DNA of 64,000 nt from Ottowia beijingensis (lineage in GTDB: Bacteria; Pseudomonadota; Gammaproteobacteria; Burkholderiales; Burkholderiaceae_C), in contig NZ_JACCKX010000001.1 of the NCBI RefSeq assembly GCF_013423955.1, forward strand, positions 1 through 64,000, in the 5' to 3' direction. The notes below the pieces were generated by a model that saw only the letters and a program-made list of their open reading frames with translations, searched no databases and had not been told where the DNA came from. A program made the translations under genes and the position numbers. This document shows positions 1 to 64,000 of the stretch, piece by piece. Every line of letters starts with the position of its first letter. Position 1 is the first letter of the stretch.

Positions 1-28
1 GTTGTACTTCGTTCAGTTACGTATTGCT
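1..28 (+). other. Oxford Nanopore ligation adapter remnant (artefact)
   Basis: The first 28 bases contain GTACTTCGTTCAGTTACGTA followed by TTGCT, which I recognise as the top strand of the Oxford Nanopore ligation adapter with its first two bases altered. It abuts the control-strand end at base 29 with no gap. This is library chemistry left untrimmed at a contig end, not genomic DNA. Confidence 0.93.
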
Positions 29-260
29 GCTTACGGTTCACTACTCACGACGATGTTTTTTTGGTACCTTTTTTTCACCGGAAAGGACCCGTAAAGTGAT
101 AATGATTATCATCTACATATCACAACGTGCGTGGAGGCCATCAAACCACGTCAAATAATCAATTATGACGCAGGTATCGTATTAATTGATCTGCATCAAC
201 TTAACGTAAAAACAACTTCCAGACAATACAAATCAGCGACACTGAATACGGGGCAACCTC

Positions 261-454
261 ATGTCAACGAAGAACAGAACCCGCAGAACAACAACCCGCA
301 ACATCCGCTTTCCTAACCAAATGATTGAACAAATTAACATCGCTCTTGAGCAAAAAGGGTCCGGAATTTCTCAGCCTGGGTCATTGAAGCCTGCCGTCGG
401 AGACTAACGTCAGAAAAGAGAGCATATACATCAATTAAAAGTGATGAAGAATGA
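261..454 (+). CDS. lambda small Arc/CopG-like ORF (control DNA)
   Basis: A 64-residue lambda right-end protein, beginning MSTKNRTRRTTTRNIRFPNQ, with a ribbon-helix-helix-like N-terminus. One base appears missing near 361-366 (GGGAA read as GGAA), so the frame breaks after about 34 residues and resumes to a stop at 452-454. It belongs to the control DNA and says nothing about the host. Confidence 0.75.
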
Positions 455-602
455 ACATCCCGCGTTCTTCCCTCCGAACAGGACGATATTGTAAATTCAC
501 TTAATTACGAGGGCATTGCAGTAATTGAGTTGCAGTTTTACCACTTTCCTGACAGTGACAGACTGCGTGTTGGCTCTGTCACAGACTAAATAGTTTGAAT
601 GA

Positions 603-823
603 TTAGCAGTTATGGTGATCAGTCAACCACCAGAAATAATCCTTCATATTATTATCGTGCTTCACCAACGCTGCCTCAATTGCTCTGAATGCTTCCAGAG
701 ACACCTTATGTTCTATACATGCAATTACAACATCAGGGTAACTCATAGAAATGGTGCTATTAAGCATATTTTTACACGAATCAGATCCACGGAGGGATCA
801 TCAGCAGATTGTTCTTTATTCAT
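603..823 (-). CDS. lambda small right-end ORF (control DNA)
   Basis: A lambda hypothetical protein of about 73 residues, starting [19 protein letters not shown]. The reading frame is broken by one missing base in a short A-run near 765-775 and ends at a TAA at 603-605. It is part of the control DNA. No function is assigned. Confidence 0.7.
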
Positions 824-1066
824 TTTGTCGCTCCATGCGCTTGCTCTTCATCTAGCGGTTAAAATATTACTTCAAATCTTTCTGTATGAAGATTTGAGCA
901 CGTTAACCTTACATACATCTGTCGGTTGTATTTCCCTCCAGAATGCCAGCAGGACCGCACTTTGTTACGCAACCAATACTATTAAGTGAAAACATTCCTA
1001 ATATTTGACATAAATCATCAACAAAACACAAGGAGGTCAGACCAGATTGAAACGATAAAAACGATA

Positions 1067-1518
1067 ATGCAAACTACGCGCCCTCGTATCACATGGAAGG
1101 TTTTACCAATGGCTCAGGTTGCCATTTTTAAAGAAATATTCGATCAAGTGCGAAAAGATTTAGACTGTGAATTGTTTTATTCTGAACTAAAACGTCACAA
1201 CGTCTCACATTATATTTACTATCTAGCCACAGATAATATTCACATCGTGTTAGAAAACGATAACACCGTGTTAATAAAAGGACTTAAAAGGTTGTAAATG
1301 TTAAATTCTCAAGAAACACGCATCTTATAGAAACGTCCTATGATAGGTTGAAATCAAGAGAAATCACATTTCAGCAATACAGGGAAAATCTTGCTAAAGC
1401 AGGAGTTTTCCGATGGGTTACAAATATCCATGAACATAAAAGATATTACTATACCTTTGATAATTCATTACTATTTACTGAGAGCATTCAGAACACTACA
1501 CAAATCTTTCCACGCTAA
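1067..1518 (+). CDS. DUF1398-like lambda protein (control DNA)
   Basis: Two frames, 1067-1297 and about 1300-1518, join into one protein of about 150 residues if one A is restored in the A-run near 1288. The first half contains [20 protein letters not shown] and the second ends [14 protein letters not shown] recognise this as the lambda protein related to E. coli prophage YbcV (DUF1398); its function is unknown. The break is a sequencing indel in control DNA. Confidence 0.75.
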
Positions 1519-1807
1519 ATCATAACGTCCGGTTTCTTCCGTGTCAGCACCGGGGCGTTGGCATAATGCAATACGTGTACGCGCTAAACCCTGTGTGCAT
1601 CGTTTTAATTATTCCCGGACACTCCCGCAGAGAAGTTCCCCGTCAGGGCTGTGGACATAGTTAATCCGGGAATACAATGACGATTCATCGCACCTGACAT
1701 ACATTAATAAATATTAACAATATGAAATTTCAACTCATTGTTTAGGGTTTGTTTAATTTTCTACACATACGATTCTGCGAACTTCAAAAAGCATCGGGAA
1801 TAACACC

Positions 1808-2101
1808 ATGAAAAAAATGCTACTCGCTACTGCGCTGGCCCTGCTTATTACAGGATGTGCTCAACAGACGTTTACTGTTCAAAACAAACCGGCAGCAGTA
1901 GCACCAAAGGAAACCATCACCCATCATTTCTTCGTTTCTGGAATTGGGCAGAAGAAAACTGTCGATGCAGCCAAAATTTGTGGCGGCGCAGAAAATGTTG
2001 TTAAAACAGAAACCCAGCAAACATTCGTAAATGGATTGCTCGGTTTTATTACTTTAGGCATTTATACTCCGCTGGAAGCGCGTGTGTATTGCTCACAATA
2101 A
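1808..2101 (+). CDS. bor: Bor lipoprotein of lambda (control DNA)
   Basis: A complete 97-residue frame identical, as far as I recall, to lambda Bor. The signal peptide MKKMLLATALALLITGC ends in a lipobox cysteine at residue 17. In lambda lysogens Bor is an outer-membrane lipoprotein linked to serum resistance. It lies divergent to Rz and R, as in lambda. It is here only because the control strand covers the lambda right end, so no virulence trait should be inferred for the sequenced organism. Confidence 0.95.
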   Translation: MKKMLLATALALLITGCAQQTFTVQNKPAAVAPKETITHHFFVSGIGQKKTVDAAKICGGAENVVKTETQQTFVNGLLGFITLGIYTPLEARVYCSQ

Positions 2102-2132
2102 TTGCATGAGTTGCCCATCGATATGGGCAACT

Positions 2133-2591
2133 CTATCTGCACTGCTCATTAATATACTTCTGGGTTCCTTCCAGTTGTTTTGCATAGTGATCAGCCTCTC
2201 TCTGAGGGTGAAATAATCCCGTTCAGCGGTGTCTGCCAGTCGGGGAGGCTGCATTATCCACGCCGGAGGCGGTGGTGGCTTCACGCACTGACTGACAGAC
2301 TGCTTTGATGTGCAACCGACGACGACCAGCGGCAACATCATCACGCAGAGCATCATTTTCAGCTTTAGCATCAGCTAACTCCTTCGTGTATTTTGCATCG
2401 AGCGCAGCAACATCACGCTGACGCATCTGCATGTCAGTAATTGCCGCGTTCGCCAGCTTCAGTTCTCTGGCATTTTTGTCGCGCTGGGCTTTGTAGGTAA
2501 TGGCGTTATCACGGTAATGATTAACAGCCCATGACAGGCAGACGATGATGCAGATAACCAGAGCGGAGATAATCGCGGTGACTCTGCTCAT
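2133..2591 (-). CDS. Rz: Rz i-spanin of lambda (control DNA)
   Basis: Lambda Rz, the inner-membrane half of the spanin complex that fuses membranes during lysis. It begins [20 protein letters not shown], a signal anchor, followed by the periplasmic coiled coil. The span is 459 bases where lambda has 462. The frame breaks near 2235 (AASP then out of frame) and again near 2172, where an A-run is shortened. Expected C-terminus KYINEQCR is readable to the stop at 2133. Confidence 0.9.
2191..2371 (-). CDS. Rz1: Rz1 o-spanin lipoprotein of lambda (control DNA)
   Basis: Embedded in another frame of Rz, as in lambda. It begins [20 protein letters not shown] with a lipobox cysteine at residue 20, then the proline-rich stretch KPPPPPAW. 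It is the outer-membrane half of the Rz/Rz1 spanin. The last third is thrown out of frame by the same indel that breaks Rz near 2235; the proper stop is at 2191-2193. Confidence 0.88.
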
Positions 2592-3063
2592 ACATCAATC
2601 TCTCTGACCGTTCCGCCCGCTTCTTTGAATTTTGCAATCAGGCTGTCAGCCTTATGCTCGAACTGACCATAACCAGCGCCCGGCAGTGAAGCCCAGATAT
2701 TGCTGCAACGGTCGATTGCCTGACGGATATCACCACGATCAATCATAGGTAAAGCGCCACGCTCCTTAATCTGCTGCAATGCCACAGCGTCCTGACTTTT
2801 CGGAGAGAAGTCTTTCAGGCCAAGCTGCTTGCGGTAGGCATCCCACCAACGGGAAAGAAGCTGGTAGCGTCCGGCGCCTGTTGATTTGAGTTTTGGGTTT
2901 AGCGTGACAAGTTTGCGAGGGTGATCGGGTAATCAGTAAATAGCTCTCCGCCTACAATGACGTCATAACCATGATTTCTGGTTTTCTGACGTCCGTTATC
3001 AGTTCCCTCCGACCACGCCAGCATATCGAGGAACGCCTTACGTTGATTATTGATTTCTACCAT
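2588..3063 (-). CDS. R: R endolysin of lambda (control DNA)
   Basis: Lambda R lytic transglycosylase, which cuts murein during lysis. The start codon is at 3061-3063 and the stop overlaps the Rz start. The C-terminal 65 residues ([20 protein letters not shown] and onwards) are in one frame. The N-terminal third is in other frames because of an indel near 2925. The span is 476 bases against 477 in lambda. Confidence 0.9.
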
Positions 3064-3367
3064 CTTCTACTCCGGCTTTTTAGCAGCGAAGCGTTTGATA
3101 AGCGAACCAATCGAGTCAGTACCGATGTAGCCGATAAACACGCTCGTTATATAAGCGAGATTGCTACTTAGTCCGGCGAAGTCGAGAAGGTCACGAATGA
3201 ACTAGGCGATAATGGCGCACATCGTTGCGTCGATTACTGTTTTGTAAACGCACCGCCATTATATCTGCCGCGAAGGTACGCCATTGCAAACGCAAGGATT
3301 GCCCCGATGCCTTGTTCCTTTGCCGCGAGAATGGCGGCCAACAGGTCATGTTTTCTGGCATCTTCAT
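3047..3367 (-). CDS. S: S holin of lambda with Sam7 amber codon (control DNA)
   Basis: Lambda holin gene; the start ATG is at 3365-3367 and the stop overlaps the R start region. Codon 56, normally TGG for tryptophan, is TAG at 3202-3204 in the context MCAIIA-stop-FIRDLL. This is the Sam7 allele of the laboratory strain lambda cI857 Sam7, the usual source of commercial lambda DNA. Additional short deletions disturb the frame. Confidence 0.92.
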
Positions 3368-3637
3368 GTCTTACCCCCAATAAGGGGATTTGCTCTATTT
3401 AATTAGGAATAAGGTCGATTACTGATAGAACAAATCCAGGCTACTGTGTTTAGTAATCAGATTTGTTCGTGACCGATATGCACGGGCAAAACGGCAGGAG
3501 GTTGTTAGCGCAAAAAAAAATTCCAAAAAAATTCCAAAAAAAAAGCGACTAACAAACACAATCTGATGGCAAGGGCGGACGATTCTGCACCCATGAAAGC
3601 CCGCCGGGTGGCGGCCTGGGGCTCGTGCTGATGATGG

Positions 3638-4179
3638 TCAGGCTGCTGCGGCCTGTTCCCGCACACTGACCAGCACATGCTCATGCGCGCGCCGCCACAC
3701 CTGTTCTGGCCCATGTCGGGATGCTCAGCGGAAATGGCGTCGGCGCTGGCCCCCAGCCGATCGAGCATCGGCTGGTTGCTGGCGTATGCGATGCTGCCGC
3801 CTTCCGGTGTTGCCGCCCATGCCTTCAACTGATCGAGGCTCGATTTCCACGATCTAGCTGTGTTCTTCGCGGCAGCCTGCGCCGCGCGGATGTTGGCCCG
3901 CTCCAGATACTCGTTCGCATCGACGGCCAGGGCATCGATCGCGTCCAAGAGCCCTGCGCGCATGTTGGCGCCCATGGTCATTACGCCGGGCGATTCCACC
4001 AGCAGCACCTGCGCAATCGCGCTGATGCCACGCAGGCGTGAGGCCATGGAGGCGGCTTCGTGACTGTGCAAGTCCAGGTCGTTGTCGAGCCCACAGTCAT
4101 GGTTCAGCTTCCATTCGCTGTGTAGGTCGAGGACGCCGACTTTGGCTTTGGTTGCTGCGGTTACAGTCTCGGTAGCCAT
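3638..4179 (-). CDS. Hypothetical protein of the integrative element
   Basis: I do not recognise this roughly 180-residue protein. It begins MATETVTAATKAKVGVLDLH and has an alanine-rich helical middle (IRAAQAAAKNTARSWKSSLD). One indel near 3718 breaks the frame; restoring it gives a C-terminus ending VREQAAAA and a TGA at 3638-3640. Read literally, the frame instead runs across the artefact junction at 3570 into lambda control DNA and stops at 3505, so an automatic call would give a chimeric protein. It lies 45 bases downstream of a small leftward gene and is probably in the same leftward transcript. Confidence 0.6.
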
Positions 4180-4224
4180 TGATTCACCTCATTCGTGATT
4201 GATGGTCAGGGGCCAGTTGGTGCG

Positions 4225-4467
4225 TCACCACCTACTGGCCCCGCCTTTTGCCCCGCTCGATCCGCCGCGGGGCTTGGCGGTTTCCTCATCCGGCAGCCTG
4301 GCCCGGTCGATGCGCTCGCGCACCCATGGCCCGCCGCCCAACTTGTCCAACTTCGTGCGCTGCTTCTCGCTCATGCGCACCGACACAATCACCGTCGGCG
4401 ACGACGCATCCAGTGGCGCGCGACCGCCGCGCCTGGTTTTCTTGTCTGTGTCGCTCGGTTCCGTCAT
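4225..4467 (-). CDS. Putative ribbon-helix-helix protein
   Basis: About 80 residues, starting MTEPSDTDKKTRRGGR; an upstream in-frame ATG at 4503 is possible, but the shorter start leaves the 4474-4521 inverted repeat upstream as an operator. The core SPTVIVSVRMSEKQRTKLDK reads as a beta strand followed by helices, the pattern of ribbon-helix-helix repressors. The tail is glycine- and serine-rich. It is divergent from the toxin-antitoxin pair and may bind the inverted repeat that separates them. This function is inferred from pattern only. Confidence 0.5.
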   Translation of the reverse strand: MTEPSDTDKKTRRGGRAPLDASSPTVIVSVRMSEKQRTKLDKLGGGPWVRERIDRARLPDEETAKPRGGSSGAKGGASRW

Positions 4468-4473
4468 GCTTAT

Positions 4474-4521
4474 ATCGTATGACGATTGATGATCTAGTGT
4501 CAAGCTATATCGTCATACGAT
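4474..4521. promoter_or_regulatory. 13-bp inverted repeat, likely operator
   Basis: ATCGTATGACGAT at 4474-4486 and its exact reverse complement ATCGTCATACGAT at 4509-4521 flank a 22-base spacer. The pair lies between the divergent ribbon-helix-helix gene and the toxin gene, where a repressor operator would be expected. No clear -35/-10 pair was assigned. Confidence 0.6.
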
Positions 4522-4549
4522 AGATTCAGAAGGACGCTATTGCGTATCT

Positions 4550-4565
4550 GTATTCGATCGAATAC
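4550..4565. promoter_or_regulatory. Perfect 16-bp palindrome upstream of toxin
   Basis: GTATTCGATCGAATAC is fully self-complementary and ends 10 bases before the toxin start at 4576. Type II toxin-antitoxin operons are normally repressed by the antitoxin binding such palindromes, so this is the likely autoregulatory operator. Confidence 0.65.
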
Positions 4566-4575
4566 AATACAGCCT

Positions 4576-4875
4576 ATGAATTCCATCCGTCTGTTGCCCG
4601 AGCTCAGCCGTTGCCTCAGCGGATTGAGGGATCACACGGTGCGCATACGCTTGGCGCGCCGGCTGGAGAAGGCGCAGGCTGGCAACCTCGGCGACGTGGC
4701 CCCGGTGGGTGATGGCGTGATGGAAATGCGCGAGCACTTCGGCGCTGGCTGGCGCATGTACTACGTCCAGCGCGGCGCCGTGGTGATCGTGATGCTGGGC
4801 GGTGGCGACAAGTCCACCCAGCGCAAGGACATTGAAACGGCCAAGGAGCGGGCCGGAACGCTCGAAGGAGAGTGA
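4576..4875 (+). CDS. RelE/HigB-type toxin (Gp49-like family)
   Basis: A toxin of about 99 residues. The family signature is clear: GLRDHTVRIRLARRLEKAQA, then GNLGDVAPVGDGVMEMREHF, the GWRMYYVQR strand and MLGGGDKSTQRKDI. Members are ribosome-dependent mRNA interferases encoded before their antitoxin, the HigBA gene order. I chose the ATG at 4576 (MNSIRLLPEL), which fits the usual 95-105 residue length; an upstream ATG at 4540 would put the palindrome inside the gene. Its TGA overlaps the antitoxin start as TGATG, implying translational coupling. Confidence 0.88.
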   Translation: MNSIRLLPELSRCLSGLRDHTVRIRLARRLEKAQAGNLGDVAPVGDGVMEMREHFGAGWRMYYVQRGAVVIVMLGGGDKSTQRKDIETAKERAGTLEGE

Positions 4876-5177
4876 TGATGGTCAAGGTAGCCGACCTACC
4901 CGAATTCGACATGGCGCAGCATCTGGACAGTGATGAGGCCATTGCTGATTACCTGACGCTGGTGATCGAGGAAAACGACTCGGCCGCACTGGCGCAGGCG
5001 CTCGGAACGATCGCCCGGGCGCGTGGCATGAGCGAGATCGCCAGGGCGTCTGGCCTAGGTCGTGAGGCGCTGTACAAGGCACTGCGGGCCGACAGTCAGC
5101 CGCGCTTCGACACCATTTCGCGCGTGTGCCAGGCGCTCGGGGTCAAGCTGGTGGCTCAGCCTGTCGCAGCGCACTGA
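4875..5177 (+). CDS. HigA-like antitoxin, helix-turn-helix
   Basis: A 100-residue antidote protein of the addiction-module family (COG3636-like). The N-terminus (DMAQHLDSDEAIADYLTLVI) binds the toxin in relatives. The C-terminal half is a helix-turn-helix: MSEIARASGLGREALYKALR followed by FDTISRVCQALGVKL. Possible starts are GTG 4872, ATG 4875 and ATG 4878; I prefer 4875 because it overlaps the toxin stop. It should neutralise the toxin and repress the operon through the upstream palindrome. The pair probably stabilises the integrative element. Confidence 0.85.
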   Translation: MMVKVADLPEFDMAQHLDSDEAIADYLTLVIEENDSAALAQALGTIARARGMSEIARASGLGREALYKALRADSQPRFDTISRVCQALGVKLVAQPVAAH

Positions 5178-5264
5178 GGCGGCGCTTTCAGTGGAAACAC
5201 CCGGGCGGCTGGTTCGCCTGGCCATCCGAGGTTTGTCCAAAGTGTGACCAAAGCGCCAGCGCAG

Positions 5265-5522
5265 CTATTCGGCAGCCTCCCGCATCCTCGCCCGCATCGT
5301 CCGCACCACGCGCGAGAAGCTTTCCCGGTTCATCCGCCGCACCGTGCCATTGCGCATCCGGTACACCAGCTCGCGGCTCTCCATGTCGAAAGGCTGAAGC
5401 CCTCGACACCCAGGGGCAGCGCGTTGCGCACGAGGAAGAACCAGGCGCGCTTCGGTGGATCGTCGGTTCAGGTACTGACTCAGCCAGACGGCGACAGGCG
5501 AGTAATTGGTGCGGGTGGTCAT
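5265..5522 (-). CDS. Hypothetical protein
   Basis: An 85-residue basic protein starting MTTRTNYSPVAVWLSQYLNR, chosen because AAGGAG lies 8 bases before this ATG. The C-terminus is arginine-rich (NGTVRRMNRESFSRVVRTMR), suggesting nucleic-acid contact, but no domain is recognised. It is the last gene of the leftward replication cluster and converges on the toxin-antitoxin pair. Confidence 0.55.
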   Translation of the reverse strand: MTTRTNYSPVAVWLSQYLNRRSTEARLVLPRAQRAAPGCRGLQPFDMESRELVYRMRNGTVRRMNRESFSRVVRTMRARMREAAE

Positions 5523-5536
5523 GGTGGTGTGCTCCT

Positions 5537-5880
5537 TCAATGCTGGGCTGGTTCCAGCTCCTCAAGTTCCCATTGGCCGATCGTGCTGTCCAGTTGGTAG
5601 ATGAGCGCGTGGGTTTCGCAGTAGGCGTCGTCAAGATGGCTGTCCAGCCGGTCAATGGCACGCCGCACGAACTGGGTGATCTGCACCGCGCGCGGGTGTG
5701 GTGAGCCGTCAGGCGTGCGGCGGTGCGCAACTCGTCCAGGCGCTCCAGGATCGCCTCAGAACCGACTTTGGCGATGCGAAGCTGGGCAGCCCCATCCGTC
5801 AGCTTCAAAACCGCCTGACGCGCCAGTACGACGGCCTGGTGAGCGCGCTCGCATCCCAGGGGATCGGTGCAGCTACTCAT
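5537..5880 (-). CDS. Hypothetical protein, frame broken
   Basis: About 114 residues, starting MSSCTDPLGCERAHQAVVLA. An indel near 5697 breaks the frame; in the adjacent frame the protein continues QITQFVRRAIDRLDSHLDDA to a TGA at 5537. It is largely helical with many alanines and acidic residues, and no domain is recognised. Its start overlaps the stop of the upstream winged-helix gene by 4 bp. The indel is most likely a sequence error, since the downstream frame is well formed. Confidence 0.55.
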
Positions 5881-6218
5881 GGGCGCTTCCTCGCGGCTTT
5901 CTGGCCTTCCGGGGTGAGCCGGTACCTCATGTTGCGGGTGTTCCGCGGATCGCTGCGGCTGGCCTCGATGTGGCCGCGCGCGAGCAGCAGCGTCAGCGCC
6001 CAGTGGAAACTCGACCGGGTGGGCACGCCCACGGCCAACTGGCGGTAGGCCCACCACTCAGCCGGCGCCGTCGCCATCTTGCGCAGGACGTGATGCGTGG
6101 CCGATCCGACCTGCACGCTGCCGGGCGGCTTTGGGTTGAAGGCGGCCCTTCTCGCTTCCTGCGCCGTCGTCGCGCCGCCCGTCTGGGCAAGCTGGCGCAG
6201 CATCCAATCCATGCTCAT
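5877..6218 (-). CDS. Winged-helix-like protein of the replication cluster
   Basis: 113 residues from MSMDWMLRQLAQTGGATTAQ. The middle (SATHHVLRKMATAPAEWWAY, then RSSFHWALTLLLARGHIEAS) and the ending RYRLTPEGQKAARKRP resemble a winged-helix DNA-binding fold, with the typical 'LTPEG' wing seen in MarR/PadR-like proteins. It could regulate or assist replication of the element. Start chosen at 6218 because the longer frame to 6353 overlaps the SSB-like gene. Confidence 0.6.
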   Translation of the reverse strand: MSMDWMLRQLAQTGGATTAQEARRAAFNPKPPGSVQVGSATHHVLRKMATAPAEWWAYRQLAVGVPTRSSFHWALTLLLARGHIEASRSDPRNTRNMRYRLTPEGQKAARKRP

Positions 6219-6228
6219 GGGGTGCCTT

Positions 6229-6624
6229 TCAGAAAGGCATGACGTCGTCGGGCAGGTACCCGGCCGCTGCGGGTGCGCGCTGCGGTGGCGTGTCCTTGTC
6301 CTTGGCGACTGCCTGGCGCTTTCTGGTGACGTGGTACGGCGTGAGCACCGCATGCGCCTGCAGGTTCAGGCTGGGGCGCGCGTTGCCGGTGTTGTCCGTC
6401 CAGGTGCCTACGGTGAGCGCGCCTGAAACCGCAGTGCTGTCGCCATCGCCAAGCGCCATGAGCGCATCGCAGGCGGTGCGGCTGAACGCGATCACGTTGA
6501 TGAACTGGCCTTCGCCCTGGCCATCGGCCGCGCGAATCTTGGCGGTGACGTAGGGCTGACCGGTCTTGCCGGTGCGCTGCTGGACCTGGCCGAACAGCTT
6601 GCCGGCGACGAGTGCATCGATCAT
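6229..6624 (-). CDS. Single-stranded DNA-binding protein-like (OB fold)
   Basis: 131 residues from MIDALVAGKLFGQVQQRTGK. The N-terminal two thirds follow the SSB OB-fold layout: GKLFGQVQQRTGKTGQPYVT, then INVIAFSRTACDALMALGDG and GALTVGTWTDNTGNARPSLN. The tail ends GYLPDDVMPF, an acidic, hydrophobic tip like the SSB C-terminus that recruits partner proteins. It overlaps the nuclease gene by 4 bp and lies downstream of the primase-helicase, supporting a role in replicating the element. Confidence 0.75.
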   Translation of the reverse strand: MIDALVAGKLFGQVQQRTGKTGQPYVTAKIRAADGQGEGQFINVIAFSRTACDALMALGDGDSTAVSGALTVGTWTDNTGNARPSLNLQAHAVLTPYHVTRKRQAVAKDKDTPPQRAPAAAGYLPDDVMPF

Positions 6625-7036
6625 GGGGTGGTTTCCTGGTTGGTGGTGGTCAGGGTTTCGCGGAACACGGCGGCCCAGGCTTTGGGCGAGCCTTCGGCCG
6701 TCCATTCGTAGCCGCGCCACATGGCAGCGGTCTGCATGGTCAGGTTGACGGACAGCGGCCACACGGCGCGCCAGGCGTCACGGTCCTGGCGGAACAGCAG
6801 CGGGATGCCGCCGTGCCGTTCGGCCTGGGCGGCGGCCTGTGCCCACCAGCCGGCGATCAGGGCGCGGCGCGGGCATGGCGCTTCACCTCCACGCACCAGC
6901 CGGGCAGGCCTTCCAGGTCGGAATCCCCATCGTGCTGGCGCACGCGGCGGCGCACGTCGCAGCCGGTCAGTTCGGCCAGCAGGGCGGCAATCTCGCGCTC
7001 GCCCACCTTGCCTTTGGTGCGGCTCATGGCGCCCAT
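6621..7036 (-). CDS. Holliday-junction-resolvase-like (PD-(D/E)XK) nuclease, frame broken
   Basis: About 138 residues. The N-terminus, MSRTKGKVGEREIAALLAEL, carries the conserved GxxxE helix of small endonuclease-like resolvases. It is followed by the catalytic pattern DSDLEGLPGWCVEVKRHA, that is D...E-V-K. An indel near 6872 shifts the frame; the second half (LIAGWWAQAAAQAERHGGIP, then LLFRQDRDAWRAVWPLS) completes the fold. Starts at 7036 or 7027 are both possible. The stop overlaps the SSB-like start. Confidence 0.72.
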
Positions 7037-7220
7037 GGATCGATCTCCTGTGCGGGGTAGGCGCGCTCGAAGTGCTCCAGCAGGGCAGCGTGGTGCTCGG
7101 GCGGACTTCGGCGAGCTGGCGGCGCATCTCCTGGCGAGCGGCTGGCGAGTCGCCCCAGTGATCGCAAGCACGCATGGCGGCGGCTTGAAGTCGGCGCAAA
7201 ACCGACCGGGGCGCACTCAT
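7024..7220 (-). CDS. Small hypothetical protein, frame broken
   Basis: About 65 residues. It starts MSAPRSVLRRLQAAAMRACD, reads to RRQLAEVRP, then shifts frame near 7097 and ends EHFERAYPAQEIDPWAP. No domain is recognised. It is sandwiched between the primase-helicase and the nuclease gene with short overlaps on both sides, so it belongs to the same translationally coupled replication cluster. Confidence 0.5.
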
Positions 7221-9378
7221 TGCCCACCCCCTCTGCGCCTTCCTCTGCGCGCGCTTCCCCGTACCCCCTGCGAAGTCAGCGCAGTCAGCGCAGACACTTC
7301 GCCGGGTGCGTTGACTTCGAAGTCAGCGCAAGTCAGCGCAGTCAGCGCAATGGGCTGCGGCTCGGCAAACTCGCGGCCTTGCGGTGTAGCCCATACCTCT
7401 TTCTGGTGCCGGTTTTCGGCGCTGCGCATCACGCGCACCAGTTGCCCGGCCCGCTCGGCACGGCGCAGCAAGTCGAACACGTCGGCGGGCTTGATACCCT
7501 CGGATAGCCCGGCTCGTTGCAAAGCAGCTTCGCGGCATGGGTGCGGCTTGTCGTTGCCGTGGTGACGTGCTCGCCACGCTCGGTGAATTCGGCAATCAGC
7601 CTCAGCAGGGCTTTGGTGTTCACGCGGTCGCTGATACCCTGCACCACTGGCGAAAGCGTCTGCACGGCCTGCGGTAAGCCCCTGGCCATTCCAGCGCCAG
7701 CGGCGCGCGCATCTTGCCGTGGTTGCTCTTCTGGTGCTCCAGCGTCAACGAGCCATCCTCGGCGCGGCTCATGAAAATCCGGCTGCGGGATGAGTTGTGC
7801 CACGCCGTGGAACCGCTGTAACCCTCGCCGCCTTCGGCCTTGCGTGCCCGGCTGGTGTTCTTGTCGACGTGCGCCAGCAGCAGCACGGCGGCATCGGCTT
7901 CGCGGGCAATCGCGGCCAGCGAGCGCATGAAAGCCCTCACCTGACGGCGCTGGATTTCGTCGCCGCCGTAGGCGTCCGATGCGTTGTCGATGGTGACCAG
8001 CCCGGCGCCGGTTCTGCGCACCAGCTCGCGCAGCTCGGCATAGACCGGCGTCACGTCTCCAGGCCCGCGGCCTTCACTGGCGAACAACTCCGGGTTTTCG
8101 GTGCCGTCAACGATGTGCAGTGCGCCCAGCTCGGCAGGGGAGATGCCCCAGCACTGGCAGATGTGCGCCAGCCGGTGGCGCACGATGCCGGCCCCATCCT
8201 CAAGGCTGGCAAACACCACGGGCACGGCGTCGGTGCCAGCCCCGAAAAGCTCCCGTCCTGTCGACACGGCAGCAGCCAGCATCAGGGCAACCGTCGATTT
8301 GCCGGTGCCCCCGTGCGCACCTAGCAGCGTAACCACGTTCCGCGGGCAGTAGCCATCCCACACGAAACGCGGCGGCGGGCTGGGGTTGCTGTGCACGTCG
8401 AGCACGCTGACGGGCGTCAGCAGCGGCGCGGGCGGCTCAGGAACTGCGGCAGCTTCCAGCAGCGCGGCCAGCGCTTCCAAGCCGTCACGCTGCGCCAGGT
8501 CGCCCACGTCCGAATTGGCGGGCCAGCCCTCGGGCAGCGCGGCCACGGCGGCGCCCAGCTCGCGCGCAATGGTTTCGGCGTCCGGTTCCTTGCCCACGTC
8601 GGGCACCAGCACCAGCCGGGCGGATGCATCACGCTGGCGCAACTGCGCGGCCACGCGGGACACGTTGCCCCAGCCGAAACACACCACGGCGCGATGCCCG
8701 GTCGCCTGCCAGCAAGCCCATGCAGCCCCGATACCCTCGCACACGTACAGCGGCCCGTCGCCAGTGCCGACGATGTGCGATGCGCCGGTCATCGGCGCCC
8801 CGGCCAGGTTCATCTTGGGGCCATCGGGCGGAATCAGCTGCAGGCTTTGCAGCTCGCCGGCCGGGCCATGGGCGGGGACCACCAGCGCGCCGGCCATGCT
8901 GTGCCCACCGATGCGCAGCGGGTCACCCTGGGGCAACACGCGCAGCAGATCGAGCGGCACGCCCTGGGCGGCCTTGCGCACGATGTACGCATGCTGTGCT
9001 GTAGCTGGCTCGCAGCGCGCCCACACATCGGCAGGGTGCTACCTGGGCGCGGGGCTTTCGTGGGCGCCTGGGGCTTGCTGCGGGGCTTGGCTGGGCTTGG
9101 CGCGTGGGCTTGGCGTCATCGCGCCAGCCGTGTTCAGTGGCCATGCGGTACAGCGTGCCGGCGCCTACGCCCTTGCCGGGCTTGAAGCTGCGCCAGGTGT
9201 CGCGCGCGGCGCGGCTGTCGTAGCTGGCGGCCTGGGCGCTCCAACTGTCGAAGGCGTCGAAGTCCAGTCCAGCCGCCTGGGCGGCCATGCCGGCGCGCAC
9301 CCATTCATCGCGCGGCAGGTCGGGCGGGATGTGTCCCAGCGCCTCCCGGGCGCGATTGAGTTCGTGGGCTGCGCTCAC
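7217..9378 (-). CDS. Primase/Toprim/RepA-type helicase, multidomain, frame broken
   Basis: One protein of about 720 residues read through at least three indels (near 9040, 7690 and 7505). The N-terminus (MSAAHELNRAREALGHIPPD, then DAFDSWSAQAASYDSRAARD) is a PriCT-2 primase C-terminal-type domain. Next comes a Toprim-like region (DGPLYVCEGIGAAWACWQAT, LVLVPDVGKEPDAE). Then follows a RepA/AAA ATPase with Walker A LLGAHGGTGKSTVALML and Walker B LVTIDNASD. The C-terminus, PADVFDLLRRAERAGQLVRV, resembles a winged helix. Such proteins initiate and unwind replication of satellites and plasmids. Its start overlaps the upstream gene and its stop overlaps the next, so the cluster is coupled. Confidence 0.78.
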
Positions 9379-9821
9379 CTCGCCGCCTCCGCAATGGAGC
9401 GCGCTTTCGTTTCAATGGCGCGCCTCGCGCCCCGCATCGCCTTCTGGCTTTTGGCGCACTTCGGGCAAACCAGATAGACAAGGCTCGGATGGGCGGGGTT
9501 GTGCGGCTTGTAGCTGCACACCAGCCAGCCGGGGGCGGGAGCGCGCATCTGGAAACAGCCCCAGCAGCGGGCCGGACGGTCATCGGCATGCAGCGCGGCG
9601 CGGACGCGATTGATCTCGGTGATGTCGTTCATCGGGCCCCCGATCTGCCGCAGGAACGCGCGCGCCTGCTCAATACTGTCGAACTCGCGGGCAAAGACCC
9701 AGCGGCTGACCAGGATGGTGATGAGGCCGTCGTCATCGGCGCACCAGGTCATCGCGTGGCCGGTCAGGGCGAATTCGGCTTGAAGGGTGGCCAGGGCCTT
9801 GCGCGTAGCCGTGTCCACCAT
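9375..9821 (-). CDS. Zinc-ribbon-like hypothetical protein
   Basis: 149 residues from MVDTATRKALATLQAEFALT; an upstream GTG at 9866 is possible. The N-terminal half resembles a small alpha/beta domain (WCADDDGLITILVSRWVFAR). The second half begins MNDITEINRVRAALHADDRP and holds two cysteine pairs, CWGC and CPKC, spaced as in a zinc ribbon. The internal ATG suggests it could be two genes, or a fusion. The stop overlaps the primase-helicase start. Function unknown. Confidence 0.55.
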   Translation of the reverse strand: MVDTATRKALATLQAEFALTGHAMTWCADDDGLITILVSRWVFAREFDSIEQARAFLRQIGGPMNDITEINRVRAALHADDRPARCWGCFQMRAPAPGWLVCSYKPHNPAHPSLVYLVCPKCAKSQKAMRGARRAIETKARSIAEAAR

Positions 9822-9906
9822 GGCAGACTGGCGGGGCTCGATTGAGCATTGCTGCTTGTTCACCACGCCCGGCCTGCCCGCCGGGCGTTTTCATGGGGCG
9901 TCCATG

Positions 9907-10209
9907 TCAGGACGCCTTGGCAAGCTGATCGAGCTTGCGCAGCACGTCGCGCGCCGCGTCCACGGTGTAGATGGAGCGCTTGCCGAGGCGCTTGGGCTTC
10001 GGAATCACGCCATCCTTGATGAAGCCGTAGAAGGCCGTACGCCCGAACGGCGTGAAGCCTGTGCGGCCTCGCTTGTCGCCGCGCGGCCGAAGGCTGAACA
10101 TTTGATCTACGGCGACAAAGCCCTCTGTCGGCATCACAGCGGCGATCGGCTGGATCGGCTGCTGCGTGGGCTGTGGCCCTGCCTCGGGTGCGGTGGTCTT
10201 GGTTTCCAT
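9907..10209 (-). CDS. AlpA-like helix-turn-helix regulator/excisionase
   Basis: About 100 residues from METKTTAPEAGPQPTQQPIQ; an upstream ATG at 10239 exists. After a flexible proline/glutamine-rich N-terminus comes a MerR/AlpA-type winged-helix core: RTAFYGFIKDGVIPKPKRLG, then SIYTVDAARDVLRKLDQL. AlpA-family proteins activate or direct excision of satellite elements and are usually encoded near the integrase end, as here once the two later insertions are removed. It is the first gene of the leftward cluster, with a short inverted repeat 48 bases upstream. Confidence 0.72.
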   Translation of the reverse strand: METKTTAPEAGPQPTQQPIQPIAAVMPTEGFVAVDQMFSLRPRGDKRGRTGFTPFGRTAFYGFIKDGVIPKPKRLGKRSIYTVDAARDVLRKLDQLAKAS

Positions 10210-10256
10210 TGGGCGCTGTCCTAGTTCGGATGCGTTCAATGGTCACTCACAGCAAT

Positions 10257-10280
10257 TTGGCAAAGCGGTTAAATTGCCAA
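10257..10280. promoter_or_regulatory. Inverted repeat upstream of AlpA-like gene
   Basis: TTGGCAA at 10257-10263 and TTGCCAA at 10274-10280 form a perfect 7-bp inverted repeat with a 10-base spacer, in the noncoding 10210-10394 stretch before the leftward cluster. It may be an operator or excisionase site. This is weak evidence, from symmetry and position only. Confidence 0.35.
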
Positions 10281-10394
10281 TTCATGGCGCGATGCTTGCG
10301 ATCGAGACAGCGCTAAGTCGTTGATTTCCAATGACCTATACGAGTCAATACGATGCTGTTCGGACGGTGACAATGTGGAACTCGGAGACCTGGC

Positions 10395-10443
10395 TTATGT
10401 CCGCGCGTAGCGCCGCGTGAGTCCAGCCAAACGCGCTGCCTCC
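10395..10443 (-). pseudogene. 3' remnant of gene split by composite transposon
   Basis: When 10444-22772 and one copy of the TCC duplication are removed, the truncated frame at 22773-23350 continues without a break into this stretch. It reads KDVREAARLAGLTRRYART and ends at TAA (10395-10397). The added residues look like a helix-turn-helix recognition segment. This restoration is the best evidence for where the 12.3-kb unit inserted. Confidence 0.7.
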
Positions 10444-10507
10444 TGAGGTTGCCCCTGAAAACTGGAGTTCTTAACCCTTGTTGAAAATACCGACAAGGAG
10501 TTCAGAG

Positions 10508-10838
10508 ATGAGTGACAAGCAGGTGCGTGCGCAGTACACGCGAGAGTTCAAGCAGGAGGCTGTTCGGCAGGTCCGCTCGGGTCAGGCGATTGCGGTGGTG
10601 GCCAAGGTACTGGGCATTCCCAAAGCGAGCCTGGGCAACTGGGTGCGGCTGTCAGCCAAGGGAGAATTGGACGGTGCGGGCGGTGGTGACAAGAGAATCC
10701 AAGTCTCGCCCGAGCAGATGGAGATAGCCCGGTTGCGTGCAGAGAATGCTCGCCTTCGCATGGAGCGCGACATCGCAAAAAGCCGCGGCGTACTTCGCGC
10801 AGGACACGCTGCGAGGTACGCCTGGATTCACCAAATGA
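10508..10838 (+). CDS. IS3-family OrfA
   Basis: The helix-turn-helix half of an IS3 transposase, about 110 residues. It starts MSDKQVRAQYTREFKQEAVR and continues with AIAVVAKVLGIPKASLGNWV and a leucine-zipper region (EIARLRAENARLRMERDIAK). In the A-run at 10777-10781 the frame shifts; with one A added it ends KAAAYFAQDTLRGTPGFTK at a TGA (10836-10838). That A-run could be the usual programmed -1 slip site for making OrfAB or just a homopolymer error. The stop overlaps the OrfB ATG. Confidence 0.82.
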
Positions 10839-11703
10839 GAAAGCTGTACCCGGTGAATGTGTCCTGCGGGGTGCTGGAGGTCAGCGCCAGCGGGTACTTC
10901 AACCGGCTGCGCCGGCGTGATTCTGGCCACGGTGGACCTGCCCGGCGTCACAGCGACGAAGCCCTGCTGGCGTACATGCGCGCCATCCACGCCGAGGTGA
11001 AGGGGAATACGGTTGGCCACGCATGCACAAGGAACTGCTGGCCCGGGGCATCCGGGTGGGCAAGGACCGGGTGCGCAAGCTCATGCAGCAGCACGGCATC
11101 AGGGCCAAGACCAAACGCAAGTTCGTGGTGACTACCGACAGCCGCCACAGCCTGCCGGTGGCGCCCGACTTGGTACAGCGGCGCTTCAACCCCGAGGCGC
11201 CCAACCAGCTGTGCAGTGGCGACATCACCTACATCCAAACCGACGAGGGCTGGCTGTACCTGGCTGCGGTCATCGACCTGTTCAACCGTCAGGTGGTGGG
11301 TTGGAGCCTGCAGCCGCACATGCAGGCCAGCCTGGTCAAGGACGCGCTGGCCATGGCGTGGTGGCGCCGCAGGCCACCTCCTGGACTGATATTCCACAGC
11401 GACCGGGGCAGCCAGTATTGCAGCCATGAGTTCCAGGATGCCTTGAAGGACTGGGGCATGCGTTCATCGATGAGCAGAAAGGGCAACTGCTGGGACAACG
11501 CACCGACCGAGAGCTTCTGGGGCCGGCTGAAAACAGCCAGCGTACATGGGTGCAAATTCGCTACCCGTGAGCAGGCCAGGCAGGCGGTGATGGACTGGAT
11601 GGCCTTCTACAATCACCGCAGGCTGCATTCGTCGCTGGGCTACCTCAGCCCGATGCAGTACGAGCAGCGCTGGTACGAGGCACAGCGTAAAAAGGCCGCG
11701 TGA
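10835..11703 (+). CDS. IS3-family OrfB transposase (DDE), frame broken
   Basis: Integrase-core transposase of about 289 residues, starting MRKLYPVNVSCGVLEVSASG, with an indel near 11012. The rve core is clear: SGDITYIQTDEGWLYLAAVI, GLIFHSDRGSQY, and the final DDE glutamate in NAPTESFWGRLKTASVHGCK. The conserved tryptophan of the motif W-S-G-D-I-T is cysteine here (TGC at 11212-11214); the second copy at 21903-22772 keeps tryptophan. Either this copy is slightly damaged or one base was miscalled. Confidence 0.85.
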
Positions 11704-11849
11704 ACCGTGGGTTAAGAGCTACACGAAACAGGGGCAAGGTCACAGTAAGACTAACCCATCAAGAATTAAAACAGGCGGGTCATACTGCGCCTGGATTGAC
11801 TGCAGTCCGGCAAGGTTCAGAGCCTGCGCCAAACGGGAGAATGCATGCC

Positions 11850-12799
11850 ATGAAAAATTCGGTTAACACACTGCGCAGCGTCAATATGAACCTGCTGCCG
11901 ATATTGGCTGAGTTGCTACGGACAGCTAATGTAACCAGAGCTGCGGGCAGGCTGCACCTCACTCAATCCACGGTCAGTGGATCACTTCGTCAGCTGCGCG
12001 AGATATTCGGCGACGAGCTACTGATGCAGCATGGCCGGGAAATGGTTCTTACTGAAAGAGCCAAGCGACTGGTACCAGAGGTAGAGCGCATCATGGAGTT
12101 GACTGGCCGTCTGTTCCAAACGGAGCAATTCGATCCTTACACGGCTGCATCGCGCTTTCGCATTGCAACAGCAGACTATGTTTCGGCACTCGTGACGTCG
12201 AGGCTAGGGCTGTCCTGCAGACGCTAGCCCCGAACATTACCCTTACCCTCACGCCTACGCCGGGCACATCCGCCAAAGAACTGCAACTCGGATCACTTGA
12301 CCTGATTATCTGCCCCAATCTTCCATCCATTGGCAAGCCTGCGGCATAAGCCGCAGCGATCAGGATTTTCAGTATGAAATTTCATGCAAGACGACTTGGT
12401 GGCAATCCAGTGGCGCGCGCATTCAGGCAGTGCAAAGGCAATGAGTCAGCTCGAGTACCTCGAACGTCCACACGCCGTCTATTGTCGTACAGACGGACAC
12501 GAGACCATTGAGCAGGAAACTCTGAACCGCCTAGGCTTGCGACAACGTACTCAGTTCCAGGTTCCCTATTTCACGTTGCTCCTCAGTTGGTTGTCAATAC
12601 AGACATCATCAGCTTGGTGCCCCGATCGCTCGCGCTCCACTACGTGAAAATCTTCGATATTGACATCTTCAAACCGCCCTTCGAGTTGCCGACCATGGAT
12701 CTGGTCATGATCTGGGCAAGAAGCCGAGAAGCCTTTCCAGACCTGAATTGGTTACGAAACCTGGTGCGCCAGGCTTCATCTGAGGCTGAGTGCGCCTGA
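11850..12799 (+). CDS. LysR-type transcriptional regulator, frame broken
   Basis: About 316 residues through three indels (near 12205, 12340 and 12585). The N-terminal helix-turn-helix is typical: LAELLRTANVTRAAGRLHLT, then QSTVSGSLRQLREIFGDELL. The effector domain is readable in pieces (APNITLTLTPTPGTSAKELQ; QDDLVAIQWRAHSGSAKAMS; DIISLVPRSLALHYVKIFDI). The length fits NahR/NodD-type LysR proteins, which activate aromatic catabolic operons with a pathway intermediate as inducer. It lies just inside the left IS3 copy and, before IS30 and IS407 jumped in, directly upstream of nahF. Unusually it points the same way as the operon. Confidence 0.8.
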
Positions 12800-12805
12800 A
12801 TACAG

Positions 12806-13914
12806 GGCGGTCTCAAATCTGAAGTGCAACACCGCTGGTTGATATTCAATGAATGGTAGCGGAGTTCCTCTCGGCGATAGCCGCCATGAATCGCTGTAAG
12901 GCCTGATAGGGAGAATCCCATCCGAGCGTCTGCCGAGGACGGTTGTTCATCAGATCGGCCATGGAATCCAGCGCCTCCTGGTCATGCACGCTCAGGTCTG
13001 TGCCCTTGGGCATGAACTGGCGCAGCAGCCCATTGGTATTCTCGCAACTGCCCTTTTGCCAAGGGCTGTGCGGATCACAAAAGTACACGCGCATACCAAG
13101 GGCTTCGGCGAGCTCCTTATGCCGGGCCATCTCCTTGCCCTGGTCATAGGTGAGCGTCTGGCGCATCGGGTCTGCAATCTGGCGCAGCTTGTTGGTGAAC
13201 GCAGCCAGTGCACTCTCAGCCGATGCGTCAGGCATCTTGCACAGCAGCACCAGGCGCGTTGAGCGCTCGACCAGCACACCCACCGCCGACTTGTTGCCAG
13301 CGCCCTTGATCAAATCCCCTCCCAATGCCCCGGCATCACGCGATCATTGACCTCGGGTGGGCGAACATGGATAGAGACCATGTCTGGAATCTGACCGCGC
13401 CGATGAGAGCTGCTGAACGCGGGCGGCGTGTACTCTTGCCCTGGCGCAGCAGTGCGATGAGCTGGCGGCGCAACTCGCCGCGTGGGTATGCATAGATGGC
13501 GGTGTAGATGCTCTCGTGCGAGGCATGCTTGCTTGGCTCTTGGGGATACATGCGCTGGAGTGTGTGTGTAATCTGCTGGGGCGACCACAGCCAGCACAGC
13601 ATGGTGGTGACAAGCATCCACAACGCCCCGGAGCTGTGCAGTTTGGGGCATGGCCTGACCTGAATGCGACGCTGCTGGCACAGGCGCTGCGCAGGCGCGC
13701 TGGCGTAACTGCCATTGCAGGCGTTGCGCCGCAACTCACGGCTGATGGTGCTTGGGCTGCGGCCTTGAAGGCGGGCTATGGCCCTGATGCTCCAGCCCTG
13801 CTGGCGCAGCGATGCCAACGTCACCCTATCTTCTGGCTGCAAGTGTTCGTATCTCTTTCTCATCTGCATACATTACCCTCGGTGAGGGTGTTGCACTTCA
13901 GATTTGAGACCGCC
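12806..13914 (-). mobile_element. IS30-family insertion sequence
   Basis: 1109 bp with near-perfect terminal repeats: GGCGGTCTCAAATCTGAAGT on the left and its complement at 13895-13914 on the right, the match extending over 28 bases. A 3-bp target duplication CAG flanks it (12803-12805 and 13915-13917). One transposase gene lies inside. Confidence 0.92.
12846..13869 (-). CDS. IS30-family transposase, frame broken
   Basis: About 341 residues in two frames joined near 13335. The N-terminal helix-turn-helix (EDRVTLASLRQQGWSIRAIA, then LQGRSPSTISRELRRNACNG) is the IS30 signature. The catalytic DDE domain follows: MPGHWEGDLIKGAGNKSAVG, QTLTYDQGKEMARHKELAEA and CDPHSPWQKGSCENTNGLLR. The E in the last motif completes the triad. 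The break is one indel in a G/C-rich run and the element may be active. Confidence 0.88.
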
Positions 13915-13986
13915 CAGCCTGACCTGCCCCTCCCTGCCGTACCAGTCTGAGGTTAGCGAGGTCCGTCAACCAGGAGAATGACGGAC

Positions 13987-14253
13987 ATGAAGAAGAGCAG
14001 GTTTACGGAGGAGCAGATCATCGGGTTCATCCGCCAGGCAGAGGCGGGGATGCCGGTGAAGGAGTTGTGCCGCAAGGGCGGCTTCAGCGACGCCACGTTC
14101 TACAAGTGGCGCGCCAAGTACGGTGGCATGGATGTGCCCGACGCCAAGCGGCTGCGTGAGCTCGAATCCGAGAATGCCAAGCTGAAGAAGCTGCTGGCGG
14201 AGGCCCACCTGGACATCCACGCGCTCAAGGGCGTCTTCGGGGTAAAGCGCTAG
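13987..14253 (+). CDS. IS407-group OrfA
   Basis: 88 residues, starting MKKSRFTEEQIIGFIRQAEA (an ATG at 13978 is also in frame). The helix-turn-helix GMPVKELCRKGGFSDATFYK and the leucine-rich tail RLRELESENAKLKKLLAEAH are typical of IS3-family OrfA proteins, which bind the termini and join OrfB through the coiled coil. Confidence 0.9.
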   Translation: MKKSRFTEEQIIGFIRQAEAGMPVKELCRKGGFSDATFYKWRAKYGGMDVPDAKRLRELESENAKLKKLLAEAHLDIHALKGVFGVKR

Positions 14254-14285
14254 CCCCACAGGCGAAGCGCACGGCAATCGCCGCC

Positions 14286-15119
14286 ATGGTGGAGCAGTTC
14301 CACCTGTCTGAGCGCCGTGCCTGCCGCCTCGTGGGGCTCTCCCGTGACAGCTACCGCCATCCGCCCCAGGAAACCGAGATGAACCAGCCTGAGCGCCAAG
14401 ATCATCGAGATCGCCCATGTGCGCCGGCGCTTCGGCTATCGGCGCATCCACGACCTGCTGCGTCCGGAATTCGCCGGCGTCAACCACAAGCGGGTGCTGC
14501 GGCTGTACCAGCAGGCGAACCTGTCGGTGCGCAAGCGCCGCAAGGCCAAGCGTCCGGCCTCGGAGCGCATGCCGTTGCAGCTGGCCCGCGCCGTCAACGA
14601 GGTCTGGAGCATGGACTTCGTGAGCGACAGCCTGGCCAGCGGCCGCCGCATCAAGTTCCTTACCGTGGCAGATGACTTCAGCCATGAGTGCGTGCAGATC
14701 GGCGCCGACTTTGGGATCTCGGGCGAGTACGTTACACGGCTGCTGGACGAGACCGCGCGGTTCCGCGGCTACCCGCGTGCCGTGCGCACGGACAACGGCC
14801 CGGAGCTCACCAGCAGGGCCTTCATGGCCTGGGCTCAAGGTCACGGCATCCGGCACATCCTGATTGAGCCCGGGCGGCCGATGCAGAACGGCTACATCGA
14901 GAGCTTCAACGGCAAGTTCCGCGACGAATGCCTGAACGAGCACTGGTTCCAAACGCTGCCTCAAGCCCGAGCTGTCGTTGCAGCCTGGCGCCAGGATTTC
15001 AACGAGGTGCGCCCCCACAGCAGCCTTGGTCGCATTCCCCCGCACGCTTTGCGGAGCAGCATCGCCAGCAAGCTGTCGATGCTGCCGAAGACCAGTTACC
15101 CAGCAGCCAAATCGATTAA
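14286..15119 (+). CDS. IS407-group OrfB transposase, frame broken
   Basis: About 278 residues through indels near 14385 and 15040. It begins MVEQFHLSERRACRLVGLSR. The core holds NEVWSMDFVSDSLASGRRIK (first Asp), RAVRTDNGPELTSRAFMAWA (second Asp) and NGYIESFNGKFRDECLNEHW (Glu). The proper C-terminus, in the last frame, reads RFAEQHRQQAVDAAEDQLPS and stops at 15119. DDE catalytic residues are all present. Confidence 0.88.
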
Positions 15120-15174
15120 CCTTTCAACCCCGGACTTCCTACGTTCGATTGGTACGGAGGAAGGGGGCAGGTCA

Positions 15175-15459
15175 AGCCAAATGGTTGCCAAAGCGGCGAC
15201 AAGGGCCCCGGGGCCGCATAAAAGCAGGCCCATCTGCAGGGAAAATGGCGTCCTCTACGCCATCTGAAAACTGCGGCCTTGTAGCACTCGCGAATTCGAG
15301 TTGTTCAGGACATCCCTAACTGATGACGCTCGGGGTTCCAAACTACTATCGGGATGACCGATACGTGGCATCCGAATTCTCCGTTTTACTGGCATCGGTA
15401 GTACTCCTAGAGTTGGCAGTCTTCTTTCGCACTATGACCAAACTCAGGAGAAACCAAGA
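15175..15459 (+). promoter_or_regulatory. Leader region of the nah-type operon
   Basis: 285 noncoding bases between the IS407-group element and nahF. It is less GC-rich than its surroundings near 15340-15440 and should contain the operon promoter and any LysR binding site, but I could not assign -35/-10 boxes or a clear T-N11-A operator. CAGGAGAAACC 8-18 bases before the nahF ATG is a good ribosome binding site. Confidence 0.4.
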
Positions 15460-16909
15460 ATGGAGACCCAGCTCATCATCGACAACCAGGCCTTGCCTGC
15501 GTCCGGCAACGCCACCTACGTCAGACTCCATCCAACCACAGGCAGCGCAGTCACCCGCGCAGCAGCGGCCAGCGTAGGCGATGCAGTAGCGGCTGTGGAA
15601 TCGGCACACCGTGCATTCCAGTCCTGGTCGCAGAGCGGCCCTACGGAGCGCCGAAGAATCCTGTTGAAAGCGGCCGACATTCTGGAATCGAAAACACCGC
15701 AATTCATCGAAACCATGGCAAAGGAGATTGGCGCCTCGGAGCTTTGGTCCGGGTTCAATGTGATGCTGGCAGCCAACCTGTTTCGCGAGGCTGCAGCGCT
15801 GGCCACACAAATCCAAGGCGAGACTATCCCGACCGACAAGCCTGGCGCGCTCTCGATGACCGTACGTCAACCGGTAGGCGTGATCCTGAGCATCGCGCCA
15901 TGGAATGGCCCCGTGGTTCTGGCTGCGCGCGCCATCGCGTACCCGATCATTTGCGGAAATTCCGTGGTTTTCCGCGCTTCAGAGACCAGCCCTAGAACCC
16001 ACCTGTTGATCGCAGAGGCACTGGTGGAAGCTGGGCTGCCGCCAGGTGTACTGAATGTCCTCACGAACGACCCAAGCGACGCAGCCGAGGTGGTTGATGC
16101 GTTGATCTCTCATAAGGCAGTGCGTCGCATCAACTTCACAGGATCCACCCGCATTGGTCGCATCATCGCAGAGAAAGCTGGCCGCCATCTGAAACGGTGC
16201 CTCCTTGAACTAGGCGGAAAGTCACCCCTTGTCGTTTTGGACGACGCGGACATCGACGAAGCAGTCAAGGCGGCCGTGTTCGGCGCGTTCCTCTACCAAG
16301 GACAGATCTGCATGTCTACCGAGCGCATCGTAGTTGACGAGAGAATTGCGGATGAGTTTGTAAAAAATTCGCCGCACGGGCTCGTGAACTTCGGGTTGGT
16401 GACCCTGCCACTGGGGAGGCCTGCATCATTGGCCCGATGATCGTAAGGGAATCCGGCGCACGACTCAACCGCATGATTGACGATGCCTTGGCCAAGGGCG
16501 CCAAGATCGCTGCTGGCGGCCGAGCCGATGGAGCCGTGATGCCCGCCACGATCATCGACTTCGTCACGCCCGGCATGCAGATTTACGACGAAGAGACCTT
16601 TGGCCCCATCACGACTGTCGTCCGAGCGCGAAATACCGAGGATGCGGTGCGCATCGCGAACGACACAGCCTACGGACTATCTTCTGGGGTATTCGGTCGG
16701 GACGTCACTCGTGCGTTGGCAGTAGCGATGCGCATTGAATCTGGCAGCTGCCACATCAACGGAGCCACCGTTCAAAACGAGCTCAAGCTCCCTATGGCGG
16801 CACTAAAGACAGTGGCTATGGCCGATTCGACGGACGCGCCGTCATTGATGAGCTCACCGAACTGAAGTGGCTCACGATTGAGCCATCGAAACAGCAATAC
16901 CCCTTCTGA
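15460..16909 (+). CDS. nahF: Salicylaldehyde dehydrogenase-like (NahF family), frame broken
   Basis: NAD-dependent aldehyde dehydrogenase of about 483 residues, with indels near 16370 and 16785. It begins [20 protein letters not shown]. The key elements are present: cofactor region [31 protein letters not shown], general-base glutamate in [17 protein letters not shown] and the catalytic cysteine in [16 protein letters not shown]. The end reads [19 protein letters not shown], with a TGA at 16907-16909. The QICMSTER motif and the adjacent nahE and nahD genes point to oxidation of salicylaldehyde (or an analogue) to salicylate, the last upper-pathway step of naphthalene breakdown. The order F-E-D recalls the nag and phn operons of related bacteria. 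Confidence 0.82.
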
Positions 16910-16929
16910 ATCGAAACGCACTGAAATTC

Positions 16930-17923
16930 ATGACAAATTTGAAGAAAACACGGTTGACTGCCGACGACATCAGCGGCGCATGGACCATCATGCCAACACC
17001 TGCAACTCCAGACGCTTCCGACTGGCGCGTTCAACACACGGTCGATCTGGACGAAACGGCCCGCATCGTCGAGGCACTAATCAGTGCGGGCGTGGACGGC
17101 ATCATCAGCAATGGCACGTTTGGTGAATGTGCCACCCTGACATGGGACGAAAAACGCGACTTTATCGCTACTGTAGTCGAGACTGCACGTGGCCGCGTGC
17201 CGTTCTTCTGCGGCACAACAGCCTTACATACCCGCGAGGTCATCCGCCAGACTCGGGAAGCCATGGACATTGGCGCAAGCGGAACCATGTTGGGCGTTCC
17301 GATGTGGTGCAAGATGGAAGTTCCAACTGCAGTACAGTTCTATCGCGACGTCTCAGAGGCAGTACCCGAGGCAGCCATCGCCATTTATGCGAACCCGGAG
17401 GCTTTCAAGTTCGATTTTCCGCGGCCGTTCTGGGCGCAGGTGTCGAACATTCCTCAAGTAGTTGCCGCCAAGTACCTTGGAATTGGCATGCTCGATCTCG
17501 ACCTGAAACTGGCGCCGAGCATCCGCTTCCTTCCGCACGAGGACGATTACTACGCAGCTGCGCGGATCGATCCTGAGCGCATGACCGCCTTCTGGTCTAG
17601 TGGCCCATGTGTGGCCCCGCTACGGCGATGCGCCTGCGTGACGTCGTGGCCGAAGCAAAACGAACCGGGAATTGGACCGACGCCAAAGGGATCTCTGATG
17701 CCATGCGGCAAGCAGATTTGTCGCTCTTTCCTCGCGGAGATTTTTCGGAGTTCTCCAAGTACAACATTGGCTTGAGAAGGCCCGCATGGACGCTGCAGGC
17801 TGGCTCAAGGCCGGCCCATGCCGTCCGCCGTATCACATAGTCCCAGAAGAATACTTGGCTGGCGCTCGGAAATCCGGTGAAGCCTGGGCCGCGCTGCATG
17901 CGCGCTACGCAAAGCAGGCCTGA
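16930..17923 (+). CDS. nahE: trans-o-Hydroxybenzylidenepyruvate hydratase-aldolase, frame broken
   Basis: A class I aldolase of the DapA superfamily, about 331 residues after indels near 17605 and 17775. It begins [20 protein letters not shown]. The hydratase-aldolase marker [12 protein letters not shown], the substrate motif [20 protein letters not shown] and the Schiff-base lysine in [11 protein letters not shown] fit NahE and differ from plain dihydrodipicolinate synthases. It splits hydroxybenzylidenepyruvate into salicylaldehyde and pyruvate, feeding NahF. The C-terminus ends [20 protein letters not shown]. It lies 20 bases after nahF and 18 before nahD, in one operon. Confidence 0.85.
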
Positions 17924-17941
17924 AACGGCGCGGTGAGCGCC

Positions 17942-18577
17942 ATGAACAAGAAAGCTCACGAGCAGATAACCGCACATGGAAATGTGCAGGTTCGTTTCTA
18001 TTTTGACTTTCTCAGTCCTTATGCTTATTTGGCGCAACATCGCCTGAAGAATCTATCTGCCAGTCATGGCTGGCAGATAGATTTTCGGAGCATAGACCTG
18101 AGTCATGCCAAGAGGGCCATTGGCAATGTAGGGCCTGCCAACCGCGACATGCCAGTGAAACTAACTTATCTTGCCAAGGATTTGTCGCGTTGGGCTGACC
18201 TTTACGGCATTCCATTGACGTTCCCGCCAAACTACAACAGTAGCAGCCTGAATGTTGGCTTGTACTACGAACCATGTAAGGGTTGCGAGGCCGAATATGT
18301 AGGTACAGCCTACGGTCTCGTCTGGGGTCTCGGACTAGCACCGGATGACCCAAAAACCCTCGCGTCAGTAGCCCACCACATGAACTGGGATTCTGATGAT
18401 TTCATCGAGTTCACCCAAAGCGAACCAGGACTGCAGGCGTACCGTAAGTCCACCGAGGACGCTATCGCGCAACACGTTTTTGGAGTACCCACCATGGCCG
18501 TGGGAAATGAGATGTGGTGGGGCAACGATCGCCTGTTCCTACTTGAAGAACACTTAATGAAGGAGACATCAAAATGA
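17942..18577 (+). CDS. nahD: 2-Hydroxychromene-2-carboxylate isomerase
   Basis: An intact frame of 211 residues, starting MNKKAHEQITAHGNVQVRFY. It belongs to the DsbA/GST-kappa thioredoxin-fold family: the N-terminal VRFYFDFLSPYAYLAQHRLK carries the active-site serine in place of a cysteine. The cis-proline region is VFGVPTMAVGNEMWWGNDRL. The enzyme isomerises 2-hydroxychromene-2-carboxylate to hydroxybenzylidenepyruvate with glutathione, the substrate of NahE. Its TGA overlaps the ATG of the first Bug receptor. Its base composition is lower in GC than the chromosome's. Confidence 0.88.
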   Translation: MNKKAHEQITAHGNVQVRFYFDFLSPYAYLAQHRLKNLSASHGWQIDFRSIDLSHAKRAIGNVGPANRDMPVKLTYLAKDLSRWADLYGIPLTFPPNYNSSSLNVGLYYEPCKGCEAEYVGTAYGLVWGLGLAPDDPKTLASVAHHMNWDSDDFIEFTQSEPGLQAYRKSTEDAIAQHVFGVPTMAVGNEMWWGNDRLFLLEEHLMKETSK

Positions 18578-19568
18578 CACATTTGACAATGACCCGCCGT
18601 CATGCATTGACCAGCATTGGGATGCTCGCCGCAGGCACCATACCGACTCTCGCCCACGCCGAACCACCGGTCGGCATGGCCACCATCGTAGTCGGTCTCG
18701 CTGCAGGTGGCGCCACTGATGCGGCCGCCCGCAGGTTAGCTGAGGGCATCCGCGGCAACTATGCGAAGACTGTTGTCGTAGAAAACCGCACTGGTGCAGG
18801 CGCACGCTTAGCCATCCAACATGTAAAGGCAGCCGCCCCCAACGGCAGCACGCTGCTGCTGACGCCAGCTTCCATGATGGCGATCTACCCCCACACCTAT
18901 AAGGATCTTGCCTACGACCCAGTAAAGGACTTGGTTTCTGTTGCCCTCGTGTCGACTTCTGAACTCGGCTATGGCGTCGGCTCTGCAGTGCCAGAGTCTG
19001 TAAAAACCATGGCGGATTACCAGGCATGGATCAAGACTTCGGAGGCTGCTGCAACATTCGGGCACGGCGCCACCGGATCTGGACCACACTTCCTCGGAGA
19101 ACTGCTGGGCCGACTGTCGGGCGTGAAAATGACGCAGACAGGCTATCGCGGCTCGCAACCAGCGCTACTGGATCTGCTAGGCGGACACATTCCCGCAGTG
19201 GCAGCGCCCCTTGGCGAATTCCTGCCCCACATGAAGAGCGGAAAATCCGAATGCTGGCCGTCACCGGCAAGGCGCGGTCACGCTTTCTGCCGGATGCACC
19301 GACGTTCAAGGAACTGGGCATTGCACTCAGCGACATGACTGAGTGGTTTGGCGTCTTTGCACCAGCAGGCACCCCGGACAAGCTGGTGCAACAAGCGAAT
19401 GCTGCAATCAAGGCCGCTCTGACTAACACCGAGCTCGTAAATGCCTATGGGCAAATGGGCATGGAGGCAATCTGGAGCTCCTCGGCAGACTTGGCTGCGC
19501 GCCTGAACTCAGACCTCCAGCGCTGGCGCGGCGTGGTGAAGCAAATTGGATTCACCGCCCAATCATGA
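18574..19568 (+). CDS. Bug/TctC-family periplasmic solute receptor 1, frame broken
   Basis: About 331 residues with one indel near 19247. A twin-arginine-like or Sec signal is visible at the start (TMTRRHALTSIGMLAAGTIP, cleavage near AHA-EP). The mature part shows Bug hallmarks: AAGGATDAAARRLAEGIRGN, VVVENRTGAGARLAIQHVKA, LAYDPVKDLVSVALVSTSEL, GYRGSQPALLDLLGGHIPAV and the C-terminal WRGVVKQIGFTAQS. Bug proteins capture carboxylates for tripartite tricarboxylate transporters, but no TctA/TctB genes are here. Overlap with nahD suggests it serves an aromatic acid substrate. No ligand can be named. Confidence 0.85.
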
Positions 19569-19585
19569 GAGGAGACTTCAGCAGA

Positions 19586-20573
19586 ATGCTCAACCGACGT
19601 TCGATAATTCATTCAATCGGCGCTATCGTCGCACTTGGTTCCACATCCCGCGCAATGGCGCAAGGGACAAGTGTGCTGAAGGTGATCAACGGGTTCCCGG
19701 CGGGTGGCGTTGTCGACACGGTCAGCCGACGTGTTGGTGAAGGCATGGTCAATGCGGGTTACGCAAATTCAGTGGTCGTTGACAACCGGTCAGGCGCTGG
19801 AGGGCGCATCGCCTGCACGGCTATCAAGACCGCCGCGCCCGACGGCCACACTCTGCTGCTGACACCCGACACGGTGTTGTCGCTTTACCCGTTCATATAC
19901 AACAAGCTCGACTACGATCCTTTCAGAGACTTCCTCCCAATCTCCGTTGGGGCATTGACCACAGATGCTCTGGCAGTTGGACCCATGGTGCCGGATCAGG
20001 TCAAGACACTGAGAGACTACATGGCCTGGGCGAAGGCCAACCCACAGCAGGCAAGTTTCGGCTCTCCGGGCACGGGCTCCCCTTGCATTTGCTCGGATCA
20101 TTGCTGAGCAGAGAAGCAGGAGTCCCACTTACCCATGTGGCTTACCGTGGGGCGGCGCCTGGTGTAGCCGATTTGGTCGGAGGGCAGATCAGCGCCATGA
20201 TCGCCCCAACGGGAAATTTCTTGAGCTTTCAGCGATCGGGTAAGTTGCGGCTTCTAGCCACATCAGGCGTGCGACGCACACCGTTCACACCAGAAACCCC
20301 CACCTTCGCCGAACAGAAATTTGGTGACGGCTATCCTGCCGAGGAGCAGTGGTTCGGCTTCTTCGCCCCGGCGTCTACACCTGATGACCTGATAGCGAAG
20401 GCAAACAAGAGCATCATCCAGTCCCTAGGAAGCAGGAATGTAGCCGAATCACTTGCCAGCTTCGGCCTTGTCGCAAAGGGTTCCAGCGCTGCCGAGATGA
20501 GCGAAAGCCTTCGAAAACAGCACGACGTCTGGGGTCGGTTGGTCAAAAACTCGGATTTACGGCGGAATCGTGA
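19586..20573 (+). CDS. Bug/TctC-family periplasmic solute receptor 2, frame broken
   Basis: About 329 residues after two indels, near 20085 and in the A-run at 20544-20548. I chose the ATG at 19586 (MLNRRSIIHSIGAIVALGST) because GGAG lies 12 bases before it. The signal peptide ends near SRAMAQ. Bug motifs: VINGFPAGGVVDTVSRRVGE, VVVDNRSGAGGRIACTAIKT, YRGAAPGVADLVGGQISAMI. Adding one A restores the usual C-terminus KKLGFTAES and a TGA at 20571-20573, a clear example of homopolymer undercalling. It is a paralogue of the preceding gene. Confidence 0.85.
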
Positions 20574-20725
20574 CAAGACCTATTCGCAAATTATTTGCGC
20601 AGCTCGAGATGCGAAAGAGCGGTATTCCGTTCATCAACACGCGGGACGGCTTCCTGGCATACATCAAGTGCCAGCAGCATTGGGCCAAGGTAATTGCTGA
20701 AGCCAAGCTTGAAAAGCTGGACTAA
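20570..20725 (+). pseudogene. Possible C-terminal remnant of a third Bug receptor
   Basis: A 51-residue frame from a GTG that overlaps the previous stop. Its end, FLAYIKCQQHWAKVIAEAKL, resembles the last helix of Bug receptors (typically ...W-x-K-V-I-x-x-A-x-x-x-x-x-D). It may be the stump of a third receptor removed by deletion, or simply a short open frame. Too short to settle. Confidence 0.35.
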
Positions 20726-20746
20726 CCCTTGCTTTAACGGCACTCG

Positions 20747-20788
20747 AGCCCGGAATGAGGAGCGTACAACTCGCCTTCCGGGCTTTTT
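20747..20788 (+). terminator. Rho-independent terminator of the catabolic operon
   Basis: AGCCCGGAA (20747-20755) pairs with TTCCGGGCT (20776-20784) around a 20-base loop and is followed by TTTT. It sits 22 bases after the last readable frame of the nah-type operon and marks its end. Confidence 0.8.
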
Positions 20789-20832
20789 ATGGGTCTTGCT
20801 GCGCAAGCTACTGATTCCCGAGTGGAGTCGTC

Positions 20833-21801
20833 CTAACTGTCGCATCCCGGACGATCATATGGTCGCTTGTTAAACAGATGCGGGTGCGACTGATACCACT
20901 GTTTCATGGCCTGCATGGGCGTACTGCTCTTGAGCGCTGATTGCGGCAATTGGTGGTTGTACAGCGCCACATAGCGCAACAAGGTTTGCTCCATGTCCTC
21001 GCGGCTGTTGAACCTGTGGGTCTTCAGGACGTCTGCAATACGCCCATTGAACCGCTCCACCATACCGTTGGTTCTCGGTGTTCTGGGCTTGGTCAGCCGG
21101 TGCTCTATGCCCAGCTCCTGGCACAGTTGATCGAACTCATGGTTGCCGCTGGGTTCGCGTTCCCGGCTGGCAAACAGGCGGTCTGTGAACTCCTTGCCGT
21201 TGTCGGTCAGCAGCTTGGTGATCCTGAGTGGACAGGCCTTGTGCAATGCCTTCAGGAAGGCTTGCGCACTGGCGGCCGTCTTGTTGGTCTTGAGCTGCAC
21301 AAACACCCAGCGCGTAGCCCGATCAATGGCCACGAACAGATAGCGCCTGCTGCTCGTCCTGCATCTGGGGCAGGTACTTCACATCCATGTGCACATAGCC
21401 AGCTCGTAGCTCTTGAAGGCCTTGTGTGCTACCGCAGCCTCCTGGGGTTTGAGGGCGTTGAGGTTGCCCGCGCCATGGCGGCGCAGACAGCGGTCCAAGC
21501 CAGAGCGTGAGACATGGGGGCAAATGAACTCGCGCGTGACCGCCAGCAGGTCATCCAGGGGCAGCAGCAGGGTACGCCTGAGGTGGAGCACCACGGTCTC
21601 TTGCGCAGGCGTGAGCACGGTCTGCAGGTGATGGGCCGTATGCGAGCGGTCTGCAAAAACATCGCGCTTCTTCCATTTGTAAACCGTCTGCTCAGTGATC
21701 CCGAAGCGCAGGGCCAGGACGTTGGCTGGCTCGTTGCTGGCTGCGATCTCGGCACGCACCGCGGGCGTGGTGCGGGCGTTCTTGTGCAGGGCAATCAACA
21801 T
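20833..21801 (-). CDS. IS481-family transposase, frame broken
   Basis: About 322 residues, broken by indels between 21330 and 21385. It starts MLIALHKNARTTPAVRAEIA. The helix-turn-helix ANVLALRFGITEQTVYKWKK, the first catalytic Asp in GYVHMDVKYLPQ, the second in KLLTDNGKEFTDRLFASRER and the Glu in NGMVERFNGRIADVLKTHRF make an intact DDE set. IS481 transposases are single-gene relatives of IS3 OrfB. Confidence 0.82.
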
Positions 21802-21902
21802 GGCTTTACTCCTGGGTAGATTGCAAGGACTCTATCAACTCTTGCAGGACCGCTCTGGCCATGAAGAGAGGATAAGAACTCCACTTTTCAGGGGCAACCT
21901 CA
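20833..21902 (-). mobile_element. IS481-family insertion sequence (ends not certain)
   Basis: It contains one IS481-type transposase reading leftward. The right border, 21872-21902, carries TGAGGTTGCCCCTGAAAA on the minus strand, a sequence nearly identical to the left end of the IS3 copy at 10444. The left border probably lies at 20812-20833, where TGATTCCCGAGTGGAGT shows partial symmetry with it. No target duplication was found, so the ends are provisional. Confidence 0.6.
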
Positions 21903-22772
21903 GCTGGAGGTCAGCGCGAGCGGGTACTTCAACTGGCTGCGCCGGCGTGAGTCTGGCCACGGTGGACCTGCCCGGCGTCACAGCGACGAAGCCCTGCTGG
22001 CGTACATGCGCGCCATCCACGCCGAGGTGAAGGGGAATACGGCTGGCCACGCATGCACAAGGAACTGCTGGCCCGGGGCATCCGAGTGGGCAAAGACCGG
22101 GTGCGCAAGCTCATGCAGCAGCACGGCATCAGGGCCAAGACCAAACGCAAGTTCGTGGTGACCACCGATAGCCGCCACAGCCTGCCGGTGGCGCCCGACT
22201 TGGTACAGCGGCGCTTCAACCCCGAGGCGCCCAACCAGCTCTGGAGTGGCGACATCACCTACATCCAAACCGACGAGGGCTGGCTGTACCTGGCTGCGGT
22301 CATCGACCTGTTCAACCGTCAGGTGGTGGGCTGGAGCCTGCAGCCGCACATGCAGGCCAGCCTGGTCAAGGACGCGCTGGCCATGGCGTGGTGGCGCCGC
22401 AGGCCGCCTCCTGGGCTGATATTCCACAGCGACCGGGGCAGCCAGTATTGCAGCCATGAGTTCCAGGATGCCTTGAAGGGCTGGGGCATGCGTTCATCGA
22501 TGAGCAGAAAGGGTAACTGTTGGGACAACGCACCGACCGAGAGCTTCTGGGGCCGGCTGAAAACAGCCAGCGTACATGGGTGCAAATTCGCTACCCGTGA
22601 GCAGGCCAGGCAGGCGGTGATGGACTGGATGGCCTTCTACAATCACCGCAGGCTGCATTCGTCGCTGGGCTACCTCAGCCCGATGCAGTACGAGCAGCGC
22701 TGGTACGAGGCACAGCGTAAAAAGGCCGCGTGAACCGTGGGTTAAGAGCTACACGAAACAGGGGCAAGGTCA
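21903..22772 (+). mobile_element. IS3-family copy 2, 5' truncated
   Basis: It repeats the IS3 copy at about 10873-11742 with only scattered base differences and ends in the same terminal repeat (GGGGCAAGGTCA, 22761-22772). It lacks orfA and the left end; homology begins at CTGGAGGTCAGCG, immediately next to the IS481 border. Its right flank TCC matches the left flank of the complete copy, making it the right arm of the composite unit. Confidence 0.85.
21909..22733 (+). pseudogene. Truncated IS3-family OrfB
   Basis: The OrfB sequence from EVSASGYFNWLRRRE onward, with the same indel near 22042 as in the complete copy. The catalytic region is whole (WSGDITYIQTDEGWLYLAAV, FHSDRGSQY, NAPTESFWGRLKTASVHGCK), but the start codon and N-terminus are missing, so it is unlikely to be expressed as an active transposase. 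Confidence 0.8.
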
Positions 22773-23350
22773 TCCCTCACGTCCTTCTCGCAGCAGTCGT
22801 AGAGGATCATCGTTTTGACGAGCAAGTCCTGGTTGCGCTTGCCAGCGATCCAGCCACGGCGCTTCAGCTCCCTGCCAATGTCCCTCAGCTTCTCTTCTCT
22901 GGTCCGGGCGTTCGGCCGGCCGCGCTTGGCGTTTTTGCGTTGAGCCTGGCGGTGCACAGCGGGGCTCAGGTACTTGGTCGCATCGAACTGCACGATCCGA
23001 TCCACCGCTGCGACGAGATCGTGCACGGCCAGAAGGAGGCCCAGCGGAGCCGTGATTTCCTCGTCGCCGTGCGTGAGAAAAAGTATCCCCAGTGGGCGCG
23101 CCCCGAGGTCACCCAGCGCACCAGCCCCGTAGAGACTCTTCTTGGAGAGTTGCCGATAAGCGCTCGTCAGGCGCGGCACCGTGGTAACGATTCTGTGCTG
23201 CGCGATCAACTTCTCTACCCGCTGCAAGCATCTGTAATGGTGCAGGCGCATGGCGTAGGGGATTCGATCAACCGCGCGCGCGAGAAACGCTTGTTCCTCT
23301 GCCCACCGCGCAATCATCTCGCTCGGCTTGATGCCCGCTGCCGCAATCAT
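22773..23350 (-). pseudogene. Element gene truncated by the composite unit
   Basis: About 192 residues, starting MIAAAGIKPSEMIARWAEEQ; its ATG overlaps the integrase stop by 4 bp. It continues LHHYRCLQRVEKLIAQHRIV and KRGRPNARTREEKLRDIGRE and breaks at EKDVR where IS3 begins. I do not recognise the family. Joined to 10395-10443 it regains a helix-turn-helix-like C-terminus and a stop, giving about 208 residues. Next to the integrase, it may have been a regulator or recombination accessory. Confidence 0.65.
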
Positions 23351-23758
23351 GCGTGAACCCCTCGCCGAATCGGCGTGACCTTCTCGTTCTTCCCCTGTGC
23401 CACGGCCTTCAGGCGCTTCTCCCAGGACTTGAGCGCCCTCACCTTCTCGGACCAATAGCTGTGCCGGTCGTAGTTCCGGTCCTGCACGCCGCCCAGGCCA
23501 TGGCTGAGCAACTGGCCGCGCACGTCCTTGCTCACGCCCAGGGCGGCCAACTGGGTTTCGCAGGTCCTGCGGATGTCTCGAAGGGAGAACGACGAGCGCG
23601 CCTCTTCGGCTTTGACCATGGCCTTCGACATTTCCGTGACCGCCGCCGAAAGCGTGTCGACACTGACCGGGATCGCCTTGCCGTGCCCGTCATCCATGTT
23701 GGTGAACAGCGGGCCGCTCGGGTGCAGCGCCAGCGCCTCGGCAACGATTTCCTGCGTA
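23347..23758 (-). pseudogene. Integrase, C-terminal part (split by IS21)
   Basis: Catalytic C-terminus of a P4-type tyrosine recombinase: NTQEIVAEALALHPSGPLFT, SLRDIRRTCETQLAALGVSK with the catalytic Arg of RxxxxT, then LLSHGLGGVQDRNYDRHSYW with the H and nucleophile Tyr (Y in NYDRHSYW region). The protein ends EKVTPIRRGVHA. The rest of the gene lies at 26402-27410; the IS21-family element sits between. The fragment has no start of its own. Confidence 0.85.
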
Positions 23759-23956
23759 TTCCACGCGATGGCGGACACGATTCCATGCTGATGGCGGACA
23801 GTGTTCCAGCGTGATGGCGGACAGTGTTCCACGCTGAAGGCGGACAGCATTCCAAACTGATGGCGGACACCTGCGGGGTGTTCTGAGTGACCCGAACGCG
23901 GCATACGCTGCCCGGTTTTTTGACCGGAACCAGCGATGCCCACACCCAGGGTCACC

Positions 23957-25480
23957 ATGAGCAAACTACGACACACACTGCAACTGCTGCACCGCGGGGC
24001 CTTGAGCACCCGTCAAATCGGTGCCGCCCTCGGCATCTCCAAATCCACTGTCAGCGAGATAGCCAGCTACGCGCGCGTGGCCGGCGTGGACTGGGCACTG
24101 GCCCAGAGCCTGAACGACGACGAACTCCAGGCCCGGCTCTACAAGCCACCCGTGGCGCGCGAGTCCCGGCACCTTGAACCCGACCACGCCCACATCCACC
24201 GCGAACTGCGCCGACCTGGCGTGACGCTGCAGTTGCTTTGGGAGGAATACCAGCAACAGCACAGCGGGCAGGCGTACAAGTACAGCGCCTTCTGCGAGAA
24301 GTACAAGGCCTGGGCCCGGCGCCTGCAGCGCTCCATGCGCCAGACCCACACGGGCGGTGACAAGCTCTTTGTGGACTACGCCGGCCAGACCGTTCCCGTG
24401 GTGGATGCCGACACTGGCGAGATACGCCAGGCCCAGGTCTTCGTGGCCGTGCTGGGCGCATCGAACTACACCTACGCCTGCGCCACCGCCAGCCAGAAGG
24501 CCACCGACTGGGTGGCCAGCATCATTAGCGCGCTGGAGTTCATCGGCGGCGTGCCCCGCCTGCTGGTGCCTGACCAGCCGCGCGCCCTCATGGCCCGACC
24601 CGACCGTTACGAGCCCACCGCGCACCGCCTGCTCGAAGAGCTCTGTGCGCACTACAGCCTGGCCGTGATGCCCGCGCGCCCGGCCAAGCCACGCGACAAA
24701 CCCAAGGTGGAGGTCGCTGTGCAGGTGGTCGAGCGCTGGATTCTGGCCAGGCTGCGCCACCAGACCTTCTTCAGCCTGGCCGAGCTCAACCGGGCGATTG
24801 CCGCCTTGCTGGTGGACTTGAACCAGCGCGCGTTCAAGAAGCTGCCGGGCAACCGCACCAGCGCCTTCGCCGAACTCGACCGGCCAGCCCTGCGCCCCCT
24901 GCCGCCGGTGCGCATGCCCATCGCGCGCTTCAAACCCGCCCGCGTCAACATCGATTACCACGTTGAGCTCGATGGCCACTACTACTCGGTGCCCCACGCC
25001 CTGGTGGGTGAGCCGGTGGAGTTGCGCATCACGGCCGGCACGCTCGAAGTCCTGCACGGCAGCAAACGCGTGGCCGCCCACGCCCTCAATCCCCGACGGG
25101 GTGCACACACCACCACGCCCGAGCACATGCCGGCCTCGCACCGGGCGCACCTGCAGTGGACGCCGGCCAAGCTCATCGCCTGGGGTGAGCGCGTGGGCGC
25201 GGCCACCGCCGCCGTGGTGCGCTGGCAGATGGAGCACCGCCAGCATCCCGAGCAGGGTTACCGCTCCTGTCTGGGCCTCATGCGCCTGGGCCGTGAGTAC
25301 GGGGCTGACCGGCTGGAGGCCGCCTGTGCGCGGGCGCAGTCGATTCGCTCACCGTCCTACAAGAGCATCGCCTCCATCCTGGGCTGCGGCCTGGACCAGC
25401 GGCCGCTGGATGCGCCGATGGCCGCACAGGCGAGCCTGCCGCTGCACGAGAACGTGCGCGGGCCGGGCTACTACCACTGA
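23957..25480 (+). CDS. istA: IS21-family transposase IstA
   Basis: 507 residues, one open frame, from MSKLRHTLQLLHRGALSTRQ; an ATG at 23936 is also in frame. Order: helix-turn-helix (IGAALGISKSTVSEIASYAR), DDE core with LFVDYAGQTVPVVDADTGEI (Asp), GVPRLLVPDQPRALMARPDR (Asp) and KPRDKPKVEVAVQVVERWIL (Glu), then the Mu-transposase-like C-terminal beta barrel (VNIDYHVELDGHYYSVPHAL). IstA cuts and joins the ends, helped by IstB. Full length and intact. Confidence 0.93.
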   Translation: MSKLRHTLQLLHRGALSTRQIGAALGISKSTVSEIASYARVAGVDWALAQSLNDDELQARLYKPPVARESRHLEPDHAHIHRELRRPGVTLQLLWEEYQQQHSGQAYKYSAFCEKYKAWARRLQRSMRQTHTGGDKLFVDYAGQTVPVVDADTGEIRQAQVFVAVLGASNYTYACATASQKATDWVASIISALEFIGGVPRLLVPDQPRALMARPDRYEPTAHRLLEELCAHYSLAVMPARPAKPRDKPKVEVAVQVVERWILARLRHQTFFSLAELNRAIAALLVDLNQRAFKKLPGNRTSAFAELDRPALRPLPPVRMPIARFKPARVNIDYHVELDGHYYSVPHALVGEPVELRITAGTLEVLHGSKRVAAHALNPRRGAHTTTPEHMPASHRAHLQWTPAKLIAWGERVGAATAAVVRWQMEHRQHPEQGYRSCLGLMRLGREYGADRLEAACARAQSIRSPSYKSIASILGCGLDQRPLDAPMAAQASLPLHENVRGPGYYH

Positions 25481-25516
25481 ACTCCAACGTGCAAGCAAAC
25501 CTAACAAGGAAGAACC

Positions 25517-26254
25517 ATGCTCAACGAACAGACCTTGAACCAACTGCGCGCCCTGCGCCTGGACGGCATGGTGGCCGCCCTCAGCGACGCGGCCACCCAC
25601 ATCACGGCCAGCGAGCTGCCCTTTGAACAACGCCTGGCGCTGCTGGTGCAGCGCGAGGTGGACTGGCGTGACAGCAAGCGCCTGGAGCGCCTGTTGAAGG
25701 CGGCCCGCCTGAAGGTCTCCAGTGCCTGCCTGGAGGACATCGACTGGCGCGCCAGCCGGGGCCTGAGCCGAGAGGTCATCACCAGCCTGGCCGGCGGGGA
25801 CTGGCTGCGCCATGGCCACAACGTGCTGCTCACCGGCGCCACCGGGTGCGGCAAGACGTGGCTCGCCTGCGCACTGGGGCAGCAGGCCGCGCGCCTGGGC
25901 TTCTCGGTGCTCTACACCCGCGCGCCACGGCTGCTGCAGGAGCTGCACGTGGCCCACGGCGATGGCAGCCTGGGCAAACGGCTGGCGCAACTGGCGCGGC
26001 TGGACCTGCTCATCCTGGACGACTTCGGCATCGCGCCGATTGCCGCGCACGAGCGAAACGACCTGCTGGAATTGCTGGACGACCGGGTGGGCACGCGCTC
26101 GACGCTCATCACCAGCCAGTTGCCGGTGACGGCCTGGCACGCCTGGCTGGACGAGCCCACGCTGGCCGACGCCATCCTGGACCGCATCGTGCACGGCTCG
26201 CACAAGATAGCCCTCAAGGGCGAGTCGATGCGCAAGCTCACCAAGGCCGTCTGA
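25517..26254 (+). CDS. istB: IS21-family helper ATPase IstB
   Basis: 245 residues, intact. A DnaC/IstB-type AAA+ ATPase: Walker [21 protein letters not shown], Walker [21 protein letters not shown], and the sensor region [16 protein letters not shown]. IstB assembles on DNA and selects the target for IstA. It follows istA by 36 bases with GGAAGAACC as ribosome binding site. Confidence 0.93.
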
Positions 26255-26401
26255 GCCGGCCGCGCCGACCGCCATTCCACGCTGATGGCGGACACTTCGG
26301 CTACGATTTGAGCGTCACTCAGGACACCCGCGCAACGTGTCCGCCATCGCCTGGAACGCTGTCCGCGATGGGAATGGAATCACTGTCCGCCATCAGTGGA
26401 A

Positions 26402-27410
26402 TGCGCAATTTCCCGAGCGCGGCCGACCAGCGGGAGCACGTGCACCCTCGCCTGCTTGCGCGCGCCCTTGCCATCGAGCAGCACGATTTCCCCGGATCGG
26501 CCGTCACGTCCACGTCGGCAGAGGTGACGCGCAGCAGTTGGGTTGGACGCTGGCCACCCAACATCAGGTCCAGCTCCAGCGCCAGGCGCGTCATCGTGCT
26601 CAACCCCGACAGCCTGGCCATGTAGGCCTGCAATTCGGCCTCGCTCAGCACCCGTTGCCCGGCCTTGTTGTAGTGGGCCATGGACGGCATGGCCGCCACC
26701 GGGTTGCTTTCGATGCGGAACCCGCACAGCGACTGCGGTGCGTCGGGGTCGAAGTCGGCGCGAATGGCCGCCGCGTAGGCGGCATGCAGGTAGCTGCGCG
26801 CCTTGCCGGCTGTGCGCCCCTTCTTGGCGTCGACCAGCCGCGCCAGCACCGGGCGCAGTTCGGCCGGCTTGATTTCTGCCGCCTTGCGGTCTGCCAGCTC
26901 GGGGAATGGCTCCAGAACGTGCAGGCGCAGGATGCTTTCCGCGTCCTTCCAATCGACCTTCTCCGCGCGCTCAAGGCCGCTGGTGTACCCGGCAAGCAGC
27001 GCCCGCAGTGTCCCGCGGGTGGCTTCGGTCCGGGCCTGGCGCTCAGCCTCATCGGCGGCCATGCGTTCCCGCTCGATCGCCCGCTGCTCAGCTTCAAGGT
27101 GTGCCCGCAGGTCGGTCACACCGGCCCGGAGCAGCGCGGTCAGCTTGTTCGCCTCGTCGCGCGCAGCCGCCAGCGTCAGGCCCCGCGCCCCGATTGCTGG
27201 TACTCGCCCAGCGGCAGGCTTTGCCGCCCCGCAGCGCCCGAGGCGCGGAAGTAGAACAGCTTCTTGCCGTTGGGCTGGATGCGGACGCAAAGCCGCCCCG
27301 CCGCGCGCGCCACCGTCAGATAGCCAGTTGTCGACCAGCCGTGTGCCGCCATCGCTGCCCGTCAGTGTCTTGGGCTTCGCGCCCTGAATCGTTCGGTCGG
27401 AGAGTGCCAC
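26402..27410 (-). pseudogene. Integrase, N-terminal part (split by IS21)
   Basis: N-terminal two thirds of a P4-type tyrosine integrase with an arm-binding DUF4102 domain. It starts MALSDRTIQGAKPKTLTGSD; near 27240-27330 several indels scramble the frame (LPLGEYQQ-like sequence readable). It then has LAAARDEANKLTALLRAGVT, the core-binding domain WKDAESILRLHVLEPFPELA and the start of the catalytic domain MTRLALELDLMLGGQRPTQL with the first catalytic arginine. The gene is cut after LGKLRIP by the IS21 element. It lies 190 bases from the tRNA fragment, the usual place for such an integrase. Confidence 0.88.
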
Positions 27411-27602
27411 CTTGATCCCGCTCCCTGTAGTCCGTCTGTCGCCCCGGCGCCGATCTCGTTGCCGTATGGTTGCCGTTTGTCGGCGGCTGAATGCGGATCA
27501 GCGCGAACAAATGCAAACTCATTCTAGACGCAAACTACTGTCACACATAGGGAATTTCCATCAACGGCAACCGAAGGCGGACTATCGTGAATACAGCGCG
27601 GT

Positions 27603-27651
27603 CGGACTGTTAATCCGCAGGTCCCTGGTTCGAGCCCAGGTCGGGGAGCCA
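27603..27651 (+). other. attR: 3' fragment of tRNA-Asn
   Basis: CGGACTGTTAATCCG is the anticodon arm of tRNA-Asn(GTT); the T arm (GGTTCGAGCCC) and an acceptor strand ending GGGGAGCCA follow. Upstream bases do not form the D arm or the 5' acceptor strand, and base 27602 mispairs in the anticodon stem, so only the last 49 nucleotides are tRNA. This is what remains at the far end when an element integrates into a tRNA 3' end; the intact gene should lie at the other end of the element, outside this window. Confidence 0.82.
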
Positions 27652-27663
27652 TATAAGGCAAGG

Positions 27664-27700
27664 AAAGCCCGCTATGCAAACGCTAGCGGGCTTTTTCTTT
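27664..27700 (+). terminator. Terminator after the tRNA-Asn site
   Basis: AAAGCCCGCTA pairs with TAGCGGGCTTT around a 9-base loop, followed by TTCTTT. In the uninterrupted chromosome it would terminate tRNA-Asn transcription. Confidence 0.8.
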
Positions 27701-27830
27701 GGGGGCGTCATCTGGCCAGCAAGACTGCGGCGTTCTCAGGGTATCGAAGTTTCAGCCAGCTTGACCGACCAACACCCAATGCGCTCGGGCTCAGGCGGCT
27801 TGAGTGTTGCCCGCACTGGGGCATAAAGAA

Positions 27831-27862
27831 AGGGGCTACAGCTTCAATAGCTGTAGCCCCTT
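27831..27862 (-). terminator. Terminator downstream of tRNA-Pro
   Basis: GGGGCTACAG and CTGTAGCCCC form a 10-bp stem; on the minus strand the hairpin is followed by TTTCTTT. It lies 10 bases after the tRNA-Pro 3' end and should terminate the leftward merR-tRNA-Pro transcript. Confidence 0.75.
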
Positions 27863-27870
27863 GTGTGGGT

Positions 27871-27947
27871 TGGTCGGCGTGGCGGGATTCGAACTCGCGA
27901 CCCCTTGCACCCCATGCAAGTGCGCTACCAGGCTGCGCTACACGCCG
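27871..27947 (-). tRNA. tRNA-Pro(GGG)
   Basis: A complete cloverleaf: acceptor CGGCGTG/CACGCCG, D arm GTAGCGCAGCCTGGTAGCGC, anticodon stem CTTGC/GCAAG with loop ATGGGGT giving anticodon GGG, T loop GTTCGAATC, discriminator A and encoded CCA. It reads leftward after the merR gene, the arrangement common in Burkholderiales. Confidence 0.96.
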
Positions 27948-27959
27948 ACAAGCCTGCCA

Positions 27960-28428
27960 TTATAGCGTGTGCAGATCGTGCCACTGCGAGATGGTGAGCA
28001 GATCGCGGATTTCCTTCAGCTCGCGCTCGACTTCGCGGATCTGCTCGGGCATCAGCTGCAGTTCGTCGAACGCGACGCTGTCGCCGAACTCGCTGGGAAT
28101 CGGCTCTTCAGCGTCGAACTCGTCGACGCCATGCAGCATGACCTCGCCGGCGCGTGCGCGATCACGCTCATGCTGCGCCAGTTCCTGCAGCTTGCTGCGC
28201 GCACCGTTGATCGTGAACCCCTGGTCGTACAGCAGTTCGCGAATGCGGCGGATCATGAGCACTTCGTGGTGCTGGTAGTAGCGCCGGTTGCCCCGCCGCT
28301 TCATGGGACGCAGCTGCGTGAATTCCTGCTCCCAGTAACGCAGCACGTGTGGCTTGACGCCGCACAGATCGCCCACCTCACCAATGGTGAAGTAGCGTTT
28401 GGCGGGGATCGGGGAGATTCTTCTCCAT
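27960..28428 (-). CDS. MerR-family transcriptional regulator, start out of frame
   Basis: About 156 residues. The visible frame begins at the GTG of GEVGDLCGVKPHVLRYWEQE, inside the MerR helix-turn-helix; upstream, FTIGE and AKRY are in frame but the natural start at 28426-28428 (MEKN) is displaced by an indel in the C-run at 28411-28414. After the DNA-binding domain (RRGNRRYYQHHEVLMIRRIR) comes an acidic coiled coil (MPEQIREVERELKEIRDLLT). No metal-binding cysteines are present. This MerR paralogue conserved next to ihfA and pheT has no well-defined target. Confidence 0.85.
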
Positions 28429-28463
28429 TGAAAATCACGAACTTGCGCAGCGAACTTTCTAGA

Positions 28464-28925
28464 TTAGCGCAAGTTGGAAAGTCCGGCCACACCGCATGTG
28501 GCATCAGGCCTGGTCAACCCCTGAACAGGGGTATGCAAAGCTGCGCGTGCGACGACTTCAAGCAAGGTCGGGCGCCGCACCGGTGCTGCATCTGCCTGCA
28601 GCTGATCCTTCAGCTTCTGGCTGGCGTGGAAGGTCACGACCCGGCGCGCCGCGATGGGGATCAGTTCCCCGGTGCGCGGGTTGCGACCTGGGCGGGGCGC
28701 TTTCACGCGCATCTGGAAGTTGCCGAAGCCCGACAGCTTGACCTCGCCACCGGCCACCAGCTCCGCACTGATGACGTCGAAGAAGGCGTCGACCATGTCC
28801 TTGGATTCGCGCTTGTTCAGGCCGATCTGCTCGAACAACATCTCGGCCAATTGCGCCTTGGTGAGTGCCGAGGTTTCGAGGCTGTCCACCGCCAGGGCCA
28901 GAAAATCAGTGGGCTGCGCTGTCAT
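28464..28925 (-). CDS. ihfA: Integration host factor alpha subunit
   Basis: IHF-alpha bends DNA as a heterodimer with IHF-beta in transcription, replication and phage integration. The family pattern is clear: [60 protein letters not shown] with the intercalating proline loop, and [20 protein letters not shown]. The last 35 residues (after [10 protein letters not shown]) are unusual, and the normal stop is probably lost by an indel near 28575. The N-terminal extension before TSALTK may also be untranslated. It follows pheT by 28 bases, the standard pheST-ihfA operon. Confidence 0.92.
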
Positions 28926-28953
28926 GCATGTCTCCCGGGTTGATCGACTGCGC

Positions 28954-31386
28954 TCAGCCGCGCAGCCGCGCGCCCAGGTCGGCTTGCAGGCGCTCGACCA
29001 CGGCTTTGACGACGCCGTCGATGCGCTCGTCGGTCAATGTGTCTTGGTCGCTGGCCAGCACCAGGCGCACTGCCAGGCTTTTCTCGGCCGCGGCCATGTG
29101 GGCAGCGGCTTCGCCGCCGGGTTTGGGGCGGTAGATGTCGAACAGCGTGGCGCCACGCAGCAGGCCCTCGCTGGGCGCAGCGTGCACCGCCTGCATCAAC
29201 TGCTGGTGCGTCACGCCTTCCGGCACCACGACGGCGATGTCGCGCTCGGTCGATTGGCGGCGCGATACGGGTTCGGCGTGTGGCAACTGGCGCGCCATCA
29301 CGGCGTCCAGCGCCAGCTCGAACAGCACCGGCGCCTGCGGCAGCTCCCATTGCTGGCGCCAGCGCGGGTGCAGTTCGCCGACGAAGCCGATGGCTTGGCC
29401 GTCCAGCAGAACGCGGGCACTGCGGCCGGGGTGCAGCGGGGTGCTCGGCGCGCTCGAACACCGCCTGACGCGGGCTGAGCAGCGCCTCGACGTCGCCCTT
29501 GACGTCGAAGAAGTCGACGGGGCCTGCTTGCCCTGCCAGCCCTGCCGGCTGGCCGGCCCGTAGGCCACGCCGGCCACGCGCATGGGCTGCGCGATGCCGC
29601 GCACGGTGCTGTCGCTGGCGGGCACCGCCGCATCGCGCGTGAACACGCGTCCAACCTCGAACACGCGCACGCGGTCGGCGCGGCGGTCGGTGTTGTGCTT
29701 CACCACCTGCAGCAAGGAGCCCATGAGCGACGAGCGCATCACGCTCATCTGGCTGGCGATGGGGTTGAGCAGGCGCACCGGATCAGGGTTGCCGGCCAGG
29801 TCGCGCTCCCAGGCTTCATCCACGAAGCTGAAGTTGATCGTCTCCAGATAACCCAGGCCGGCCAGCGCACGGCGAACGGCGAACGCGCCGCGCCGCGATT
29901 CGGACCGCACGCGCGGCACGATGGGCGCCAGCGGCGCGGCTTCGGGCAGGTTCTGGTAACCCACCAGGCGCGCCACCTCTTCGATCAGGTCTTCCTCGAT
30001 GCGCAGATCGAAGCGGTAGGCGGGCGGGGTCACGGTGACCGTGCCCTCGCCTTCGCTCACGGGCAGGCCCAGGCGGCGGAACACGTCGGCGCACTGCGCC
30101 TGCGTGAGCGGCATGCCGATGACCTTGGCCGCGCGCGCCACGCGCAGCGTGACGGGCGCGGGCTGCGGCATGGCCGGTTGCTGGTCGTCGATGGGGCCGC
30201 ACACGGTGGCGGGCGTGCCGCAGATGTCGACGATGAGCTGGCTGATGCGCTCGATGTGCGCCACCGTCAGATCAGGATCGACGCCGCGCTCGAAGCGGTG
30301 GCCCGCGTCGGTGGAGAAGTTGAAACGGCGCGAACGGCCGGCCACCGCGTCAGGCCACCAGAAGGCGGCTTCGACGTAGACGTGCTTCGTGTCGTCCGAC
30401 ACCGCCGTGGCGTCGCCGCCCATGATGCCGGCCAGCGATTCGACCTCGCGGTCGTCGGCGATCACGCCCACCGTCTCGTCGACGGTGACGGTGTTGCCGT
30501 TCAGCAGCTTGAGCTGTTCGCCCGCCCGGCCCCAGCGCACGTCCAGCGCGCCGTGGATCTTGTCGAGGTCGAAGATGTGCGACGGGCGGCCGTACTCGAA
30601 CATCACGTAGTTCGAGATGTCGACCAGCGCCGTCACGCTGCGCTGGCCGCAGCGGGCCAGGCGGTCGACCATCCAGGCCGGCGTGGCCGCCTGCGTGTTG
30701 ACGTTCTCGATCACGCGGCCGGAGAAGCGGCCGCACAGGTCGGGCGCGCTGACCTTGACGGGCAGCACCCTGGACGAACCCATCGCCACCGGCGCGATGG
30801 CGGGCGTGGTCAGCGGCGTGTTCGTCAGCGCCGACAGCTCGCGCGCCACGCCGTAGACGCTGAGCACGTGGCCCAGGTTGGGCGTGAGCTTGAGGGTGAA
30901 CACGGCATCGTCCAGCCGCAGCGTGTCGCGGATGTTCTGGCCCACGGGGGTATCGGCGGGCAGCTCCAGCAGGCCGCCATGGTCGTCCGACAGTTGCAGC
31001 TCGCGGGCCGAGCACAGCATGCCCTGGCTTTCCACGCCGCGCAGCTTGCCCAGCTTGATGGCGAAAGGTTTGCCATCTTCGCCCGGCGGCAACTCGGCCC
31101 CCACCAGCGCGCACGGCACCTTGATGCCGGCGCGGGCGTTGGGCGCGCCGCACACGATGTTCAGCAAGCTGCCCTGCCCCACGTCGACTTGGCACACGCG
31201 CAGGCGGTCGGCGTTGGGGTGCTGCTCGGCCTGCTTGATCTCGCCGACCACCACCTGGGTGAACGGCGGCGCCACCGGGCGCACCTCTTCCACCTCGAAC
31301 CCGCCCATGGTCAGCACGTCGGCGAGTTGTTCGGTGGTCAGGGGCGGGTTGCAGAACTCGCGCAACCAGGATTCAGGAAATTGCAT
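28954..31386 (-). CDS. pheT: Phenylalanyl-tRNA synthetase beta subunit
   Basis: About 810 residues. It begins [20 protein letters not shown], then the EMAP-like tRNA-binding domain ([20 protein letters not shown]), the B3/B4 editing domain, the B5 domain and the C-terminal ferredoxin-fold anticodon domain ([20 protein letters not shown], ending LGARLRG). Between 29450 and 29530 two compensating indels give a 25-residue out-of-frame stretch ([20 protein letters not shown]); the adjacent frame restores the sequence. Works with PheS as an alpha2-beta2 enzyme charging tRNA-Phe. Confidence 0.95.
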
Positions 31387-31409
31387 GGCAAAGGGTCAGA
31401 TTACTTTTT

Positions 31410-31488
31410 GATAGCTGCTTGCGCTTGTCCACAAACGATTTCAAATAGTTTTTATACTGAAATCCATATGTGGCAAGCGCAAGCAGCT
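31410..31488. repeat. Intergenic palindrome between pheS and pheT
   Basis: AGCTGCTTGCGCTTGTCCAC on the left pairs with GTGGCAAGCGCAAGCAGCT on the right with one bulge, around an AT-rich 37-base loop. The same core (AGCTGCTTGCGC or its complement) recurs at other intergenic sites in this window. It is transcribed within the pheST operon. Confidence 0.75.
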
Positions 31489-31500
31489 CCTGAATTCATA

Positions 31501-32571
31501 TCAACGGAACTGCGACAGAAAGCGCACGTCGCCTTCGAAGAACAGGCGCAGGTCGTTCACGCCGTAGCGCAGCATGGCCAGGCGGTCGATGCCGGAGCCG
31601 AAGGCGAAGCCGATGAAGCGCTCCGGGTCGAGCCCCATGTTGCGAACCACCTGCGGATGCACCTGGCCCGAGCCGGAAACTTCAAGCCACTTGCCGGCCA
31701 GCGGCCCGGTCTGGAACCGGATATCGATCTCGGCGCTGGGCTCGGTGAACGGGAAGTAGCTGGGCCTGAAACGCAGCACCAGGTCGTCGGTCTCGAAGAA
31801 GGCCTTGCAGAAATTCAGGTAGGTGACCTTCAGGTCCTTGAAGCTCACGTTCTCGCCCAGCCACAGGCCCTCGACCTGGTGGAACATGGGCGAGTGCGTG
31901 GCGTCGTTGTCGACGCGGTAGGTGCGGCCGGGCACGATGACGCGCACCTCGGGGATCTCGCCCGCCGCCAGGGCCGCCGCGTGCCGCTTGGCGTGCGCGG
32001 TGGCGTAGCGGATCTGCATCGGGCTGGTGTGCGTGCGCAGGCAGTACGGATGGCCCTCGTCGTCGTTCATGTCGACGTAGAAGGTGTCCTGCATCGAGCG
32101 CGCCGGGTGGTTGGGCGGGTTGTTCAGCGCGGTGAAGTTGAACCAGTCGTTCTCGATCTCCGGGCCGTCGCCCACGTCGAAGCCCATGCTGCCGAAGATC
32201 TGCTCGATGCGCTCCCACGCCAGGCTGACGGGGTGCAGGCCGCCCTGCCCGCGCGCGCGGCCGGGCAGGGTCACGTCCAGCGCCTCGGCCTGCAGCTGGC
32301 GCTCCAGCTCGGCATCGGCCAGGGCCTGGCGGCGCGCGTTCAGGGCCGCCTCGATGGCCTGCTTGGCCTGGTTGATGGTGGCGCCGCGGGTCTTCTTCTC
32401 GTCGACCGACAGCTGCGCCATGCCCTTCATAAGTTCGGTCACCCGGCCTGCCTTGCCGAGGAACTGCGCCTTGGCGTTCTCCAGATCGGCCGGCGTGGTG
32501 GCACGGGCAAAGCTGTCACTGGCGCTTTGAACCAGGTCGCGAAGGTCTTCGGAGGCGGTGGCGGTACTCAT
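31501..32571 (-). CDS. pheS: Phenylalanyl-tRNA synthetase alpha subunit
   Basis: A complete 356-residue frame from [20 protein letters not shown]. An N-terminal coiled coil (residues 1-95) is followed by the class II catalytic core: motif 2 region [40 protein letters not shown] and motif 3 [20 protein letters not shown]. Usual length is 330-360. It is followed by pheT after an unusual 114-base gap holding a palindrome. Confidence 0.97.
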
Positions 32572-32599
32572 CGGTGCAGCGGCGGGAACGTCTTTTGAA

Positions 32600-32639
32600 A
32601 ATGAAAAAGGGATTGAAGCCTAATCGGCCTCAACCCCTT
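32600..32639 (-). terminator. Hairpin with T-run between rplT and pheS
   Basis: On the minus strand AAGGGGTTGAGGCC pairs with GGCTTCAATCCCTT (one mismatch or wobble) and is followed by TTTCATTTTC. It lies in the 121-base gap before pheS, the place where phe operons of enterobacteria have an attenuator. No convincing phenylalanine leader peptide with a start codon was found, so it may be a partial terminator. Confidence 0.55.
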
Positions 32640-32692
32640 GAACCGCCTGCGCAACCAGCTATTGAAAACGTAGTATGCGGGCGGCGCCGGAA

Positions 32693-33049
32693 TCAGGCCA
32701 GCTTGGCCTTGGCCTGCTCCACGATGCCGGCAAAAGCGGCCTTGTCGTGCACGGCGATGTCGGCCAGAACCTTGCGGTCCAGCGTGATCCCGGCCTTGTT
32801 CATGCCGTTGATGAACTGGCTGTAGGTGATGCCGCATTCACGCGCGGCGGCGTTGATACGGGCGATCCACAGGCGACGGAAGTCGCGCTTCTTGTTGCGG
32901 CGGTCACGGTAGGCGTACTGGCTCGCCTTCATCACCGCCTGTTTGGCGACGCGATAGACGTTCTTGCGGCGGCCACGGAAACCCTTGGCCAGGGCCAGCA
33001 CTTTCTTGTGACGAGCACGGGCGGTTACACCACGTTTGACGCGAGGCAT
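32693..33049 (-). CDS. rplT: Ribosomal protein L20
   Basis: A complete 118-residue frame beginning [20 protein letters not shown], with the very basic RNA-binding N-terminus and the globular tail ([20 protein letters not shown]). Length is normal. L20 is an early 50S assembly protein and in several bacteria represses its own operon. It follows rpmI by 26 bases. Confidence 0.98.
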
Positions 33050-33075
33050 GTGTTTTCTCCTTGTCCGTCAGTTGA

Positions 33076-33279
33076 TCAGAGGCCGGCAAAGGGCAGCATC
33101 TGCGCCATGTGACCCATGTTGGTCTCATGCACATTCACCGCACCACGCAGCTGGCGCTTGTTCTTGGTGGTTTTCTTGGTCAGGATGTGACGCTTGAAGG
33201 CTTGACCGCGCTTGACGGTGCCACCCGGACGGACGCGAAAACGCTTCTTCGCGCTGCTCTTGGTCTTCATTTTGGGCAT
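33076..33279 (-). CDS. rpmI: Ribosomal protein L35
   Basis: 67 residues from [20 protein letters not shown] to [11 protein letters not shown], the usual length. Start chosen at the conserved MPKMKTKS; the open frame extends upstream only as noncoding. Highly basic 50S protein in the infC-rpmI-rplT operon. Confidence 0.97.
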
Positions 33280-33467
33280 TTCAAATGCTCCTTTTGCTTG
33301 TGCTCGCGAGGCGTGCGCAAAACTGCTTTGCACCCTTGTTGGCCCCGAGCCACTTCTTGGGCGGCCGCGCCTTGCAGCGCGCCGCCGTTGGCAGGCCTTG
33401 CAACCTGCCGGTTCGCCGGGCGAACCCGGCAAATCTCTTCAAACTGTCTTTGAAACCCGCCAGCCGC

Positions 33468-34072
33468 TCAGGCGGCCGCCGGTTGCTGCTCCGATGCCGC
33501 CGGCTTGCCGGCTGCACCCCTGCGGGCTTCTTGCGCGCCGGGGCGATCATCATGATCATCTGGCGGCCTTCCAGCTTGGGAAACTGCTCGACGATGATGC
33601 TGTCGGCCAGTTCGTCGCGGATGCGGTTCAGCAGCGCCATGCCCAGTTCCTGGTGCGTGATCTCGCGGCCGCGAAAGCGCAGCGTGACCTTCACCTTGTC
33701 GCCATCGCCCAGAAAGCGGCGGATGTTGCGCATCTTGATGTTGTAGTCGCCATCGTCGGTACCGGGGCGGAACTTGACTTCCTTGATCTCGATGACCGTC
33801 TGCTTGGCCTTGGCCTCGGCGGCCTTCTTCTGCTCCTGGTACTTGAACTTTCCATAGTCCATCAGGCGGCAGACAGGCGGGGTGGCCGTGGCGACGATCT
33901 CGACCAGGTCCACATCCAGTTCACCGGCCATGCGCAACGCCTCCTGCAGGGGCACGATGCCCAGGGGTTCGTTGTCGGGGCCGTTGAGGCGAACCTCGGG
34001 AGCCATGATTTCACGGTTCAGACGATGCGCGCGCTCCTCCCGGTGGCGGCGGTCACGAAAATTGGTAGCGAT
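33468..34072 (-). CDS. infC: Translation initiation factor IF-3, ATC start
   Basis: About 201 residues. The sequence [20 protein letters not shown] precedes the first ATG and is conserved in this lineage, so the start is ATC at 34070-34072; infC genes normally use such rare starts, which IF-3 itself discriminates against, giving autoregulation. The core includes [40 protein letters not shown] and [20 protein letters not shown]. An indel in a G-run near 33525 hides the true end; one added G gives a tail ending EQQPAAA and TGA at 33468. Read literally the frame runs on to 33281. Confidence 0.92.
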
Positions 34073-34160
34073 GGCAAGAATCCTTTATCAAAAAATGCTA
34101 CGAAAAACGCAGCTACTCCCGCACAATCCACGCGGACCAGAGCTGGTTTTCACGTAAAAA

Positions 34161-36068
<1,908 letters not shown>

Positions 36069-36123
36069 GAAGAAACCTTTGAATGCGTGAAAACCTGAAA
36101 AAGCGATGGTTGCGGGCGGCAAG

Positions 36124-36152
36124 AAAAAGCGCGGCCTGAAAGCCGCGCTTTG
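36124..36152 (-). terminator. Terminator/attenuator upstream of thrS
   Basis: On the minus strand AAAGCGCGGC and GCCGCGCTTT form a 10-bp stem with a 6-base loop, followed by TTCTTG. It lies 57-85 bases before thrS and just after the candidate leader peptide, so it could be a transcription attenuator rather than the end of an upstream gene; no upstream gene reads leftward here. Confidence 0.7.
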
Positions 36153-36209
36153 GAATCCTCTTGTGCAGCGCCCCTGACAGGATGCGCCTGAACCCGACCC
36201 GCGAACGGC

Positions 36210-36248
36210 CTAGACCTTGCCCCTTGCCAACGTAGTTCGCGGTGTCAT
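36210..36248 (-). CDS. Candidate threonine leader peptide of thrS
   Basis: A 12-codon frame, MTPRTTLARGKV then TAG, with three threonines in the first six codons and AAAGG 13-17 bases before its ATG. It ends about 58 bases before the hairpin terminator that precedes thrS. Ribosome stalling at threonine codons could control terminator formation. Small size means chance cannot be excluded; comparison of thrS leaders in related genomes would decide. Confidence 0.4.
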   Translation of the reverse strand: MTPRTTLARGKV

Positions 36249-36495
36249 AACCGGGTTGCCTTTCTCGCTCTTATCCAGATGGGTGAAATGGGTGCGCGCT
36301 GCGCGCGATCAAGCTGGGCATTTTACCCGTTTTGACGCACTGCAGCACGCCGGCGGCCCGCGACTGTGAAGCGCGGGTAAAGAGCGCGTCCGAAAGCGTT
36401 CGCCGGTCGGCGCTGTAGCGGGCGGCGCCGTTGAAAGCGTGAGGCGGGCGGCCCGGTGGGTTTGGCCGCTCACCTTTCTTCTGGAGTCTGCAGTC

Positions 36496-36876
36496 ATGAA
36501 AGCAAGCACTGATCGACCGACGCTGGCCCGCCTCACCCTTGCCGCCGGTGCGCTCGCCGCGGCGGCGGCCCTCGCGGGGTGCGTCGTGGCGCCCGTGCCT
36601 GGCACCGTCTACAGCGACCCCTACGGTTACCCGAGCACCCCGGCCACCGTCTACGCGCCCATGGCGCCGCCGGCCCCGTATTACGAGGTGCAGCCGGCCC
36701 TGCCCTACCCCGGTGCGATCTGGATCAACGGCTACTGGAACTGGAGCGGCAACCGGCACCACTGGGTGCCCGGCCGCTATGAGCGCCCGCGCCCCGGCTA
36801 TCGCTGGCAGCCTCACCGCTGGGACCGCTCGCCGCGCGGCGGCTGGTACCTGCAGGGCGGCGGCTGGGTGCGCTGA
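36496..36876 (+). CDS. WXXGXW-repeat lipoprotein
   Basis: 126 residues from MKASTDRPTLARLTLAAGAL. The signal peptide ends in a lipobox (AALAGC, Cys about residue 32). The mature protein is proline- and tyrosine-rich, then carries the aromatic motif WINGYWNWSGNRHHWVPGRY and PGYRWQPHRW, matching the WXXGXW repeat family common in Comamonadaceae and Burkholderiaceae. Probably an outer-membrane or periplasmic lipoprotein of unknown role. Start chosen at 36496, just after TCTGGAG. Confidence 0.8.
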   Translation: MKASTDRPTLARLTLAAGALAAAAALAGCVVAPVPGTVYSDPYGYPSTPATVYAPMAPPAPYYEVQPALPYPGAIWINGYWNWSGNRHHWVPGRYERPRPGYRWQPHRWDRSPRGGWYLQGGGWVR

Positions 36877-36936
36877 GCGGGTGAACGCCACCGCGCGGAT
36901 GCATCAGCGAATATGTGTCAAACAGGGCTCCAGCGC

Positions 36937-36980
36937 CCGTCTGTCAAGCGCAAGCAGCTATTGATAAAATAGCGCTCTTG
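36937..36980. repeat. Intergenic hairpin repeat (AGCTGCTTGCGC family)
   Basis: CAAGCGCAAGCAGCTATTGA followed by TAAAATAGCGCTCTTGCTG repeats the core found at 31410-31488 and forms an imperfect hairpin (AGCGCAAGCAGCTAT against ATAGCGCTCTTGCT). It lies between two convergent genes and may help terminate both. Confidence 0.6.
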
Positions 36981-36991
36981 CTGCGGCTACG

Positions 36992-37306
36992 TCAGGCGCT
37001 TTCCACCACCTGCCCCGCCACGTTGTCCACCATCACGGGCGTGTCGAAGTAGGTGACCACCGGGTCGGTGTGGTACTTGCTGCGGATGAACTCGCGCCAG
37101 GCGGCGTCGTACACGCGCTCGGCGTCGGCGCGCGTCTGCCACAGGTAAACGCCGCCGGCCGTCAGGCCGTCTTCGGACAGGATGTAGTGCTTGCGCACCA
37201 GGCCTTGCATGGCCAGGTAGCGCGGCGCGGTGCTGGCGAACACGGCGCGCGCCTGCTCGACGGTCATGCGCTCGGGCAGCTTGAATTGGACCAGGGCGGT
37301 GATCAT
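36992..37306 (-). CDS. Putative YdhR-type monooxygenase-like protein
   Basis: 104 residues from MITALVQFKLPERMTVEQAR. It follows the ferredoxin-like ABM/YdhR pattern: APRYLAMQGLVRKHYILSED, GGVYLWQTRADAERVYDAAW, REFIRSKYHTDPVVTYFDTP. Members are small dimeric proteins, sometimes called monooxygenases without proven substrate. Start chosen at 37306, preceded by AAGGAGAACGCCC. Single gene, after aceA's terminator. Confidence 0.75.
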   Translation of the reverse strand: MITALVQFKLPERMTVEQARAVFASTAPRYLAMQGLVRKHYILSEDGLTAGGVYLWQTRADAERVYDAAWREFIRSKYHTDPVVTYFDTPVMVDNVAGQVVESA

Positions 37307-37360
37307 GGGCGTTCTCCTTGGGTGATGCGCGCAGTGTGCCCCAAGCCACCCCGCGCGCAC

Positions 37361-37387
37361 AAAAAAGCCGCGGCGAACCGCGGCTTT
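37361..37387 (-). terminator. Terminator of aceA
   Basis: AAAGCCGCGG and CCGCGGCTTT form a 10-bp stem with a 4-base loop; on the minus strand it is followed by TTTGTG after a T-run. It lies 50 bases after the aceA stop. Confidence 0.82.
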
Positions 37388-37436
37388 CAAGTCTCCTCGA
37401 TGACCGGCGGGGCCGGTCAACCTTCTTCTGTGTGGA

Positions 37437-38764
37437 TCAATGGAACTGCTCTTCCTCGGTCGAGCCGGTCAGCGCCTTCACGCTGGAGGAGCCGCCCTGG
37501 ATGACGGTGGTCACGTCGTCGAAGTAACCGGCGCCCACTTCCTGCTGGTGCGACACGAAGGTGTAGCCCTGCTCGCGCGCGGCGAATTCCGGCTCCTGGA
37601 TCATTTCGACGTAGTGCTTCATGCCCTCGCCGCGCGCGTAGGCGTGGGCGAACTTGAAGGTGTTGTACCAGTTGCTGTGGATACCGGCCAGCGTGATGAA
37701 CTGGTACTTGTAGCCCAGCGCGGACAGCTCGTCCTGGAACTTGGCGATGGTGGCGTCGTCCAGGTTCTTCTTCCAGTTGAAGGACGGCGAGCAGTTGTAC
37801 GACAGCAGCTTGCCCGGGTGCTTGGCCAGCACGGCCTGCGCGAATTCGCGGGCGAAGCCCAGGTCGGGCGTGCCGGTTTCGCACCACACCAGGTCGGCGT
37901 AGGGGCGTAGGCCACGCCGCGGCTGATGGCCTGCTCCAGGCCGTTCTTCACGCGGTAGAAGCCCTCTTGCGTGCGCTCGCCGGTCAGGAACGGCTTGTCG
38001 TTGGCGTCGTGATCAGAGGTGATCAGGTTGGCGGCCTCGGCGTCGGTGCGGGCCAGGATGATGGTGGGCACGCCCATCACGTCGGCGGCAAAGCGCGCGG
38101 CGATCAGCTTCTCGCAAGCCTCTTGCGTGGGCACCAGCACCTTGCCACCCATGTGGCCGCACTTCTTCACGGCGGCCAGCTGGTCTTCGAAGTGCACGCC
38201 GGCGGCACCGGCGGCCACCATGTTCTTCATCAGTTCGAAGGCGTTCAGCACGCCGCCGAAGCCGGCTTCGGCATCCGCCACGATGGGCAGGAAGTAGTCG
38301 ATGAAGTCCTTGTCGCCAGGGCCGACGCCGCGGCCCCACTGGATTTCATCGGCGCGCTTGAAGGTGTTGTTGATGCGGCGCACCATGGTCGGCACCGAGT
38401 CGTAGGCGTACAGCGACTGGTCGGGGTACATGGTCTCGGAGGTGTTGCCGTCGGCGGCCACCTGCCAGCCCGACAGGTACACGGCCTCCAGGCCCGCCTT
38501 GGCCTGCTGCATGGCCTGGCCAGCGGTGATGGCGCCGAAGGCGTTGACGTAGCCCTTCTTGGCTTCGCCGTTGACCAGGCCCCACAGCTTCTCGGCGCCG
38601 CGCTTGGCCAGCGTGTACTCGATCGGCAGGCTGCCGCGCAGGCGCACCACGTCGGCGGCGCTGTAGCCGCGCTTGATGCCCTTCCAGCGGGGGTTGGTGG
38701 CCCAGTCTTTTTCCAGGGCGGCGATCTGCTGTTCGCGGCTGAGTTGCTCGTTGGTGTTCGGCAT
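37437..38764 (-). CDS. aceA: Isocitrate lyase, frame broken
   Basis: About 442 residues from [20 protein letters not shown] to [17 protein letters not shown]. The first glyoxylate-bypass enzyme, splitting isocitrate to glyoxylate and succinate. The catalytic motif [20 protein letters not shown] holds the active-site cysteine, and the substrate region [20 protein letters not shown] is intact. The frame breaks near 37905 where a C-run reads 4 instead of the 5 needed for [20 protein letters not shown]. Read literally this gives two overlapping fragments. Two palindromes upstream may be regulator sites. Confidence 0.95.
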
Positions 38765-38843
38765 TGAAAAGCTCCAGTAGAGAAGGTTGAGGTGAACTCG
38801 GTCGGTGGCAGCCTTTGGGCTTCACCGGTGACGCAATCATAAC

Positions 38844-38886
38844 TCTTATATAAGACTTAGCAAGATTCTTATGTCTTATAGAAGAC
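38844..38886 (-). promoter_or_regulatory. Two palindromes upstream of aceA
   Basis: TCTTATATAAGA at 38844-38855 and GTCTTATAGAAGAC at 38873-38886 are perfect or near-perfect palindromes of one motif, 80-122 bases before the aceA start, in the only AT-rich stretch nearby. They look like twin sites for a dimeric repressor, perhaps a GntR-type regulator, and lie where the promoter should be. Confidence 0.55.
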
Positions 38887-39176
38887 AAATTTTTCTTCAT
38901 TGAAAATCAATGGCTTAAGGCATTCATTTCGCAATGCAGAAATTTATCTTTCGTATTGAGAAAAATGTGGCGCTGCAACATCCGGACATCTCACGATGCA
39001 GATTGACAATTTCTTGATATGAAAAATTGCGCGGCGCCTCGATCAAGACCTTCCACCACCAGCGCCGCGCTGCCGCGAGGCCTGCGGGCGTAACCGATTG
39101 CGGCATGATGCGATGCTGATCGCCCAGGGTGCAATGCTTCGTATTTGCTTGATGGGCAACCAGTCTCCGACAGCGT
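38887..39176. other. Noncoding AT-rich spacer
   Basis: 290 bases of lower-GC sequence with no supportable gene on either strand. It may hold the aceA upstream region and the promoter of whatever lies beyond. I see no tRNA, small-RNA hairpin with T-run or conserved box in it. Confidence 0.5.
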
Positions 39177-39251
39177 TGTGGGAGCGGGCTGGCCCGCGAT
39201 CAAGCGCTGGTGGCGACGAGGCGCCTTATCGCGGGCAAGCCCGCTCCCACA
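39177..39251. repeat. Inverted pair of REP-like palindromes
   Basis: TGTGGGAGCGGGCTGGCCCG (39177-39196, continuing CGAT) and its complement ending GCCCGCTCCCACA (39228-39251) match at 23 of 24 bases around a 27-base spacer. Each arm is itself partly palindromic, like pseudomonad REP sequences (GTGGGAGCGGGCTTGCCCGC). Such pairs are mobilised by REP-associated transposases. Confidence 0.75.
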
Positions 39252-39302
39252 CAGCGAATGCGGTCCGCGCGGCATCTGCAACTTCTGGATGATCGATCAG
39301 AA

Positions 39303-39390
39303 AATGATAGCTTCTTGCGCCCATTGAAAGCCGGTTTCCACTTCAAATCGATCTGAAACGACGGATCAACAGGCGCAAGAAGCTATCATT
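39303..39390. repeat. Perfect 19-bp inverted repeat
   Basis: AATGATAGCTTCTTGCGCC (39303-39321) and GGCGCAAGAAGCTATCATT (39372-39390) are exact complements around a 50-base loop. The core resembles the other GATAGC..TGCGC hairpins in this window. It ends 22 bases before the transporter gene. Confidence 0.75.
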
Positions 39391-39412
39391 ATTGAACCTC
39401 CCTGAGCACCTC

Positions 39413-40362
39413 ATGCCACCGCCCTTCACCCCCAGCCGGCCGCTGGCCTACGCCTGCCTGGCGCTGTCGATGGCGCTGGTGGGCAGCTACGTGGCGCTGT
39501 CCGCCGCTGGCGGCGATCTTTCCGGTGCTGCTGCTGGCCTGGCTGCGCTTCGGCATCGGGGGCGTGGCCATGCTGCACTGGCTGAAGAAGCCGCCCGACG
39601 AGCCGCCGCTGACGCCGCGCACCCGCCGCCTGCTGTTTCTCGAATCCTTCCTCGGCAACTTCCTGTTCACGCTGTGCATGATCACCGGCGTGAAGCTCAC
39701 CACCGCGGTGTCGGCCGGCGTCATCCTGGCCGCCATTCCGGCGGCGGTGGCGGTGCTCAGCTGGCTGTTCCTGCGCGAGCGCGTGGCGGCGCGCGTGTGG
39801 GCCGGCGTGGCCTGCGCGGTGCTCGGCATCGCGCTCGTGGCGCTATCGAAGCAGGAGCTGCCGGCGCCCTCCTTCTGCACTCGCGCCCTCCAACACTGCC
39901 CACCTGGCCTGGCTGGGCAACCTGCTGCTGATCGGCGCGGTGCTGTGCGAGGCCAGCTACGCCGTCATCGGCAAGTCGCTCACGGCCAGCCTGTCGCCGC
40001 GCCGCATCAGCGCGCTGATCAACGGCTGGGGCTTCGTGCTGAGCACGCCCTTCGGCCTGTGGCTGGCCTGGCGCTTCGACTTCGGCGCCGTGCCGGCGTC
40101 GATGTGGGTGCTGCTGGTGTTCTACGCACTGGCCGCCTGCATGTGGACGGTGTGGCTGTGGATGACCGGGCTGAAAAGCGTGCCCGCCGCGCAGGCCGGC
40201 GTGTTCACCGTGCTGCTGCCCATCAGCGCCGCGGCCGTCGGCGTGCTGGTGCTGGGCGAGCGCCTGAGCACGCTGCAGCTGCTGGCCTACGGCGTGGCGC
40301 TGACCGGCGTGCTGCTGGCCACGCTGCCGTCGCGCGCGGCGTGGCGCGTGGGCCGGCGCTGA
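39413..40362 (+). CDS. EamA/DMT-family transporter, frame broken
   Basis: About 316 residues, ten predicted membrane helices in two EamA repeats, with indels near 39515 and 39872. It starts MPPPFTPSRPLAYACLALSM. The first repeat includes MITGVKLTTAVSAGVILAAI and LSWLFLRERVAARVWAGVAC; the second LLLIGAVLCEASYAVIGKSL and AAVGVLVLGERLSTLQLLAY. The paired 'LxxRExxxxxxxxG' motifs mark the drug/metabolite transporter superfamily. Substrate unknown, probably an exporter in the inner membrane. Confidence 0.82.
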
Positions 40363-40687
40363 TTGCTATCAACTGCATAGCTTCTCGCGCTTTTCCCGCA
40401 AGGCCTGCAAGCAAGAAGCACTGATGACCCCGGCGGCCGCCCGATCACGTCATCCACCATGCACCGGCCGCGCCCCGCGCCGCCGCCAGTCAGCCGCCTG
40501 CCGCACCGGCGCGCCAGCCCTCGCCCAAAGCGCCGCCCCGCGCTGAAAAAGCAACATCACAGAGGGAAAAAGCGCGTTTCCCCTTGGAAGCGTGCTACTT
40601 ATCCAGTAGCATCCCGTTCAGCCGGCGGATGCGCATGCACAGGCTGGCCAGATAACACGACTTTTCCAACAAAGAGGATCAGCAACC
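40363..40687. other. Noncoding spacer with repeat fragments
   Basis: 325 bases between the transporter and the SWIB gene. The first 50 bases repeat the GCTATCAACTGCATAGCTTC/TCGCGC family in degraded form. Nothing coding is supportable. The SWIB gene's ribosome binding site (AGAGGATC) is at the end. Confidence 0.5.
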
Positions 40688-41046
40688 ATGGCAACTGCAA
40701 AGAAAGCTCCGGCGAAGAAAGCCGCCCCGGCCAAGAAGGCTGCACCGGCGAAAAAGCCGCCGCGCCCGCCAAGAAGGCCGCCGCCCCGGCCAAGAAGCGC
40801 ACCCCCAGCGCCGCCTTCATGAAGGCCATGACGCCCAGCGCCGAGCTGGCCGCCGTGATCGGCGCCAAGCCGGTGCCGCGCACCGAGGTGACCAAGAAGG
40901 TGTGGGAATACATCAAGGCCAACAAGCTGCAGGACAGCGTGAACAAGCGCAACATCAACGCCGACGCCAAGCTGAAGCCCATCTTCGGCAAGGCCCAGGT
41001 GACGATGTTCGAGATGACCAAGCTCATCAACAACCACCTGTCCTGA
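40688..41046 (+). CDS. SWIB/MDM2-domain protein with lysine-alanine tail, frame broken
   Basis: About 120 residues. The N-terminus repeats KKAPAKKAAPAKKAAPAKK, a histone-H1-like basic tail of KKAAPA units. An A-run at 40751-40755 reads 5 instead of 6, breaking the frame. The SWIB domain follows (FMKAMTPSAELAAVIGAKPV, RTEVTKKVWEYIKANKLQDS, KLKPIFGKAQVTMFEMTKLI). Such proteins are common in Burkholderiales and Chlamydiae and are thought to bind DNA in the nucleoid. A good terminator follows. Confidence 0.88.
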
Positions 41047-41069
41047 TCCAGCCGAACCGCGCAGGCAGC

Positions 41070-41099
41070 AAAAAACCGGCTTTCTCAGCCGGTTTTTTA
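41070..41099 (+). terminator. Terminator of the SWIB gene
   Basis: AAAAAACCGGC and GCCGGTTTTTT form an 11-bp stem with a 7-base loop and a T-run on either strand, 24 bases after the SWIB stop. Confidence 0.88.
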
Positions 41100-41163
41100 T
41101 TGGTCAAATCAGCCTGTACCGCCCGCCGGTATTGCGCGAGCAGCTATCTTTTCAGAAGCAAAC

Positions 41164-42849
41164 TCACTTCGCGCCAGCCTTGTTCTCGATCGCGTCCAGC
41201 GTGGTGCGCGTGGTGATCACCTGCTCGCTCAGCACCACCTCGATCAACGTGCCCTGCCGGCGCGCCAGCGCCTCGCGCAGCGCCGGCTCGAACTGTTCGG
41301 TGCGCTCCACGCGCACGCCGGCGTAGCCGTAGCTTTCGGCCAGCTTCACGAAATCGGGGTTCACCAGTTCGGTGCCAGCGCGCCGGTGCGGGTACTCGCG
41401 CGCCTGGTGCATGCGGATGGTGCCGTACACGCCGTTGTTCAGCACCACGACGATGGTGCGGGCGCCGTACTGATGGGCCGTGGCCAGCTCCTGCCCGTTC
41501 ATCAGAAAGTCGCCGTCGCCGGCGATGGTGACCACCGTGCGCCCGGTGGTGATGGCGCAGGCGATGCCCGCCGGCACGCCGTAGCCCATGGCGCCGTTGG
41601 TGGGCGCAAGTTGCGTCTTGTGGCCCTTGGCGATGCCGTGGTAGTGAAAGTAGCGGTGCGCCCAGCTGGCAAAGTTGCCGGCGCCGTTGGTGAGGGCGGC
41701 GTCCTCGGGCAGCAGCTGCTGCAGCGTGCAGATGATGGCGTGCATGTCCACCGGGCCGGGCAGCGGCTGCGGCTGCATGTTGGCGACGTGGTCGGCATGC
41801 ACGGCTTGGGTCCAGTCGCGCCAGGGCTGCTCGTCTGGCGCTTGCAGCGCCGCCAGCGCGGCGGCGGTGGCCGGCAGGCTGGCGCACAGGGCCAGGTCGG
41901 GCTGGTACACGCGGCCCAGCTCCTCGGCGCTGGTGTGCACGTGGATCAGCTGCTGCGTCGGCCGCGGCACGCACAGCAGGCGATAGCCGCTGGTGGTCAT
42001 CTCGCCCAGGCGCGGGCCGATGGCGAGGATCAGGTCGGCATCGGTGATGCGCTGGCCCAGCCTGGGGTTGATGGCGATGCCCACGTCGCCGGCGTACAGC
42101 GGGTGGTGGTTGTCGAAGGTGTCCTGAAAGCGCATGGCGTTGCCCACCGGCAGTTGCCAGGCTTCGGCAAACGCCTGCAAGTCGCGCGCGGCCTCGGGCG
42201 TCCAGCCGCCACCGCCCACGATGACCATCGGCCGCTTCGCTTTCAGCAGCATCTCGCGCAGGCGCTGCATGGATTCGGGCGCGGGCTGGTAGGCGGGCGG
42301 CTGCCAGCGCGGCATGGGCTGCAGGGTGTCGGGCACGGGCTGGGTCAGCATGTCCTCGGGCAACACCAGCACCACCGGGCCGGGGCGGCCGTTCAGCGCG
42401 GTGGCAAAGGCGCGCGCCACGTATTCGGGCAGGCGCTCGGCGCTGTCGATGCGCTCGACGCGCTTGGCCATGCCGAAGGCGCCGAAGAAGGCGCTGTAAC
42501 CCACCTCTTGGAACGCCTCGCGGTCGCGCTGGTCGCTGGCCACATCGCCGACGAACAGCACCATAGGCGTCGAATCCTGGCTGGCCGTGTGCACGCCGAT
42601 GCTGGCGTTGGTCGCCCCCGGCCCGCGCGTGACAAAGCACACGCCCGGCCGCCGCGTGAGCTTGCCGTGCGCCTCGGCCATGAAGGCGGCACCGCCCTCC
42701 TGCCGGCAGATGACGAAGTCGATCGCGTCGCGGTGCTGGTGAAAGCCGTCCAGCACCGCCAGATAGCTTTCGCCCGGCACGCCGAACGCGTGGGTGACGC
42801 CCTGGGCCAGAAGGCATTCGACGAGAAGGTGGCCTGCGATGCGAGTCAT
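41164..42849 (-). CDS. Thiamine-diphosphate-dependent enzyme (acetolactate synthase-like)
   Basis: A complete 561-residue frame from MTRIAGHLLVECLLAQGVTH. Three domains: PYR with the cofactor glutamate in ICRQEGGAAFMAEAHGKLTR, a central Rossmann domain (KRPMVIVGGGGWTPEAARDL) and PP with the ThDP motif TIAGDGDFLMNGQELATAHQ followed by VVVLNNGVYGTIRMHQAREY. The family includes acetolactate synthase catalytic subunits, benzoylformate decarboxylase and related lyases. No regulatory subunit gene is adjacent, so a catabolic decarboxylase or lyase is more likely than branched-chain biosynthesis. It is preceded by an overlapping MFS gene, suggesting uptake of its substrate. Confidence 0.85.
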   Translation of the reverse strand: MTRIAGHLLVECLLAQGVTHAFGVPGESYLAVLDGFHQHRDAIDFVICRQEGGAAFMAEAHGKLTRRPGVCFVTRGPGATNASIGVHTASQDSTPMVLFVGDVASDQRDREAFQEVGYSAFFGAFGMAKRVERIDSAERLPEYVARAFATALNGRPGPVVLVLPEDMLTQPVPDTLQPMPRWQPPAYQPAPESMQRLREMLLKAKRPMVIVGGGGWTPEAARDLQAFAEAWQLPVGNAMRFQDTFDNHHPLYAGDVGIAINPRLGQRITDADLILAIGPRLGEMTTSGYRLLCVPRPTQQLIHVHTSAEELGRVYQPDLALCASLPATAAALAALQAPDEQPWRDWTQAVHADHVANMQPQPLPGPVDMHAIICTLQQLLPEDAALTNGAGNFASWAHRYFHYHGIAKGHKTQLAPTNGAMGYGVPAGIACAITTGRTVVTIAGDGDFLMNGQELATAHQYGARTIVVVLNNGVYGTIRMHQAREYPHRRAGTELVNPDFVKLAESYGYAGVRVERTEQFEPALREALARRQGTLIEVVLSEQVITTRTTLDAIENKAGAK

Positions 42850-44210
42850 GCGCTGATTCTTTCAAAAAACCGATGGCCGCGGAGCAGGCCGTGCCAGCGA
42901 ACGTCGCGCTCGGACCTGCGCCGAGCGCTGGCGTTGTCCCCTTCCCGCAGAGAGAAGGGAAGCGCCCTCAGGCGCTCAGGGGTTGTACCCGAATTCGTGC
43001 GCTTGCCCACCCCCAGAGCTGCCACCACCGACAGCGCCAGGAACACCGCCGCCAGCAGCAGCGTGGCCGTGTACAGGGCGCGGTCCATGAAGAAGCCGTA
43101 GATCAGCGGCGCGATGGCAAAGCCCGTGTCCAGGCCCGAATAGACGGTGCCGTACACGCGCCCGGTGGCGCCCTTGGGCGTGGCCTTCTTGATCATCATG
43201 TCGCGGCTCGGCCCGCCGATGCCGACGGCGAAACCGGTGGCTGCCAGCATCGCCATCGAGCCGAAACCGCCCAGCCAGCCGGTAGCCGCCACCACGATCA
43301 GCACCGCGCCCGCGCCCATCGACCCCGCCACCACGCGGTCGGTGGCGGCCGGCACGCGCGCCGCCACGAAGCCGCCCACGAACATGCCCAGCGCGCCCGC
43401 CAGCATGTAGGCCGTGATCATCGTCGTGGCCGATTCGAAGCTGACCCCGTGCATCGCCTGCATGATGGGCGAGGCGAAGTTCTGCACCACCGCCAGCGTC
43501 ATGGTCGACAGCAGGAAGAACGCAAAGCACCACCACACCACCGGCAGCCGCAGAAAGGCCACGTCGCTGCCCTTGGGCGCGTCGGCCGCGCGGCGCACCA
43601 CCTCGGTCTTCAGGTGCGCGCGCTTGGCCACCAGCACCGCCAGGATGCACGCGTACATCAGCGCCGCCGCCAGATAGCCCGAGCGCCAGCCCTGCCAGGC
43701 GGTGAAGAACAGCAGAAACACCGGCGTCAGCGCCCAGCCCAGGTTGCCCGACAGGCCGTGCGCGCTGAAGGCGTAGCCCAGCCGGTGAGTCGACACGCGC
43801 TGGTTCAGGATCGAGAAATCCACCGGGTGAAACGGCGCGTTGCCCAGCCCGGCGAACATGGCCACCAGCATCAGGCCCCAGTAACCCTGCGCGAAGTAGC
43901 CCGCCAGACAGGCGCAGATGAAGCTGACGAACGACGCGAACAGCACCGGCCGCGCCCCCACCTTGTCGACCAGAAACCCCGCCGACGCCTGCCCCGTGCC
44001 CGAGATGACGAAGAACACCGTCATCAGAAAGCCGAGCTGCGAGAACGACAGCCCGAACTCCTGCGCGAACACCGGAAACAGCGGCGGCAGCAGCAGATGG
44101 GCAAAGTGCGAACTGGCGTGAGCCAGGCCCACCAGCCCGATCACCGCCGCGTCGTCGCGCAACGGAACGGGGGCAGGCATCTGGCCGGAAGCGGCGGCGG
44201 TGGTCGACAT
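42846..44210 (-). CDS. MFS transporter
   Basis: About 454 residues, 12 membrane helices, starting MSTTAAASGQMPAPVPLRDD. MFS marks: GFLVDKVGARPVLFASFVSF (loop 2-3 motif), HPVDFSILNQRVSTHRLGYA, and GIGGPSRDMMIKKATPKGAT in the second half. It looks like a carboxylate or sugar-acid type carrier. The last 45 residues (from TPERLRALPFSLREGDNASA) are low-complexity and probably not natural; in the neighbouring frame the protein would end EFGYNP at 42976. If the longer frame is real, its stop overlaps the next gene by 4 bp. Confidence 0.85.
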   Translation of the reverse strand: MSTTAAASGQMPAPVPLRDDAAVIGLVGLAHASSHFAHLLLPPLFPVFAQEFGLSFSQLGFLMTVFFVISGTGQASAGFLVDKVGARPVLFASFVSFICACLAGYFAQGYWGLMLVAMFAGLGNAPFHPVDFSILNQRVSTHRLGYAFSAHGLSGNLGWALTPVFLLFFTAWQGWRSGYLAAALMYACILAVLVAKRAHLKTEVVRRAADAPKGSDVAFLRLPVVWWCFAFFLLSTMTLAVVQNFASPIMQAMHGVSFESATTMITAYMLAGALGMFVGGFVAARVPAATDRVVAGSMGAGAVLIVVAATGWLGGFGSMAMLAATGFAVGIGGPSRDMMIKKATPKGATGRVYGTVYSGLDTGFAIAPLIYGFFMDRALYTATLLLAAVFLALSVVAALGVGKRTNSGTTPERLRALPFSLREGDNASARRRSERDVRWHGLLRGHRFFERISA

Positions 44211-44295
44211 GGGGAGCGATGGTACGCGCTGGATCGGCAGGACGCCGTCACGGGGTCATGGCCGGGCGTGGATGGCGTGATGCGAGGATCAGGCC

Positions 44296-45275
44296 TCATT
44301 TCATCTCGACCCGCAGGTCGTCGATGAAGTAACGGGCCACCGTCAGGTCACCGCGCGCGGAGCGATAAACCAGCTTCCAGCCAATGGTCGAACGGCCGCT
44401 GACGTCGAACGCCAGCTGCGCTTGCCGCCATCCTTTGACTTCAGACAGATGCTGGCCGCAGAACGCCATCCGGTGCTGCCATTCGCCTCCATCGAAACGA
44501 TAGAACACGCTCAGATCCGTGTCGCAGTTGAACTGTTCACGCGGTTGATGGTTGGATGTGGACAGCCTGAAGAAGCTCAGCGTTCCCGTCTGCCTGCCCT
44601 GGACTGCAAAGTCTTCCAGCCGGCGAAACGATGCGCTCAGGATCGCTTCACGCGGGCGCGGACTCCACCACGGCATACCGAGCCCGCGCTGGGAGCGAGC
44701 CCGACAAACTCCACCGCACGCTGGCCGGAGCGGCTGCAGCCGGTGACACCGGCCACCCTGGTGTGCGCCGCCCCGGACGACCACAGCGGTGTGCCTTGTT
44801 CAAAGGACGTGTCCAGCAACAGGCCGTCACGCGCCGGTGGCTGATCCACGGCACTGAACGAGCGGGCGTCAGCCGGCCCTGCATGCGAACACAGCTCCGC
44901 CAGCCGGGCCTCGAGCTGCCCGGCACTCGCCTTCTGCACCCGCGTGTCGTCGACATCCAGCATGCCCACCACGCCGGCCACCATCGCGGCACAGCCATAC
45001 AGCAACGCCGCCCACTCGAACGACGGTGTGCTGTATCTGGCGCACAACGTGCGCGGCCGGTCCAGCAGCCGCGACCGGCCACGCACGAAAACGGCGAGCG
45101 TCAGGAGCACACCCAGATAGATCAGGCCGCCATGCCAAACCAGCGCGGGTCGCACGCCCCCGACGCCCATGAACACCACCACCAGCGCGGCGACAACCGG
45201 CGCAAGGAGCGCGGCGTCTACCCACGGGGTTCTTCGGGTTGACCCGTCGACGGACATCTCGTGGATCTCGTGCAC
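44296..45275 (-). CDS. Membrane-anchored hypothetical protein, frame broken
   Basis: About 326 residues, not recognised. The start MHEIHEMSVDGSTRRTPWVD is followed by three hydrophobic segments (LLAPVVAALVVVFMGVGGVR; HGGLIYLGVLLTLAVF; WAALLYGCAAMVAGVVGMLD). After an indel near 44650-44690 comes a beta-rich exterior domain (FEQGTPLWSSGAAHTRVAGV; TDLSVFYRFDGGEWQHRMAF; GRSTIGWKLVYRSARGDLTV) resembling a carbohydrate-binding or lectin-like jelly roll. Lacks neighbours of the same orientation that would hint at function. Confidence 0.6.
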
Positions 45276-45342
45276 GGAATCGCTTCAAGCCCAAGCGTTC
45301 ATATTGTCGCCGCGCAGCCGTGATGCCGCAGCGAAAACACGG

Positions 45343-46836
45343 TCACAGCAGCTTGCGGATCCACCCCATCATCCGATCGAAGCGCGCGCCGTAGGGCGGG
45401 TACAGCAGCTGCCCCATGGCCCAGCGCGACTGCACGAACACCGCCTTCTGGTGCGTGAAGCGCAGAAAACCCGTTTCGCCATGGTACGCACCCAGGCCGC
45501 TGTCGCCCACGCCGCCGAAGGGCAGGCCGTCGTGCGTGATGTGCATCAGCGTGTCGTTCACCGTCACGCCGCCGCTCACGGTGCGCTGCAGCACCTGGTC
45601 GCGCGCCGCGGTGTCGGTGCCGAACCAGTACAGCGCCAGCGGGCGCGGCTGGGCGTTGATGTGGGCGACGGCCTGGTCCGGCGTGTCGCAGGGCAGCACC
45701 GGCAGGATGGGTCCGAAGATTTCTTCCTGCAGCAGGCGCATCGACGGCTGCGCGCCGAACACCAGCACCGGGCGCAGCTGGCGCGCCCTGCCCTCGCCCG
45801 CCGGCGGCCCCACGTCCTCGACCTGCGCGCCGCCTGCGCGGGCCTCGTCCAGCAAGGCTTGCAGGCGCGCCTGGTGGCGCTCGGTGACGATGGCGGCGTA
45901 GTCGGGGTTGCCTTCCAGGCGCGGAAACAGCCGTGCCACGGCGGCGCGGTAGGCGGCGCTGAACTCGGCCTCGCGCCCGCGCGGCAGCAGCAGGTAGTCG
46001 GGCGCGATGCAGGTCTGGCCGCCGTTGAGCAGCTTGCCGTGGGCGATCTTCAGCGCTGCGCCTTCAAAATCAGTACACGACGCATCGACGATGCAGGGCG
46101 ACTTGCCGCCCAGTTCCAGCGTGGTCGGCGTCAGGTTGCGCGCCGCGGCCTCGGCCACCTTGCGGCCGACGGCGGTGGAGCCGGTGAAGAACAGGTGGTC
46201 GAACGGCAGCGCTGCGAACTCGGCCGCCACGTCCGCCCCGCCCTGCACCACGGTGAATTCGTCGGGCGCGAAGTGCCTGGCCACCAGCTCGGCCAGCAGC
46301 GCCGACGTGCGCGGCGTGATCTCGCTGGGTTTCAGCATCACCCGGTTGCCCGCCGCCAGCGCCGTGGCCGCGGGGCCCAGGGTGAGCTGCAGCGGGTAGT
46401 TCCACGGCCCGATGACGCCCACCACGCCCAGCGGCTGGCGCTGGATGTGGCCGCGCCCCGGCATCAGATAAAGCGGCGTGCGCACGCGCTGCGGCCGCGA
46501 CCAGCGCGCCAGGTGGCGCCGCAAATCGCCCAGCATGGCGCGCAGCACGAACAGGTCAGCGATCTCGGTCAGGCGCCCGCCGCGGATCCCGAAGTCGGCC
46601 TGCACGGCATTCGTCAGCGCGGTGGTGTGCTCATCCAGCAGGCGTGCCACGCGGGCAAGCCGGTCGTGGCGCTCGGCCACCGATGGCGGCGTGGCGTGGC
46701 GCGAGCGCTGGTGCTGCGCGTCGAACAGGGTTTGAGGATTCAATGTGTCTGGCTCCGGTGGGCAAGGCGTGCCGCTGGCGCCAGTGTGCCAAAAGCTGCG
46801 GGCGGCACCGTTCAGCCGGGCCGCCCGCAGCGTCAT
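45343..46836 (-). CDS. Coniferyl-aldehyde-type dehydrogenase
   Basis: NAD(P)-dependent aldehyde dehydrogenase, up to 497 residues. The true start is probably downstream of 46836, perhaps the TTG before NPQTLFDAQHQRSRHATPPS, as the first 30 residues are unusual. Key residues: cofactor region VIGPWNYPLQLTLGPAATAL, FFTGSTAVGRKVAEAAARNL, Glu in [17 protein letters not shown] and catalytic Cys in LLNGGQTCIAPDYLLLPRGR. The C-terminal membrane-like tail RFDRMMGWIRKLL and general pattern fit the CalB/fatty-aldehyde dehydrogenase group. Substrate not certain. Confidence 0.85.
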   Translation of the reverse strand: MTLRAARLNGAARSFWHTGASGTPCPPEPDTLNPQTLFDAQHQRSRHATPPSVAERHDRLARVARLLDEHTTALTNAVQADFGIRGGRLTEIADLFVLRAMLGDLRRHLARWSRPQRVRTPLYLMPGRGHIQRQPLGVVGVIGPWNYPLQLTLGPAATALAAGNRVMLKPSEITPRTSALLAELVARHFAPDEFTVVQGGADVAAEFAALPFDHLFFTGSTAVGRKVAEAAARNLTPTTLELGGKSPCIVDASCTDFEGAALKIAHGKLLNGGQTCIAPDYLLLPRGREAEFSAAYRAAVARLFPRLEGNPDYAAIVTERHQARLQALLDEARAGGAQVEDVGPPAGEGRARQLRPVLVFGAQPSMRLLQEEIFGPILPVLPCDTPDQAVAHINAQPRPLALYWFGTDTAARDQVLQRTVSGGVTVNDTLMHITHDGLPFGGVGDSGLGAYHGETGFLRFTHQKAVFVQSRWAMGQLLYPPYGARFDRMMGWIRKLL

Positions 46837-46946
46837 GGAATCAGAAATACAGGGAGTATGGGTCTTCAGCGCTTACGTATCAAGCGCTGTCAGACATCAC
46901 ATCAGGGAGTATAAATCCGTCGTCCCTGCTCGTTCCGTGTCAGCCG

Positions 46947-47023
46947 GTAGGCTGGGTAGAGCGCAGCGAAACCCAGCAGAGGTTGCGCTGGCCGCTGGGT
47001 TACGCTGCGCTAACCCAGCCTAC
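46947..47023. repeat. Dispersed palindromic repeat
   Basis: GTAGGCTGGGTAGAGCGCAG and its inverted partner CTGCGCTAACCCAGCCTAC (47005-47023) form a long imperfect hairpin; GAAACCCAGC and GCTGGGTTAC make an inner stem. I recognise this as a common short interspersed repeat of many proteobacterial genomes. Function unknown. Confidence 0.7.
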
Positions 47024-47076
47024 TGACTGCAAGGCGTTTGCCGTGTCATCCCTTTTTACTTCAGAACGTCAACCGT

Positions 47077-47152
47077 CGTCATCCCGGCGAAAGCCGGGAT
47101 CCATGCTCTCCGCACGTGCGTTGTCTGGATTCCGGCTTTCGCCAGAATGACG
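47077..47152. repeat. GTCATCCCGGCGAAAGCCGGG-type dispersed repeat
   Basis: CGTCATCCCGGCGAAAGCCG (47077-47096) and, inverted, CGGCTTTCGCCAGAATGACG (47133-47152). This is a frequent intergenic repeat with nested palindromes. It lies just downstream of clpB and can fold into a large hairpin. Confidence 0.75.
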
Positions 47153-47183
47153 AAATCGAGGTCGTTTCGATCTGAAAGTGGAG

Positions 47184-49791
<2,608 letters not shown>

Positions 49792-49819
49792 GAAGAAAAA
49801 ACCTCCGAATTGCTCCCCC

Positions 49820-49847
49820 AGATGGGGTGTGTCCACAGGGAATCAAG
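49820..49847 (-). promoter_or_regulatory. RpoH (sigma-32) promoter of clpB
   Basis: On the minus strand CTTGATT (49841-49847), 13 bases, then CCCCATCT (49820-49827). This matches the sigma-32 consensus CTTGAAA-N11-14-CCCCATNT in all but one or two positions, 29 bases before the clpB start, which has GGAGG 10 bases upstream. Confidence 0.88.
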
Positions 49848-49927
49848 GGCTTTTCAGTGCCCGCCGCCAACGCCGACTGCGCGCCTGGAGCCTGCATCAT
49901 AAAGACCTTCAGGCGGCATGCAGCGGG

Positions 49928-49952
49928 CGCGATAAGCTATCAATTCAGAAGC
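49928..49952. repeat. Intergenic hairpin-family fragment
   Basis: GCGCGATAAGCTATCAATTC is another degraded copy of the GATAGC/TGCGC intergenic repeat, located between clpB's upstream region and the 3' end of the nuclease gene. A similar GCGCGAGCAGCTATC is at 41134-41149. Confidence 0.5.
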
Positions 49953-49957
49953 ATAAA

Positions 49958-50506
49958 CTAATCACCCGATGCGGGTTTGGCCGCGCCGCACGGCCCATGC
50001 CGGTTGCGAAAGTCGGCCGGTAACTCCGGCCAGCGCTCGGCGAACAGCCCGCGCCCGGCCCAGCGCGCCTGCGCCTCGGCGCGCCAGTATTTGCCCAGGC
50101 GCGTGCCATAGCCATCGGTCCAGGCCCAGCCCTCTTCAACCATGCGCTCGCCCAGGTCCACATCGCCCTGCAAGCGCACCACGGTGGCGATGGCGCGGCC
50201 GTAGCGGTCGTACGCCCACACGGTGACGCGCACGCGCTGGTTCAGGGCCAGCGCCTGCAGCGCCTGGCGCGACTCGGTGCCATGGGTCTGGCAGATCTCG
50301 GGCGCATCGACACCATCGATGCGCAGCCGCTGGCGCTTGCCGCCGACCAGTGGCTGCACCCAGACCGAATCACCGTCGACCACGTAGGTCACGCGCGCGT
50401 TCCACGGCACGCCGGTGGCCGGGCGCTGGCCGTCCTGCGCCTGCACCGCCGGCTGGGCCAGCAGGCCTGCTAGCATCGCCGCCGCCAGCCGAGCAGCGTA
50501 CGGCAC
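49958..50506 (-). CDS. Secreted thermonuclease-like (SNase) protein
   Basis: 182 residues from a GTG (MPYAARLAAAMLAGLLAQPA); an ATG at 50476 is the alternative. A signal peptide ends near AVQA-QD. The SNase domain: ARVTYVVDGDSVWVQPLVGG with catalytic Asp residues, RLRIDGVDAPEICQTHGTES (Arg, Asp) and DRYGRAIATVVRLQGDVDLG. The ending has two cysteines. Members cut DNA or RNA with calcium in the periplasm or outside. The start is 12 bases from the moaE stop, so it may be cotranscribed. Confidence 0.85.
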   Translation of the reverse strand: MPYAARLAAAMLAGLLAQPAVQAQDGQRPATGVPWNARVTYVVDGDSVWVQPLVGGKRQRLRIDGVDAPEICQTHGTESRQALQALALNQRVRVTVWAYDRYGRAIATVVRLQGDVDLGERMVEEGWAWTDGYGTRLGKYWRAEAQARWAGRGLFAERWPELPADFRNRHGPCGAAKPASGD

Positions 50507-50517
50507 GCGCCAGCGCC

Positions 50518-51024
50518 TCACGCGTTGGCCGCCTGGATGCCCCAGCGCGCCAGCGCCGCGTCGTCGCTCACGCGGGCGTCCACCCAGCGCGCGCCGTCGG
50601 GCGTCTGCTCCTTCTTCCAGAACGGCGCCTGGGTCTTCAGGTAGTCCATCAGAAACTCGCAGGCCTGGAAGCTTTCGCCCCGGTGCGCGCTGGTCACCGC
50701 CACCAGCACGATCTGGTCCTGCGGCCGCAGCAGGCCGATGCGGTGGATCACGCGCACGCCGAACAGGCTGAAGCGGCGGTGCGCCTCGTCGATCATGGCC
50801 TCGATGGCCTTCTCGGTCATGCCGGGGTAGTGCTCCAGCTCCATCGAGGCCACGCTGGCCACGTCGGGCGCGCCGGTGGCGGCCAGCTCGGCGGGGTGGC
50901 GGTCGCGCACCGTGCCCACGAAGGCGCAGACGGCGCCCACGCGCGCATCGCCGGCGCGCAAGGCGGCCACCTCGGCGCTCAAGTCGAAGTCCTGTGGCTG
51001 AATCGAAACACGTGGCTGGCTCAT
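50518..51024 (-). CDS. moaE: Molybdopterin synthase catalytic subunit
   Basis: 168 residues from MSQPRVSIQPQDFDLSAEVA. Conserved regions: AVCAFVGTVRDRHPAELAAT, LEHYPGMTEKAIEAMIDEAH, FGVRVIHRIGLLRPQDQIVL, SAHRGESFQACEFLMDYLKT and the active-site lysines in FWKKEQTPDGARWVDA. It converts precursor Z to molybdopterin with the thiocarboxylated MoaD. In most Comamonadaceae moaE adjoins moaD; here moaD-moeA-mobB lie 2.7 kb away. Confidence 0.95.
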   Translation of the reverse strand: MSQPRVSIQPQDFDLSAEVAALRAGDARVGAVCAFVGTVRDRHPAELAATGAPDVASVASMELEHYPGMTEKAIEAMIDEAHRRFSLFGVRVIHRIGLLRPQDQIVLVAVTSAHRGESFQACEFLMDYLKTQAPFWKKEQTPDGARWVDARVSDDAALARWGIQAANA

Positions 51025-51288
51025 GCCGGCATTTTGCCCCGTGCGCCCCTACACTGGCGCGATGCCCATGCACGCCCTGCCCCACTGCTTGCCGCCGCGC
51101 GCGGTGGGCACGGCTGCGTGCATTGCCTGCAAATCGAAGAAACCCCAGCGCATCTGACCGGCGCTGCGGTGCCGTCGTCGGATGAGCGACGGCAAGACCC
51201 GGCGGCAGCATCTTCGGCACCCACTCCCCGCGCACATCCGACCACGGCCCAACCCAACGGTCTTGGCCTGTTCTGAAAGGATGTTCGC

Positions 51289-52197
51289 GTGAACTCAAGC
51301 TCCAGCACTGTTCCCTCGCCCGATTTCTCGGGCCTGTGGATTCCCCTCGTCACCCCGTTTCGCGACGGGGCCGTGGACCACGCCGCACTGGCGCGGCTGA
51401 CGGCGCACCTGGCCCGCACTGGCATCCGCGGCGTCGTCGTCTGCGGCTCCACTGGCGAGGCGGCGGCGCTCTCGAAGGAAGAGCAACTGGCCTGCCTGCG
51501 CACGGTGGCGGCGCATGCCGGCGGGCTGCCGCTCATCATGGGATTGAGCGGCTACCACCTGCCCGACACGCGCGCCTGCGTGCAGCGCCTGGCCGCGCAC
51601 GATGTGCCGCCGCTCGGTGGCCTGCTGGTGCCGGCACCACATTACGTGCGACCTGGACAGAACGGCCTGCGCGCCTGGTTCACCGAACTTGCCGACACCA
51701 GCGCGGTGCCGCTCGTCGTCTACGACATCCCCTACCGCACTGGCGCTACCCTGGCGCGCGAGACGCTGCTGGCGCTGGCCGCCCACCCCAACATCCGCGC
51801 CGTCAAGGACTGCGGCGGCGACCCCGGCAAGACACTGGCTCTGATCCGCGACGGCCGCCTGCAGGTGCTGGCCGGCGAGGATGCGCAACTGTTCGCCACC
51901 GTGGCGCAAGGCGGCGCGGGCGCCATCGCCGCGTCGGCGCATGTGCACACGCGGCGCTTCGTGGCGGTGCTTGACGCGATCGCCGTGGGCGACCTGGCGC
52001 GGGCGCGCCACGCCTGGCATCCGCTAGTGCCGCTGATCAAGGCGCTGTTCGCCGAGGCCAACCCCGGCCCACTGAAGGCGCTGCTGGCGGCCCAGGGCTG
52101 GTGCGCCAACGAACTGCGCGCGCCCCTGACGGCGGCATCCGGATCGCACGCGCGGCACTTGCGCGGCCTCAGCGGTGCCTTGGCCGCAGCAGACTGA
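51289..52197 (+). CDS. DapA-family aldolase/synthase
   Basis: 302 residues from a GTG (MNSSSSTVPSPDFSGLWIPL). A class I pyruvate aldolase barrel: PLVTPFRDGAVDHAALARLT, GVVVCGSTGEAAALSKEEQL, catalytic Tyr in VPLVVYDIPYRTGATLARET and Schiff-base Lys in NIRAVKDCGGDPGKTLALIR. It could be 4-hydroxy-tetrahydrodipicolinate synthase, but the motif CGSTGEAA and chromosomal context do not prove this; related sugar-acid or aromatic aldolases are possible. Runs with the following short-chain dehydrogenase, 51 bases apart. Confidence 0.82.
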   Translation: MNSSSSTVPSPDFSGLWIPLVTPFRDGAVDHAALARLTAHLARTGIRGVVVCGSTGEAAALSKEEQLACLRTVAAHAGGLPLIMGLSGYHLPDTRACVQRLAAHDVPPLGGLLVPAPHYVRPGQNGLRAWFTELADTSAVPLVVYDIPYRTGATLARETLLALAAHPNIRAVKDCGGDPGKTLALIRDGRLQVLAGEDAQLFATVAQGGAGAIAASAHVHTRRFVAVLDAIAVGDLARARHAWHPLVPLIKALFAEANPGPLKALLAAQGWCANELRAPLTAASGSHARHLRGLSGALAAAD

Positions 52198-52248
52198 TCT
52201 TGTCCGCTCCATACTGTGGGCGAATCCAATAAACCAAAGAGGCGACCC

Positions 52249-53037
52249 ATGGATCTGCAACTCAAGGACAAGGTGGTGCTGATCACCGGCGCCAGCAAGG
52301 GCATCGGCCTGGCCTGCGCGCGGGCCTTCGTGGCCGAGGGTGCGCGCGTGGCGCTGGCGGCGCGTGGTGCCGATGTGTTGCAGGCGGCCGCGGCCGAGCT
52401 GCGCGCGACGGGCGCCGAGGTGCTGGCGGTGCCGGCCGATCTCGGCGACGCCACGCAGGCTGAACAACTGGCGCACGCGGTGACGGAGCAGTTCGGCCCC
52501 ATCGACGTGCTGGTCAACTCGGCCGGCGCCGCGCGCCGCACGCTCCCGCAGGAACTGACCGTGGCCGACTGGCACGCCGCGATGGACGCCAAGTTCTTCA
52601 CCTACCTGCACGCCATGCAGGCCGTGCTGCCGGCCATGCGGGCGCGCGGCAGCGGCGTGGTCGTCAACGTGATCGGCGCCGGGGGCAAGGTGGCCTCGCC
52701 CACGCACCTGGCCGGCGGCGCGGCCAACGCGGCGCTGATGCTGGCCACCGCCGGCCTGGCGCACGCGCACGCCGCGGCCGGGCTGCGCATCAACGCCGTC
52801 AACCCCGGCCCGGTGCTGACCGCGCGGCTGCAGCAAGGGCTGGAGGCCGAGGCCAGGCTGGCCGGCATCACGCCCGAGCAGGCGCGCGAACGCGCCACGC
52901 AGCGCGCCGCCATGGGCCGCATCGCCACGCCCGAGGAGATTGCCGACGTGGTGGTGTTCCTGGCCTCGGCGCGCGCGAGCTACGTCAACGGCGCCATCGT
53001 GGCCATGGATGGGGCGACGACACCGATCGTCGTCTGA
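52249..53037 (+). CDS. SDR-family protein with altered catalytic residues
   Basis: 262 residues from MDLQLKDKVVLITGASKGIG, with a normal NAD(P) site (TGASKGIG) and the NSAG motif. The serine-tyrosine-lysine set is missing: the usual Ser strand reads VVNVIGAGGKVAS, and Y-x-x-x-K is replaced by HLAGG in ASPTHLAGGAANAALMLATA. The rest of the fold, including INAVNPGPVLTARL and the C-terminal AIVAMDGATTPIV, is intact. It may be a catalytically altered or non-redox SDR. I chose 52249, preceded by AGAGGCGACCC. Confidence 0.85.
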   Translation: MDLQLKDKVVLITGASKGIGLACARAFVAEGARVALAARGADVLQAAAAELRATGAEVLAVPADLGDATQAEQLAHAVTEQFGPIDVLVNSAGAARRTLPQELTVADWHAAMDAKFFTYLHAMQAVLPAMRARGSGVVVNVIGAGGKVASPTHLAGGAANAALMLATAGLAHAHAAAGLRINAVNPGPVLTARLQQGLEAEARLAGITPEQARERATQRAAMGRIATPEEIADVVVFLASARASYVNGAIVAMDGATTPIVV

Positions 53038-53046
53038 ACCGGGAAC

Positions 53047-53672
53047 TCAGGCGCGCGGCCTGAGCAGCAGGATCGACAGGCCCGAGGCGACGAACGCCAG
53101 CCCGGCGCCGATGTTGAGCGCGCTGCCGACGCGCGGGCGCCGCGCCATCCAGCGCGACAGGCGCGCGGCGAAGGCGCCGAGCATGGTGAAGATCAGTGCC
53201 GTGAGCACCGCGAAGATCGCACCATAGACAAGCATCTGCACCGCCACCGGCCCCGTGCCGTGCTGACGAACTGCGGGATGAAGGCCAGCACGAACAGCCC
53301 CGGCTTGGGGTTGAGCACGTTGGACAGCACGCCGGTGATGAACACCCGGTGCAGCGGCCGGCGCAGCGCCGGGCTGAAGGTGATCAGGTCGCGCGAACGC
53401 AGTGCCTTGATGCCGAGCCACAGCAGGTAGGCCGCGCCCACGCCCTTGACCACCCAGAACGCCCACGGCGACGCCTGCAGCACCAGCGACAGGCCCAGCG
53501 TGGCGGCCAGCGTGTGCACCATGATGCCGATGCCCGCGCCGACCGACGACAGCGCCGCCGCCAGCGGCCCTGGCTCAGGCCACGGCCGATGGCGAGGATG
53601 TTGTCGGGGCCGGGCGCGACCACCACCACCAGCACGGCGGCGACGTAGGCCAACAGAACGTCGGGGAAACAT
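53047..53672 (-). CDS. LysE/RhtB-family exporter, frame broken
   Basis: About 208 residues with indels near 53665, 53570 and 53262. Readable parts: PDVLLAYVAAVLVVVVAPGP and DNILAIGRGLSQGR (the family GPDxL..I/GRG motif), AAALSSVGAGIGIMVHTLAA, LVLQASPWAFWVVKGVGAAY and GVLSNVLNPKPGLFVLAFIP. Five to six membrane helices, exporting amino acids such as homoserine, threonine or lysine. Converges on the SDR gene with 9 bases between stops. Confidence 0.85.
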
Positions 53673-53694
53673 GCCGCGCCCGGGCGCCGTCGCG

Positions 53695-53949
53695 TCAACC
53701 GCCGGTGACCGGCGGGAAGAACGCCACCTCGGCACCGTCGTGCAGCGCGGCGGATTCGTCGGCCATTGCCTGGTCGAGCGCCAGCCGCACCAGCTTGTCG
53801 CGCGCCAGTGCCTCGCCATGTGCGCCGCCGCGGGCGATCAGTTCATCGCGCAGCGCGGCCAGCGTGGGCGCGTCGGTGGCCACGCGCTCGCTGCCCACGT
53901 TCAGCGCCTCGCGGATCGAGGCGAAATAGCGCACCGTCACCTGCTTCAT
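53695..53949 (-). CDS. moaD: Molybdopterin synthase sulfur carrier subunit
   Basis: 84 residues from MKQVTVRYFASIREALNVGS. A ubiquitin-like fold ending in the required FFPPVTGG, whose terminal glycine is thiocarboxylated and donates sulfur to MoaE. Start overlaps the moeA stop by 4 bp, showing coupling in mobB-moeA-moaD. Confidence 0.95.
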   Translation of the reverse strand: MKQVTVRYFASIREALNVGSERVATDAPTLAALRDELIARGGAHGEALARDKLVRLALDQAMADESAALHDGAEVAFFPPVTGG

Positions 53950-55183
53950 GCCAGCAGCTCCGCCAGCGGGATGAAGCGCACCATGTCGCCGCGCGCGATG
54001 GTGCTGCCGGCCGGGTGGTCGATCAGGCCGTCGGCCCAGTGCGCCGAGGTCAGCACGCCCGAACTCTGGTTGGCGAACAGGTCCAGCCCGCCTTGCGCGT
54101 TGCGGCGCGCGCGCAGGAATTCGCGCCGTTTGTCGGGGCGCGGCAGGTCGAAGTCGGCGCGCAGGCTCATCGCCGGCACGTCGATCTTCGTCGCGCCCTG
54201 CAGCTTCAGCAGGAAGGGCCGCACCAGCAGCAGGAAGGTGACGAAGCTCGACACCGGGTTGCCGGGCAGGCCCATGAAGTGGGCCTGCCCGCTGCCCGCG
54301 CGCCGCACATGGCCGTAAGCGAAGGGTTTGCCGGGCTTCATGCCGATCTGCCACAGGTCCAGAGTGCCAAGCTGTTCGACGGCGGGCTTGATGTGGTCTT
54401 CCTCGCCCACGCTTACGCCGCCGCTGGTCAGGATCAGGTCGTGCCCTTCGGCGGCTGACTGCAGCGCGGCCAGCGTGGCGGCACGGTTGTCGGGCACGAT
54501 GCCGAGGTCGCTGACCTCGCAGCCCAGGCGCAGCAGCAGCGCGCTCAGAAAGAAGCGGTTGCTGTTGTAGATGGCGCCGGGCTTCATGGCCTCGGGCGGC
54601 ACGTCGCCGGGCATCACCAGTTCGTCGCCGGTGGAGAACAGGGCCACGCGCGGACGCGTCGCCACCTGCAATGAAGCCAGGCCGATGCCGGCCGCCAGAC
54701 CAATGCTGGCGGGCGCCAGTCGCTCTCCTTTTGCAGTATCACGGCGCCGCGCGTGACATCTTCACCCGCCGCGCGCACCCACTGGCCAGGCGCGGGCACG
54801 GCATTGATGCGCACGCGGCCGCCGTCCAGCGCCTCGGTGTCTTCCTGCATTACCACCGCGTCCGCGCCAGCAGGCATGGGCGCACCCGTGAAGATGCGCG
54901 CCGCACTGCCCGGCGCCAGCGGCGCGCCAGCGTGGCCCGCGGCGATGCGTTGCGACACGGGCAGTTCGACGCCTGCGGTGACATCGGCCGCCCGCACCGC
55001 ATAGCCGTCCATCGACGAGTTGTCTTTGGGCGGCACCTGCAGGGCCGACACCACATCCTGCGCCAGCACGCGGCCATCGGCGTTGAAGGTGTTGACGGAT
55101 TCCGTGCCGCCCAGTGGCGCGGCGTGCGCCAGCAGGCGCTGCAGCGCTTCGTCGAGCGGCATCAGGGGCGCGGCGCGGAGCAT
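53946..55183 (-). CDS. moeA: Molybdopterin molybdenumtransferase, frame broken
   Basis: About 412 residues from MLRAAPLMPLDEALQRLLAH, broken near 54718. Features: domain 2 GRVLAQDVVSALQVPPKDNS then SMDGYAVRAADVTAG, IFTGAPMPAGADAVVMQEDT, the MoaB/Mog-like domain RVALFSTGDELVMPGDVPPE, LILTSGGVSVGEEDHIKPAV and GLPGNPVSSFVTFLLLVRPF. It inserts molybdate into adenylylated molybdopterin. The stop overlaps moaD; the start overlaps mobB. Confidence 0.94.
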
Positions 55184-55728
55184 CAGACATGGGACGGCAG
55201 GTGCCTTTCAGGGTCGTAGTCGAAACGGTGGCCATTGTCGAGCAGCCACTGCGCAATCGCCTCGGCGTCGTTCAGATCCAGCACGGGGCGCAAGGTCGCC
55301 TCCGGCAGCGCCTGGGGCGAATCGGTGGCGATGGCGACGATGAATTCGTCGTCGGGGTAGCGCGCCGGCTTGCTGGCAGCGGCGCGCCAGACCTCGACCT
55401 TCGGCAGGTCGCTTTCCTTGAAGCCCTCGACCAGCACCCAGTCGACGCCGTCGTACAGCTCGGCGATCAGGTGGTGCACCGACAGTTGCGCCTCCTGCTC
55501 GAACTCGCGCATCAGCGCCAGACGATTGCGCGAGGCGACGACCACCTCGAACGCGCCGGCCTCGCGGTGGCGGAAGGTGTCCTTGCCTTCGTGGTCGATG
55601 TCGAACCTGTGGTGCGCGTGCTTGACGACCGACACGCGCAGCCCGCGCAGCTTGAGCGCCGGGATCAGCCGCTCGACCAGATGCGTCTTGCCCGAACCGG
55701 AATACCCGGCAAAGCCGACCACCTTCAT
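55183..55728 (-). CDS. mobB: Molybdopterin-guanine dinucleotide biosynthesis adaptor MobB
   Basis: 181 residues from MKVVGFAGYSGSGKTHLVER, with a P-loop GYSGSGKT and the family motif VSVVKHAHHRFDIDHEGKDT, then DWVLVEGFKESDLPKVEVWR. It aids GMP attachment to molybdenum cofactor. First gene of the mobB-moeA-moaD operon, 71 bases after thrC. Confidence 0.94.
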   Translation of the reverse strand: MKVVGFAGYSGSGKTHLVERLIPALKLRGLRVSVVKHAHHRFDIDHEGKDTFRHREAGAFEVVVASRNRLALMREFEQEAQLSVHHLIAELYDGVDWVLVEGFKESDLPKVEVWRAAASKPARYPDDEFIVAIATDSPQALPEATLRPVLDLNDAEAIAQWLLDNGHRFDYDPERHLPSHV

Positions 55729-55798
55729 GGATTCATTCTCGCTTCACTATCAGAGCAGGAGCTGCCGGCGCTTGCTTAGCGGGCGCTGGTGGCCAATT

Positions 55799-57302
55799 TC
55801 ATTCACATTCTTGTGTGATCAGCGCCTTCACGCGGTCAGCGTCGGCGGGCAGCACCTGCACGCGGCGCGGCAGGTCTTCGATGCCGTCGAACTTGGCCGG
55901 GCGGTCCGGGTCGCGCCCCAGCGCCTCGCGGATGGTGGCGGCGAACTTGATGGGCAGCGCCGTTTCCAGCACGATCATCGGCACGCTGGGCTGCACGTGC
56001 TCGCGCGCCACCTTCACGCCGTCAGCGGTGTGGGTGTCGATCATCACACCGTGCTTCTGGAACACGTCTCGGATGGTCGCCAGGCGGTCGCCGTGCGTAC
56101 TCTTGCCGCTGACGAAGCCGAAGCGCTGGCGCGTCTGCTGGAAAGCCGGGTCGCCACTCAGGTCGAATTGGCCGTCCTTGGCGAGTGCATCGTGGAACAG
56201 CGCCTTCGTGCGCGCGCCATCGCGGCCGAGCAGATCGAACACGAAGCGCTCGAAGTTGCTGGCCTTGCTGATGTCCATCGACGGGCTGCTGGTCTCGTGC
56301 GTGTCGGCACTGCCGCGCACGCGGTAAACGCCGGTGCGGAAGAACTCGTCGAGCACGTCGTTCTCGTTGGTCGCGACGACCAGCTTGTTGATTGGCAGGC
56401 CCATCTGGCGTGCCACGTGGCCCGCGCAGACGTTGCCGAAGTTGCCGCTGGGCACGGTGAAATCGACCTTCTCGTCGTTCCGCCCGGCGCCGGGCCGCCC
56501 TGCCGGGCACGGCCCCTCGGGGCAGCGCAGACGCGCCAGCGCGAAGCATGGGGGCATGTGACGTGGCCTGAAAATAGCCCGCGAAGTAGTACACCACCTG
56601 CGCCAGCAGCCGTGCCCAGTTGATCGAGTTGACGGTGCCGATCTTGTACTGGCGCTTGAAGGCCAGATCGTTGCTCACGGCCTTGACGATGTCCTGGCAG
56701 TCGTCGAACACGCCTTCGACGGCGATGTTGTGGATGTTGGCGTCCTGCAGGCTGAACATCTGCGCCTGCTGGAACGCGCTCATGCGCCCGTGCGGGCTGA
56801 GCATGAACACGCGGATGCCCTGCTTGCCGCGCATGGCGTATTCGGCCGCGCTGCCGGTGTCGCCGCTGGTGGCGCCCAGGATATTGAGCTGCTCGCCACG
56901 GCGCGCCAGTTCGTACTCGAACAGGTTGCCCAGCAGTTGCATCGCCATGTCCTTGAAGGCCAGCGTGGGGCCGTTGGACAGGGCTTCGAGGTAGAAGCCG
57001 TTGCCGAGCTTCTTGAGCGGAACGATCTCCAGCGTGCCGAACACCTCGGGCGTGTAGGTCTTCTCGCAGATGCGTTGAAGGTCGGCGGCCGGAATGTCGT
57101 CGATGTAGAGCGACAGGATCTCGAACGCCAGCGTGGCGTAGCCGTGCTGGGCATACAGGTGGCGCCAGTGGTCGAGCGTGGTGCGGTCGATCTGTGGATA
57201 GTGCTCGGGCAGGTACAGGCCGCCATCGGGCGCCAAGCCCTCCAGCAGGATGTCGCAGAACTTGCGCGGCGTGCTGTCGCCACGGGTGGAGAGGTAGTTC
57301 AT
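55799..57302 (-). CDS. thrC: Threonine synthase, frame broken, with extra segment
   Basis: About 500 residues from MNYLSTRGDSTPRKFCDILL. PLP lysine lies in NGPTLAFKDMAMQLLGNLFE; the phosphate cup in LGATSGDTGSAAEYAMRGKQ. The C-terminal half reads DFTVPSGNFGNVCAGHVARQ to VLPADADRVKALITQECE. Between GYFQATS and NDEKVDF there is an extra stretch of about 80 bases (56479-56558) rich in short palindromes that adds roughly 27 residues (HAPMLRAGASALPRGAVPGR) and ends out of frame by one base. It converts phosphohomoserine to threonine. Runs with hom, 55 bases downstream of it. Confidence 0.93.
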
Positions 57303-57357
57303 AGATCAGGCTGGGCACGCCGGCGCGCGCGGCATGCCCCAACGGTCAATGGGTCGG

Positions 57358-58704
57358 TCAGGCCAGTTCTTCCTTGCGGATGCGCACGATGGGCGCCAGC
57401 ACGCTGGGCAGCGCCTGCAACTGCGCCAGCGCCGTGCTCATGGCGCCTTCGCGCGTGTCGTGCGTGAGGATGATCAGGTCGGTGTGGTCGGGCGTGGGCT
57501 CGCCGGCGCCGGCGTCGGTGCCGGCCACGTCGTCGGCCTCGCGCTGCAGCACGGCGTTGATGCTGATGCCGGCGTCGGCCAGGATGCGCGTGACGTTCGA
57601 TAGCACACCCGCCTCGTCCTTCACCCGCAGGCGCAGGTAGTAGCTGGTGATCACCTGCTCCATCGGCAGCACGCTGACGTCGCGCATCTGCCCCGGCTGG
57701 AAGGCCAGGTGCGGCACGCGGTGCTGCGGGTCGCTGGTGGCCAGGCGGGTGACGTCGACCAGGTCGGCGATGACAGCGCTGGCCGTGGGCTCGCTGCCGG
57801 CGCCCTTGCCGTAGTACAGCGTGGTGCCCACGGCATCGCCGTTGACGACGACGGCGTTCATGGCGCCCTCGACGTTGGCGATCAGCCGCTTGGCCGGCAC
57901 CAGCGTGGGGTGCACGCGCAGCTCGACGCCCTCGCCTTCGCGGCGCTTGGTGATGCCCAGCAGCTTGATGCGGTAGCCCAGTTGCTCGGCATAGCGGATG
58001 TCGGTGGCCGACAGCTTGGTGATGCCCTCGACGTAGGCCTTGTCGAACTGCACCGGGATGCCGTAGGCGATGGCGCTCATGATGGTGGCCTTGTGCGCGG
58101 CATCCACGCCTTCGATGTCGAAGGTCGGGTCGGCCTCGGCGTAGCCCAGCGCCTGCGCCTCTTTCAGCACCACGTCGAAGTCCAGGCCCTTGTCGCGCAT
58201 CTCGCTCAGGATGAAGTTCGTGGTGCCGTTGATGATGCCGGCGATCCACTGGATGCGGTTGGCCGTCAGGCCCTCGCGCAGCGCCTTGATGATGGGGATG
58301 CCGCCAGCCACGGCGGCCTCGAAGGCGACCATCACGCCCTTGTCGTGCGCGGCCTGGAAGATCTGGGTGCCGTGCACGGCCAGCAGCGCCTTGTTGGCGG
58401 TGACCACGTGCTTGCCGGCGGCAATGGCCTCCATCACCAGCGTCCTGGCGATGCCGTAGCCGCCGATCAGCTCGATGACGATCTCGATGTCGGGATTGGC
58501 GAGCACCTCGCGCGCATCGCCCACCACCTTGACGCCGGAGCCGACGATCTGCTGCGCGCGCTCGGTGTCGAGGTCAGCCACCATGGTGATTTCGATGCCG
58601 CGGCCAGCGCGGCGCTTGATTTCCTCCTGGTTGCGCTGCAGCACGTTGAAGGTGCCGCTGCCCACCGTCCCGATGCCCAACAGGCCGACTTGGATCGCTT
58701 TCAT
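57358..58704 (-). CDS. hom: Homoserine dehydrogenase
   Basis: A complete 448-residue frame from MKAIQVGLLGIGTVGSGTFN. NAD(P) motif GLLGIGTVGSG; catalytic region VVTANKALLAVHGTQIFQAA, FEAAVAGGIPIIKALREGLT, INGTTNFILSEMRDKGLDFD and EADPTFDIEGVDAAHKATIM; C-terminal ACT domain (SYYLRLRVKDEAGVLSNVTR) for threonine feedback. It reduces aspartate semialdehyde to homoserine. Gene order alaA-hom-thrC is usual in Burkholderiales. Confidence 0.97.
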   Translation of the reverse strand: MKAIQVGLLGIGTVGSGTFNVLQRNQEEIKRRAGRGIEITMVADLDTERAQQIVGSGVKVVGDAREVLANPDIEIVIELIGGYGIARTLVMEAIAAGKHVVTANKALLAVHGTQIFQAAHDKGVMVAFEAAVAGGIPIIKALREGLTANRIQWIAGIINGTTNFILSEMRDKGLDFDVVLKEAQALGYAEADPTFDIEGVDAAHKATIMSAIAYGIPVQFDKAYVEGITKLSATDIRYAEQLGYRIKLLGITKRREGEGVELRVHPTLVPAKRLIANVEGAMNAVVVNGDAVGTTLYYGKGAGSEPTASAVIADLVDVTRLATSDPQHRVPHLAFQPGQMRDVSVLPMEQVITSYYLRLRVKDEAGVLSNVTRILADAGISINAVLQREADDVAGTDAGAGEPTPDHTDLIILTHDTREGAMSTALAQLQALPSVLAPIVRIRKEELA

Positions 58705-58734
58705 GTTCTCTTGGTTTTTAAGTCAAATATGCCT

Positions 58735-60021
58735 CTAGCACCCGTCCATCAAGCGCGGGCAGCTTCTTTTTGCAGCAATCTGCACCACCGATGCCGACTT
58801 GGCATGGCGCGCACGGTACTGCTCGAGGAACTTCGCCAACCGCCCGATGGCTTCGCGCAGATCGTCCTCGTGCGGCAGGAACACGATGCGGAAGTGCTGG
58901 TTGTCGGGGTAGTTGAAGCCCGAGCCCTGCACCAGCATCACGCGCGTGGCACGCAGCACTTCCATGAAGAACTGGCGGTCGTCCTGAATGGGGTACATCT
59001 TGGGATCGAGCCGCGGGAACATGTACAGCGCGGCCTGCGGCTTGACGCAGCTGACGCCCGGAATGGCACTGATCAGCTCATAGGCCAGGTCGCGCTGGCG
59101 GCGCAGGCGGCCGCCCTCCTTCACCAGGTCGTGGATGCTCTGGTAGCCACCCAGCGCGGTCTGGATGGCGTACTGCCCCGGCACGTTGCTGCCCAGCTTG
59201 ATGTTGGCCAGCATGTTGATGCCTTCGATGTAGTCGCGCGCCGACTCCTTGTCGCCCGAGATCACCATCCAGCCGGCGCGGAAGCCGCACGAGCGGTAGG
59301 CTTTCGACAGCGAGTTGAAGGTGAGCGTCAGCACGTCGGTCGCCAGGCTGGCCAGCGCCGTGTGCTTCACGCCGTCGTACAGCACCTTGTCGTACACCTC
59401 GTCGGCCATGATGACGAGGTTGTGCTCGCGCGCGATCTCGATGATGCCGAGCAGCAGTTCGTTGGAATACAGCGCGCCGGTCGGGTTGTTGGGATTGATG
59501 ACGACGATGGCCTTGGTACGCGACGTGACCTTGGCGCGGATGTCGTCCAGATTGGGCATCCAGCCATTGGCCTCGTCGCACAGGTAGTGCACGGGCTTGC
59601 CGCCCGACAGGCTGGCCACGGCGGTCCACAGCGGGTAGTCGGGCGCGGGCACCAGCATCTCGTCGCCCTCGGACAGCAGTGCGTTGGCGGCCATGCCGAT
59701 CAGGTCGCTGGCGCCATTGCCCAGGTAGATGTCGTCGATGGTGACGCCTTCGATGCCCTGCTCCTGCGTGTAGTGCATCACCGCCTTGCGGGCCGAGAAG
59801 ATGCCCTTGCTGTCCGAGTAACCGGCCGAATCCGGCAGGTTGCGGATCATGTCCTGCACGATCTCCTCGGGCGGCTGAAAGCCGAACGGCGCCAGGTTGC
59901 CGATATTCAGCTTGATGATCTTCTGGCCCTCGTCCTCCATCTGCTTGGCCGCGTCCACGATGGGCCCACGCACGTCATAAAGCACGTTCGCCAGCTTGGC
60001 GGATTTGTGGATGGGTTTCAT
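58735..60021 (-). CDS. alaA: Alanine aminotransferase-type PLP enzyme
   Basis: About 428 residues from MKPIHKSAKLANVLYDVRGP; upstream frame to 60285 is antisense noise. Class I aminotransferase fold: LNIGNLAPFGFQPPEEIVQD, YLGNGASDLIGMAANALLSE, VVINPNNPTGALYSNELLLG, PLP lysine in TLTFNSLSKAYRSCGFRAGW and LYMFPRLDPKMYPIQDDRQF. It matches the AlaA/AlaC-like group that makes alanine from pyruvate and glutamate. The last dozen residues (IAAKRSCPRLMDGC) run into a repeat-like intergenic sequence and are doubtful. Confidence 0.9.
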   Translation of the reverse strand: MKPIHKSAKLANVLYDVRGPIVDAAKQMEDEGQKIIKLNIGNLAPFGFQPPEEIVQDMIRNLPDSAGYSDSKGIFSARKAVMHYTQEQGIEGVTIDDIYLGNGASDLIGMAANALLSEGDEMLVPAPDYPLWTAVASLSGGKPVHYLCDEANGWMPNLDDIRAKVTSRTKAIVVINPNNPTGALYSNELLLGIIEIAREHNLVIMADEVYDKVLYDGVKHTALASLATDVLTLTFNSLSKAYRSCGFRAGWMVISGDKESARDYIEGINMLANIKLGSNVPGQYAIQTALGGYQSIHDLVKEGGRLRRQRDLAYELISAIPGVSCVKPQAALYMFPRLDPKMYPIQDDRQFFMEVLRATRVMLVQGSGFNYPDNQHFRIVFLPHEDDLREAIGRLAKFLEQYRARHAKSASVVQIAAKRSCPRLMDGC

Positions 60022-60102
60022 GGCAAGACCTTCCGGGCGAAGCTTCAAGGAGGGAAAACATAGAATTGGAACACATCTGCGCCCTTCGCCCCCTCTTCCT
60101 GC

Positions 60103-60498
60103 ATGAAATTCCAGCCCGATCAGTTCGGCTCTGCCATCACCAGCTACGGCCCCGGTTGGATCGCCGTGGCCGGCGAGCGCATCGACCGCAGCGTGGTGCT
60201 GCACAGCACGGGCGAACGCACGGATTGGCGCTGCAGCCATTTCGATGAATTGACCGATGCGCATTTCGCGCCGCTGGCCGCGCACAAGCCCGAACTGGTG
60301 GTGTTCGGCAGCGGCGCTGCCACCCGCTTTCCCAGGCCGGCGTGGATCCGCGCCCTGGTCGAGGCTGGCATCGGCGTGGAAGCCATGGACACCGGTGCCG
60401 CCTGCCGCACCTACAACATCCTGGCGGGCGAAGGCAGGCGCGTGATCGCCGCCTTGTTGCTGGAGCCGGGCGAAGAAAGTCAGGATGGGTTAAAATAA
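60103..60498 (+). CDS. Mth938-like domain protein (DUF498)
   Basis: 131 residues from MKFQPDQFGSAITSYGPGWI. Pattern of the Mth938/NDUFAF3-like family: HFDELTDAHFAPLAAHKPEL, VVFGSGAATRFPRPAWIRAL, GIGVEAMDTGAACRTYNILA. Relatives assist respiratory complex I assembly in mitochondria; the bacterial role is unknown. Divergent from alaA, with an 81-base shared promoter region; followed by bcp. Confidence 0.9.
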   Translation: MKFQPDQFGSAITSYGPGWIAVAGERIDRSVVLHSTGERTDWRCSHFDELTDAHFAPLAAHKPELVVFGSGAATRFPRPAWIRALVEAGIGVEAMDTGAACRTYNILAGEGRRVIAALLLEPGEESQDGLK

Positions 60499-60614
60499 AG
60501 GGCTGGCAACTGTTGCCCTCGCCACACCTTCTGCAACAGCGGCGGATGGTTCGGCCGGGCAGTCACGTGTGCCCTACGCCCCCTCGATAAAACCGTCCGG
60601 AGATTGAAGTTCAT

Positions 60615-61159
60615 ATGGCGATCGTTGTCAACAAACCCCTCCCTGAATTCGAAGCGATTGCGACCGGCGACGTCAAAGTTACCAACACCTCCCACAACGG
60701 GCAAGCCCTCGTTCTGTACTTTTATCCCAAAGACAACACCCCGGCTGCACCACCGAGGCGATGCAGTTCCGCGACAAATACAAGGATTTCGTGAAGGCGG
60801 GTGCCGTGGTGTTTGGCGTCAGCCGCGACAACATGACGTCGCACGACAGTTTCAAGGCCAAGCTCGAACTGCCCTTCGAACTGATCGCCGATACCGAAGA
60901 GAAGATGTGCCACATGTTCGGTGTGGTCAAGAACAAGATCATGTACGGCAAGAAGGTCAAGGGCATCGAGCGCAGTACCTTCCTGGTCAACGCCGACGGC
61001 ATCCTGGTGCAGGAGTGGCGCGGCCTGAAGGTGCCCGGCCATGTCGAGGAAGTGCTGAAGGCCGTGAAGGTGCTGAAAAAGCCGCCTGAAAGCCTGACGG
61101 TGACTGCCACCGTGCTCATGCATAATGAGCCGGAATGTTGTTGCAGCCGTATCGACTGA
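60615..61159 (+). CDS. bcp: Thioredoxin-dependent peroxiredoxin (BCP/PrxQ), frame broken
   Basis: About 181 residues from MAIVVNKPLPEFEAIATGDV. The peroxidatic cysteine is in TPGCTTEAMQFRDKYKDFVK; the G-run at 60752-60753 reads 2 instead of 3, breaking the frame just there. It continues VVFGVSRDNMTSHDSFKAKL, ELIADTEEKMCHMFGVVKNK and RSTFLVNADGILVQEWRGLK. It reduces hydroperoxides using thioredoxin. The last 25 residues (ESLTVTATVLMHNEPECCCS) are unusual and may reflect a further lost stop. Confidence 0.92.
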
Positions 61160-61170
61160 CTTTTCTCGCG

Positions 61171-61205
61171 AAAGCCGCCTTGGCTGACAAGGCGGCTTTT
61201 TCTTT
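61171..61205 (+). terminator. Terminator between bcp and phoH
   Basis: AAAGCCGCCTTG and CAAGGCGGCTTT form a 12-bp stem with a 5-base loop, then TTCTTT. It ends the bcp transcript, so phoH needs its own promoter in 61206-61265, where none was assigned. Confidence 0.85.
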
Positions 61206-61265
61206 GGCCGACGCCAGCCGCATCGCGGCCGGGCGGTGCGCCCTCCGCTGAACCTTCCAATCCGC

Positions 61266-62980
61266 ATGCCCCTGCCCCTCCCCCGACCAAACGTGGCGCC
61301 AAGCTGTCTTCCGACGTCATCGACCTGTCCACCCGCCGCGCCACGGCGCGTTCCACGGCAACGGCAACGGCAACGGCAACGCCCGCCAGCCGCAGCCGCG
61401 CGCCGGCACAGCAGGCGCGCTTGCTGACGGAATCCGTGGACGAGGTGGTCACCCCGCTGCCGGTGCCCGGCGCCCGCAGCCCCGTGGCACGCACGGAGGC
61501 GCCCGCCCCGGCCCGACCGGCCGAGCGCGTGGCTGAGAAACCTGCTCCCCAAAAGGCTGCCGCCCGCGCCCCCAAGGCCAAGGCCACAGGCCCCACGCGG
61601 CTGTTCGTGCTCGACACCAACGTGCTGCTGCACGACCCGACGGCGCTGTTCCGCTTCGAGGAGCACGACATCTTCCTGCCGATGATCGTGCTGGAGGAAC
61701 TGGACGGCCACAAGAAAGGCATGACCGAGGTGGCCCGCAACGGCCGCCAGACCAGCCGCCTGCTGGATGCGCTGGCCGGCGTGAAGGGCGCCGACATGGC
61801 GCAGGGTTTGGCACTGGATTCGACCGGCAACGTGGCCGCCGGCGGCAAGCTGTACTTCCAGACCGCGCCGCTGGACGTGACCATGCCCGCCGCCCTGCCC
61901 CAGGGCAAGGCCGACAACCAGATCCTGGGCGTGGTCGCCGCGCTGGAGAAGCAATACGCACCGCGCGAAGTGATCCTGGTGTCGAAGGACATCAACATGC
62001 GCGTGAAGGCGCGCGCGCTGGGCCTGAAGGCCGAGGATTACGAGAACGACAAGACGCTGGAGGACGGCGACCTGCTGTATTCGGGCGTGCTGCAGTTGCC
62101 GCCCGACTTCTGGACGCGGCAGAGCAAGACCGTCGAGAGCTGGCAGAGCGGCAGTTCGACCTATTACCGCGTCAGCGGCCCGGCGGTGGCCAGTCTGTAC
62201 ATTAACCAGTTCGTCTATTTCGAGTCGCCCGGCGAGCCCAGCCTGTATGCGCGCGTGACGGAGATCCGCGACAAGACGGCGGTGCTGAAGACGCTGAAGG
62301 ACTTCACGCACCTGAAGAACGGCGTGTGGGGCGTGACGGCGCGCAACCGCGAGCAGAACTTCGCCCTCAACCTGCTGATGGATCCGGAGATCGACTTCGT
62401 CACCCTGGCCGGCACGGCGGGCACCGGCAAGACGCTGCTGGCGCTGGCGTCGGGCCTGACGCAGGTGCTGGACGACCGCCGCTACACCGAGATCATCATG
62501 ACGCGTGCCACCGTGAGCGTGGGCGAAGACATCGGCTTCCTGCCCGGCACCGAGGAAGAGAAGATGGGTCCGTGGATGGGCGCGCTGGACGACAACCTGG
62601 AGTTCCTCTCCAAGGGCGATGCCTCGGGCGCCGGCGAATGGGGGCGTGCCGCCACCAACGAGTTGATCCGCAGCCGCGTGAAGATCAAGAGCATGAACTT
62701 CATGCGCGGACGCACCTTCATGAACAAGTGGGTGATCATCGACGAGGCGCAGAACCTGACGCCCAAGCAGATGAAGACGCTGATCACGCGCGCCGGCCCC
62801 GGCACCAAGATCATCTGCATGGGCAACCTGGCGCAGATCGACACGCCCTACCTGACCGAAGGCTCGTCGGGCATGACCTACGCGGTGGACCGCTTCAAGG
62901 GCTGGCCGCACGGCGGCCACGTGACGCTGGCGCGCGGTGAGCGCTCGCGGCTGGCGGACTTTGCCAGCGAAGTGCTGTAG
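61266..62980 (+). CDS. PIN-PhoH fusion protein
   Basis: About 571 residues. The start is uncertain: the ATG at 61266 needs one indel in a C-run (near 61277-61282) to enter the main frame, which is open from KRGAKLSSDVIDLSTRRATA; the first ATG-like codon in frame is at 61421. A threonine-alanine repeat (ACGGCA x4, 61357-61382) and an alanine/proline linker precede the PIN nuclease domain (TRLFVLDTNVLLHDPTALFR, LPMIVLEELDGHKKGMTEVA). The PhoH ATPase follows: Walker A LAGTAGTGKTLLALASGLTQ, Walker B MNKWVIIDEAQNLTPKQMKT. Such PhoH2-type proteins are RNA helicase/RNases. Confidence 0.9.
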
Positions 62981-63093
62981 TCGCCCCTGAAGCCCCCACC
63001 CCCGCATGAACACTGGCTTTGCGGGTGATTGCCGATGTCCGGAACTCCCGGTTTGATATTCAATGGTGGCTGATTTCTGGGAGTTTTTCAGCC

Positions 63094-64000
63094 GTGCTGT
63101 TTGCCTGCTCTGCCACCGAGGACTTCTTTCGCTCGCGCATCGACCACATGATCGATCTGCACCATCCGCTGGCCGTGCTGGCCTCGCGCATGCCCTGGCA
63201 GCAGATCGAGGCATCGGTGTCGCACTTGCTGTCACGCAAAGGCCGCACGGGCGTGGCCATGCCCGATCTGGACCTCTTTGGCGAGCAGGTGCAACGTATC
63301 CGGGGCCCAGCAACGCTGGGCGCCCGCGCATACCGCTGCGGGTGATGATCTCCTTGCTGTACCTCAAGCACGCGTTCAACGAGTCCGACGAAGGCGTGGT
63401 GGCGCGCTGGGCCGACACGCCCCGCTGGCAGTTCTTCTCCGGCTGCGCCTACTACGAAGACCGCCAACCCTGCGACGCCAGCACCCTGATCAAATTCCGC
63501 CAGCTGCTGGGCGAAGAAGGTGTCGAAGAGCTGCTGGCACAGACCATCCACGTGGCCGTTGACCTCAAGCTCATCAAGGCACAGGAGCTCAGCCGCGTGA
63601 TCGTCGACACCACGGTGCAACCCAAGGCCGTCGCGCACCCCACCGACAGCCGATTGCTGGAGACGGCCAGGAGCAAACTGGTCGAGGCCGCCAAGCAGGC
63701 CGGCATCGGACTGAAGCAGACCTTTGCAAGGAAGGCAAGCAACTGGCTCGCCAGGCCGGGCGTTATGCCCATGCCCGGCAGTTCAAACGCATGCGCCGGG
63801 TCATCAAGCGGCAGAGAACCATCGCTGGGCGCCTGCAGCGCGAGATCGAGCGCAAGGCCAGCGCCATCGCAGCGGCTGCGCGGCAGGCCCTGGATGAGAC
63901 GCTGGGCAAAGCCCGGCGCATTGCCGCGCAAAGCGGCCAGCGCAAGGCAATTGATGGCTCCAAGCTCTACGCCTGGCACGCCCCCGAGGTGGAATGCATC
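63094..64000 (+). CDS. IS5-family transposase, truncated by window end
   Basis: Start uncertain (GTG at 63094, or further up). Readable through indels near 63325 and 63730: TEDFFRSRIDHMIDLHHPLA, VSHLLSRKGRTGVAMPDLDL, RIPLRVMISLLYLKHAFNES, GVVARWADTPRWQFFSGCAY, LIKFRQLLGEEGVEELLAQT and the DDE-type stretch SRVIVDTTVQPKAVAHPTDS. The long arginine-rich helix QFKRMRRVIKRQRTIAGRLQ follows. The 3' end and right terminal repeat lie beyond the window; the left terminal repeat should be within 62981-63093 but was not identified. Confidence 0.85.

Follow-up and report, generated by a model that had tools for sequence, protein, structure and literature searches.

The window analysed here comprises the first 64,000 bases of contig C1 (NZ_JACCKX010000001.1; 4,008,472 bp) of Ottowia beijingensis, one of four contigs that together make up a genome of 4.29 Mb. 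At its left end lie, in order, a nanopore adapter, a block of lambda genes that includes the lysis genes and bor, flanked on both sides by engineered spacers and primer tails, a single extra A, and chromosomal DNA that is present again at the other end of the contig (Table 1).

Table 1. Features at the start of contig C1, in window coordinates
Feature	Position	Strand	Basis or remark
Oxford Nanopore ligation adapter, start sequence	1..28	+	Bases 3-28 exact; reference sequence in PMC7730629
Complete lambda-derived DNA control strand (DCS), reverse relative to lambda	29..3570	-	Alignment to lambda plus tails
Non-lambda primer tail of control strand, 27 bases	29..55		An ONT-tagged primer in PMC4374364 begins with this 27-mer
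Engineered poly-T / GGTACC / poly-T spacer	56..74		Not in NC_001416
Lambda 48488-45042: S, R, Rz/Rz1, bor, two right-end reading frames	75..3511	-	NC_001416 alignment and annotation
Sam7 allele: amber stop at codon 56 of the holin gene, S	3203..3203	-	Marker of laboratory lambda
Artefactual fusion of a chromosomal frame with the control-strand tail, 224 aa	3505..4179	-	Frame ends differently in the other copy
Engineered poly-A / TTCC spacers	3512..3544		Non-lambda
Second non-lambda primer tail, 26 bases, outer border of control strand	3545..3570		An ONT-tagged primer in PMC4374364 begins with its reverse complement
Single extra A at junction, likely dA tail of control strand	3571..3571		T in the other chromosomal copy
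Genuine chromosome; first copy of the 21.1-kb overlap between the contig ends (other copy C1:3987365-4008472)	3572..24654	+	

The adapter and the control strand

An earlier reading of the sequence by itself had identified bases 1-28 as the nanopore ligation adapter, and the comparison bears this out: 26 of the 28 bases agree with the start adapter of the ligation kit as printed in PMC7730629, with both mismatches falling within the first two bases. When up to three mismatches are allowed the adapter matches the window only at 1-28 and is matched in none of 100 shuffles, and at the same tolerance its 24-base core has one site across the 4.29-Mb genome, at C1:5-28.

The remainder, to position 3570, had been described as the full lambda control amplicon. 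The complete amplicon is present, and it ends at the proposed border on the 20-mer named for it, but segments 29-74 and 3512-3570 are vendor tails and not lambda. Alignment of 1-3570 to NC_001416, suggested as a check in the same reading, matches 75-3511 to the reverse strand of lambda 48488-45042 with 3432 of 3448 columns identical, and the differences amount to four substitutions, one insertion and ten deletion events. One of the substitutions is Sam7, the amber mutation in codon 56 of S (PMC10865782), an allele carried by 16 of the 17 sequences examined, NC_001416 being the sole one without it; the pattern among these sequences points to a common laboratory source. The poly-T/GGTACC/poly-T spacer pattern is found in 11 of the 17 (the window counted) and is absent from NC_001416, and other public copies of the control strand show the two tails and their spacers arranged likewise; the right end of NC_001416 lacks them. 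According to PMC12862388 the DNA control strand is an amplicon, 3.6 kb long, from the 3' end of lambda, and ONT-tagged primers in a MinION paper of 2015 (PMC4374364) begin with the two primer tails. Identity of the control strand was judged here against other public copies, in place of the vendor's own sequence file. When the contigs were searched with window 1-3570, the control strand was found once in the genome. We note that its sequence is about 0.5% off lambda, which is better than expected of a single older-chemistry read; other control-strand reads aligned to this stretch have probably improved the consensus.

The junction and the overlap of the contig ends

The control strand is followed by one A and then, from 3572, by chromosome shared with the other copy, and no adapter letters were found between 3570 and 3572. 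High-GC bacterial DNA does begin here, as had been claimed, with GC content rising from 47% (3001-3500) to 61% (3501-4000), but the claimed start at 3571 is the extra A rather than the first shared base. The base that follows the control-strand border is visible in 11 of the 15 other records examined and is an A in ten of these, with the beginning of the end adapter after it in nine records and other sequence in one (NZ_CP142893.1); in the exception, NZ_CP145514.1, the border runs straight into the record's own other end. CP127026.1 has the border twice with an A after both, one of them with a single letter left. This recurrence makes it likely that the A at 3571 is a dA tail added in end preparation, and therefore that ligation in the tube took place. 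The chance of one extra A is one in four, and contig tips are error-prone.

Relatives leave the junction unsettled because their matches are short: a plasmid search with 3571-9000 returned two short matches, and among 60 genomes searched with 3571-6000 (own genome counted) 18 had any match, all of them short except that of the genome itself. The junction is settled instead by the contig's own far end, which takes the place of the reads across the junction that the earlier reading had called for. Window 3569-24654 aligns to C1 3987362-4008472 with 99.56% identity and in direct orientation, starting at the junction and stopping at the final base of C1, and upstream of the junction the second copy is flanked by other, chromosome-like sequence, free of adapter and control strand. 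Direct overlap of both ends is the mark of a circular contig that was left uncircularised, and one turn of the circle, from window 3572 to C1 3987365, measures 3,983,793 bases. Given a 21.1-kb repeat that reaches the last base of C1, and clean chromosome upstream of it, C1 very likely represents a circular chromosome of about 3.984 Mb that failed to be closed because one of its ends was a chimera.

The two chromosomal copies differ by 66 alignment events. Of these, 49 are gaps, which concentrate at each copy's own tip: below 9500 the start copy has 13 and the end copy 0, and above 22000 the counts are 0 and 8 respectively, a clustering that would be expected of thinly covered contig tips. GAGC/GCTC occurs at 12 of 56 merged difference places between the chromosomal copies, compared with 7.0% of 20,000 random positions, an excess that could hint at native base modification; in the control strand it occurs at 0 of 13 difference places against a background of 4.7%, 13 places being too few to mean much.

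The earlier reading expected the gene list to be wrong in this region, and the segment does add lambda lysis genes and bor and creates a false fused gene. S, R, Rz and bor, present at the contig start, are absent from the clean copy of the locus, and the 224-aa fused frame matched no Pfam family at E 0.01. The sequence of 3572-24654 stands twice in the assembly, with about 21 kb double-counted, and an IS3-like region (rve integrase core) is counted four times, two of these copies likely being real. The overlap has the larger effect on the gene list, and could not have been revealed from the window alone.

How the join arose

We conclude, with a probability of about 0.97, that window 1-3570 is a ligation adapter with a complete DCS, likely ligated to a sheared chromosome fragment in library preparation and assembled as the tip of C1. 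End preparation would have added a dA tail to the 3' end of the control strand, which would then have been joined end to end with a sheared chromosomal fragment in the ligation step. Sequencing of the chimeric molecule would have started at the adapter, crossed the control strand and gone on into genomic DNA. The resulting chimeric read, which we infer to be the cause, would have been neither trimmed nor split, and would have become the left tip of C1 in the assembly. The foreign DNA at this tip would have kept the circular chromosome linear, with its 21.1-kb redundant overlap. Chimeric reads made up at least 1.7% of reads with an old 2D ligation kit (PMC5600009), and one laboratory found DCS/RCS controls at about 1% of its sequences (PMC12862388). 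Besides the chance of a stray A and the close match to lambda noted above, two observations count against this account: the first two bases of the adapter are off the published sequence, and the chromosomal copies, with their 66 events, are not identical.

The join could also have been made in software, if two strands followed each other closely through one pore and were called as a single read, the second adapter being lost. Chimeras of this in-silico kind are known in nanopore data alongside ligation chimeras (PMC5600009), and two IMG/VR loci have adapter-like sequence between the control strand and other DNA. Here no adapter letters stand at 3570-3572 and the extra A at 3571 fits a dA tail, and ligation of dA-tailed molecules is therefore favored over read concatenation, which we regard as rather unlikely. 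It is more improbable again, to the point of being a slim chance, that the redundant 21 kb are truly duplicated or form the terminal repeat of a linear chromosome, such that the second copy represents a different place; the 66 differences between the copies would agree with this, but the repeat runs in direct orientation from the junction to the last base of the contig, and 49 of the 66 are gaps at each copy's own tip, as thin coverage would give.

A natural lambda-like prophage or remnant at this chromosomal place would account for S, R, Rz and bor, and the sequence-only reading had argued that the segment is an artefact instead. We agree: the adapter at the contig tip, the vendor tails on both sides (neither of them lambda), an amplicon present in full and the laboratory allele Sam7 all speak against a prophage, as does the second copy of the locus at the far end, which has none of these and no lambda stretch. 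No integrase, immunity, head or tail genes were found adjoining, lambda being confined to 75-3511 and followed by sequence common to the other contig end (the genome beyond the window was searched with window 1-3570 only), and the borders are an adapter and a vendor primer tail, not host attachment sites. A 16S comparison with plasmid-borne copies weakly indicates Burkholderiales rather than a lambda host. A prophage is thus exceedingly improbable, and we give still less credence to a deliberate insertion, in which a laboratory construct with lambda control DNA was cloned into the strain. Engineered spacers and a GGTACC site are features that such a construct might have, but the sequencing adapter directly abuts the outer border of the control strand, the same strand is found in records of unrelated organisms, and a clean second copy of the locus exists. 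The natural prophage, the cloned construct, the true 21-kb duplication and the linear chromosome with terminal repeats were rejected on this evidence.

Window 1-3570 is thus confirmed as an artefact of a known kind that holds no new biology. Its biological interest is low, and its practical use is as a clear test case for data cleaning. If the segment is kept, lambda lysis genes and bor are credited to the bacterium, a false fused gene is retained, about 21 kb stays double and the circle remains linear. Screens for adapter only or for 'lambda' only may pass such contigs, since lambda is a natural phage; the vendor tails together with Sam7 provide a simple and specific test.

The control strand in public records and its known counterparts

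Matches to the non-lambda tail (29-75) were found in 10 of 72,556 plasmid records and in one of 5,426 E. coli genomes, that one being also among the ten, and at that sensitivity no phage record matched. Records of the control strand deposited as plasmids include those from E. coli (CP077071.1, 'pECQ4552_IHU08', and NZ_CP145514.1), Klebsiella from the International Space Station (NZ_CP092122.1), Staphylococcus aureus (CP113245.1 and CP127026.1), Acinetobacter baumannii (NZ_CP142893.1), Xanthomonas (CP127227.1) and Synechocystis (CP101708.1), and a Cohnella genome contains the strand as contig_6. Exact scans of genome contigs gave 0 matches for one border and one, in Cohnella, for the other; these counts are lower bounds because exact patterns miss copies with calling errors.

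In print the same strand has already been taken for a real plasmid or plasmid-like contig (PMC9302127, PMC11171008, PMC11298459). One paper presents it as a structural peculiarity in the genome of a fungus (PMC11457142), and another calls its copies contaminants from the DNA isolation workflow (PMC11370537). For PMC11171008, PMC11370537 and PMC11457142 the identity of the strand rests on those papers' own comparison with CP077071.1. In none of these papers do the passages on pECQ4552_IHU08 name the control strand or equate the two, and a literature search, mostly without subscription papers, returned nothing, by title or abstract, on assemblies contaminated with the control strand. It is highly probable that the promiscuous 3.6-kb 'plasmid' pECQ4552_IHU08, met in Gammaproteobacteria, Staphylococcus, a cyanobacterium, an Actinobacterium and a fungus, is one vendor reagent throughout, and that contig-tip cases form a second, less visible class that blocks chromosome circularisation.

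The Oxford Nanopore DCS, with its lambda right end of about 3.6 kb, vendor tails and spacers at both ends and shared Sam7 allele, is matched here in length (3,542 bases), lambda part, primer tails, spacers and Sam7. It differs in being fused to a chromosome instead of standing as a free contig, and in that several homopolymers are shorter than in lambda or the other copies. pECQ4552_IHU08 and its look-alikes contain this control strand too, and their ends carry the tails and adapter sequence, but CP077071.1 was deposited as a separate circular plasmid. In the IMG/VR contigs 3300049043_000188 and 3300049043_000091 the control strand is embedded in or attached to other DNA, as in the window; the adapter-like sequence between the two, which has no equivalent here, makes read concatenation the likely origin of those contigs. 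The geometry of our case is that of the 8,423-bp plasmid presented in the Barbell paper (PMC13293122), in which a barcode overhang extends beyond the self-overlap, except that the overhang there is a short barcode, and here it is an adapter with a whole control strand, placed on a chromosome.

The nanopore control strand in plasmid and viral records

Plasmid entries of several bacteria are the lambda-derived control strand of the Oxford Nanopore kit, whose non-lambda tail is present in 10 plasmid records (CP077071.1, NZ_CP092122.1 and eight more). The name of the first of these, pECQ4552_IHU08, an Escherichia coli entry, has passed between records and also into several papers, one of them about a fungus. 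The control strand is also found in two IMG/VR viral contigs from the same metagenome, 3300049043_000188 and 3300049043_000091, where it lies within or is joined to other DNA and has adapter-like sequence adjoining it. In one of the 10 plasmid records, NZ_CP142893.1, the gene order suggests that two control strands were joined in inverted order, and the end of the control strand is followed by sequence that resembles a native barcode and its flank.

Lambda isolates and lambda-length plasmids

Two GenBank entries labeled as lambda isolates, OR974321.1 and OR974322.1, give chicken cloacal swabs as their source; both likely originate from control-strand reads, because in each the poly-T of the control strand adjoins the lambda end and the Sam7 allele, the amber marker of laboratory lambda, is present; OR974322.1 has mixed sequence at the expected control-strand end. 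Of the three lambda-length plasmids listed in the table, NZ_CP104294.1 was the one examined, in a single stretch. There the lambda end is the natural one and Sam7 is present, and this record is therefore likely to be lambda control DNA.

Lambda-length plasmid records, and repeated elements of the window
Feature	Position or length	Description
NZ_CP104294.1	48.5 kb, lambda length	deposited as Stenotrophomonas plasmid
NZ_CP082339.1	48.5 kb, lambda length	deposited as Salmonella plasmid
NZ_CP068597.1	48.5 kb, lambda length	deposited as Paenibacillus plasmid
IS3-like region, copy 1	10873-11742	rve integrase core
IS3-like region, copy 2	21903-22772	rve integrase core

Comparison of the two chromosomal copies

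The two IS3-like copies in the window are 98% identical, and are seen four times in the Ottowia beijingensis contig (C1) because its two ends overlap. Comparison of the overlapping chromosomal copies (window 3571-24654 and C1:3987364-4008472) places 12 of 56 differences at GAGC/GCTC sites, an excess over the 7.0% of random positions at such sites. None of 13 differences in the control strand falls there (background 4.7%), a number of places too small to mean much. The excess between the chromosomal copies could reflect a modified motif of the native DNA.
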